From assembly GCA_021297985.1 (NCBI GenBank), contig JAJTGU010000072.1:1-42496 (forward strand): a DNA stretch of 42,496 nucleotides, in the 5' to 3' direction. Positions 1 through 42,496 of this stretch are shown here, in pieces. The notes beneath the pieces were generated by a model. It saw only the letters and a program-made list of their open reading frames with translations, was not told where the DNA came from and ran no database searches. Position numbers and translations under genes: made by a program. Source of the DNA: Rubrivivax sp. (GTDB lineage Bacteria > Pseudomonadota > Gammaproteobacteria > Burkholderiales > Burkholderiaceae_C). The stretch's first letter is position 1. Each line of letters starts with the position of its first letter.

Positions 1-246
1 GTCGAGGGCCGTCGCCTGCGTCTGCTCGAAGGCCACTCCGGCCGCGCGCGCCAGCGGAGACAAGGCGATCGCGCCCTGGTCCTCGGCATAGTGCCCGGCG
101 ACGATGCCCGGGACCATGCCGGAGTACATCTGGCGGTCATATGGCGACACCAGCAGCACCTGGGCGCCGCCCAGCGGCTGGCGGGCAAACTCGCGGATCA
201 GGTGGACATGGGCATGTCCACCGCCCAGCAGCAGCAGGCGCTTCAC
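1..246 (-). CDS. SelD-associated type FAD/NAD(P) oxidoreductase, N-terminal fragment
   Basis: Only the first 82 codons lie in the window and the rest runs off the left edge; this gene is not in the ORF track. The reverse-strand translation starts VKRLLLLGGGHAHVHLIREF and continues with MYSGMVPGIVAGHY. This is the FAD-binding start of the pyridine nucleotide-disulfide oxidoreductase family that is often fused or adjacent to SelD (NDH-2-like flavoproteins). The GTG start overlaps the TGA stop of the upstream DUF3047 gene as GTGA, so translation is probably coupled. The substrate is unknown. Family assignment is fairly secure from the glycine-rich motif and the SGM(V)PG segment; the role is an inference from its redox neighbours. 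Confidence 0.8.
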   Translation of the reverse strand, partial: MKRLLLLGGGHAHVHLIREFARQPLGGAQVLLVSPYDRQMYSGMVPGIVAGHYAEDQGAIALSPLARAAGVAFEQTQATALD

Positions 247-1025
247 GGCGCGCTCCCGGCTTCGATGCGCAGACCGGCGAAGTACGCCCGCGAGCGGCCA
301 CCGGTGTTGTCCGCATCGGCGGCCACCAGCGCCATGATCGCCAGCGGTGGTGTCGCCCCGTCCCACTCGTCGCCAAACGCCAGGCGGAAGTCGGCATGCA
401 CGTCGCGCCGCTCGTCGTGCCACTGGCCCAGCGCATCGGCCCGACCCCGCAGGACCAAGGTCCGAACCCGAGCGGTGTACGGGTTGACGACCACGGCGCC
501 CGGGGTCTCGGTCGTGCCCCAGGCCCAGCACAGCGTGGCCGCCGGCAGATCCAGGCCACTCATGCGGCGCCCCACGCGCAACAACTGGCGCTCGACAAAG
601 GGCAATCGCTCCAGCGGGGTCGCAAACCCCACGCAGACCCGGGCCGGTGTGTCGTCGCCCTCCTTGCGCGCGAGGTCGACACCTTTGGGTGCCTCGTCGA
701 CACGCCAGCTCCAGGACAGCCACTGCGGCATCGAGACACCCGCCGGCCAATCGAAGGCCAGGTTGCCGTAGGACCGGTCGGCCTCGACACGCAGCACCTC
801 GCGCCCGTCCAGGCGCTGTGCTGCATAGCGCGTCAGCGGCGGCTTCTGCTGCGGCAGGCCCACGACCCGCCAGCCCGGGCCGAGCGCATCGCCTTCGGTC
901 AGCCGGGGCAACACCGCCAGGCCCTGGGCCGCTGCCGGAGCCGCCAAGAAGAGCGCTAGCAACAAGGCGGCACCATGGGCCCGGCCCCAGGGACGGGCCA
1001 CCCGCTCAGCCGCGCCGCCAGTCAT
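243..1025 (-). CDS. DUF3047 family exported protein
   Basis: A 260-residue protein with an N-terminal hydrophobic signal (ALLLALFLAAPAAAQG), so it is predicted to be exported to the periplasm. The body matches the DUF3047 pattern: a LSWSWRVDEAP strand, a DDTPARVCVGF segment, CWAWGTTE and the C-terminal DADNTGGRSRAYFAGL. Function is unknown. The ATG lies 20 bp inside the end of the upstream VTT/reductase gene, and the stop overlaps the next gene's GTG, so the three genes look like one operon. The start is supported because it places the signal peptide near the N-terminus. A sugar-binding-like beta sandwich is possible but not shown by the sequence. Confidence 0.85.
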   Translation of the reverse strand: MTGGAAERVARPWGRAHGAALLLALFLAAPAAAQGLAVLPRLTEGDALGPGWRVVGLPQQKPPLTRYAAQRLDGREVLRVEADRSYGNLAFDWPAGVSMPQWLSWSWRVDEAPKGVDLARKEGDDTPARVCVGFATPLERLPFVERQLLRVGRRMSGLDLPAATLCWAWGTTETPGAVVVNPYTARVRTLVLRGRADALGQWHDERRDVHADFRLAFGDEWDGATPPLAIMALVAADADNTGGRSRAYFAGLRIEAGSAP

Positions 1026-3162
1026 GGAACTTCGCGACCCACTTCAGCAGGCCCTGTGGCGCGTGCGCGCGCTTCCACTCACCGGCGGCGTACTTGTTGG
1101 CCTCGGCCAGCGTCGGGTAGGTGTGGATGGTGCCCAGGATCTTGTTCATCCCCAGGCCGTACTTCATCGCGAGCACGTATTCCGCCAGCAGATCACCGGC
1201 GTGCACGCCGACGATGGTGACACCGAGGATGCGGTCCTTGCCCGGCACGGTCAGCACCTTGACCCAGCCATGCGCCGCGCTGTCGGCGATGGCGCGGTCC
1301 AGGTCGTCGATGCCGTAGCGCGTCACCTCGAACGGCACACCCTGGGCCTTGGCATCGGCTTCGTTCAGGCCGACCCGCGCGACCTCGGGGTCGGTGAAGG
1401 TCGCCCAGGGGATGACGCGGTAGTCGACCTTGAACCGCTTGAAGGCGCCGAACAGGCCGTTCACGGCCGCGTACCAGGCCTGGTGCGCCGCCGTGTGCGT
1501 GAACTGGTAGGGCCCGGCGACGTCGCCACAGGCCAGGATGTTGGGGTAGCGGGTCTGCAGGTACTCGTCGGTGACGACGGTGCGCTCGGTGACGATGCCC
1601 AGCTCTTCGAGCCCGAAGCCCTTCAGCCGCGCGACGCGGCCGACGGCGCACAGCAGCTGGTCGAATTCGAAGCGACGCTCCTGGCCGTCGGGGGTCAGCG
1701 CAACGATGAACTTCTCGCCCGCCGGCCCCCGTTCGCAGCGCAGCGCCTTGTGGCCGGTCAGCACCTGCACGCCGTCGGCGGCCAGGGCTTTCTGCACATA
1801 GGCCGAGACGTCCTCGTCCTCGCGCAGCATCAGGCGGGGCGCCATCTCGAGTTGCACGACCTCACTGCCCAGGCGGGCAAAGCTCTGCGCCAGTTCACAG
1901 CCGATGGGCCCGCCACCGAGCACCACCAGCCGCCGCGGCTGCTCGCGGATGTCCCACAGCGTGTCGCTGGTCAGGTAGCCCACGTCGTCCAGCCCCGGCA
2001 GCGGCGGCACAAAGGGCGCAGCCCCGGTCGCCACGACGATGCCGCGGGTCGTCAGCACCTGCTTGGTGCCGTCGGGCGCGACGATCTGCACGCGCCAGGG
2101 GTCGAGGATCTTCGCCTCGCCGATCTGCACGTCCACGCCCAGGCCGCTGTAGCGCTCGACCGAGTCGTGCGGCTCGATCTCGCGCACCACATGGGCGATG
2201 CGTTCCATCGCCTGGGCGAAGTCGAGCTTGTAGTCGGCCGAGGCCAGGCCGTAGTCGGCGCTGTGGCGGATCTGGCGCGCCAGCGACGCCGTCTTGATCA
2301 GCGCCTTGCTGGGCACGCAACCGTAGTTCAGGCAGTCGCCGCCCATCTTGTGGCGCTCGACCAGCGTGACCTTGGCCTTGACCGCGGCGGCGATGTACGA
2401 CGTCACCAGTCCGGCAGCGCCGGCACCGATGACCACCAGGTTGCGGTCGAAGCGCTGCGGCTTGTTGGCGATCCAGGGCGCGTAGACCTTGCGCGCCTTG
2501 ACCGCGTCGACGATCTTCTTGGCGATCAGCGGAAAGAAGCCCAGCAACACAAACGCGCCCAGCAGGCCCGGGCTGACAATGCCGGCGAGCGAGTCGATCT
2601 GCGCCAGTTGCGTGCCCGCCAACACGTAGACGATGGTGCCGGCCAGCATGCCGATCTGGCTGGCAACGTAGTAGGTGCCGGTGCGGATGTTGGTCAGCCC
2701 CATCAGCAGGTTGACGGCGAAAAACGGGATCGCAGGCACCAGGCGCAGCGTGAACAGGTAGAACGCCCCGTCCTTGGCGATGCCCTTGTCGATGTCGGCG
2801 ACGCGACCGGCAAAGCGCGCCTTGACCCAGTCACGCAGCGCATAGCGCGAGACCAGCATCGCCAGCGTCGCGCCCAGGCTGCTCGCGAACGAGACCACCA
2901 GCACACCGACCACGAGCCCGAAGATGGCGCCAGCCAGCAGCGTCATCACCGCCGCGCCGGGCAGCGACAGCGCGGTCACCGCGACATAGACGGCAAAGAA
3001 GCCGCCGATCACCACCGCGGGCTGCTGCGCGTACAGCGCCGCGAAGTCGGCCTGCGCGCCCTTGATGTAGGCCAGGCTGAAGAACCGCCCGAGGTCGAAG
3101 ACGAAGAAGACGACGACCAGGGCAACCAGCCCCGCCAGCAGTGCGAGTTTTCGTGTGTTCAT
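1006..3162 (-). CDS. VTT-domain membrane protein fused to dihydrolipoamide dehydrogenase/mercuric reductase-like flavoprotein
   Basis: The ORF track begins at 3294, but the ATG at 3162 (MNTRKLALLAG) follows AAGGGG and puts a membrane segment at the N-terminus, giving 718 aa. Residues 5-210 form a TVP38/TMEM64-like (VTT/SNARE-associated) membrane domain with the signature FTLRLVPAIPFFAVN. From residue 241 a class I disulfide oxidoreductase follows: FAD motif VVIGAGAAGL, redox pair GGDCLNYGC (Cys277/Cys282), NAD-binding VVLGGGPIGCE and FAD motif ILACGDVAG. The usual catalytic-base motif HxHPT is IHTYPTLAE here, with Tyr in place of the base His, as in mercuric-reductase-like relatives. It is probably a membrane-tethered reductase of unknown substrate. 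Its neighbours are a phosphatidyltransferase upstream and DUF3047 downstream. Confidence 0.9.
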   Translation of the reverse strand: MNTRKLALLAGLVALVVVFFVFDLGRFFSLAYIKGAQADFAALYAQQPAVVIGGFFAVYVAVTALSLPGAAVMTLLAGAIFGLVVGVLVVSFASSLGATLAMLVSRYALRDWVKARFAGRVADIDKGIAKDGAFYLFTLRLVPAIPFFAVNLLMGLTNIRTGTYYVASQIGMLAGTIVYVLAGTQLAQIDSLAGIVSPGLLGAFVLLGFFPLIAKKIVDAVKARKVYAPWIANKPQRFDRNLVVIGAGAAGLVTSYIAAAVKAKVTLVERHKMGGDCLNYGCVPSKALIKTASLARQIRHSADYGLASADYKLDFAQAMERIAHVVREIEPHDSVERYSGLGVDVQIGEAKILDPWRVQIVAPDGTKQVLTTRGIVVATGAAPFVPPLPGLDDVGYLTSDTLWDIREQPRRLVVLGGGPIGCELAQSFARLGSEVVQLEMAPRLMLREDEDVSAYVQKALAADGVQVLTGHKALRCERGPAGEKFIVALTPDGQERRFEFDQLLCAVGRVARLKGFGLEELGIVTERTVVTDEYLQTRYPNILACGDVAGPYQFTHTAAHQAWYAAVNGLFGAFKRFKVDYRVIPWATFTDPEVARVGLNEADAKAQGVPFEVTRYGIDDLDRAIADSAAHGWVKVLTVPGKDRILGVTIVGVHAGDLLAEYVLAMKYGLGMNKILGTIHTYPTLAEANKYAAGEWKRAHAPQGLLKWVAKFHDWRRG

Positions 3163-3211
3163 GGCCCCTTCAGTCGCGGTCCGACCCGCCGACGTTACAG
3201 GGTCCAGGGGG

Positions 3212-3814
3212 TTACAGGCGGCGCCATCCGGCCGCGATGCGGCTGGCCCAGGTGATGGCGCACAGCGCGGCAAATCCGTAGGCCCAGAGCGCAAAGTGCT
3301 GCGGCCACAGGCACATCAGCGCAAAACACACGAGCGTCTCGCCGGCCTCGGTCAGCCCGCCAAGGAAGAAGAAGCCCTTGCCCGGGTGCGCGGTGTCGGC
3401 CAGTCCGCGCTTTTCAGCCATCACCGCAAACGCCAGGAAGCTACTGCCCGTGGCCACGAAGGCCGCCAGCAGCACCGCCGCCGGCAGGCCATTGGCAGCC
3501 GGCTCGTACACGGCAAAGGCCAGCGGGATGCTGGCGTAGAAGACGAAGTCCAGCGCGATGTCGAGGAAGGCCCCGCGGTCGCTGGCCGCGGTCAGCCGCG
3601 CCACCGTGCCGTCCAGCCCGTCAAGCAGCCGGCTGGCCAGGATCAGCACCAGCCCGAGCGCCGGCTCCCCGAGCGCGATCGTCCCCGCAGCGGCGATGCC
3701 AACCGCAAAACCGAGCAGGGTCACGGCATCCGCCGACACGCCGGCGGCGACCAGCGGCCGTGCCAGCAGGGTCAGCAACGGCTTGAGGGCGGTCTGGGCG
3801 GGGCGGTCGATCAC
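3212..3814 (-). CDS. CDP-alcohol phosphatidyltransferase family membrane protein
   Basis: The C-terminal part of the ORF carries the CDP-alcohol phosphotransferase signature DGLDGTVARLTAASDRGAFLDIALD (residues about 65-89, split here as the D-x2-DG-x2-AR ... G-x3-D-x3-D pattern) amid several hydrophobic helices. Such enzymes transfer a phosphoalcohol from a CDP-linked donor to make membrane lipids; which alcohol is used cannot be told. I choose the GTG at 3814 (VIDRPAQTALKPLL), giving 200 aa, the normal family size. The longer ORF upstream is low-complexity and antisense to the toxin-antitoxin pair. It is 49 nt upstream of the VTT/reductase gene and probably heads that operon. Confidence 0.85.
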   Translation of the reverse strand: MIDRPAQTALKPLLTLLARPLVAAGVSADAVTLLGFAVGIAAAGTIALGEPALGLVLILASRLLDGLDGTVARLTAASDRGAFLDIALDFVFYASIPLAFAVYEPAANGLPAAVLLAAFVATGSSFLAFAVMAEKRGLADTAHPGKGFFFLGGLTEAGETLVCFALMCLWPQHFALWAYGFAALCAITWASRIAAGWRRL

Positions 3815-3917
3815 GGAGCGATGATGCCGGGAACGCTGACTTCCGCCGCGCCTGCTCCGTGGCCGGGTCGAGACGCCGCGTTCGGCGGTGGGGGGTTTCG
3901 GTTTCCGGCCGCCCGCA

Positions 3918-3938
3918 TTACAGTGTCGCTCATTGTAA
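3918..3938 (+). promoter_or_regulatory. Inverted-repeat operator of the toxin-antitoxin pair
   Basis: TTACAGTG-TCGCT-CATTGTAA is an 8-bp inverted repeat with one mismatch and a 5-bp spacer. It sits 11 nt before the antitoxin ATG and overlaps the start of the AAGGAG ribosome-binding site (3937-3942). It is AT-rich against a very GC-rich background. Antitoxins of the AbrB/MazE fold commonly bind such palindromes to repress their own operon; binding here is inferred. Confidence 0.65.
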
Positions 3939-3949
3939 GGAGCTGCGCC

Positions 3950-4171
3950 ATGACGGAGTCCACCATCACCAGCAAGGGGCAGACCACCGTGCCGGCCGAT
4001 ATCCGCGCGCTGGTGCACGCCAAGCCCGGCACGCGTCTGGTCTGGTCGGTGATGCCCGACGGCACCATCATCGTCAGGGCAAAGACGCAGTCCATCCTCG
4101 ACATGGCCGGCATGCTCAAGGCACCGAAGGGCAAGCGCGTCACCATCGACGACATGAACCCCTGGCGCTGA
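3950..4171 (+). CDS. AbrB/MazE-like (SpoVT-AbrB fold) antitoxin
   Basis: A 73-residue protein beginning MTESTITSKGQTTVPADIRA, the typical swapped-hairpin DNA-binding start of the SpoVT/AbrB domain (S-KGQ-T-P--R-L pattern). The C-terminal tail (LDMAGMLKAPKGKRVTIDDMN) probably wraps the toxin. The ATG at 3950 has a good AAGGAG site 7 nt upstream; the ORF-track start at 3155 is far too early. Its TGA overlaps the next ATG (TGATG), which couples it to the PIN-domain gene. It should neutralise the toxin and repress the operon through the palindrome just upstream. Confidence 0.88.
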   Translation: MTESTITSKGQTTVPADIRALVHAKPGTRLVWSVMPDGTIIVRAKTQSILDMAGMLKAPKGKRVTIDDMNPWR

Positions 4172-4575
4172 TGGCGGCACTCGACACCAACGTCCTGGTG
4201 CGCTACGTCGTCCAGGACGACGCCGCTCAACTCTCCGCAGCGAAGCGGCTCATCAGCCGCTGCGTCCGAGAGGGCCTGCCGCTGTTCGTCCCGGTGACCG
4301 TCGTGCTGGAACTCGAATGGGTGCTGAGGGCCCGCTTCGGGTTCGGGAAGAACGATGTGCTGCTGACACTGTCCAGCTTGTTCTCCGCGACAGAGCTGGG
4401 CTTCGAATCCGAGCGGGCACTTGAAGTGGCACTGCAGTTGTTCCGCGAAAGCTCGGCGGACTTCGCCGATTGCCTTCACGTCGCATTGGCCGCCCAGGCC
4501 GACGAACAGCCGCTGTGGACCTTCGACAAGGGCGCCGCCAAGGTTCCTGGCGCCCAGCTGCTCGTGAGGGCATAA
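4171..4575 (+). CDS. PIN-domain (VapC-like) type II toxin
   Basis: A 134-residue PIN-domain protein starting MAALDTNVLVRYVVQDD. Visible acidic residues suited to metal-dependent RNA cleavage are Asp5, Glu47 or Glu49 (VLELEW), Asp97/Asp100 (ADFADCLH) and Asp119 (TFDK). Members of this family are usually site-specific ribonucleases that act on tRNA or rRNA; the target here is unknown. The ORF-track line starts earlier (3859), in a frame overlapping the antitoxin. The ATG at 4171, overlapping the antitoxin stop by one base, is the natural start. The pair forms a complete type II toxin-antitoxin module. Confidence 0.88.
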   Translation: MAALDTNVLVRYVVQDDAAQLSAAKRLISRCVREGLPLFVPVTVVLELEWVLRARFGFGKNDVLLTLSSLFSATELGFESERALEVALQLFRESSADFADCLHVALAAQADEQPLWTFDKGAAKVPGAQLLVRA

Positions 4576-4623
4576 GGGCTGCGCCCAAGCCGGGAGGCGG
4601 CACACTCCCTTCAGCGACGCCCG

Positions 4624-8340
<3,717 letters not shown>

Positions 8341-8353
8341 CGCGGATTCGCTC

Positions 8354-9655
8354 TCACATCAGGGAGGGCAGCCACAGTACCAGCTGCGGAAAGGCCCAGA
8401 TCAGGGCAGTGGCCAGCATCAGCAGGCCGAAGAACGGCAATGCGGTCTTGGCGAGGTACGGCACCTCGCGCCCGGTCAGACCCTGCAGGACAAAGAGGTT
8501 GAAGCCCACCGGTGGCGTGATCTGCGCCATCTCGACGACAAGCACGACGAAGATGCCGAACCAGATCAGGTCGATGCCCGCGGCCTGCACCGTCGGCAGC
8601 AGCACGGCCATCGTCAGCACCACCATCGAGATGCCGTCGAGAAAGCAGCCGAGCACGATGTAGAACACCATCAGCAGCAGCAACAGGCCCACCGGGGACA
8701 GCTGCAGGGCCCCGATGAAGCTGGCGACCTCGCGCGGCAGCCCGATGAAGCCCATCGCCAGCGTCAGGAAGGCCGCACCGGCGAGGATCAGGCCGATCAT
8801 GCAGTAGACCCGGCACGCCGCGAACAAGCCGTCCTTGAAGCCCTGCCAGGTGAGGCTGCGCTCGATCGCGCTCAGTGCCAGCGAGCCCGCGACGCCGAGT
8901 GCCGCGCTTTCGGTCGCGGTGGCGATGCCCGAATAGATCGAGCCGATGACCAGCGCGATCAGCACCACCACCGGGCCCAGGTGGCGCATCGCGCGCAGCT
9001 TGTCACCCAGCGTCATGGCCGCTTCATCGGCCGCCGGCTCGGGGATCTGCCCCGGGTGGCGCCAGGCCCAGAACGCCAGGTACAGCGAGAAGATCGCCAT
9101 CAGCATCACGCCCGGCACGACGCCGGCGACGAACAGCTTGGCGATCGAGACATCGGTCGCCACCGCGTAGACGATCATGATGATCGACGGCGGGATCAGG
9201 AGCCCGAAGGTCCCGGCCCCGGCCAGCGAGCCCATCGAGATGCCGTCCGGGTAGCCACGGCGCTTGAGCTCGGGCAGCGTGATCTTGCCGATGGTGGCGC
9301 AGGTCGCGGCGCTCGACCCCGACACCGCGGCGAAGATGCCGCAACCGATGACGTTGGTGTGCAGCAGCCGCCCGGGCACGCGGTGCAACCAGGGCGCCAG
9401 GCCCTTGAAGAGATCGGCGGTCAGCCGCGAACGGAACAGGATCTCGCCCATCCACAGGAAGAGCGGCAAGGCCGTCAGCGTCCAGCTCGAGGTGCTGCCC
9501 CAGATCGTCAGCACCATGCTGTCGCCCACCGGTCGGCTGGTGAAGGCCTGCATCGCGATGACGGCCACGCCGAGCAAGGTCAAGCCGATCCAGAAGCCCG
9601 AGGCCAGGATCGCCAGCAGAAGCCCGATCAGCAGCCCGGCAGTGAAGATGTCCAT
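8354..9655 (-). CDS. dctM: TRAP transporter large permease subunit
   Basis: A 433-residue, very hydrophobic protein with about 12 membrane spans. Typical TRAP large-permease segments are visible: [66 protein letters not shown] and [18 protein letters not shown]. It forms the translocation channel for organic acids driven by a sodium gradient, with DctQ and the receptor DctP. It lies 33 nt after dctQ and 13 nt before the oxoprolinase gene. The substrate is inferred from the operon to be a 5-oxoproline/glutamate-like or hydantoin-like carboxylate. Confidence 0.95.
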
Positions 9656-9688
9656 GGTGGGTGTGGCCCGTGTTGTCGACCGACGCCG

Positions 9689-10204
9689 TCACTCGATGTT
9701 GGCTGCAGTGCCGGGTGCCGCATGGCGCTCGAAGCCGCCGCCGACGAAGCGCGAGACGGTGGCGTCCAGCATCGCCACCGCCAGGCCGACGCAGCCCAGG
9801 GCCATCGCGCACTGCGGGATCCACAACGCCGTCGCGTCCGAGCCCTGCGAGACATCGTGCGTGGCATGCGACACCCACACCAGGCGCAGCGCGTACCAGG
9901 CGAGCATCGCGCACAGCCCTGTGCCGGCCAGCAGGCACAGGGCCTCCATGCCTCGCCGCATCGGCACGGGCAGCCGGTCCAGCACCAGAGTCACGCGGAT
10001 GTGTTCGCCCCGCTGCAGGGTGCCCGGCAGCGCCAGGAACAGCGCCGCCGCGATGGCGTAGCCGGCATAGGCGTCCAGCCCCCGCAGGCCGAGGCCGAAC
10101 TGCCGGTCGGCAATGCCGGCGACGACACACAGGAACGCTGCCAACAAGGCCGTCGCGGCCAGGACCATCAGGCCCTGGTAGAACAGGTCGAACGTTCGAC
10201 GCAT
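9689..10204 (-). CDS. dctQ: TRAP transporter small permease subunit
   Basis: A 171-residue inner-membrane protein with four predicted spans (LMVLAATALLAAFLCVVAGI, YAIAAALFLALPG, MEALCLLAGTGLCAMLAWYALRLVW, CAMALGCVGLAVAML). It has the DctQ hallmark charged loop LQRGEHIRVTLVLDRLP after the second span. It bridges the periplasmic receptor and the large permease. The gene sits between dctP (61 nt away) and dctM (33 nt away) in the same direction. A long antisense-frame ORF covering it is a shadow. Confidence 0.92.
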   Translation of the reverse strand: MRRTFDLFYQGLMVLAATALLAAFLCVVAGIADRQFGLGLRGLDAYAGYAIAAALFLALPGTLQRGEHIRVTLVLDRLPVPMRRGMEALCLLAGTGLCAMLAWYALRLVWVSHATHDVSQGSDATALWIPQCAMALGCVGLAVAMLDATVSRFVGGGFERHAAPGTAANIE

Positions 10205-10241
10205 GGTGGCGGGCCCGATGGTTGAAGCGCGGGAGATGTCA

Positions 10242-10274
10242 GATCACTTCTTGATCACTTCTTGATCACTTCTT
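10242..10274. repeat. 11-bp tandem repeat, three copies, at the 3' end of dctP
   Basis: GATCACTTCTT is repeated exactly three times (10242-10252, 10253-10263, 10264-10274). Read on the gene's strand it is AAGAAGTGATC; the first copy encodes the last Lys-Lys and the TGA stop of dctP. The other two lie in the 61-nt gap before dctQ. The unit is not a multiple of three. It looks like a slippage-generated duplication. Confidence 0.95.
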
Positions 10275-11240
10275 GTTGTAGGCGTCGAGCACCGCCTTGC
10301 CCTCGGGGCCGGCCTTCTCCAGCCACTCGGCCGTCATGCGGTCGCCGATGGCCTTCAGTTCACCCTTGAGCCTGGCGCTGCTGCGGTCCACCGCCATGCC
10401 ACGCGCACTCAGCTCCTTGAGGTACTCGTCGTCCTTCTGGTCGCTGACCTTCCAGCCCCGCTCGCCGGCGGCAGCGGCCACGCGCACCACGGTGGCCTTG
10501 GTCGCGGCGTCGAGCGCGTCGAAGGCCTTCAGGTTCACGACCACGGCGTTGCGCGGCAGCCAGGCGTTGACGTCGTAGAAGAACTTCACCTGCTCGTAGA
10601 GCTTGCTGTCGACCCCACTGGCGCTGCTGGTCAGGAAGTTGTCGACGCCACCGGTGGCCAGCGCCTGCGGCAGCTCGGCGAGCTGGATCGTCACCGGCTG
10701 CGCGCCGATCAGCTCGGCGATGCGGGTCGTCGCCGGGTTGTAGGCGCGCATCTTGGTGCCCTTCAGGTCGGCGAGGCTGGTCACCGCCTTCTTGGTGTAC
10801 AGCGACTGGCCCGGCCACGGCACGGTGTACAGCAGCTTCATGCCCTGGCTGGCGAGCAGCCTGTCCAGCGCGGGCACCGAGGCCGCATCGAGCCGCTTGG
10901 CGTCGGCATAGGTCGTCGCCAGGAACGGGATGCTGTCGATGCCGAAGAGCGCGTTCTCGTTCGCGGCACCGGACAGGATGAACTCGCCCACAGGCGTCTG
11001 GCCGGTCTGCACCGCGCGCTTGATCTCGTTGGCCTTGAACAGCGAGGCACCGGGGTGTACGGTGACCTTGAGCTTGCCGGCGGTGGCCTTGTCCAGCTCG
11101 TCGGCAAACCACTGAAGGTTCTGCACCTGGAACGTGTTGACGCCATAGCCCGAGGGCAGGTCCCACTTGGTCTGGGCCTGGGCCGCAAACGAGGCCAGAG
11201 CGGCGCCGGCAATGGCGCAGGCGGCGAACAAGGTCTTCAT
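10266..11240 (-). CDS. dctP: TRAP transporter periplasmic solute receptor
   Basis: A 324-residue solute-binding protein with a clear signal peptide (MKTLFAACAIAGAALASFAAQAQ). The ATG at 11240 follows a strong GAAGGAGAA site; the ORF-track start at 11333 is too early. DctP-family features include GKLKVTVHPGASLFKANEIKRAVQTGQ, the GIDSIPFLATTYADAKRL segment and LKGTKMRAYNPATTRIAELIGAQPVTIQLAELPQALATG, which contains the conserved Arg that usually pairs with the substrate carboxylate. It captures the solute in the periplasm for DctQM. The gene follows the DUF1445 gene by 34 nt. Confidence 0.93.
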   Translation of the reverse strand: MKTLFAACAIAGAALASFAAQAQTKWDLPSGYGVNTFQVQNLQWFADELDKATAGKLKVTVHPGASLFKANEIKRAVQTGQTPVGEFILSGAANENALFGIDSIPFLATTYADAKRLDAASVPALDRLLASQGMKLLYTVPWPGQSLYTKKAVTSLADLKGTKMRAYNPATTRIAELIGAQPVTIQLAELPQALATGGVDNFLTSSASGVDSKLYEQVKFFYDVNAWLPRNAVVVNLKAFDALDAATKATVVRVAAAAGERGWKVSDQKDDEYLKELSARGMAVDRSSARLKGELKAIGDRMTAEWLEKAGPEGKAVLDAYNKK

Positions 11241-11274
11241 CGAGGGTTCTCCTTCGGGGTGGTGCCGACGGCGT

Positions 11275-12075
11275 TCAGAAAGCCGCGAGCTGGTGGTTGA
11301 GCAGATCGGTGATGAGCATCTTGCCCGGCGCATGCGTGATGGCCAGCGGCAGCCGGGCGTTGACCAGCGCGGCCTGTGGCGTGACGCCGCAGGCCCAGAA
11401 CACCGGGACCTCGTCCGGCATCACCTCGCAGGCGTCGCCGTAGTCGGGCCGGGTGATGTCCGGGATGCCGATCAGCGCCGGGTCGCCCAGGTGCACCGGT
11501 GCGCCATGCACGGCCGGGTAGCGCGACGTGATCTGGACCGCACGGATGGCGTCGGCGGCGACAAAGGGCCGCATCGTCACCACCAGCGGCCCGGCAAAAG
11601 GCCCGGCCGCGACGGTGTCGATCGAGGTGCGGAACATCGCCACGTTGTCACCGCGCTCGACGTGGCGGATCGCGACGCCCTCGTCCATCAGCGCCTGCTC
11701 GAAGCTGAAGCTGCAACCGAGCACGAAGGCGACGAAGTCGTCCTGCCACAGCGCCGCGATGTCGGTCGTCTCGTCGGCCAGCACGCCGTCGCGCCAGACG
11801 CGGTAGCCCGGCACGTCGTGCCGGATGTCGATGCCCGCAGCCAGCGTCGGCAGCGACGGGTCGCCAGGCTCGCCCACTGCCAGCACCGGGCAGGGCTTGG
11901 GGTTGCGCTGGCAGTAGCGCAGGAAGTCATCCGCATGGGCGGCCGGCAGCACGACGACGTTGCCCTGCACGTGGCGGTCCGCCAGTCCGGAGGTGTGGCC
12001 GACATGCTGGCCCGTGCGGATGGCGGCCCGCCACTCGGCGGGCGATCGGCTTGCAAGAGGGGTTGGGCTCAACAT
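11275..12075 (-). CDS. DUF1445 / D-glutamate cyclase-like putative hydro-lyase (YcsI family)
   Basis: A 266-residue cytoplasmic protein of the DUF1445 family. Recognisable segments are [73 protein letters not shown] and [34 protein letters not shown]. The mammalian DUF1445 protein DGLUCY converts D-glutamate to 5-oxo-D-proline. Bacillus ycsI lies next to the PxpABC oxoprolinase genes. Here it shares an operon with a TRAP carrier and an oxoprolinase, so a ring-forming or ring-handling step on D-glutamate/5-oxoproline is plausible but not proven. The start is ATG at 12075 (MLSPTP), not the long ORF-track start, which lies inside the LysR gene. Confidence 0.88.
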
Positions 12076-12125
12076 GGGGCGGATTCTTCGGGCCCCGGGG
12101 CCGTTGCGGCAAACGCAAAGTTTTT

Positions 12126-13061
12126 CTATGGCTTGATCGGTTTTTTCGATTTCAGGGAAGACCCGATCCGGGCAGACCCGAGGCCTGCGCCCTGCGCCGC
12201 GAGCACCAAGGGCACGACGCTGCCGGCTGCCGAACTGGCCGGGTCGTCGCGCCAGGACAGGTGGATCGGCAGCGGCGCCAGCGTCGCCGTGCAGCGGCAG
12301 GCCACCAGCCCCTGGCTGGCCGTCAGCCGAGCCACTGCCGCCGCGGGCAGCGTCGCGACACCGAAGCCCTGCTCGACCAGCTGGGCCATCGCCGAGATGC
12401 TCGAGATCGTGTGCACCCTGGGCGACTCCACGCCCTCGCGGCGGCACAGGTCGAGCAGCGCCACATGCGGCTGCGAGCCGCGCTGGAAGGTCAGCAGCTC
12501 GTTCTCAGCCGCCAGTTGCGCCAGCGTGAAACGGCGCCGGGCGTGGCGCTGGGCATGGCCGGCAAACACCATCGGCATCGGCGCGAGCGCTCGGGTCTGG
12601 ATCCCGTCGCCCGCGCCCGGCAACGCGCACAGCACCAGATCGGCCGCACCGCGGCGCAGGTGGTCCTGCAGCACGGGCGTTGTTTCAACCGACAACGCGA
12701 GCTCGAGCGCCGGATGAGCCTGCCGCAGCTCCTGCAGCCAGGCCACGAGCCAGGAATGCAGCACCGACTCGATGACGCCGATGCGCAGGCTCGTCGCCGA
12801 CACCGTGCCGGCGCCGAACTCGGCCTTGATCTCGCGCTGCAGGTGCAGCAGCCGCTCGGCCTGGCGAAAGAAGCGCGTGCCCGCCGCGGTGAGCCGGAAC
12901 TGCTTGTCGCGCCGGTCCAGCAGCAGCACGCCGAGTTCCTCTTCCAGCGACGCGATGCGGCTGGACAGCGCGGACTGCGTGATGAACAGCTTCTCCGCCG
13001 CCCGCGTCACGCTCTTGAGCGTGACCGCCCAGTGGAAGGCTTCGACGAATCTCAGGTTCAT
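12126..13061 (-). CDS. LysR-family transcriptional regulator
   Basis: A 311-residue LysR regulator. The N-terminal winged helix-turn-helix is [51 protein letters not shown]. The effector domain (about 90-300) begins [14 protein letters not shown]. The start at 13061 is chosen because it places the helix-turn-helix at the usual position; the track start adds 12 unlikely residues. It is co-directional with, and 50 nt upstream of, the DUF1445 gene, rather than divergent as is common for LysR. It may head the same transcript and control the TRAP/oxoprolinase genes. The effector is unknown, perhaps an acidic amino acid or its lactam. Confidence 0.92.
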
Positions 13062-13097
13062 GGGCGGGCGAGCATAGCGAGCGCCCGACCCGTGCAA

Positions 13098-13129
13098 CGC
13101 TGTCGGACCGCACGATGGGGGCGACAGCG
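13098..13129. promoter_or_regulatory. Inverted repeat upstream of the LysR gene
   Basis: CGCTGTCG (13098-13105) and CGACAGCG (13122-13129) are perfect 8-bp inverted arms with a 16-nt spacer, in the 91-nt gap between the tctC-like stop and the lysR start. It could be an intergenic hairpin that ends the tctC transcript (no U-run follows) or an operator for the regulator. Both readings are inferences. Confidence 0.45.
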
Positions 13130-13152
13130 CTACGTTCGACGGGTAGGCAGCG

Positions 13153-14184
13153 TCATTCCACGCGAAGGTTCAACTGCCGAACCAAACCACCCCAGCGCGC
13201 CACCTCCCTGCGGTTGTGCGCAGCAAACGCCTCGGGCGTGCCGCCCAGCACTGTGGCGCCCGTCTGTTCCAGCGCACGCTTCACCTCCGGCAGCGCGATC
13301 ACCTTGTTCAGTGCCGCGTTCAGTCGCTGCACCAGTGCAGTCGGTAGTCCTGGTGGGCCGTAGACGCCAAACCAGCCGCTGGCTTCAAAACCGCGCAGTT
13401 CGGGCACACCGCTTTCGCCCACTGTAGGCACGTTCAGCAGCTGCGAACTGCGCACCGCCGAAGTGACAGCCAATGCACGTGCGCGGCCATCCGCCACCGG
13501 ACCACGCGACACCACCGCGGTGTCGAACATCAGGCCCACTCGCCCGGCCAGGAAGTCGGGCAGGCCCTGTGCGCTGCTGCGATACGGGATGTGGACGCTG
13601 TGCGTGCCGGTTGCGGCCTTGAAGCTCTCTGCGACCAGGTGCGAGAGGGTTCCGTTGCCCGAACTCGCATAGTCCCAGCGCCCGGGCTCGCGCCGCAACA
13701 GAGCCACCAGCTCGACCAGCGTCGTGGCCGGCACCGAAGGGTGCACCATCACCACGTGCGGCACGCTGCACAACAGGATGATCGGCGTGAAGTCGCGCAG
13801 CGGGTCATAGGGCGGATTGGGGTAGAGGCTGGGTGCGATGGCGTGGTTGCTCACCGTGCCCCAGGCCAGCGTCAGGCCGTCGGGTGTGGCACGCGCCACC
13901 TCGGCAGCCCCCATCAAGCCACCCGCGCCGGGCTTGTTGTCGATGACGATGTCCTGGCCCAGCTCGCGCTGCAATGCCTCCATGATGGGCCGCGCCAGCA
14001 GGTCACTGGTCGCGCCCGCCGAGAACGGAATCACCAAGCGGACACGGCCGCCCTGTGCCCTCGCGGGCACTGCGACGGTGGGCAGCGCCAGCGCTACGGC
14101 AGTGCACTTCAGAGTGTTGCGCAGACATGTGCGCCGCTCAGGATCGGGCTGAGGGCGCTGCTGCGAACCCGGGGTGCTTGACAT
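13153..14184 (-). CDS. Bug/TctC-family periplasmic solute receptor
   Basis: A 343-residue receptor of the tripartite tricarboxylate transporter (Bug) family. The ATG at 14184 (MSSTPGSQQ) follows a strong AGAGGAGAAA site. An export signal ends near ALPTVAVPARAQGG. Family motifs are RLVIPFSAGATSDLLARPI, VIDNKPGAGGLMGAAEVARATPDGLTL, FTPIILL and PDFLAGRVGLMFD. No TctA/TctB membrane partners are in the window, so it is an orphan receptor, as is common in Burkholderiales. It lies between the heme operon and the LysR/oxoprolinase unit; its substrate is unknown. Confidence 0.92.
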   Translation of the reverse strand: MSSTPGSQQRPQPDPERRTCLRNTLKCTAVALALPTVAVPARAQGGRVRLVIPFSAGATSDLLARPIMEALQRELGQDIVIDNKPGAGGLMGAAEVARATPDGLTLAWGTVSNHAIAPSLYPNPPYDPLRDFTPIILLCSVPHVVMVHPSVPATTLVELVALLRREPGRWDYASSGNGTLSHLVAESFKAATGTHSVHIPYRSSAQGLPDFLAGRVGLMFDTAVVSRGPVADGRARALAVTSAVRSSQLLNVPTVGESGVPELRGFEASGWFGVYGPPGLPTALVQRLNAALNKVIALPEVKRALEQTGATVLGGTPEAFAAHNRREVARWGGLVRQLNLRVE

Positions 14185-14250
14185 GAAGTTTCTCCTCTTT
14201 CGAGTGGTGACTGTGTTTGCAGCCGCTTCGACATGCATCGGGCGGATGGG

Positions 14251-15237
14251 TTAGACGCGTGCAGGGGCGGGTGTCGTGAAGGCCTTGCAAGGGTCGTCAC
14301 GAGCTGCGGCAGGCGTAGTCCATACGATGTCGTAGAGCGTGTGCTGGCGCTCGGGAGTCGACGCTGGCTCATCGAACCCGATCGTGAGCACATGTGCGCG
14401 GGGCAGCCGCCGACTCAGCAAGGCCGGTACACCGTAGTCGCGCCGCACGTGGCCGTTTCCAGCCAGCAGGATCACCGGCCGCAGGCCGGGCGTCGACGGT
14501 GAGAGCTTCAGCTGCTCCATGAGGGAGTGCGCCATCGCGGCGTCTCGGCCTTGCTGGGCCGCCACCATGCCCGGCATTCGGCTGGCGCTCAGGTGCCCAC
14601 AGTGGCCCTGCATCAGGTCGTGCTCCAGCGCGGCGCGCGCATTGCTGGTCAAGGGTGCAGCGGCGATCCAAGGTACCAGTTCGGCCGGCAAGACATCCGC
14701 ACCCTCGCGCGCCAGCCGTCGCGCTGCGTCGCGTTCGAGGTTGCCGCCGCGCAGCGGCATGCCGGCGCGGGCGATGGCGGCAAACAGCGGTTCGTGCAAG
14801 GGCCAGCGCCAGCCCTTGATGTCGAAGCCGCTGGCCTGCAGCGCCGCGCGCAGCGCGTCGCCTGTCATGCCCGTCGCCAGCGCGGGCGCTGAACCGCGCG
14901 GCAGGTGCTCGACCACCACGGGGGTGGGTGCGCCCAATGCGGCGAGCAGTGCTGCACGGCGCGCATGGTGATGCGGGTTGTCGTGCAACTCGCCCAGCAG
15001 CACGATCTCGGCGTCGCGCATCCTGCGGGCCACGTCCGCTGGCGACAGTGTCACGCCGGTTACGGTGTCGACGATGCGATCCCCGGTCTTTGCCACCTTG
15101 CTCGTGCAGCCGGCGAATGCAGCAGCTGACATCGCGAGCCAGGACCGCCGCGTGCAGCGCAACGCAAGCGGGCGCAGTTGCTGGGTGGCGGCCAATGCCA
15201 CAAAGCGGACGGCGAGCGCCTTCAATAGGATCGTCAT
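14251..15237 (-). CDS. ChaN-like heme-binding lipoprotein
   Basis: A 328-residue protein of the ChaN/Tiki-related family, whose members bind heme and are linked to iron uptake. The key segment is VLLGELHDNPHHHARRAALLAAL, followed by VVVEHLPRG, FDIKGWRWPLHEPLFAAIARAGMPLRGGNL and VILLAGNGHVRRDYGVP. A late hydrophobic stretch after a twin arginine (TRRSWLAMSAAAFAGC) ends in a lipobox-like Cys, suggesting a lipoprotein. The ATG overlaps the stop of the 95-aa membrane-protein gene as ATGA. It is the last gene of the heme operon and is consistent with a surface or periplasmic heme-handling role. Confidence 0.88.
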   Translation of the reverse strand: MTILLKALAVRFVALAATQQLRPLALRCTRRSWLAMSAAAFAGCTSKVAKTGDRIVDTVTGVTLSPADVARRMRDAEIVLLGELHDNPHHHARRAALLAALGAPTPVVVEHLPRGSAPALATGMTGDALRAALQASGFDIKGWRWPLHEPLFAAIARAGMPLRGGNLERDAARRLAREGADVLPAELVPWIAAAPLTSNARAALEHDLMQGHCGHLSASRMPGMVAAQQGRDAAMAHSLMEQLKLSPSTPGLRPVILLAGNGHVRRDYGVPALLSRRLPRAHVLTIGFDEPASTPERQHTLYDIVWTTPAAARDDPCKAFTTPAPARV

Positions 15238-15521
15238 CGGCGATGCACCTTGCTGTCAGAGGCAAGAGAAGGGGATGGCAAGTCAGATGCTGATGGCACT
15301 GGCACCCACCAAAACACCAGCGCCGACAGTGTCGCAACAAGCGCCATGACTGCGGCCGTGTGCGTTTGGTTGCGACGATCGGCTTGGCGTCGGTATTCCG
15401 CCTGTGTCGGTACGCCCGTGACCCGCGGAGGGCGGGTGGGGTCAGCATCCCCATCGACACCTTCCAAGCGGCCACCTGAACAACGGACTCTCGCGCGGTC
15501 GATGGCTTTAGCCCGGCGCAT
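15234..15521 (-). CDS. Small single-span membrane protein of unknown function in the heme operon
   Basis: A 95-residue unrecognised protein. The start at 15521 (MRRAKAIDRARVRC) has an AAGGGAG site 6 nt upstream, located within the end of the DUF2325 gene. The stop TGA overlaps the ChaN ATG (ATGA). The N-terminal 60 residues are charged and include EYRRQADRRNQTHT, followed by one membrane span (AAVMALVATLSALVFWWVPV) and a short Ser-rich tail. The site and overlaps on both sides argue for a real gene although no family is recognised. The topology suggests a cytoplasmic N-terminus anchored by a C-terminal helix. Confidence 0.7.
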   Translation of the reverse strand: MRRAKAIDRARVRCSGGRLEGVDGDADPTRPPRVTGVPTQAEYRRQADRRNQTHTAAVMALVATLSALVFWWVPVPSASDLPSPSLASDSKVHRR

Positions 15522-16692
15522 GCTCGGCTCCCTTTGCAAGTGCCAACGCCCTGTCCAACCGGGAAAGGCTGGGCCGGTCCAGATAAACGCAGGGTGTACC
15601 GGTGCGATCGCAGTGACGCTTCACCCGGTGATAGGCCTCGTGGTTGATGCACCCAGCCTGGCAGATGACGACATCGGCGCGGCCCAGGCGTGCATCCAGC
15701 GAATGCGCGCTGTCTTCAATGCCACCGTCGTGGTGTTCGAAGCGACCACCCAGTTTCTCGATCCGCCCGCGGTAGCGCGCCACAGCATGCTGGATTCCGC
15801 CCACGCAAAGCACACGCTGGCCAGCCACAGCCAACTGGGCCGATGGCATTGCGGCAGGCGCAGGCGCTGTGGCCTCTACGGACATCCGGTCTGGGGCAGG
15901 ATCGCTCGCACGGGCGCGAGGGCCGTCCTCGGGCCGCTCAACTCGGCGATGGACTGGCGCCGGAGCGACCGTCGCTTGGGCACCAAGCTGCAGCCGCGCC
16001 ACTTCGCCCTGCAGCCGGGCGATTTCCAGCTGGGCCTGTCGCAGCATCGCCGCCGAACGCCGGTGCTGCGCAGTCAAGCGCGACTGCAGGTCCTCGGCAT
16101 GCCGGCGGGTCTGTTGATCCTTGGCTGCAGTCTGCTGCTGGGCCATCGTCAGAACGACGCTCCGGCGTGCATGTGCGAACGCCCAGGCGCGAGCCTCGTA
16201 CAGCAAGTCCGATTGCACGGTCTCGCCCAGCGCATGGGTCAACACGGCCCACAACACCGCGGGTACGCCGGCGGGCGGGCTGTCTTCGGCGAGGGCGCAG
16301 GCCCAGGTTGCTCGCAACGCGGTTTCGTCCTTCACTGCGGTCACGTTGCGCAAAGCCGGGGCGTGCTTGGCGTCGAGCTGCTTGTGCATGGCCTCTGACA
16401 GAGGGTTGCGGGTCGCCAGGGCGTGCACAGCGCTGTACAGCACATCCGCGTCTCGTCCCCGCAGCAGGCACCGGCCCTTGTGCAGCCGCCCCATCGTGCG
16501 TGCGACCTCGCGCCGAAGCGTTTCGGTCGTGAAGCTCAGTGCCAGCAGCAGTTCGTGGGCCTGGGTGGGTAGCTGCCAAAGGCGGCGTCGCTGGCTGCCT
16601 TGTGCGGAGTTCCCAGCGATCCGTGTGCCGGTTGAAACGTCTGGCGCCGCATCCGGGCAAACGCGGCCGAGAGGCAGATGCGCCGCTGTCAT
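15508..16692 (-). CDS. DUF2325 protein with central coiled coil
   Basis: A 394-residue protein; ATG at 16692 with AAGGTGA upstream. Residues 1-180 are a helical region (LPTQAHELLLALSFTTETLRREVARTMGRLHKGRC), 183-238 a predicted coiled coil (LQSRLTAQHRRSAAMLRQAQLEIARLQGEVARL), 240-290 a Pro/Ala linker and 292-380 a DUF2325 domain (VLCVGGIQHAVARYRGRIEKLGGRFEHHDGG ... DVVICQAGCINHEAYHRVKRHC). Cys296, His320/321, Cys344, Cys348 and His351 could bind metal or heme. Function is not established. The start overlaps the stop of the 128-aa gene by one base (TGATG). Its place in the heme operon suggests an iron- or heme-linked role, by inference. Confidence 0.85.
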   Translation of the reverse strand: MTAAHLPLGRVCPDAAPDVSTGTRIAGNSAQGSQRRRLWQLPTQAHELLLALSFTTETLRREVARTMGRLHKGRCLLRGRDADVLYSAVHALATRNPLSEAMHKQLDAKHAPALRNVTAVKDETALRATWACALAEDSPPAGVPAVLWAVLTHALGETVQSDLLYEARAWAFAHARRSVVLTMAQQQTAAKDQQTRRHAEDLQSRLTAQHRRSAAMLRQAQLEIARLQGEVARLQLGAQATVAPAPVHRRVERPEDGPRARASDPAPDRMSVEATAPAPAAMPSAQLAVAGQRVLCVGGIQHAVARYRGRIEKLGGRFEHHDGGIEDSAHSLDARLGRADVVICQAGCINHEAYHRVKRHCDRTGTPCVYLDRPSLSRLDRALALAKGAEHAPG

Positions 16693-17078
16693 CAGCTCAC
16701 CTTGGAGGGCAGACCGAGTTGCTCGCCGACACACTGGACTCGCGCTTGCAGCTGTGCAGGCGTCTGGGCATTGTGACGAGGGGTCCCTTTCCACAAGCTC
16801 GTCAGGCGCGCCAGCGGCCATGCCGTCTGCTCCAGGCAAGCGGCGCGCCACGGCCAGGGCAGTGCCTCGTCGGCTGCTGTTTGCAGCAGGACCGCCAGCG
16901 TGCGGCGCTGGATGCCGTCCTCGTTGTGAGGCTGCTGCCGCGACAGGCGACGACCGAACTGGATGTAGAGATGAAGCGCGCCCAGCCCTTGCGGGTTGTA
17001 GGCACAGCGCACGCCCAAGCCGATCCGGTCCCAGCGCATTTCAAGCACCGATGGCACCAAGCTGTCCGCGGGATTCAT
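16692..17078 (-). CDS. 128-aa protein of unknown function in the heme operon
   Basis: The sequence MNPADSLVPSVLEMRWDRIGLGVRCAYNPQGLGALHLYIQFGRR is unrecognised. No signal peptide or membrane span is visible, and it has a Trp/Arg-rich middle (WPWRAACLEQTAWPLARLTSLWKG). The ATG overlaps the stop of a 25-aa ORF (ATGA) and its own stop overlaps the DUF2325 start (TGATG). This coupling is the main evidence that it is real. It is always between tonB and DUF2325 in this window; whether that is general needs a neighbourhood comparison. A fusion with the 25-aa ORF by frameshift is another possibility. Confidence 0.7.
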   Translation of the reverse strand: MNPADSLVPSVLEMRWDRIGLGVRCAYNPQGLGALHLYIQFGRRLSRQQPHNEDGIQRRTLAVLLQTAADEALPWPWRAACLEQTAWPLARLTSLWKGTPRHNAQTPAQLQARVQCVGEQLGLPSKVS

Positions 17079-17152
17079 GTGGCCCGGACTCCATCAGCCC
17101 GCACCCGCGCGAGCGCGGCGAAGCTGGAATTGAAGTCTGTTGATTCCTGCAT
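17075..17152 (-). CDS. Possible 25-aa leader ORF before the 128-aa gene
   Basis: MQESTDFNSSFAALARVRADGVRAT is preceded by AAGGAG with a 9-nt spacer and ends in a TGA that overlaps the next ATG. It lies in the 96-nt gap after tonB, and its ribosome-binding site probably serves the downstream gene by coupling. It may be a small protein, a translational leader, or the true N-terminus of the 128-aa protein separated by a frameshift. Too short to assign. Confidence 0.4.
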   Translation of the reverse strand: MQESTDFNSSFAALARVRADGVRAT

Positions 17153-17174
17153 CGCAAACGGCTCCTTCAGTCGG

Positions 17175-17882
17175 TCAACCCGCCAGCGCAAAGCGCACCG
17201 GAAATTCGACCCAGCTGTCGATGGCCTGGCCGTCTTGGGTGGCTGGGACGAAGCGACACCCTCGGATCTGTTGCAACGCGGCGTCGTCAAACAATCGCCA
17301 GCCACTGCCCGCCAGCAGTTGCACGTCGGCCGGACGCCCTTCGATGTCGACCTTCACGCGCAACAGGACGGCGCCTTCGATGCCCCGCTCGCGCAGCGCG
17401 GCCGGGTGGCGCGCTGGCGGACAGTGACGATGGTCCGCAAGGGCCTGCACCCGCCGCGGGGTTTGCGCCGGAGCGACTTGTGGTGTCGGCGTGGAAAGGG
17501 TGGCCACGGGTTCGGCGGGCGACTCCGCGAACCCAGACGCCACAGGCGGCACTGCAGGCATCGCCTGGGCCACAGCGAGTGTGTCGCCAGCCGTTGGCAG
17601 CAGCCACGGCACCGCAGCTGGATCGGGCAGGGTCACCTGGGATTCAGAGGGCAAACGCCGCGCCGCGGCAGGGCGGGATGTGGGCTCCGTCGCCCGTGGC
17701 CAAGGGTGCGAAGGATGCAGGGTCGCCCAGATGGGCCGCCGCGTGTCGAGCGCAGCAGCCCAGGGGTGGGACGGGAGCCCGGCAGGTCCGGCCGCCAACA
17801 ACATCCAGGCCAGCCAGGCATGGGCCGCACACACCAGCACCAGGGCGGGCGGGTGACGCCGAATGCGGCCCGGCGGCGTCAT
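17175..17882 (-). CDS. tonB: TonB-family energy transducer
   Basis: A 235-residue protein with one N-terminal membrane span ([21 protein letters not shown]), a Pro/Ala-rich periplasmic spacer (about 40-145) and a C-terminal TonB domain (about 155-235: HPAALRERGIEGAVLLRVKVDIEGRPADVQLLAGSGWRLFDDAALQQIRGCRFVPA). It passes proton-motive energy, with ExbB/ExbD encoded elsewhere, to the outer-membrane heme receptor of this operon. Its ATG overlaps the hmuV stop (ATGA). The presence of a dedicated TonB at the end of the transporter genes suits a self-contained heme uptake system. Confidence 0.9.
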   Translation of the reverse strand: MTPPGRIRRHPPALVLVCAAHAWLAWMLLAAGPAGLPSHPWAAALDTRRPIWATLHPSHPWPRATEPTSRPAAARRLPSESQVTLPDPAAVPWLLPTAGDTLAVAQAMPAVPPVASGFAESPAEPVATLSTPTPQVAPAQTPRRVQALADHRHCPPARHPAALRERGIEGAVLLRVKVDIEGRPADVQLLAGSGWRLFDDAALQQIRGCRFVPATQDGQAIDSWVEFPVRFALAG

Positions 17883-18697
17883 GCCGTGAGTCCCATCACC
17901 GCCGCGGGTGTGTTCGCGCGGCCAGCCAGCACCGCGATGCGACCGTGCTCAATCGCGATGCAACGCAGCCGTATCGCAAACAGCCGCTCCAGTGCCGGTA
18001 CGGCCCCCGATTCCGCCGCCAGATCCCCCACCAGTCGCCCGTTCTGCACCAGCCACAGCCGATCGAACCCCGCCAGCGCCTGGTTCAGGTCGTGCAGCAC
18101 CGCCACCAAGGCATGGTTGCGGGTCCGGGCAAAGTCCCGCAGCGCGTCCATCAGCTCGAACTGCAAACCGGGGTCCAGTGCGGCCAGAGGTTCATCGACC
18201 AGCAACAGGCCTTCATGGACGTCCCACAGCTGGGCCAGCACTCGCGCCAGCTGCACACGGGCCTGCTCTCCGCCGGACAAGGTGTCAAAGCGGCGCCCAG
18301 CGAGATGGCCGGCACAAGCCGCCGACAAGGCTTGCGTCACGATCCTTGCCTGATCGCGGTCGGGCTCGCGCGCGATGCGCCCCAGCGCCACCACCAACTC
18401 CACCGGCATGCCAAAGGCCACCGCGTGCGACTGCGGCAAGACTGCGCGCCGCTGGGCGAGTTGCGGTGCCGGCCACTGCGCCAGCGGCTCGCCCCGCAGC
18501 GCCACTTGCCCACCGTGGGCCCGGCGTTCACCGGCCATCAGGCGCAGCAGCGTCGACTTGCCGGCGCCGCTCGGACCCAGGATGGCGACCCGCTCCCCAG
18601 CGGTCAGTGTCAGGTCGAATGGCCCAAAGCCGCGGCCTGGCAACTGGGTCGTCGCGCCTTGCAACTGCAGCAGAGCCGTGGCCCGCGTCGACCTCAT
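17879..18697 (-). CDS. hmuV: Heme ABC transporter ATP-binding protein
   Basis: A 272-residue ABC ATPase with Walker A GPSGAGKST, Q-loop region AVLPQSHAV, signature LSGGEQARVQLARVLAQL, Walker B LLLVDEPLAALD and a switch His (VLHDLNQAL). It energises heme import through HmuU. The ATG at 18697 (MRSTRATALLQ) overlaps the hmuU stop; the longer ORF in the track (to 19090) is antisense-like low-complexity sequence over hmuU. The weak central AAFGMPVELVVALGR segment is typical of FecE/HmuV proteins. Confidence 0.93.
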   Translation of the reverse strand: MRSTRATALLQLQGATTQLPGRGFGPFDLTLTAGERVAILGPSGAGKSTLLRLMAGERRAHGGQVALRGEPLAQWPAPQLAQRRAVLPQSHAVAFGMPVELVVALGRIAREPDRDQARIVTQALSAACAGHLAGRRFDTLSGGEQARVQLARVLAQLWDVHEGLLLVDEPLAALDPGLQFELMDALRDFARTRNHALVAVLHDLNQALAGFDRLWLVQNGRLVGDLAAESGAVPALERLFAIRLRCIAIEHGRIAVLAGRANTPAAVMGLTA

Positions 18698-19767
18698 GCA
18701 TGGCCCCCTTGCTGACGGGCCATCGTGCGCAGCATCAACAGGAACATCGGCGCGCCGATCAAGGCGGTGAAGATGCCGACCGGGATCTCGGCCGGGATGG
18801 CGACCGTGCGCGCCACCGTGTCGGCCACCACCAGCAGCAGCGCGCCGGCGGCCATCGCCAGCGGCAGCACCCGGCGCTGGTCGCCCCGGGCCAGCCCGCG
18901 CACCAGATGCGGCGCCATCAGGCCGATGAAGCCGATCAGCCCGCACCAGGCCACGGCCAGCGCGCACAGCACCGCCACCACCACGATCAGGCGCATGCGC
19001 AGGCCGGCCACGTCCACGCCCACATGTGCGGCTGCCGCTTCTCCCAGCGCCAGTGCGTTGAGTGCATGGGCCAGCCGGCGCGATTGCCACAGCGCTGCAG
19101 CCAAGGCCACAGCGAGCACGGCCACGACCGCCCAGGTGGCGCCGGCGATGGAGCCCAGCGTCCAGAAGGTGAGACTGCGCAGTTGCTCGTCAGTGGCCAG
19201 GTAGGTGCACAGTCCCACCAGAGCGCCGGCCAGCGCGTTGAGTGCCAGGCCGGTGAGCAGCAGGCCGGCGACCGAGCCCGGCGTGAGCCAGCGCGCCAAC
19301 CGTTCCAGCCCGAAGCACACGGCCAGGGCGCCGACAAACGCCGAGGCTGGCAAGACCCACACGCGCCAGGCCAAGGGCACCGCAGCGGCCGATGCGGCAA
19401 ACACGGTGAGCACCAGCGCCACCGCGCACACGGCGCCGCTGGTCACGCCCAGCAGGCCGGGGTCGGCCAAAGGATTGCGGAACAGGCCCTGCGTGAGCGC
19501 TCCGGCCAGCCCCAGGGCGGCGCCCACGCAGGCCGCCAGCAGGGCACGTGGCAGCCGCAGTTCCCACAACACGTAGGCGCCGGCGGTGGCGGGTGCATCG
19601 CCTGCCCAGGCCCACCAGTCATGGGCCGACACGGGCACGGCACCCAGTTGCACGGCAACGGCCAGCGCCAGCAGCAGGGCGAGCACCAGCGCAGGCCCCG
19701 CCGCGAGCGTGACGGCACGTCGCGGCATCACCGCGCCGGCCGCGTCGGTGGCGGTGGCGGTGTTCAT
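18694..19767 (-). CDS. hmuU: Heme ABC transporter permease, FecCD family
   Basis: A 357-residue protein with about nine to ten membrane helices. FecCD landmarks are WELRLPRALLAACVGAALGLAGALTQGLFRNPLADPGLLGVTSGA, LAHALNALALGEAAAAHVGVDVAGLR and IGFIGLMAPHLVRGLARGDQRRVLPLAMAAGALLLVVADTVAR, the coupling helix region that docks the ATPase. It forms the inner-membrane heme channel with HmuV. It overlaps hmuT upstream and hmuV downstream by 4 nt each (ATGA), which argues for stoichiometric expression. Confidence 0.94.
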   Translation of the reverse strand: MNTATATDAAGAVMPRRAVTLAAGPALVLALLLALAVAVQLGAVPVSAHDWWAWAGDAPATAGAYVLWELRLPRALLAACVGAALGLAGALTQGLFRNPLADPGLLGVTSGAVCAVALVLTVFAASAAAVPLAWRVWVLPASAFVGALAVCFGLERLARWLTPGSVAGLLLTGLALNALAGALVGLCTYLATDEQLRSLTFWTLGSIAGATWAVVAVLAVALAAALWQSRRLAHALNALALGEAAAAHVGVDVAGLRMRLIVVVAVLCALAVAWCGLIGFIGLMAPHLVRGLARGDQRRVLPLAMAAGALLLVVADTVARTVAIPAEIPVGIFTALIGAPMFLLMLRTMARQQGGHA

Positions 19768-20636
19768 GCGGCCCTGCCGTGCAGCGCGTCGGCCAGCGCC
19801 ACCACGGCGTGCGGCAGGCGCGGGCCGAAGCCCAGAAGGAACAGCGCTTCCAGCGCCACGACTCGCCGCGCCCGGCCCGCAGGCGTGTGCGCCAGGCCCG
19901 GCGCCTTGAGCAGGCCGTCGATGCCGCCGGCGGCCTGCAGGCCCTGTTCGGTGGCCAGGATCACGTCGGGCGCGGCCGCTATGGCGGCTTCGGGCGTCAG
20001 CGGCTTGTAGCCGTCGACATGGCCCAGCACGTTGACGGTGCCGGCGTAGCGCAGCATCGCGTCGGCGGCCGTGCCGCTGCCTGACACCCGCACCTGTGCC
20101 ATGCTGTGCGACAGCACGAACAGCACACGCGGGGCCGGTTTGCCCGTGGCCGCGCGCTTCGCGGTCTGGTCTTGCACCTGAGCCCAGCGTTGCTGCAGTC
20201 CGGCAACCAGCGCGCGGCCCGCCTCGACCCGGCCACTCAGTTCCGCCAGCCGCTGCGTCCGGGCGACGACGCCTTCAAACCGGTGGTCCGCGTCCAGCAT
20301 CGCCAAGGGCACGCGTGCCGATTCGATCTGCCGCAGCACGGCCGGTGGCCCGGCCTCTTGCGAGGCCACCACCAGCGTGGGGCGCAGCGACAGCACGCCT
20401 TCGGCCGACAGCGCACGGGCGTAGCCCACGCTGGGCAACTGCCGCGCCGCGTCGGGGAACAGCGAGGTGGTGTCGGCGCCCACCAGGTCACCTTGTGCGC
20501 CCAATGCGTACAGTGTCTCGGTCAGCGCACCGCCGACACTGACGATGCGCCGCGCCGACGTGGCCCACGCGGCCGGTACGGCCCACACGGCTCCCGAGCC
20601 GATCAGCCAGGCGCGGCGCGTGGTCGCGAACGTCAC
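19764..20636 (-). CDS. hmuT: Periplasmic heme-binding protein
   Basis: A 290-residue substrate-binding protein of the TroA/BtuF fold. GTG at 20636 overlaps the hmuS TGA (GTGA); this start gives a signal with a twin arginine (MTFATTRRAWLIGSGAVWAVPAAWA), possibly Tat-directed. The longer ORF-track start is antisense to hmuS. Family segments are RIVSVGGALTETLYALGAQGDLVGADTTSLFP, LPSVGYARALSAEGVLSLRPTLVVAS and PDVILATEQGLQAAGGIDGLLKAPGLAHTPAGRARRVVALE. It carries heme from the receptor to HmuUV. Confidence 0.93.
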   Translation of the reverse strand: MTFATTRRAWLIGSGAVWAVPAAWATSARRIVSVGGALTETLYALGAQGDLVGADTTSLFPDAARQLPSVGYARALSAEGVLSLRPTLVVASQEAGPPAVLRQIESARVPLAMLDADHRFEGVVARTQRLAELSGRVEAGRALVAGLQQRWAQVQDQTAKRAATGKPAPRVLFVLSHSMAQVRVSGSGTAADAMLRYAGTVNVLGHVDGYKPLTPEAAIAAAPDVILATEQGLQAAGGIDGLLKAPGLAHTPAGRARRVVALEALFLLGFGPRLPHAVVALADALHGRAA

Positions 20637-21754
20637 GGCAGGCACGGCGACTCCTCGAAGTCCGCGCGGTCGCCCACCAGGCCATCGATCAGCTCGCGCC
20701 AGGCGCACAGCTCGGGGCGGCCGGGCTTGCGCTCGCCGAATAGCATGGCGATGGTCTCGCCCTGTGCGTCGAACAGCTCCAGCGACGTCACCAGGCCGTC
20801 GCTGGTGGGCTTTCGCACCAGCCACGCGGAAGCGATGTGGTCTTCGCGCAGATGCAGGTTGAAACCCGGATCCAGCACGTTCAGCCAAGGGCCCATCACC
20901 ACGACCTTGTTCACTGGGCCGGTGTGGATCTGGATCATCCCGGGGTTGCCGACAAACACCATGATCGGCGTGCCGGTGCTGGCTGCGCCCGACAACACCT
21001 GCTGCGCGCAGGCGGCGTCCACTGGGCGCACGAAACGCGGTTCGGCCAGGCGCAGCGCCTGTGTGCGCGTGACGCCGTGCGTGCGCAGGAGGCCGAAGAA
21101 CTCGTGCGTGTCGCGCATCGAGGCCCAGGCGTGGTGGAACGCCGCGACATCGATGTCGGCGTCAGGCTTCTGCGCGGCTGGCACCTGTGGCGCAGTGGGT
21201 TCAAGTCCGGGCGCGCCCTCCGCGTCCTCGAAGTCCACCACCAGCCGATCCCAGGCCGCCAGGTCGGTCGCAGGCTTGACGAACACCTTGTGCACCGCCG
21301 TGCCGCTGGCGTCGAAGAACTGCAGGCTGCGCTGCACGCCCTTGTCGCGGGACTCATCCACCGCAAAGCCGTGCGCCCAGCGGCTGTAGAACACGCGCAG
21401 GTCGATGTCTCCACCCAGCGCCAGGCCCATTTCGCGGCCGGCCGGGCCGTTCGCGCTGATGTGGCGGTAAGTGCCGGTCTTCTCGTGCACGCAGGATGCG
21501 TTGCGTGTCAGCGCCATCACGGGGCCCACGGGTTCGAGCGCTGCGATCACGCGGGGCCATTCGGGGCGCAAGCGCCGCGCCCGCAGGCCATGCAGCCGTG
21601 GACTGGCATTCACATGCGCAGCGATCAGCTCGCCTTCGCTGACGCCCAGCTGCGCAGCGATGTCACGGTGGCGCGATGCACCGGCGCGGCGCGCCGTCTG
21701 GTACGCCTCGCGCAGGTGTTCACAGGGATCGGCGGCGATGTCGAGCGTGCTCAT
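20633..21754 (-). CDS. hmuS: Hemin-degrading/heme-trafficking factor HmuS (HemS family)
   Basis: A 373-residue cytoplasmic protein built of two HemS-type repeats, each around 170 residues: one starts near LREAYQTARRAGASRHRDIAAQLGVSEGELIAAHV and the second near FHHAWASMRDTHEFFGLLRTHGVTRTQALRLA. HemS family proteins accept imported heme and hold or degrade it to release iron. An AGAGGAA site precedes the ATG. It is 12 nt downstream of the receptor gene and overlaps hmuT. The slightly long length compared with enteric HemS (about 345 aa) comes from an inter-repeat linker (PGLEPTAPQVPAAQKPDAD). Confidence 0.93.
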   Translation of the reverse strand: MSTLDIAADPCEHLREAYQTARRAGASRHRDIAAQLGVSEGELIAAHVNASPRLHGLRARRLRPEWPRVIAALEPVGPVMALTRNASCVHEKTGTYRHISANGPAGREMGLALGGDIDLRVFYSRWAHGFAVDESRDKGVQRSLQFFDASGTAVHKVFVKPATDLAAWDRLVVDFEDAEGAPGLEPTAPQVPAAQKPDADIDVAAFHHAWASMRDTHEFFGLLRTHGVTRTQALRLAEPRFVRPVDAACAQQVLSGAASTGTPIMVFVGNPGMIQIHTGPVNKVVVMGPWLNVLDPGFNLHLREDHIASAWLVRKPTSDGLVTSLELFDAQGETIAMLFGERKPGRPELCAWRELIDGLVGDRADFEESPCLP

Positions 21755-21766
21755 GGCGGGTTCCTC

Positions 21767-24016
21767 TCAAAAGTCGTGGCGCAGCGTCAGCTGCAGATGG
21801 CGGCCGGGGGCCGTGAAGGCGTCCTTGACGGTGCTGGTGTCGGGCACACCACGCACGTCGCTCCAGCGCCAGTAGGTGGCGTCGGTGACGTTGTTCAGGT
21901 TGGCGATGAGCGTCCAGCGTGGGCTTGCCTGCCAGCGCGCGCTGAAGTCGAGCACGGTGTAGCCCACGGGCGCGAAGGCAGCGGGCGTGGCGGCGCGGAT
22001 GCGGTCGCGCGTTTTGGCTTGCGCGTGCAGCACATCGGCGCGCAGGTCCCAGGCGCCGGCCCGGTAGCGCAGGCCCAGCGCCGTGCGGGCGGGCTCCACG
22101 CTGTCCAGCGGCTCGGCCACGCCGTTGCGGGTGCTGGTGCCGCGGGTCAGTGCGGTGGCGGCGTTCAGGCTCCAGGCGGGCGACAGGCGCCACTCGCCGC
22201 GCAGTTCCACGCCCCGAATGCGCGCTTGGGCCAGGTTGATGAACTGGAAGAGGGTCGGATCGGCTGGCGTGCCGGCGCCGCTGACGGCTTCCTGGCTGAT
22301 GAAGTCGCGGTAGCGGTTGTCGTAGGCGGCCACCTGCCAGTGCCAGCCCCCGGCCTTGCCGCGCAGGCCGACTTCCAGGCTTTGTGCGGTCTCGGGCTGC
22401 AGGTTCGGATTGCCCACGCTGCGGTAGCCCGAGGCCACGTTGGTGAAGCCGTTGTTCACCTGGCCGGGCGTCGGCGCGCGGAAGCCGCGCGACCATTGGG
22501 CGTAGGGGGCAAAGGCATCGGCCAAGCGCCACACGGCACCCAAGCGCGGCGTGACGGCGCTGTCCGACAGGCTGACGATGGCGCCGCCACCGTAGCCCTC
22601 TGCCGACGGGTCGAGCATGAAGCGGTCGTAGCGAAGGCCTGGAATCAGCGTCAGGCGGCCCGGCAATCCGGCCAGCCCGCCCAGTTCGATCTCGCTCTGC
22701 AGGTAGGCACCGGCCAGGGTGTAGTCGGTATCGGGGAAGGGCTTGGCCGGAAAGGTCTCGCCAAAGGGTGGCGGCGCGCTCGGGTTGGGTGTGCCGTCGC
22801 GCACCGAGGTGATGCGCGTACGGCTGGCATCGATGCCGTAGCTCAGGCGCTGCGGCAGCGTGCCCGACAGCGAGGTTTCGAACTGTGTGGACAGACCCAC
22901 CACCTTCTCGCGGTAGCGGCTGGTGCGGGTGCGGTCGGCAGCGGTGTTGCGGTCTTCCATCGCGAACTGGCGCGTGTCGGCGTCCTGCACGTACGCCCGG
23001 GATTCGGCCTTCTGGAACCACAGGCCGTTGAGGTCGTCGTAGCGGTGCTCGGCCGAAACGCGGGCGCGATGCACTCGGTCGCTGGCGTCCAGGTCGATCA
23101 CGGCGGTGGCGGGCAGCACGGCGGGCGGGGCGGGTGGCAGGGCGCGGGCCGAGAACACATCGGTCTCGGCACGTCGTTGCATGGCCTCCACGGTGGCCCC
23201 GAAGCGGTGGGCTGGCACCGGGCTGAAGAAGACCTTGCCCAGCAGCACCTGCTGTCGGTAATCCAGCGGGTTGGGTGCGGTGCGGCTGCTGTTCAGCGCT
23301 TCATGGGTGCCCTGGCTGCGCGTCTCGTGACCTTGGCGCTGGCTCAGCAGCAGCAGCGCCTGCCAGGACCCCTGGCGCACAGCGGCAGCGGCCGTCAGCG
23401 CCACCGAGTCGTCCACCTGCGTGCCGGCAAGGCGAACAAACCCGCCCAGCGTCTGGCCACGCTTCAGCACGTCGTCAGGGTCCAGCGTGCGCAGGCTCAA
23501 GGCGCCGGCCAGGCCGTCGCTGCCAAAGGACGTCGAAGCCGGGCCGCGCAGCACTTCGGCGGCCTGCGTGGCCTCCAGCGCCAGGTAGTCGGCACGGCCG
23601 GTCGCGAAGGCGCCGAACGAAAAGCTCCCGGGCACACGGATGCCATCCACCAGCATCAGCACCTGGTTGCCTTCCAGCCCGCGGATGTTGATACCTTCGT
23701 TGCCGGCGCGCCCGGTCGAGGCCCCGGCCAGGCCGAAGCGGCCCGGCGCATGGCGCACCGTCAGGTCGACCTGGTTGCGGAACAGGTCCTTGATGTCACG
23801 CGCGCCGGCGGCTTCGATGTCGGCGGCCGGCACCACGGTGACGGTGGCCGGCACCTCGTCGACTCGCCGGTCGGTGCGCGTTGCGGTGTTGGTGACGGCC
23901 GGAAGCGGTGTGGCCGCGATGGCGTCTGTTGGCGTGGAGGACTGGGCCAGCGTTCGCGTGGGGCCAAGGCCCCAGGCGACCACCAACGCCAGCGCGAAGG
24001 GAGTCTTGCGCAGCAA
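21767..24016 (-). CDS. TonB-dependent outer-membrane heme receptor
   Basis: A 749-residue receptor with signal peptide MLRKTPFALALVVAWGLGPTRTLAQ, a plug domain (about 45-175, INIRGLEGNQVLMLVDGIRVPG) and a beta-barrel ending in the outer-membrane signature LQLTLRHDF. The heme-receptor motifs FRAP (512-515) and NPNL (536-539) are present. The usual His between them is absent, but Tyr531 lies there and His89 is in the plug (VRHAPGRFG), resembling the His/Tyr pair of Pseudomonas PhuR. It follows hemP by 82 nt. Heme, free or protein-bound, is the likely ligand. Confidence 0.93.
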   Translation of the reverse strand: MLRKTPFALALVVAWGLGPTRTLAQSSTPTDAIAATPLPAVTNTATRTDRRVDEVPATVTVVPAADIEAAGARDIKDLFRNQVDLTVRHAPGRFGLAGASTGRAGNEGINIRGLEGNQVLMLVDGIRVPGSFSFGAFATGRADYLALEATQAAEVLRGPASTSFGSDGLAGALSLRTLDPDDVLKRGQTLGGFVRLAGTQVDDSVALTAAAAVRQGSWQALLLLSQRQGHETRSQGTHEALNSSRTAPNPLDYRQQVLLGKVFFSPVPAHRFGATVEAMQRRAETDVFSARALPPAPPAVLPATAVIDLDASDRVHRARVSAEHRYDDLNGLWFQKAESRAYVQDADTRQFAMEDRNTAADRTRTSRYREKVVGLSTQFETSLSGTLPQRLSYGIDASRTRITSVRDGTPNPSAPPPFGETFPAKPFPDTDYTLAGAYLQSEIELGGLAGLPGRLTLIPGLRYDRFMLDPSAEGYGGGAIVSLSDSAVTPRLGAVWRLADAFAPYAQWSRGFRAPTPGQVNNGFTNVASGYRSVGNPNLQPETAQSLEVGLRGKAGGWHWQVAAYDNRYRDFISQEAVSGAGTPADPTLFQFINLAQARIRGVELRGEWRLSPAWSLNAATALTRGTSTRNGVAEPLDSVEPARTALGLRYRAGAWDLRADVLHAQAKTRDRIRAATPAAFAPVGYTVLDFSARWQASPRWTLIANLNNVTDATYWRWSDVRGVPDTSTVKDAFTAPGRHLQLTLRHDF

Positions 24017-24098
24017 AGTGAAGTCCTGGCGAGGAGCACTTGCTGGCGGCTGGCTGGCGGGTGCGGGGTTTGAAGAAGCGGAGTCTCTGGATCGAGGC

Positions 24099-24323
24099 CT
24101 ATTTGGTGAGGATCAGCTTGCCCAGGGCGGTCAGGCGCAGCCGATAGACCGCATGCCCGTGTTCGATTTCGATCTCATGGGCCGCGCCGAAAAGCTCGGC
24201 ACTGCGCCAACGTCGTGCCGAGGCCAAACGGGCGTGAGCCGCCGCGGTCGGGTCGGCGACATGGCCCAGCGCCGGCAGTCCCGCCGAAGCCGGTTTGCCG
24301 CCGAGACGAAGAAGCTTGGCCAT
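24099..24323 (-). CDS. hemP: Hemin uptake protein HemP
   Basis: A 74-residue protein whose C-terminus has the HemP signature EIEIEHGHAVYRLRLTALGKLILTK. HemP homologues are small proteins found next to TonB-dependent heme receptors; in some Burkholderia the homologue acts as an activator of heme receptor expression. It begins 3 nt after the bfd stop and precedes the heme receptor by 82 nt, so bfd-hemP-receptor probably share the Fur-controlled promoter. The basic N-terminal 45 residues are variable in the family. Confidence 0.92.
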   Translation of the reverse strand: MAKLLRLGGKPASAGLPALGHVADPTAAAHARLASARRWRSAELFGAAHEIEIEHGHAVYRLRLTALGKLILTK

Positions 24324-24326
24324 GGG

Positions 24327-24578
24327 TCAGAGTGCGGTGGAGGCTCGCGGGACCAAGCGTTGGACGGCCGCAATGGCAACAACCGGATCGATGCGATCGG
24401 TCTTGGCGCATGCCGGCCGGACATGGCGATCAAAGGTTTCCCGGGCCACGTCATGGCACTTGCCACAGCACGTCGCAACGGCGAGCTTGAACTGCAACTC
24501 GTCGAAGCTGGCACAGCCGCACTGTGCCGCGTGGGCAATGTCGCGGTCAGAGATCCGGTGGCAGACGCAAACAATCAT
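24327..24578 (-). CDS. bfd: Bacterioferritin-associated ferredoxin
   Basis: An 83-residue [2Fe-2S] protein. Cys4, Cys6 (MIVCVCHRIS), Cys38 and Cys41 (CCGKC) match the C-X-C...C-X2-C cluster pattern of Bfd. Bfd delivers electrons to the heme of bacterioferritin to mobilise stored iron when iron is scarce. The track start at 24821 is wrong; ATG at 24578 is the only start giving a normal Bfd. It lies 12 nt from a 19-bp Fur-box-like palindrome and has no clear ribosome-binding site. bfr lies upstream, hemP downstream. Confidence 0.93.
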   Translation of the reverse strand: MIVCVCHRISDRDIAHAAQCGCASFDELQFKLAVATCCGKCHDVARETFDRHVRPACAKTDRIDPVVAIAAVQRLVPRASTAL

Positions 24579-24589
24579 GACGCTACTGT

Positions 24590-24608
24590 AATGCGAACGA
24601 TTCGCATT
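24590..24608. promoter_or_regulatory. Fur-box-like operator before bfd
   Basis: AATGCGAA-CGA-TTCGCATT is a perfect 8-bp inverted repeat with a 3-bp centre, 19 bp in all, the size and layout of a Fur box and close to betaproteobacterial examples. On the minus strand it sits between TTGCAA and TACAGT (17-bp spacing), a plausible weak -35/-10 pair, so Fur-Fe would block the promoter of bfd and the downstream heme genes. No binding evidence can be seen here. Confidence 0.75.
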
Positions 24609-24670
24609 TGCAATAGCCAGAACAACCACGGCCTTCACCCGCTGCGGCCAACGCCGGAGCGGTAGCCGCG

Positions 24671-25141
24671 TCAGCTGCCGAGTTGCGACTGCAGGTAGTT
24701 CTGCTCGCCGATCTTGCCCACCAGCTCGAGCTGGGTTTCCAGGAAGTCGATGTGCTCTTCCGTGTCCTTGAGGATGTGGCCGAACAGATCGCGCGAGACG
24801 TAGTCGCGGCTGATCTCGCACTGCGCGATGCCGGCCTTCACCGCTGTCTGCGACGCCTGCTCGAGCTTGAGGTCACAGGCCAGCGCTTCGGGCAGGGTCT
24901 CGCCAATCATCAGCTTGCCCAGGTCCTGAAGGTTGGGCAGTGCGTCGAGCGCGAACAACCGCTCCATCAGCGCGTCGGCATGTCTCATCTCGCCAATCGA
25001 CTCGTCGTATTCCTTCTTGGCCAGGCGCTCGAAGCCCCAGTGCTTGAACATGCGGTAGTGCACGAAGTACTGGTTGATGGCCGTCAGCTCGTTCTTGAGC
25101 TGGGACTGGAGGCACTGAACGACGAGCGGATCACCTTGCAT
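24671..25141 (-). CDS. bfr: Bacterioferritin
   Basis: A 156-residue heme-containing ferritin that oxidises and stores iron in a 24-subunit shell. Ferroxidase and heme residues are visible: Glu18 (LKNELTAINQY), Glu51, the heme ligand Met52 and His54 in GEMRHAD, and EEHIDFLE with Glu127/His130. The ATG at 25141 (MQGDPLVVQCL) follows an AGGAA stretch; the track start adds 11 residues. The gene ends 92 nt before bfd, with the Fur-like site between them, so bfr and bfd are probably regulated in opposite ways by iron. Confidence 0.95.
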   Translation of the reverse strand: MQGDPLVVQCLQSQLKNELTAINQYFVHYRMFKHWGFERLAKKEYDESIGEMRHADALMERLFALDALPNLQDLGKLMIGETLPEALACDLKLEQASQTAVKAGIAQCEISRDYVSRDLFGHILKDTEEHIDFLETQLELVGKIGEQNYLQSQLGS

Positions 25142-25200
25142 GGCTGCGGTTCCTGCCGAAAAGGGTTGGCGCACGTCATGTCATGCCGTGCGCAGATCGG

Positions 25201-25728
25201 TCATTGTGTTGCGCGCCTGAGCCCCCTGTCGGCCAGGGGCTCCGCCGGCACCTCGAACTGCTGCACGACGCCCTGCCAGGACCCGGCCGTCAGCGTGAGC
25301 TCGGTGTAGCGGCCCTGCGTGAACGCGCCGACGACCTGCCGCCAGAACGCCTGCGCCGCGTGGTTCTGCGGCATCTGGCCCACCTCCCAAAGCCCTGGGT
25401 GGGCGCGCAGCACATGCTCGGCCAGGGCCCGGCCGGCGCCCGTTCGCCGGTATCGCTTGAGGACGAAGAACTGCTCCATCCACGACCCAGCCTGGCGCGT
25501 GACAGCCGCCGGCGCGACCAGCGCACAGCCCACGTACTGCGAGCCCTGCACGGCGACGTGGGCATGGAAGCGTTCGCCCAGCCGGTGCCGGGTCAGGTCG
25601 TAGCCGTAGAGCGCCTGAGCGTCGGCGTCCTGCGGCCAGATGTCCGACAGCTCGTACTGGTACAGCTCCAGCATCTGCTGGACGGCCGCAAAGTCGTCGG
25701 GAAGGGCCTTTCGGGTTTCAAGCCGCAT
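25201..25728 (-). CDS. GNAT-family N-acetyltransferase
   Basis: A 175-residue acetyltransferase-like protein. MRLETRKALPDDFAAVQQMLELYQYELSD is a typical GNAT start. MEQFFVLKRYRRTGAGRALAEHVLRAHPGLWEVGQMPQNHAAQAFWRQVVG holds the acetyl-CoA motif (R/Q-x-x-G-x-A analogue RRTGAG) and the NxxAxxFW element. The substrate is unknown. The ATG at 25728 is preferred over the track start at 25812, which adds a charged, low-complexity leader. It is 59 nt upstream of bfr and divergent from the transglutaminase-like gene. Confidence 0.85.
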   Translation of the reverse strand: MRLETRKALPDDFAAVQQMLELYQYELSDIWPQDADAQALYGYDLTRHRLGERFHAHVAVQGSQYVGCALVAPAAVTRQAGSWMEQFFVLKRYRRTGAGRALAEHVLRAHPGLWEVGQMPQNHAAQAFWRQVVGAFTQGRYTELTLTAGSWQGVVQQFEVPAEPLADRGLRRATQ

Positions 25729-25855
25729 GGGACGGACCGCGTCGGGGTTGCGTTGGGGTTGATTTGTGTTGCTGTTGCGACGACGCGCGGTCGCGACGAC
25801 CGGATTGCCCACATCATGCAGTCACTCGGCCTTCCGGTCGACCCAAGGTGCCAGC

Positions 25856-26671
25856 ATGCAGATTCGAGTCGGGTTCGACATGGAGTACGAGTGTCCGAGC
25901 CCGACACCGATGATCCTGTCGCTGAGCATCCACTACTCGCGCGCTTCGGACCTGGTCCGGCCCGACATCCTGATCACCCGCCCTTCGGTTCCGGTCATGG
26001 CGTACCGCGACTCCTTCGGCAACTGGTGCAGCCGGCTGGTCGCGCCGGCCGGCCGCTTTGAGCTCAGCACCGACGCCCTGATCAACGACACCGGGCTGAC
26101 CGATGCCGTGGCTCCCTGGGCCTTGCAGATCCCCGTCGAGCGGCTGCCCGAGTCCACGCTGGTCTACCTGCTGGCCAGTCGGTACTGCGAGACCGAACTG
26201 CTGTCGGACCTCGCCTGGCAGCTCTTTGGCAACGGCCCGACCGGCTGGGCACGGGTGCAGGCGATCTGCGACTTCGTGCACCGGCGCATCCGGTTCGACT
26301 ACGCGCACGCCCGGCGCACCCGGACCGCCTTCGAGGCCTTCCACGAGGGCCAGGGGGTCTGCCGCGACTACGCCCACCTCGCCATCGCGCTGTGCCGCTG
26401 CATGAACATCCCGGCGCGCTACTGCACCGGCTACCTCGGCGACATGGGAACCGACCCGCCCTACGGTCCGATGGACTTCGCGGCCTGGTTCGAGGTCTGG
26501 CTGGGCGACCGCTGGTACACCTTCGATGCCCGCAACAACACGCCCCGCATCGGGCGCGTGCTGATGGCGCGGGGTCGTGATGCCTGCGATGTCGCACTCG
26601 CCAGCACCTTCGGTCCCAACCAGCTGAAACGCTTCAAGGTCACGGCCGACGAGGTGGTGGCCGTGGCGTGA
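25856..26671 (+). CDS. Transglutaminase-like protein lacking the canonical active-site His
   Basis: A 271-residue protein of the transglutaminase-like family (cysteine peptidase fold). ATG at 25856 follows AAGGTG. An N-terminal beta domain (MQIRVGFDMEYECPSPTPMILSLSIHYSR) precedes the core RRIRFDYAHARRTRTAFEAFHEGQGVCRDYAHLAIALCRCMNIPARY with nucleophile Cys169. In the segment MDFAAWFEVWLGDRWYTFDARNNTPR the usual His of HAW-E is Ala209, while Asp224 is kept. Some relatives of this subgroup also lack this His, so it may use another residue or be non-catalytic. No partner gene is obvious; it is divergent from the GNAT gene. Confidence 0.88.
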   Translation: MQIRVGFDMEYECPSPTPMILSLSIHYSRASDLVRPDILITRPSVPVMAYRDSFGNWCSRLVAPAGRFELSTDALINDTGLTDAVAPWALQIPVERLPESTLVYLLASRYCETELLSDLAWQLFGNGPTGWARVQAICDFVHRRIRFDYAHARRTRTAFEAFHEGQGVCRDYAHLAIALCRCMNIPARYCTGYLGDMGTDPPYGPMDFAAWFEVWLGDRWYTFDARNNTPRIGRVLMARGRDACDVALASTFGPNQLKRFKVTADEVVAVA

Positions 26672-26734
26672 GCGTCCGCAGGGGACCGGGCTCGCGTCAC
26701 CGCGGCGGCCCCACGGCCGCTCGATTGGGCGGCC

Positions 26735-27853
26735 TCAGCCCCGGGGTTCGCCCTGCTCGTTGACCGAGACGGTGGCGCCGGGCGGCGTGCGGGTCTGGAC
26801 GCGGTGTTCGACGCCGCGGAAGGTGTAGGTCACGTCCCAGTACGTGGGCCGTGCACCCTCGGGCGCGGCACTGCAGCGCTGGACGTCCTGCGTCGTCTCG
26901 GCACCGCCGCGGCGACCCACGTTGTTGCCGATCACGGCACCGGCCACAGCGCCGATGCCGGTGGCCACGTCCTTGCCCGAGCCGCCACCGACCTGGTGCC
27001 CCAGCACGCCGCCGATGACGGCACCCAGCAACGCGCCCGGCACGTTGGCATCGCTGCGCCGCTCCGTCGCCACCTGCCCGCGTTCGACCCAGCAGCGCTG
27101 GCCACTGTCGTCGACCACGGCACGGACCGAGACGACGTCGGCACGGTACAAGCGCTCGTTGCGGCGCTGGCCGTAGTCGTAGGTCGCCTGCGGCGGCGGG
27201 GCGTAGCGGCTGTCGTCCACACGGGCACCGACGCCCAGGGCGCGCACCGACGACACACGGTCGTTCAGGCCCATCGAGGCCATCGACGCGTACTGGCCCG
27301 GTCGGAGCACGGCGCAGCGCCCGCCGAAGCGCGAGTTCTCGCAGACCTCCCAGCGGCTGCCGCGCACGATGATCGACGAGGCGCGATCGTTGAAGCCGCT
27401 GGCCTTGAAGTCGGCCACCGGTGCCTGCGCGCTGAAGCTTCGCCCTTCGAAGCCTTCGTTCTCGAACAGGACCACTTCGCTCGGCGCCTTGGGTGGCGGC
27501 GCCGGGGCGTAGCGGTCGTCGTCGACACGCACATGGCTGGCGACGGCACGCACGGAACCGACGCGGCCGTCCATGGCCATGGCCGAGAGCGACGGATAGT
27601 CGCCCGGACGCAGGATCGAGCAGCGCCCCCGGTAGCGGGGCTGGTCGCAGACTTCCCAACGGTCCGAGGCGCGGCCGCGCACGACGGCGGACGAAAAGCG
27701 GTCGCCGAAGCCGATGCGGGCCGAGTCGCCGATCGAGCGCGACGTGGTGTGCGAGCGGCCCTCGTAACCGGCACGCTCGTACAGCGTCACCTGAGCCGCA
27801 ACGGGAGCGGTACACGCCCAGGCGGCCAGGGCCAGGACCAGGCGGGCGTTCAC
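26735..27853 (-). CDS. Exported beta/gamma-crystallin and glycine-zipper (17 kDa-antigen-like) protein
   Basis: A 372-residue protein with a signal peptide (NARLVLALAAWACTAPVAAQ). Two beta/gamma-crystallin domains follow: VTLYERAGYEGRSHTTSRSIGDS...CSILRPGDYPSL and VVLFENEGFEGRSFSAQAPVADF...CAVLRPGQYASM, each ending in a VRA strand. After a Tyr/Arg-rich linker comes a glycine-zipper 2TM segment (PGALLGAVIGGVLGHQVGGGSGKDVATGIGAVAGAVIGNNVG) like SlyB/17 kDa surface antigen. A C-terminal WDVTYTFRGVEHRVQTRTPPG strand follows. The start is GTG at 27853, overlapping the DUF3309 stop (GTGA). It is probably an outer-membrane-associated structural or calcium-binding protein, by inference. Confidence 0.88.
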   Translation of the reverse strand: MNARLVLALAAWACTAPVAAQVTLYERAGYEGRSHTTSRSIGDSARIGFGDRFSSAVVRGRASDRWEVCDQPRYRGRCSILRPGDYPSLSAMAMDGRVGSVRAVASHVRVDDDRYAPAPPPKAPSEVVLFENEGFEGRSFSAQAPVADFKASGFNDRASSIIVRGSRWEVCENSRFGGRCAVLRPGQYASMASMGLNDRVSSVRALGVGARVDDSRYAPPPQATYDYGQRRNERLYRADVVSVRAVVDDSGQRCWVERGQVATERRSDANVPGALLGAVIGGVLGHQVGGGSGKDVATGIGAVAGAVIGNNVGRRGGAETTQDVQRCSAAPEGARPTYWDVTYTFRGVEHRVQTRTPPGATVSVNEQGEPRG

Positions 27854-28008
27854 AGCCGGCCCATCAGCAGCAGCACGATCACGACCAACAGCACCACGCC
27901 GATGCCGCCGCTGGGCGCGTAGCCCCAGTTACGGCTGTGGCCCCAGGTGGGGAAAGCGCCGATCAGCATCAGCAGCAGGACGATCAGCAAGATGGTGCCC
28001 AGGCCCAT
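27850..28008 (-). CDS. DUF3309 small membrane protein
   Basis: A 52-residue protein missed by the ORF track: MGLGTILLIVLLLMLIGAFPTWGHSRNWGYAPSGG then IGVVLLVVIVLLLMGRL. Two hydrophobic helices flank the conserved PTWxHSRxWGYxPSGG loop of DUF3309. A good AGGAGA site precedes the ATG. Its TGA overlaps the GTG of the crystallin/glycine-zipper gene, so the two are co-translated. DUF3309 proteins are common envelope proteins of unknown role, often associated with stress genes. Confidence 0.88.
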   Translation of the reverse strand: MGLGTILLIVLLLMLIGAFPTWGHSRNWGYAPSGGIGVVLLVVIVLLLMGRL

Positions 28009-28312
28009 GGTGTTCTCCTCGAAGCAAACCCGCCGCCTTCGATCCGGCGACGGTGCGACAGGCGCCGCGGATGCGGCGCCGTTGTCGGCGAAGCCATCGT
28101 GGCGCTGGGCACGGTTGCGGTCGGTGCGCTAGGGAACACACGCTGCCGCGCCGGCCGGATCCAAGCGGCCGCTTCGCCGGGCGGGTCTGTGAGCGCCGGC
28201 CTACACGCCGGGCCGCGCTGTGGCACGGGCACGACGCGGCCGCCACCGACATCGCCCGACCGCACGCTGAAGCACCGTGGGCGTCTGCCCCCCAGCATCG
28301 AAAGCACACACC
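28009..28312. other. Divergent intergenic region, no gene seen
   Basis: A 304-nt gap between the DUF3309 start (minus) and the exported-protein start (plus). It must hold promoters for both directions. The ORF lines crossing it are Arg/Ala-rich shadows without ribosome-binding sites. I see no convincing -35/-10 pair, repeat or RNA gene. Confidence 0.5.
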
Positions 28313-28735
28313 ATGAACCGCCTCCGCTTCACCGCTCCTTCGGTCACCTTCTCCCTCGTGCTGGCCTGCCTGGCTGCCACCGGGCCGGCCTGTGCCGTCG
28401 AGAGCACGGCCGAGATGGCCGCGCGCTACCACGACGAGCGCAGCATCTGCATGAGTCCGCAGTTCGTCGGCGACCGCAAGAACTGCCTGCTCGAAACCGT
28501 GCGCGCCTATGCCGAGATCCGGCGCAACGGTCCGGCCGACCTGCCACCGCCCTACGCCCAGAACGCGCTGCGCCGCTGCGATGCCCACCGCGGCGACGAC
28601 CGCGTGGCTTGCCTTGCGCGCATGCATGGCGCCGGCACCACCAGCGGCAGCGTCGCCGGCGGTGGCATCTATCGCGAACTCGTGACGATCGAGCCTGCGC
28701 CCGCCGCCGGCCATGCGCCCGCCCAGACGCCCTGA
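28313..28735 (+). CDS. Exported protein of unknown function
   Basis: A 140-residue protein with a signal peptide (MNRLRFTAPSVTFSLVLACLAATGPACA). The mature part has four regularly placed Cys (RSICMSPQ, RKNCLLET, LRRCDAHRG, VACLARM), likely two disulfides, followed by a Gly/Ser stretch (GAGTTSGSVAGGGIYRELVTIEPAP). Start ATG at 28313 is chosen for the signal peptide. No family name is recognised. It is the first of four co-directional small genes leading to the phospholipase D-like gene; spacing of about 70-90 nt suggests at most a loose operon. Confidence 0.78.
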   Translation: MNRLRFTAPSVTFSLVLACLAATGPACAVESTAEMAARYHDERSICMSPQFVGDRKNCLLETVRAYAEIRRNGPADLPPPYAQNALRRCDAHRGDDRVACLARMHGAGTTSGSVAGGGIYRELVTIEPAPAAGHAPAQTP

Positions 28736-28826
28736 CCCGTTTCGGCCGCTGCTTGCGACGATGGGCATGCAGCGACTCCGTGGGCTGCCGCACAGACCCT
28801 GAAGCCTTGCCATCGCAGAGTCGCGA

Positions 28827-29132
28827 ATGCAGACAGCACCCACCCCCCGCGCGATGGCACCAAAGCCCGGTCGCTACGCCTGCCCGAACTGCCAGGGGAT
28901 GGTGATGCGGACGCCGCGCACGATGCTCGACCGCATCATCGCCATGATCGTCGGCATGCCGATGCGGCGCTACCAATGCCGCTTGGCGACCTGCGACTGG
29001 AGCGGCAACCTGTTGCAAGCACCGGCCGGCCGCGGCCAACGGATCGACGGGCCGGCGCCGGCGAAGAAACCGGCGTGGCGCACCAGCCCCAGTGTTCGGC
29101 ATCGCACCGACCGTCGCGACCGAGCCGCATAG
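28827..29132 (+). CDS. Zinc-ribbon-like small protein
   Basis: A 101-residue protein with a C-x2-C...C-x4-C arrangement (YACPNCQGMV and YQCRLATCDWSGN), suggesting a zinc ribbon, separated by RTPRTMLDRIIAMIVGMPMRR. The C-terminal third is basic and Pro-rich (APAKKPAWRTSPSVRHRTDRRDR). Function is unknown; the ribbon could bind nucleic acid or another protein. The codon pattern and Cys arrangement favour a real gene over a shadow. It may start at the internal Met10. Confidence 0.6.
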   Translation: MQTAPTPRAMAPKPGRYACPNCQGMVMRTPRTMLDRIIAMIVGMPMRRYQCRLATCDWSGNLLQAPAGRGQRIDGPAPAKKPAWRTSPSVRHRTDRRDRAA

Positions 29133-29204
29133 CCTGACCGGGCCCGGATTGCGGGCACCGCTGCCTGCACGACGCCGGCGCCGTCGACACCCTTCGGACT
29201 CCCC

Positions 29205-29420
29205 ATGAAGTACACACACCTGACGATGATGGCCCTGGCTCTGCTGACCCTGGCCGCCTGCAGCCGACAGCCCGAGCCGGCGATGCCTCCACCCGCTGTG
29301 GCCGTGCCCGGCCCGCCAGGCCCGACAGGCGCCACGGGGGAAACAGGCGCCACCGGCCAGCCGGGCTCGGGCACGACCGTGATCGTCGTTCCGCCGGCAG
29401 CCTCGGCGGCGAGCAGCTGA
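29205..29420 (+). CDS. Small lipoprotein with collagen-like Gly-X-Y stretch
   Basis: A 71-residue protein. MKYTHLTMMALALLTLAACSRQ is a lipoprotein signal with lipobox LAAC (Cys19 of the export signal), and the mature part contains GPPGPTGATGETGATGQPGSG, seven Gly-X-Y triplets, then a hydrophobic VIVVPP tail. It is probably anchored in the envelope. Collagen-like stretches form trimers in other bacterial proteins, but seven triplets is very short. It lies 22 nt upstream of the phospholipase D-like lipoprotein gene. Confidence 0.75.
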   Translation: MKYTHLTMMALALLTLAACSRQPEPAMPPPAVAVPGPPGPTGATGETGATGQPGSGTTVIVVPPAASAASS

Positions 29421-29442
29421 CCGCCGAACGCCCGGATCCGTC

Positions 29443-30888
29443 ATGCGTGCCGGGGCCCGCCGATCAAGAGGATCCGGGCCGCGGCGGTGGGCTCCGTTTC
29501 TGGCCCTGGCCCTGGCGGCCTGTTCGCCACTGCCCAGGCTCGACCCGGAATTCGGCCACAGCGGGCAGAAACCGCCGCGACTGGTCGGCGCCAAAGGTCC
29601 GTTGTCCGCCGCGCGCAGCGACGCCGTGCTCGACGCGCTGGCGATCCGCAGCCCGCACGCCGACATCTTCGAGCGCCATCTGGCGCTGGAGGAGGCGGTC
29701 GCCGACAGCCCGCTGACCACCGGCAACGCCGTGCGGCTGCTGCAGGACGGGCCGGCCACCTACCGCGCGATGCTGGCGGCGATCGACGCCGCGCAGGACC
29801 ACATCAACCTCGAGACCTACATCATCGAAGACGACGATGTCGGTCAGCGCTTCGCGCGGGCGCTGCTGGCCAAGCAGCGGCAAGGCGTCCAGGTCAACCT
29901 GCTGCGCGACAGCGTCGGCACGTTGGGCACCTCGGCCGCCTTCTTCGACGAGCTCGCAGCGGGCGGCATCGCGGTGCTGGAGTTCAACCCGATCAATCCG
30001 TTCGCCGCCCGCATCGGCTGGAAGCCCAACCGGCGCAACCACCGCAAGCTGCTCATCGTCGATGGCCACACGGCGTTCCTGGGCGGCATCAACATCAGCA
30101 GCGTCTATTCCGGAGGTTCGTTCAGCCGGTCTTCCAGCCCACGCCCGGCCGCGCGCCCCGCCCCGCGTCGGGATCCGCCGCCGGCGACCGATGCAGCGGC
30201 CGCCTGGCGCGACACCGATCTGCAGCTGCAAGGCCCGGTGGTGGCCGAGCTGCAGAAGCTCTTCATTGCCAGCTGGGCGCAACAACAGGGCCCGCCGCTG
30301 GCCCACCGCCACTACTTCCCGGCCCCGTTGGTGGCCGGCAAGGAAGTGGTGCGCGTCATCGGCAGCTCGCCCGACGCGGCGTACAGCCGGATCTACGTCA
30401 CGCTGCTGTCGGCCATCGGCAGCGCCGAGGCCAGCATCCACATCACCAACGCCTACTTCGCGCCCGACCCGCAACTGCTGGCCGCGCTGAAGGCCGCCGT
30501 CGCCCGCGGCGTGGAGGTGGTGCTGATCCTGGCCGGGCAGACGGACTCCTGGCTGGTCTTCCACGCCGGCCGCGGCTACTACGACGAACTGCTCGCGGCC
30601 GGGGTCCGGATCCACGAGCGGCGCGGTGTCGTGCTGCATGCCAAGACCGTGCTCGTCGACGGCGTCTGGGCGACCGTGGGCTCGACCAACCTGGACTGGC
30701 GCAGCTTCCTCCACAACCACGAGTTGAACGCCGTGGTTCTGGGGGTGGACTTCGGGCGCCAGGTGCGGACGATGTTCGATGCGGACCTCGCGGCCTCGGA
30801 GGCCATCGAACTCGACGCCTGGCGACGCCGCTCACTGGCGCTGCGGCTGCGCGAGTGGTTCGCGGGGCTGTGGGAGTACTGGTTGTGA
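29443..30888 (+). CDS. Phospholipase D-family cardiolipin synthase-like lipoprotein
   Basis: A 481-residue protein of the PLD superfamily with both HKD motifs: NHRKLLIVDGHTAFLGGINI (near residue 200) and HAKTVLVDGVWATVGSTNLDWRS (near 398), the two halves of one active site acting on phosphodiester bonds. It carries a lipobox-type signal (FLALALAACSPLP), which suggests an exported, membrane-anchored enzyme rather than the usual two-helix anchored Cls. A Pro/Arg/Ser-rich insert (SRSSSPRPAARPAPRRDPPPA) lies after the first motif. Phosphatidyl transfer between phospholipids (cardiolipin synthesis) is the most likely reaction; ClsB/ClsC-like proteins are the nearest named types. Confidence 0.9.
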   Translation: MRAGARRSRGSGPRRWAPFLALALAACSPLPRLDPEFGHSGQKPPRLVGAKGPLSAARSDAVLDALAIRSPHADIFERHLALEEAVADSPLTTGNAVRLLQDGPATYRAMLAAIDAAQDHINLETYIIEDDDVGQRFARALLAKQRQGVQVNLLRDSVGTLGTSAAFFDELAAGGIAVLEFNPINPFAARIGWKPNRRNHRKLLIVDGHTAFLGGINISSVYSGGSFSRSSSPRPAARPAPRRDPPPATDAAAAWRDTDLQLQGPVVAELQKLFIASWAQQQGPPLAHRHYFPAPLVAGKEVVRVIGSSPDAAYSRIYVTLLSAIGSAEASIHITNAYFAPDPQLLAALKAAVARGVEVVLILAGQTDSWLVFHAGRGYYDELLAAGVRIHERRGVVLHAKTVLVDGVWATVGSTNLDWRSFLHNHELNAVVLGVDFGRQVRTMFDADLAASEAIELDAWRRRSLALRLREWFAGLWEYWL

Positions 30889-30910
30889 CGATCCGGCGGC
30901 GCCACAGCCG

Positions 30911-32353
30911 TCAAGGCAGTCGCAGGGCCACGTAGAGCTGGATCCTGGCCCGCTGCACCAGCAGTGCGACGGCGCGGCGGCCGGATGCCACCTGCGCCGC
31001 TTCGACGGTGTCGACCTCGCGCCCGTCGACCGCCAGCACGACATCGCCCGCCATCAAGCCGGCCTGCGCCGCCGCTCCGTCGACCGCTTGCACCAGCAGC
31101 CCCTTCGCGACGCCGAGTTCACGCAGTTCCCCGGGCGCGAGCACACGCAAGGCCAGGCCCAGACGTCCGCCCGGCACCGGCGGCGGCTGCGCGCCGATGT
31201 CCACCGCCGGCTCGCCGTCGTCGAGCCGGGCCTGCAGCATGCGCCGTTCGCCTTGGCGCCAGACCGTGAAGCGGAGCACGTCGCCCGGCGCCGCCAGGCT
31301 CACCGCCACGGGCAGATCGCTCGACCATTCCACCGCCTGGCCGTCGACTTCGATGACCACGTCGCCGCTCCGCAGCCCGGCCCGCTCGGCCGCGCTGCCA
31401 GCCGTCACGCCGATGATCAGGGCGCCTGCCGGCTTGGCGAGCGCAAAGGCCTCGGCCAGCGCCTGGTCGACCTCCTGGACGGCGATGCCCAGCCGCGCGT
31501 GGCGCACCCGACCGGTGGACAGAATCTGCTGCATGGCGCGCTGCGCCACGGCGATCGGGATCGCGAACGAGAGGCCCTGGTAGCCGCCGGTCTGCGAGTA
31601 GATGCGGGCGTTGATGCCCACCACCGCGCCGCGCATGTCGATCAATGGTCCACCCGAGTTGCCGGGGTTGATGGCGGCATCGGTCTGGATGAAGGCCACC
31701 GCGCCATCGCCCGGCAGCGCGCGCGTCACGGCGCTGACGACCCCGGCCGTGACCGTGCTCTCGAAGCCGAACGGCGAGCCGATCGCCACCACCCACTCGC
31801 CGACCCGAAGAGGGCGGGGCGGCTGCAGCACCGCCACCGGGAAACCGTCGCCCTCGATCTTCAGAACGGCGATGTCGGTGCGCCGGTCCAGGCCCAGCAC
31901 CCGGGCGCGGAACTCGCGCCGATCGCCCAGCTTGACCCGCACCTCGTCGGCATCGGCAACCACGTGCGCATTGGTCAGGATCAGGCCGTCGGCACGCACG
32001 ATCAGGCCCGAACCGGCGCCGCGCACCGGCAGCCTCAGCGCCGGCGGCAGGCCACCAAAACGCATCTGAAAGCCGCGCAACAGTTCGAGTACCGGGTCCT
32101 GCTCGTCCGCCGGTGGCGTGCCGTCGCGCTGCGCGCTCGGCGGATCGGCAAAGACGCTGCGACTGCCGATGACCGCGATGTTGACGACCGCGGGCGCAAA
32201 ACGCGCCGCGATCCCGGCAACGTCGGGCAGGACCTGTCCCGTCCTGGCGCGCGCAGGTCCGTGCGCCACGCACCCCAGCACCAGCATCACGAACAGGAAC
32301 TGCAGCCCGCGTGCGGCCGCGAACCGCGTCCCCCAGTGCTTGGCTGCCTTCAT
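30911..32353 (-). CDS. Periplasmic HtrA/DegP-type serine protease with two PDZ domains
   Basis: A 480-residue protein: signal segment (FLFVMLVLGCVAHGPARA), a trypsin-like domain with His (TNAHVVADADEV), Asp (RRTDIAVLKI) and Ser (INPGNSGGPLIDMRG), and two PDZ domains (about 285-370, LGIAVQEVDQALAEAFAL..., and about 385-475, GLALRVLAPGELRELGVAKG...). These proteases degrade or refold misfolded envelope proteins. ATG at 32353 (MKAAKHWGTR) is preferred; the track start at 32632 adds 93 low-complexity residues. It converges on the phospholipase D-like gene with a 22-nt gap and is divergent from the SDR. Confidence 0.92.
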   Translation of the reverse strand: MKAAKHWGTRFAAARGLQFLFVMLVLGCVAHGPARARTGQVLPDVAGIAARFAPAVVNIAVIGSRSVFADPPSAQRDGTPPADEQDPVLELLRGFQMRFGGLPPALRLPVRGAGSGLIVRADGLILTNAHVVADADEVRVKLGDRREFRARVLGLDRRTDIAVLKIEGDGFPVAVLQPPRPLRVGEWVVAIGSPFGFESTVTAGVVSAVTRALPGDGAVAFIQTDAAINPGNSGGPLIDMRGAVVGINARIYSQTGGYQGLSFAIPIAVAQRAMQQILSTGRVRHARLGIAVQEVDQALAEAFALAKPAGALIIGVTAGSAAERAGLRSGDVVIEVDGQAVEWSSDLPVAVSLAAPGDVLRFTVWRQGERRMLQARLDDGEPAVDIGAQPPPVPGGRLGLALRVLAPGELRELGVAKGLLVQAVDGAAAQAGLMAGDVVLAVDGREVDTVEAAQVASGRRAVALLVQRARIQLYVALRLP

Positions 32354-32711
32354 CGAACCGGTGCCGCTTCGAGCCGGCCTCCGGCACCCCCCAGCGCCGC
32401 AGCGGCCAGGCTTGCAGGGATCGAGATCGAGACGCGCGTACTCATGATTCGGGACCGATGCAGGCGCACCGGTGTCGCTGTTGGCCAAGCACATGCTCCG
32501 ACGTGTTGTAGGGGCGGGCCGGCCGAGCGTCTGTTCGACGGCGCACACGCGACCCGGGGTCAATGCCACGCCTTCATGCGTGCGATCCCGGCCCGCAGGT
32601 CCAGCGCGATTCGCAGGCCGCGCCGGCCGCATGGACGGTGGCGCAGCGCACAGACCGGTGCGTCGGTCTGTTCGATGCTGGTCGGAGCCTCATTCACACA
32701 AGGAACCCATC
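32354..32711. other. Divergent intergenic region, no gene seen
   Basis: A 358-nt gap between the HtrA start (minus) and the SDR start (plus). Track ORFs crossing it are extensions or shadows rich in Arg, Ala and Pro. It should contain both promoters. I see no clear operator, repeat or structured RNA; CAAGGAACCC just before 32712 is the SDR ribosome-binding site. Confidence 0.5.
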
Positions 32712-33461
32712 ATGCTGAAGAACAAGGTCGCGCTGGTGACCGGCGCCGCCGGGGGCATCGGCCGTGCGGTCGCGTGGGTGTACGCGCGCGAAGGCGCCAA
32801 GGTTGTCGTCTCGGACACCGACAACGCCGGCGGCGAAGAGACCGTGGCGCTGATCCGCCAGCACGGCGGCGATGCCCTGTACGTGGCCGCCGATGTCGCC
32901 AGACCCGCTGACGCGCAGGCGCTGGTGGAACGCACGGTGGCGCACTACGGCCGGCTCGACGTGGCCTGCAACAACGCCGGCATCGGCGGCCCCACCGCGC
33001 CACTGGCCGAGTACCCGCTGGACGGCTGGGCCAAGGTCCTCGACATCAACCTCTCCGGTGTGTTCTACGGCATGCAGCAGCAGATCGCGGCGATGCTTCG
33101 CACGGGCGGCGGCAGCATCGTCAACATGGCGTCGGTGCTGGGTGCGGTGGGCTTCGCCGCGAGCTCGGCCTACACCGCGGCCAAGCATGGCGTGGTCGGG
33201 CTCACGCAGGCGGCGGCGCTGGAGGTCGGCACCAAAGGCATCCGCATCAACGCCGTGGCGCCGGGCTTCATCCACACCGCCATGGTCAGCAGGCTCGAAG
33301 CCGACCCCGCGCGCATGGCCCTGCTGGTCGCGGCGCACCCCCTCGGTCGTCTGGGCCGGCCCGAAGAGGTGGCCGAGCTGGTGGCCTGGCTGTCATCGGA
33401 GCGGGCCTCGTTCGTGACCGGCGCCTACTACCCGGTGGATGGCGGCTACCTGGCCCGCTGA
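32712..33461 (+). CDS. Short-chain dehydrogenase/reductase
   Basis: A 249-residue classical SDR using NAD(P)H. Motifs in order: cofactor loop TGAAGGIG (about 10-17), NNAGIGG (about 87), the active-site Ser in NMASVLG, catalytic Tyr-Lys in SSAYTAAKHG, and VAPGFIHTAM. The end SFVTGAYYPVDGGYLAR is the typical VTGxxxxVDGG tail. An acidic residue at the end of strand 2 (VVVSDTDNAG) suggests NAD rather than NADP. The substrate is unknown; it is not part of an obvious pathway here. The ATG at 32712 is preceded by AAGGAA; the track start at 32472 is upstream shadow. Confidence 0.92.
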   Translation: MLKNKVALVTGAAGGIGRAVAWVYAREGAKVVVSDTDNAGGEETVALIRQHGGDALYVAADVARPADAQALVERTVAHYGRLDVACNNAGIGGPTAPLAEYPLDGWAKVLDINLSGVFYGMQQQIAAMLRTGGGSIVNMASVLGAVGFAASSAYTAAKHGVVGLTQAAALEVGTKGIRINAVAPGFIHTAMVSRLEADPARMALLVAAHPLGRLGRPEEVAELVAWLSSERASFVTGAYYPVDGGYLAR

Positions 33462-33486
33462 GCCGGCACGCACCCGTCTCGGATCC

Positions 33487-34413
33487 TCATTGGGGATCGT
33501 CTGGACGGACCTCCGTGCCCGCGCGACCGGTCAGCATGTCGTCGATGCGGTCGAGCGAGCCGATCACGGCCCGCCGCTTCATCGCTTTCACGAAGGCGAT
33601 CGCGGCCTCGACCTTGGGCGCCATCGAACCCGGCGCGAACGTGATCCGGGACAGTTCGTCGGCGCTGACCGTGTCCAGGCGGCGCTGCGCGGGCAGCCCC
33701 CAGTCGAGGTAGACGGCGTCGACATCGGTGGCGATGAGCAGGCAGTCCGCCTGCAGCTCGATGGCCAGCAGCGCACTGCACAGATCCTTGTCGATGACGG
33801 CTTCGGCGCCTTGCAGCCCGCGCCAGCCCTCGCCCTGCGCCGTCACGACCGGGATGCCGCCACCGCCGGCGGCGATGACCAGCGTGCCGCGCTCGAGCAG
33901 GCCGCGGATCACGGGCAGGCCCGGCACCCGCAACGGCCGCGGCGAGGGCACCACGCGGCGCCATCCGGGGCCGTCCGCCGCCATCGTCCAGCCGTGCCGA
34001 GCGGCCACGGCATCGGCCTGTTCGCGGCTGTACACCGGGCCGATCGGCTTGCTCGGCGCCTGGAAGGCCGGATCGTCGGCATCGACTTCCACCCGTGTGA
34101 TCAGCGTGGCCACGGCGCGCGCCGCGGGCATGCGGTTGGCGAGCTCCTGCTCCAGCAGATAGCCCAGCATGCCTTCGGACTCGGCCCCCAGCACGTCCAG
34201 CGGATAGGGCTCGATGGCGGTGTAGGCCGCGGCCTGCAGTGCCAGCAGGCCCACCTGTGGGCCGTTGCCGTGTGTGAGCAGCAGGTCGTGCTCGCCCGCC
34301 AGGCGTGCCAGCTGGGTGGCGGCCTTGCGCACGTTGGCGAGCTGGTGCGCGGCCGTCGGTGCCTGCGCGCGGCGCAGCAGCGCGTTGCCTCCGAGCGCGA
34401 CGACGAGTCTCAT
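33487..34413 (-). CDS. arcC: Carbamate kinase
   Basis: A 308-residue enzyme that transfers phosphate from carbamoyl phosphate to ADP, making ATP in the last step of the arginine deiminase pathway. Conserved segments are [12 protein letters not shown] at the start, [42 protein letters not shown] and [35 protein letters not shown], and [17 protein letters not shown]. It starts 7 nt after the arcB stop and ends the operon. Length is normal for the family. Confidence 0.95.
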
Positions 34414-34420
34414 CGACGCC

Positions 34421-35419
34421 TCACGCCAGCGTGGCCACGAGCACGGCCTTGATGGTGTGCAGGCGGTTCTCGGCCTGGGTGAAGACGATCGAGGCTTCGG
34501 ACTCGAACACTTCGTCGGTGACCTCGATCTCGGACAGACCGTACTTCTCGTGCACCTGACGGCCGACCTCGGTCTCCAGGTTGTGGAAAGCCGGCAGGCA
34601 ATGCATGAAGCGGGTGCGGGGCTTGGCCGTGGCCTGCATCAACGCCGCGTTCACCTGGTAGGGCATCAGCTGCGCGATGCGCTGCTGCCACACCGCATCG
34701 GACTCGCCCATCGAGACCCAGACGTCGGTGTAGAGGAAGTCGGCCCCGGCCACCGCCTTCAGCGGATCGGTCTCCAGCGCGATGCGCGCGCCGGTGGTGC
34801 CGGCCAGCGCGCGCATGCGCGCCACCAGCGCAGGCGGCGGCTGCAGCTCGGCCGGTGCGGCGATGCGCACGTCCATGCCCATCTGCGTGCCGCCGACGAG
34901 CAGCGAGCAGCCCATGTTGAAGCGCGCGTCGCCCAGGTAGCAGAACGTCAGCTCGTGCAGCGGCCGCTCGCCGAACTCGGCCATCGTCATCAGGTCCGCC
35001 AGCACCTGCGTCGGGTGCGCCTCGTCGGTGAGGCCGTTCCACACCGGCACGTGCGAGTTCCGCGCGATCTCCTCGACCACGCTCTGGTGGAAGCCGCGGT
35101 ACTCGATGCCATCGAACATGCGGCCGAGCACGCGGGCGGTGTCCTTCAGCGACTCCTTGTGGCCGAGCTGCGAGCCGGCCGAGTCAAGGTAGGTGACATG
35201 GCCGCCCTGGTCGTGCACCGCCACCTCGAAGGCGCAACGCGTGCGCGTGGAGGCCTTCTCGAAGATCAGCGCGATGTTCTTGCCCTTCAGGCGCGGGTGT
35301 TCGGTGCCTGCGGCCTTGGCGCGCTTGAGTTCGGCCGCCAGGTCGAGCAGGTAGCGGATGTCGCGCGGCGAGAAGTCGATCAGGTCGAGCAGGCTGCGGC
35401 TGTGGAGGTTGAAGCTCAT
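34421..35419 (-). CDS. arcB: Ornithine carbamoyltransferase (catabolic type)
   Basis: A 332-residue enzyme that in this pathway splits citrulline with phosphate into ornithine and carbamoyl phosphate. Visible motifs are [26 protein letters not shown] (carbamoyl-phosphate site), the [11 protein letters not shown] motif and the ornithine loop region [34 protein letters not shown] is the normal start; the track ORF (to 35809) extends over the flavocytochrome gene. It follows that gene by 35 nt and precedes arcC by 7 nt. The arc context supports the catabolic form rather than the biosynthetic ArgF. Confidence 0.95.
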
Positions 35420-35454
35420 GGAGTGGCCCGGTCGTGTCGAGGCGCGCGGTGCGC

Positions 35455-36813
35455 TCAATGCAGGTTGAAGAGTTCCTGGTGGAAGTCGCGGCCGGGCAGG
35501 CCCATGGCGAGCAGGTCGCGGCGCAAGGCCTTGCCGAAGGCTGCCGGTCCGCAGAACCACACATCGGCTTTTCGCCAACCGGGCGCCGCCGCGCACAGCC
35601 GCTCGGCGGTCAGCCGCCCGTCCACCGCGTCCACCATCACATGCAGGCGCGCGCCCACGGCCAGCGCCGCTGCCGTCAGCCGCGCTACGACACCATCGTG
35701 CGGTGTGGCGGTGGTGTAGAACAGATCGATCGCCTTGCCATCGGGACGCAGCGCCAGCTGCTGCAGGCGCGCGATGAACGGGGTGATGCCGATGCCGCCG
35801 CCCACCCACACCTGCCGGCTCCGGTCGCTCACGAAGTTGAAGCAGCCATACGGGCCTTCGACGCGCAACAGGTCGCCCACCTTCAGAAGCGCGGGCAGCT
35901 GCCGCGTGTAGTCGCCCAGGCTCTTGATCAGGAACACCATGCGCCCGTCACCGGTCCACGGTGAGGTGATGGTGAAAGGGTGTGCGCCTTCGCTCGCATC
36001 GAAGCGGACGAACGCGAACTGGCCGGCATCGTGGCCCGCCCACCGGCTCTTGAGCCGGACCTCGACCTGCAGCACGTCGGCACCGGCGGGCAGGCCGGTG
36101 GCCTGCACCTCGGCGACCGCCTGACGGCTGCGGCCCACCGCGCCAAACAGCACCATCAGCGCCGCCACGGTGCCCGCCAGCATCAGCAGCGCCATCACCA
36201 CCCCGACGGGCTGCGTCCGGCTTCCGTCGCGGGTGAGCACCACGGCGTGAAACACCAGCACGAGGTAGACCACGGGCAGCAGCCGGTGGGTCTGGAAGAA
36301 GCGGCGGTAGGGAAAGCGCTTCCACAGCGCCAGCGCGATCAGCAGCACCAGCGCATAGAACGCCCACTCGCCCAAGCCCTCGGCCGGATCGCGCAAGCCG
36401 TGCAGCAGCGCCGACACCGCAGTTTCCGGTTCAGCCGACGGCACCCGGGCGGCGCGCGCCGGGCGCACCAGCCAACCGAGTTCGAGCATCCACTTCGGCG
36501 CTTCCACCCACAACCAGTGGCAGACCGCGAACACCAGCGCGGAGATGCCCAACCACTGGTGCAGGCGGTACATCTTGTCGAGTCCGCCCAGCCAGGGTTC
36601 GAAGAACACCGGCCGGGTCGCGAGCACCATGGCCACACTCATCGCGGCCATCGCCAGCATGCCGGTGCCTTGCAGCGATGGCGCGCGCAAGGCGAACACG
36701 CCCGGTCCCAGGCCACTGAACGGTGCGGTGGCCAACCAGAGCGCGAGCACCGCCAGAAGCACCCCGGCGAGTGACCACTGGATGCGGTTCAGGCCGCCGC
36801 GACCCACCGTCAT
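35455..36813 (-). CDS. Ferric-reductase-like transmembrane flavocytochrome inside the arc operon
   Basis: A 452-residue protein. The N-terminal half (about 15-235) has six or so membrane spans with paired His that can bind heme ([21 protein letters not shown] and [22 protein letters not shown]). The C-terminal half is a ferredoxin-reductase module: FAD site [13 protein letters not shown](P) site [14 protein letters not shown] and an end [33 protein letters not shown]. It should move electrons from NAD(P)H through FAD and heme across the inner membrane. The ATG overlaps the arcA stop (ATGA), so it is co-translated with arginine deiminase. No such partner is part of the known ADI pathway. Confidence 0.88.
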
Positions 36814-38051
36814 ATCGGGTCGCGCTCGACCGGGCAGCTCATGCAATGGCTGCCGCCACGTCCGCGGCCGAGCTCGCTGCTGGGCAGGGTGATCACCTCG
36901 ACACCGGCCTTGCGCAGCAGCGTGTTGGTGTAGACGTTGCGGTCGTAGGCCATCACCACGCCGGGCGCGACGCACAGCAGGTTGTTGCCGTCGTCCCATT
37001 GCTCGCGTTCGGCCTCGTAGGCGTCCCCGCCGGTGGCCACGGTGCGGATCCTCGGCAGGCCCATGGCCCGTGCCACGACCTCGATGAAGGGCTTGCTCTC
37101 GGTCCGCACATCCAGGCTGCCCTCCCGCTTGCCGGGGCGCAGGCTGTGCACGCGGATCGCGTCCACCGTCTCGGGGAAGAAGGTCGCCAGGTCGCGGTCG
37201 CAGAAGCTGAACACCGTGTCCATGTGCATCGCACCCCGCGACTTCGGGATCTGCGCCGCCAGCACCTCGTCGGCCGCGCCTGCCGCGAACAGGCTGCGGG
37301 CCAGCTGGCACACCCCCTGCGGCGAGGACCGCTCGCCCATGCCGACCAGCACCACGCCGGCACCCAGCGGCATCACGTCGCCGCCTTCGAGCGAGGCCAG
37401 GCCGTGGTCGCGGTCGGGGTCGCCCATCCAGACCCGGTGACGGCTGCCGTCCGGCGCCGCAAACGCGGGATGGAAGCGGTAGACCGCCGCCATCAGCAGC
37501 GTCTCCTGCCGGCGCGCGGGCCAGAACATCGGGCTCAGCACCACACCCTCGCCCACCCAGCAGCTGTTGTCGCGTGTGAACAAGGTGTTGGGCAGCGGGG
37601 GCAGCAGCATCTCGCTGGGCGCGCTGAAGGCCCCCAACAGCCCTCGAGGCTCGAACGGCAGCTCGGCGCGCGCCACGCCGCCGATCAGGTGCTCGGCCAG
37701 CCGGGCCGGCGACAGCGCTTCCAGCCAGGGGCGCAGCTGAGCCGCGGTCTCTTCGTCGACGAAGTCCGGACCGAGCTTGCGGTCGAGCAGCCAGGCCCGT
37801 GCAACCGCGTCGGACACGGTCACGGCCAGAAGCTCCTGCAGCTCCAGCACCTCGATCTCGCGCTCCCGGAGCGCGGCGGTGTAGGCGTCATGGTCGTTGC
37901 CGGCCCGGGCGACCCACAGGACGTCGTCGAACAGCAACTCGTGGCAGTTGGCCGGCGTCAGTCGCTTCTGGGCCAGGCCGGGGCGGCAGACGATGACGCG
38001 GCGCAGCCGGCCGACCTCGGAATGCAGACCCGGTCTCGTGGGGTTCGTCAT
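36810..38051 (-). CDS. arcA: Arginine deiminase
   Basis: A 413-residue enzyme converting arginine to citrulline and ammonia. Family motifs include [16 protein letters not shown] (with the FTRD motif), [27 protein letters not shown], the His-Asp element [30 protein letters not shown] and the catalytic Cys in [19 protein letters not shown] at the C-terminus. The ATG at 38051 shares one base with the arcD stop (TGATG). The longer track ORF (1004 aa) reads the arcD region out of frame and is not real. It begins the catabolic part of the arc operon. Confidence 0.96.
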
Positions 38052-39538
38052 CACAGCACCAGCCTTCCGGACCACAACATCGCCGCCGACGCCGCGCCCA
38101 GCAGCAGCAGGCCGGCGAGCACGGCCCACTCGCGGCCGGTGAAGGGCCGCTGGGCGCGCTGCTTCTTCGCCAGCACGTAGACAGCCGCCCCCGGCGCGTA
38201 GAGCAGCGCGCTCAGCAGCAGGTACTTCAGGCCCGCGGCGTACAGCAGCCAGACGCAGTACACCGTGGCGATCGACGTGAAGACCATCGCGCCGCGCGCC
38301 GACGGTGCGGCCTTGGCATCGCCGCCGCCCGTCCATGCCAGCCGGGCGCCGTAGGCCGCCGTGAAGAGGTAGGGGATCAGGATCATCGCCGTCGACAGCG
38401 AGATCAGGGCCAGGTACGAAGCCTCGGACCACAGCGTGACCAGAAGGAAGAGCTGCACCATGCCGTTGGTCAGCCACAGCGCGTTGGCGGGCACGCCGTT
38501 GGCGTTCTGTTCGCCCAGCCAGCGCGGCATCACGCCGCCGCCCGCGGGCGTGAACAGCGATTCGGCCGCCAGCAGCATCCAGGCCAGGAAGCCCCCGCCC
38601 ACCGAGACGATGAGCCCCACGTACACGAGCACCGCGCCCCAGGTGCCGACGGCGCGCTCGAGCACCGGCGCCATCGACGGGTTCTTCATCGCCGCCAGCT
38701 CCGGCTGCGTGGCGACACCCAGCGACAGCAGCGACACGCTCGTCAGCAGGGCCAGGCAGATCAGGAAGCCGATCACGGTCGCCCGCCCCACGTCGGCGCG
38801 GTTCGCGGCGCGCGCCGAGTACACGCTGGCGCCTTCGATGCCGATGAACACCCACACCGTCACCAGCATCGTGCTGCGCACCTGGTCGAGCACCGAGCCC
38901 AGGGCCGGGGCGCCCCAGAAGTCGAGCTGGAAGGTCTCGAGCCGGAACGCCAGGGCCACCAGCACGATGAAGACCACGAGCGGCAGCAGCTTGGCCATCG
39001 TCACCACGGCATTGAGCACCGTGGCGCCACGGATGCCGCGCAGCACCATCGCGTGCACCGACCACAGCACCACCGAAGCGCCGAACACCGCAGCGCCGGT
39101 GTTGCCATCGCCGAACGCGGGCACGAAGTAACCCAGCGCCGCGAAGGCCGCGACCAGGTAGCCGACGTTGCCGATCCAGGCGCTGACCCAGTAGCCCCAG
39201 GCGGCATTGAACCCCACGTACTCGCCGGCCAGGGCCCGGGCGTAGGCGTAGACGCCGTTGTCCAGCTCGGGCTTGCGCAGCGCCAGCATCTGCACCGTGA
39301 AGGCCAGCATCAGCATGCCGACGCCGGTGATGGCCCAGCCGATGAGGATGGCGCCCGCTCCGGCACCGGCGGCCATGTTCTGCGGCAGGCCGAAGATGCC
39401 ACTGCCGACGATGGAGCCGACGACCAGTGCGATCAGCAGGCCCAGACCGAGCCTGCCCGGTGCGGCGAGCGAACGCGACCCATCGTGGGCTCTGGGCAGT
39501 GGGGGCAAGGGCATGGTGGGCTTTGCGGCAGTGGCCAT
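38051..39538 (-). CDS. arcD: Arginine/ornithine antiporter of the APC family
   Basis: A 495-residue transporter with about 12-13 membrane spans. APA/ArcD landmarks are [77 protein letters not shown] and [32 protein letters not shown]. It exchanges external arginine for internal ornithine. The N-terminus is uncertain: ATG at 39538 (MATAAKP) or 39514 (MPLPPLP); neither has a strong ribosome-binding site. The track ORF (to 40090) runs antisense into the PerM-family gene. It is first in the operon arcD-arcA-flavocytochrome-arcB-arcC. Confidence 0.92.
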
Positions 39539-39724
39539 GGCGGCAACCGTAGGCGGCCCAGGGGGTGAAGGTCTGTACGGCGGCGAACACAGCGCGCACG
39601 ACGGCGCCGAGGTCGGGCGCGGATCGGATCGACACCGCACAGACCGCCACCGGGCCCGTCCGGGAGACTGCGGCATCGCCTTCGCCGACCGCGCCTCGAA
39701 CCGGACCCGGCAGCCCACGACGCC

Positions 39725-40792
39725 ATGAAACCCCCGCCGACCGACACCCCCCTCCTCGGCCCATCGGGCCCCTGGACCTTTCCGCACAAGGTGCTGCTGG
39801 TGGCCTTCGTGGCCCTGCTGGCACTGGTGGTCTGGCAGTTGCTCGATCTGCTGATGCTGGCCTTCGGCGCCGTCATCGTGGCCACCGCCTTGCGGGCCTT
39901 GGCCTCGGTGCTCGAACGGCACACCCGCGTCCCGGCCCGCTTCAGCGTGGTGGCGGGTCTGGTGCTGGTGACGCTGGTGCTGGCGGCCGGCGCCTGGCTG
40001 ATCGGCGAGCCGCTGGCGGTTCAGTTCGAGAAGCTGCGCCAGGGCCTGCCGGCGGCCACCACCGCGGCGATGGAGTGGCTCAACAGCCACCGCATCGGCG
40101 TGGCGGCGCTGCAGTACGTCGAGCAGGCCCGCAGCGCGGCGGCCAGCCCGTGGGCCACCCGCGTGGCGGGCGTCGCGGGCTCGACCCTGGGGGCGCTGGG
40201 TGGCGCCGCGCTGATCCTGGCGATGGGCGTCTACCTCGCCGTGGCGCCTGCGCTGTACCGGGACGGCGCGATCCGCCTGCTGCCGCTTTCAGTGCGCGGC
40301 CGTGCCGCGCTGGCGCTCGACGCCTGCGGGCATGCGCTCGGACGATGGCTGCTCGGGCAATCGATCTCGATGCTCTTCGTCGGCAGCACCACCGCACTCG
40401 GGCTGTGGCTGCTGGGGGTGCCGCTGGCACTGTCGGTGGGCGTGCTGTCGGGCCTGCTGGCCTTCATCCCCTACTTCGGCGCCATTGCTGCGGGACTGCT
40501 GGCGGTGCTGCTGGGCTTCATGCAGGGGCCCGAAACGGCATTCTCGGTCGTCGTCCTCGCGGTGGCGATCCAGCAGGTCGAGGGCAACCTGCTGATGCCG
40601 TTCGTGCAGCGCCGGGCGGTCGACCTGCCCCCGGTGCTGGGCATCGCCGCGGCGGTGATGTTCGGCGTGCTGTTCGGCGTGCTCGGTGTCCTGCTGGCGA
40701 CACCGGCGATGGTCGTGCTGATGGTGCTGGTGCAGAGGATCTACATCGAAGGAGTGCTGGAAGCCGAGCCCGTCGAGACCGGTCCCGGCTGA
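39725..40792 (+). CDS. AI-2E/PerM family membrane protein
   Basis: A 355-residue integral membrane protein with about eight spans. Family elements are [37 protein letters not shown], a periplasmic helical region ([22 protein letters not shown]) and [38 protein letters not shown] and [27 protein letters not shown]. Members include the TqsA autoinducer-2 exporter and Na+/H+ antiporters, but most have unknown cargo. It is divergent from arcD with a 186-nt spacer and precedes the P-type ATPase gene by 139 nt. Confidence 0.92.
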
Positions 40793-40884
40793 GCGGGCTA
40801 TCCGCTATGGCGCGCTATGGCGGCCCGCGTCTTCTCGCGGCGCGACGCCTTGGGGGATCCATCGGCGCCTGCACGGCGCGGGTC

Positions 40885-40912
40885 GTGTTCCGCTTGTGGT
40901 GTTCCGCTTGTC
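40885..40912. repeat. 14-bp direct repeat upstream of the P-type ATPase gene
   Basis: GTGTTCCGCTTGT(G/C) occurs twice in tandem (40885-40898 and 40899-40912) in the 139-nt gap before the ATPase start, ending 19 nt before its first ATG. It could be a regulator-binding direct repeat or a duplication scar; nothing in the sequence decides between them. Confidence 0.8.
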
Positions 40913-40931
40913 GTCTTCCTCAAGTCCGGCC

Positions 40932-42496
<1,565 letters not shown>

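Follow-up and report, generated by a model that had tools for sequence, protein, structure and literature searches.

The five genes at the end of the heme-uptake gene cluster studied here are linked to iron, and chance alone does not account for the DUF2325 gene among them. The connection is with iron starvation at large, within which heme is a setting that recurs, because 38 of the 64 iron-branch genomes lack HemS and only 14 of the 71 iron-branch loci adjoin hmuSTU. As judged from the sequence, the block very probably forms the distal part of a single iron-starvation and heme-uptake operon under the control of Fur. The best explanation as a whole, which we regard as fairly probable, is a Fur-controlled operon in which the DUF2325 protein handles iron or heme and FagA acts as its partner. 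Both DUF2325 and FagA occur widely, and to our knowledge neither has an assigned function; here, both are tied to one iron-starvation setting.

The unit bfd-hemP-hmuRSTUV-tonB-orf25-fagA-DUF2325-orf95-chaN spans 10.3 kb of the window, that is, the whole stretch of 42,496 nucleotides that was analysed, and comprises the following features:

24590-24608, strand not given, Fur-box-like palindrome AATGCGAACGATTCGCATT, 12 bp upstream of bfd
24327-24578, - strand, Bfd-like ferredoxin, 83 aa, likely first gene of the unit (sequence reading)
24099-24323, - strand, HemP/HmuP-like small protein, 74 aa (PRK10183, 27.7 bits, below the cut-off)
21767-24016, - strand, HmuR, TonB-dependent heme receptor (TIGR01786, 363 bits, and TIGR01785, 336 bits, both above the cut-off)
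20633-21754, - strand, HmuS/HemS (PF05171, 287 bits)
19764-20636, - strand, HmuT, periplasmic binding protein (PF01497, 105 bits)
18694-19767, - strand, HmuU, permease of the FecCD type (PF01032, 271 bits)
17879-18697, - strand, HmuV, ATPase (220 bits)
17175-17882, - strand, TonB (PF03544, 62 bits)
17075-17152, - strand, orf25, 25-aa ORF, putative coding, with the SD motif AAGGAG
16692-17078, - strand, FagA-family protein, 128 aa, predicted all-alpha (hhalign, synteny, AF2)
15508-16692, - strand, DUF2325 protein, 394 aa, iron-linked branch (PF10087)
15234-15521, - strand, orf95, 95-aa ORF with one hydrophobic stretch, an orphan of doubtful coding status (GC3, homolog search)
14251-15237, - strand, ChaN-family heme-binding protein, last gene of the unit (PF04187, 140.5 bits)

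The first-pass annotation had placed the block at the end of a heme operon, and profile matches confirm this: receptor, HemS, binding protein, permease, ATPase and TonB are all present, so that the unit belongs with the hmuRSTUV operons. The best NCBIfam match of HmuV is the heme ABC ATPase NF010068, below the equivalog cut-off of 261. The C-terminus of the HemP-like protein, YRLRLTALGKLILTK, resembles the HemP family, and the family of the Bfd-like gene matches that of Bfd at other DUF2325 loci. The HemP-like gene, Bfd and the Fur-box-like site had been overlooked by the first-pass annotation or lay beyond its coordinates. The FecCD permease has BtuC as its best match, but a B12 uptake operon was ruled out by the heme-type receptor, HemS and the HemP-like gene. 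An Rfam search of the window gave no match.

The five distal genes all lie on the - strand, and the coordinates bear out the joins noted before: orf25 and the 128-aa ORF overlap by ATGA, the latter joins DUF2325 by TGATG, DUF2325 overlaps the 95-aa ORF by 14 bp, and this ORF joins chaN by ATGA. The reading as one Fur-linked operon follows from this continuity, with overlaps of 1-14 bp between adjoining genes, and from a single Fur-like site in 42.5 kb. It is possible that orf25 is a leader for translational coupling.

The classic 19-bp Fur consensus gave a score of only 12/19, no better than shuffles. The scan then used a degenerate, Burkholderiales-type palindrome together with controls, and a score of at least 15/18 was counted as a Fur box. 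With this consensus the site upstream of bfd scores 17/18, is the only one in the window scoring at least 13, and lies at the lowest-GC spot between 14 and 25.5 kb. Upstream Fur boxes were found at 70 of 75 iron-branch DUF2325 loci; among the controls they turned up in 4 of 77 gaps and in 1 of 750 shuffles. To be borne in mind here is that the consensus was chosen after the window site was known and that the counted loci are akin to one another. Fur boxes are also present at 25 of the 27 iron-branch loci that have no recognised iron gene within three genes, and at none of the 10 loci of a second, ModE-linked branch. In the window, the Fur box at the head of the unit lies nine genes upstream of DUF2325, and thus Fur control of this DUF2325 gene would depend on one transcript. 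The same Fur-box-like site may also place the FagA-family gene under Fur.

The 128-aa protein, listed earlier as an unknown, is no orphan. It almost certainly belongs to the FagA family, as judged from an hhalign comparison with the Pseudomonas proteins at the fagA position (probability 99.5, E 2.4e-23, 31% identity over 86 columns) and from the fumC-orfX-sodA synteny of its relatives. In the Pseudomonas reference loci, Pfam confirms fumC and SOD downstream of the fagA position, and orfX encodes a TPR-like protein. The AF2 model of the 128-aa protein has a pLDDT of 86.7. No Pfam or NCBIfam family matches the protein; PDB searches gave no match by sequence, and none by fold at an E value of 0.001 or better. 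FagA has reportedly been on lists of the Fur regulon since the 1990s.

The DUF2325 protein matches PF10087 over residues 293-383 with 83.7 bits (gathering cut-off 33.6) and consists of a degenerate helical N-domain, a coiled coil at about residues 160-241, and a receiver- or Rossmann-like C-domain. The C-domain carries the set CHHCCHCC (C296, H320, H321, C344, C348, H351, C361 and C368; the four residues named earlier, C296, C344, C348 and H351, were numbered correctly), which is near-invariant across 68 iron-branch proteins and is kept 8/8 in the window copy. Of the N-domain signature CCHCHCHH, the window copy retains 1/8, whereas 64 of the 68 proteins retain at least 6/8, and its branch length is 3.93 compared with a median of 0.37. 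By these sequence features, it is classed as a divergent member of the iron-linked branch, and it may have lost or changed its function, since so few N-domain residues are kept and the branch is very long. The N-domain loss also weakens the reading as a sensor for this particular protein. A search of the PDB by sequence gave only coiled-coil noise, and a search by fold gave weak receiver-like matches (E 0.008) for a C-domain model of middling confidence, predicted from five sequences. These matches, together with the fact that the two branches follow two metal regulators (Fur boxes in one, ModE neighbours in the other), would suit a regulator whose receiver-like domain, mounted on a coiled coil, senses a ligand and adjusts the activity of a transporter or of transcription, with iron or molybdate status as its input. 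We regard this as unlikely, because no DNA-binding domain is seen in DUF2325, the conserved residues are Cys and His instead of receiver phospho-acceptor residues, and proper regulator genes, Fur and ModE, are already present.

Less likely still is the earlier proposal of an undescribed module that senses or handles heme, serves heme uptake in particular and is anchored in the membrane by the 95-aa protein. Its link to iron stands. On gene models of the relatives from a purpose-made simple caller, an iron or heme gene lies within three genes at 46 of 71 iron-branch loci, compared with 17 of 71 at a distance of six to eight genes, and the neighbours include hmu, HemP, Bfr and TonB genes. HemS and DUF2325 occur together in 26 genomes, significantly more than the 13.6 expected (p=5e-5), HemP is linked to DUF2325 at 18 of 71 loci, and two further genomes (L132 and L133) share the order of neighbours, with ChaN and FagA flanking DUF2325. 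Outside the family, four Rhizobiales-like loci have TonB, DUF2325 and a 90-aa gene near HmuS, with an HmuQ-like ABM gene at L167, L170 and L171, and HemP accompanies DUF2325 at L173. The specificity for heme is not supported, given the genomes without HemS, the few loci beside hmuSTU, and other Fur-boxed loci at which DUF2325 is accompanied by a ferritin-like gene, by PiuC-TonB-ExbBD or by nothing recognisable. Nor is the anchor: orf95 has a GC3 of 0.59, compared with 0.74-0.88 for the operon genes, it matches no Pfam or NCBIfam family, and a search of 401 genomes turned up no convincing homolog. Matches in 196 genomes (E up to 0.1) were rejected as noise, the best foreign one having an E value of 2e-4 and internal stops. 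The ORF looks like a local oddity that probably plays no role in the mechanism.

It is very unlikely that DUF2325 is here a decaying or drifted hitch-hiker, co-translated without shared function, as its long branch, the N-domain loss and the same-genus genomes (DUF2325 beside Bfr-Bfd, not hmu, and without FagA linkage) might suggest, because the frame is open with a coding GC3 of 0.74, the C-domain set is complete, and L132 and L133 repeat the neighbours.

In the preferred reading of a Fur-controlled operon with DUF2325 and FagA as partners, the genes would be translated by coupling and thus made together at low iron. DUF2325 would be a cytosolic oligomer, held together by its coiled coil, and its receiver-like C-domain would bind iron, heme or an iron-derived ligand via Cys and His residues predicted at the C-terminal strand ends (C296 at strand 1, H320 and H321 at strand 2, and C344, C348 and H351 after strand 3). 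An iron or heme ligand on this domain is a tentative proposal, and heme specifically is improbable. We infer that DUF2325 most likely serves to bind iron or heme in the cytosol, and that it might pass the iron or heme on, or buffer it, on the way from import by HmuV/HmuS to storage by Bfr/Bfd. FagA would be a small helical partner in iron starvation, and heme on the envelope side would be handled by ChaN.

A wider, more speculative view is that DUF2325 is a metal-homeostasis family with Fur/iron and ModE/molybdenum branches, that the iron branch is an unrecognised part of the beta-proteobacterial Fur-regulon core, which binds iron or heme by means of a receiver-like domain and has FagA as a functional partner, and that the window copy has given up a sensor-like N-domain for coupling to FagA; we hold this to be rather doubtful. 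With the iron branch told apart from the molybdenum-linked one by distinct Cys/His signatures, the named residues and branches open direct tests of Fur regulation, of metal or heme binding, and of mutants.

Several known systems resemble parts of the unit. The ModE-linked branch shares the long architecture and the N-domain Cys and His residues, but has the C-domain pattern Y.H.F.C.H.C instead of CHHCCHCC, ModE neighbours and no Fur box. The DUF2325 gene cj1384c of C. jejuni is Fur-repressed and adjoins katA and a heme-trafficking gene (PMC4491227, PMC9426514), and the iron branch gives a context to its very strong induction. Its Cys-rich domain was likened to that of the window from the papers, not by alignment, and the protein encoded beside katA/cj1386 differs in being short (104 aa) and single-domain, without hmu genes or FagA. 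The Rhizobiales-like hmu locus likewise unites HemP, HmuS, TonB and DUF2325, but its DUF2325 (135 aa) has no N-domain, and a 90-aa partner and an ABM monooxygenase are present instead of FagA. In Pseudomonas, fagA-fumC-orfX-sodA (sodM) is repressed by Fur and induced by iron starvation (PMC3224232, PMC3377617), and the product of its first gene is homologous to the 128-aa protein (motif LLxTAxDxALPWxWRxxCLE). The window protein is a FagA-family member outside this classic operon: its gene lies in a heme operon together with DUF2325 and chaN, and fumC and sodA are absent. Finally, known hmuRSTUV/bhuRSTUV operons likewise combine receptor, HemS, binding protein, permease, ATPase, TonB and a HemP-like gene in one unit, to which the window adds orf25-fagA-DUF2325-orf95-chaN at the 3' end and bfd in front.

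The gene coordinates, lengths and joins at the end of the heme operon given in the first-pass annotation proved correct when checked on the window sequence, and the genes upstream form a true heme-uptake set. The computational analysis establishes the operon and the gene identities, and extends the unit, as HemP-like and Bfd-like genes precede hmuR and a palindrome, the sole window site with a score of at least 13/18, precedes bfd:

24590-24608, palindrome AATGCGAACGATTCGCATT, 12 bp before bfd
24327-24578, - strand, Bfd-like gene
24099-24323, - strand, HemP-like gene
17175-17882, - strand, tonB, followed by a 22-bp gap and the 25-aa ORF
16692-17078, - strand, 128-aa ORF
15508-16692, - strand, DUF2325 gene (394 aa)

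The 25-aa ORF has a good ribosome-binding site and looks like a coupling leader; it is joined to the 128-aa ORF by ATGA, followed by TGATG to DUF2325, a 14-bp overlap to the 95-aa ORF (orf95) and ATGA to chaN. Beyond chaN the genes change in kind, to a TctC-type binding protein, LysR, a D-glutamate-cyclase-like protein, TRAP and oxoprolinase, and chaN is therefore the natural end of the unit. This downstream cluster (4624-14238, - strand; TctC, LysR, D-glutamate-cyclase-like, TRAP DctP/DctM and hydantoinase/oxoprolinase genes) likely serves 5-oxoproline or hydantoin uptake and use. By reading only, 3950-4575 (+ strand) holds a probable toxin-antitoxin pair, an AbrB-like antitoxin (73 aa) and a PIN-like protein (134 aa).

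The 95-aa protein had been proposed as a membrane anchor, which found no support: its third-position GC is 0.59 versus 0.74-0.88 for tonB, hmu, fagA, DUF2325 and chaN, and a search of 401 genomes returned no credible homolog. Two loci (L132, L133) have the order DUF2325-FagA-ChaN without orf95, which may be real and young or a chance overlap.

The 128-aa protein, previously listed as unknown, matched no model in a Pfam and NCBIfam scan. A profile built from it and three relatives retrieved homologs in 31 named genomes, Pseudomonas for the most part, and at the inspected Pseudomonas loci the homolog lies immediately upstream of class II fumarase, orfX and superoxide dismutase. This synteny (P. 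aeruginosa FagA itself lies outside the searched collections) and the profile-profile match to the Pseudomonas homologs (probability 99.5, E 2.4e-23) together identify the protein as a FagA-family member. The fagA-fumC-orfX-sodM operon is repressed by Fur and induced under iron starvation (PMC3224232, PMC3377617). A compact all-helical fold is predicted (pLDDT 86.7), with no match in a PDB fold search. FagA-like genes also occur amid phage-like genes in one genome (G247; loci L186, L187), and FagA adjoins a TonB receptor or PepSY-like proteins at L183 and L184.

The DUF2325 family is present in 108/301 genomes of the window's family and in 27/399 genomes spread over the phylum. About 100 neighbourhoods were annotated with our own gene caller and with profiles built in this analysis. 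In the family sample, an iron or heme gene lies at most three genes away at 46/71 loci of the iron-linked branch versus 17/71 at six to eight genes, a conservative contrast because the far bin still holds ends of the same operons. HemP occurs within five genes at 18 of these 71 loci, hmuSTU within six genes at 14, Bfr/Bfd within five genes at 12 and an adjoining ferritin-like gene at 5. The neighbours of DUF2325 are Bfr-Bfd in two genomes from the same genus as the window. Immediately upstream of DUF2325, ten loci (L034, L037, L046, L049, L076-L078, L088, L096, L166) carry a small protein, fam11, with the motif CLSVRLExxAFxxL in the usual HemP position, and at six (L048, L050, L051, L066, L068, L069) the full DUF2325 gene is preceded by one for a protein of 130-170 aa whose tail, CQTGC-SH, resembles that of DUF2325, often accompanied by the 107-aa fam9 (ALLAGTLALMTG motif, no known domain).

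A Fur-linked distribution of the iron branch is likewise established computationally. With the degenerate palindrome AATG(C/A)(G/T)AATNATT(A/C)(T/G)CATT and a threshold of at least 15/18, a Fur box was found in an upstream gap at 70/75 iron-branch loci, a count to be read with the consensus having been set after the window site was known and with the scored loci sharing descent. The controls gave 4/77 for gaps more than seven genes away and 1/750 for Markov shuffles of the same gaps. The nearest gap alone holds a box at 44/75 loci, and 25/27 loci without a recognised iron neighbour have one. A separate branch (L100-L104, L107, L174-L177) has ModE-type (molybdenum) genes at most three genes away in every locus, a different C-domain Cys/His pattern and a Fur box in 0/10 loci anywhere within the fetched stretches, and is possibly the molybdenum counterpart of the iron branch. 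Two long-type loci from other families (L164, L169) fall in the ModE branch by tree, lack ModE and have a Fur box adjoining the gene.

The link to heme suggested by the first-pass annotation holds only in part: HemS and iron-branch DUF2325 occur together in 26/296 genomes (expected 13.6, p 5e-5), but 38/64 iron-branch genomes lack HemS. The heme link recurs in other families, as HemP-DUF2325 in L173 and in Rhizobiales-like loci as hmu with TonB-DUF2325-90aa, with an ABM monooxygenase added in three of four. At the Rhizobiales-like loci L167, L168 and L170-L172, the short DUF2325 is followed by a 73-94-aa protein (MIGLHKLAAQNGDGLVPELY); hmu, TonB, an ABM monooxygenase and a gene resembling truncated globins are close by. 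In C. jejuni, Fur represses the DUF2325 gene cj1384c, whose neighbourhood includes katA and cj1386, a gene for heme trafficking (PMC4491227, PMC9426514). The safe statement is that DUF2325 is linked to iron starvation, with heme a frequent setting.

The AlphaFold prediction comprises a helical N-domain, a coiled coil of 80 residues and a C-domain of parallel alpha/beta type. Eight C-domain residues (C296, H320, H321, C344, C348, H351, C361, C368; window numbering) are 97-100% conserved among 68 iron-branch proteins and all present in the window protein; strand positions in the predicted secondary structure would place C296, H320/H321 and C344/C348/H351 at one sheet edge. A second Cys/His set in the N-domain (C-P-x-I-G-x-C, DYxLH, EC, THPxC, HMLQHQ) retains at least six of eight residues in 64/68 proteins, four in two same-genus proteins and one in the window protein, which may have changed in function because this signature is lost. 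Its tree branch is ten times the median length.

We infer that DUF2325 binds and delivers iron or heme. Fur would control the operon, whose genes would serve iron starvation; cytosolic DUF2325 would buffer or deliver Hmu imports, and FagA would be a starvation partner. The main rival is a regulatory role of DUF2325; receiver domains are the nearest solved folds of its C-domain, as weak matches. Just four papers in the open-access literature searched name DUF2325, and none places it in an hmu operon or a beta-proteobacterial Fur regulon, the C. jejuni data covering that species' own member, and the literature searched held no link of FagA to heme operons or to DUF2325. What is new is a variant form of a known kind of operon, together with a useful family-level result.
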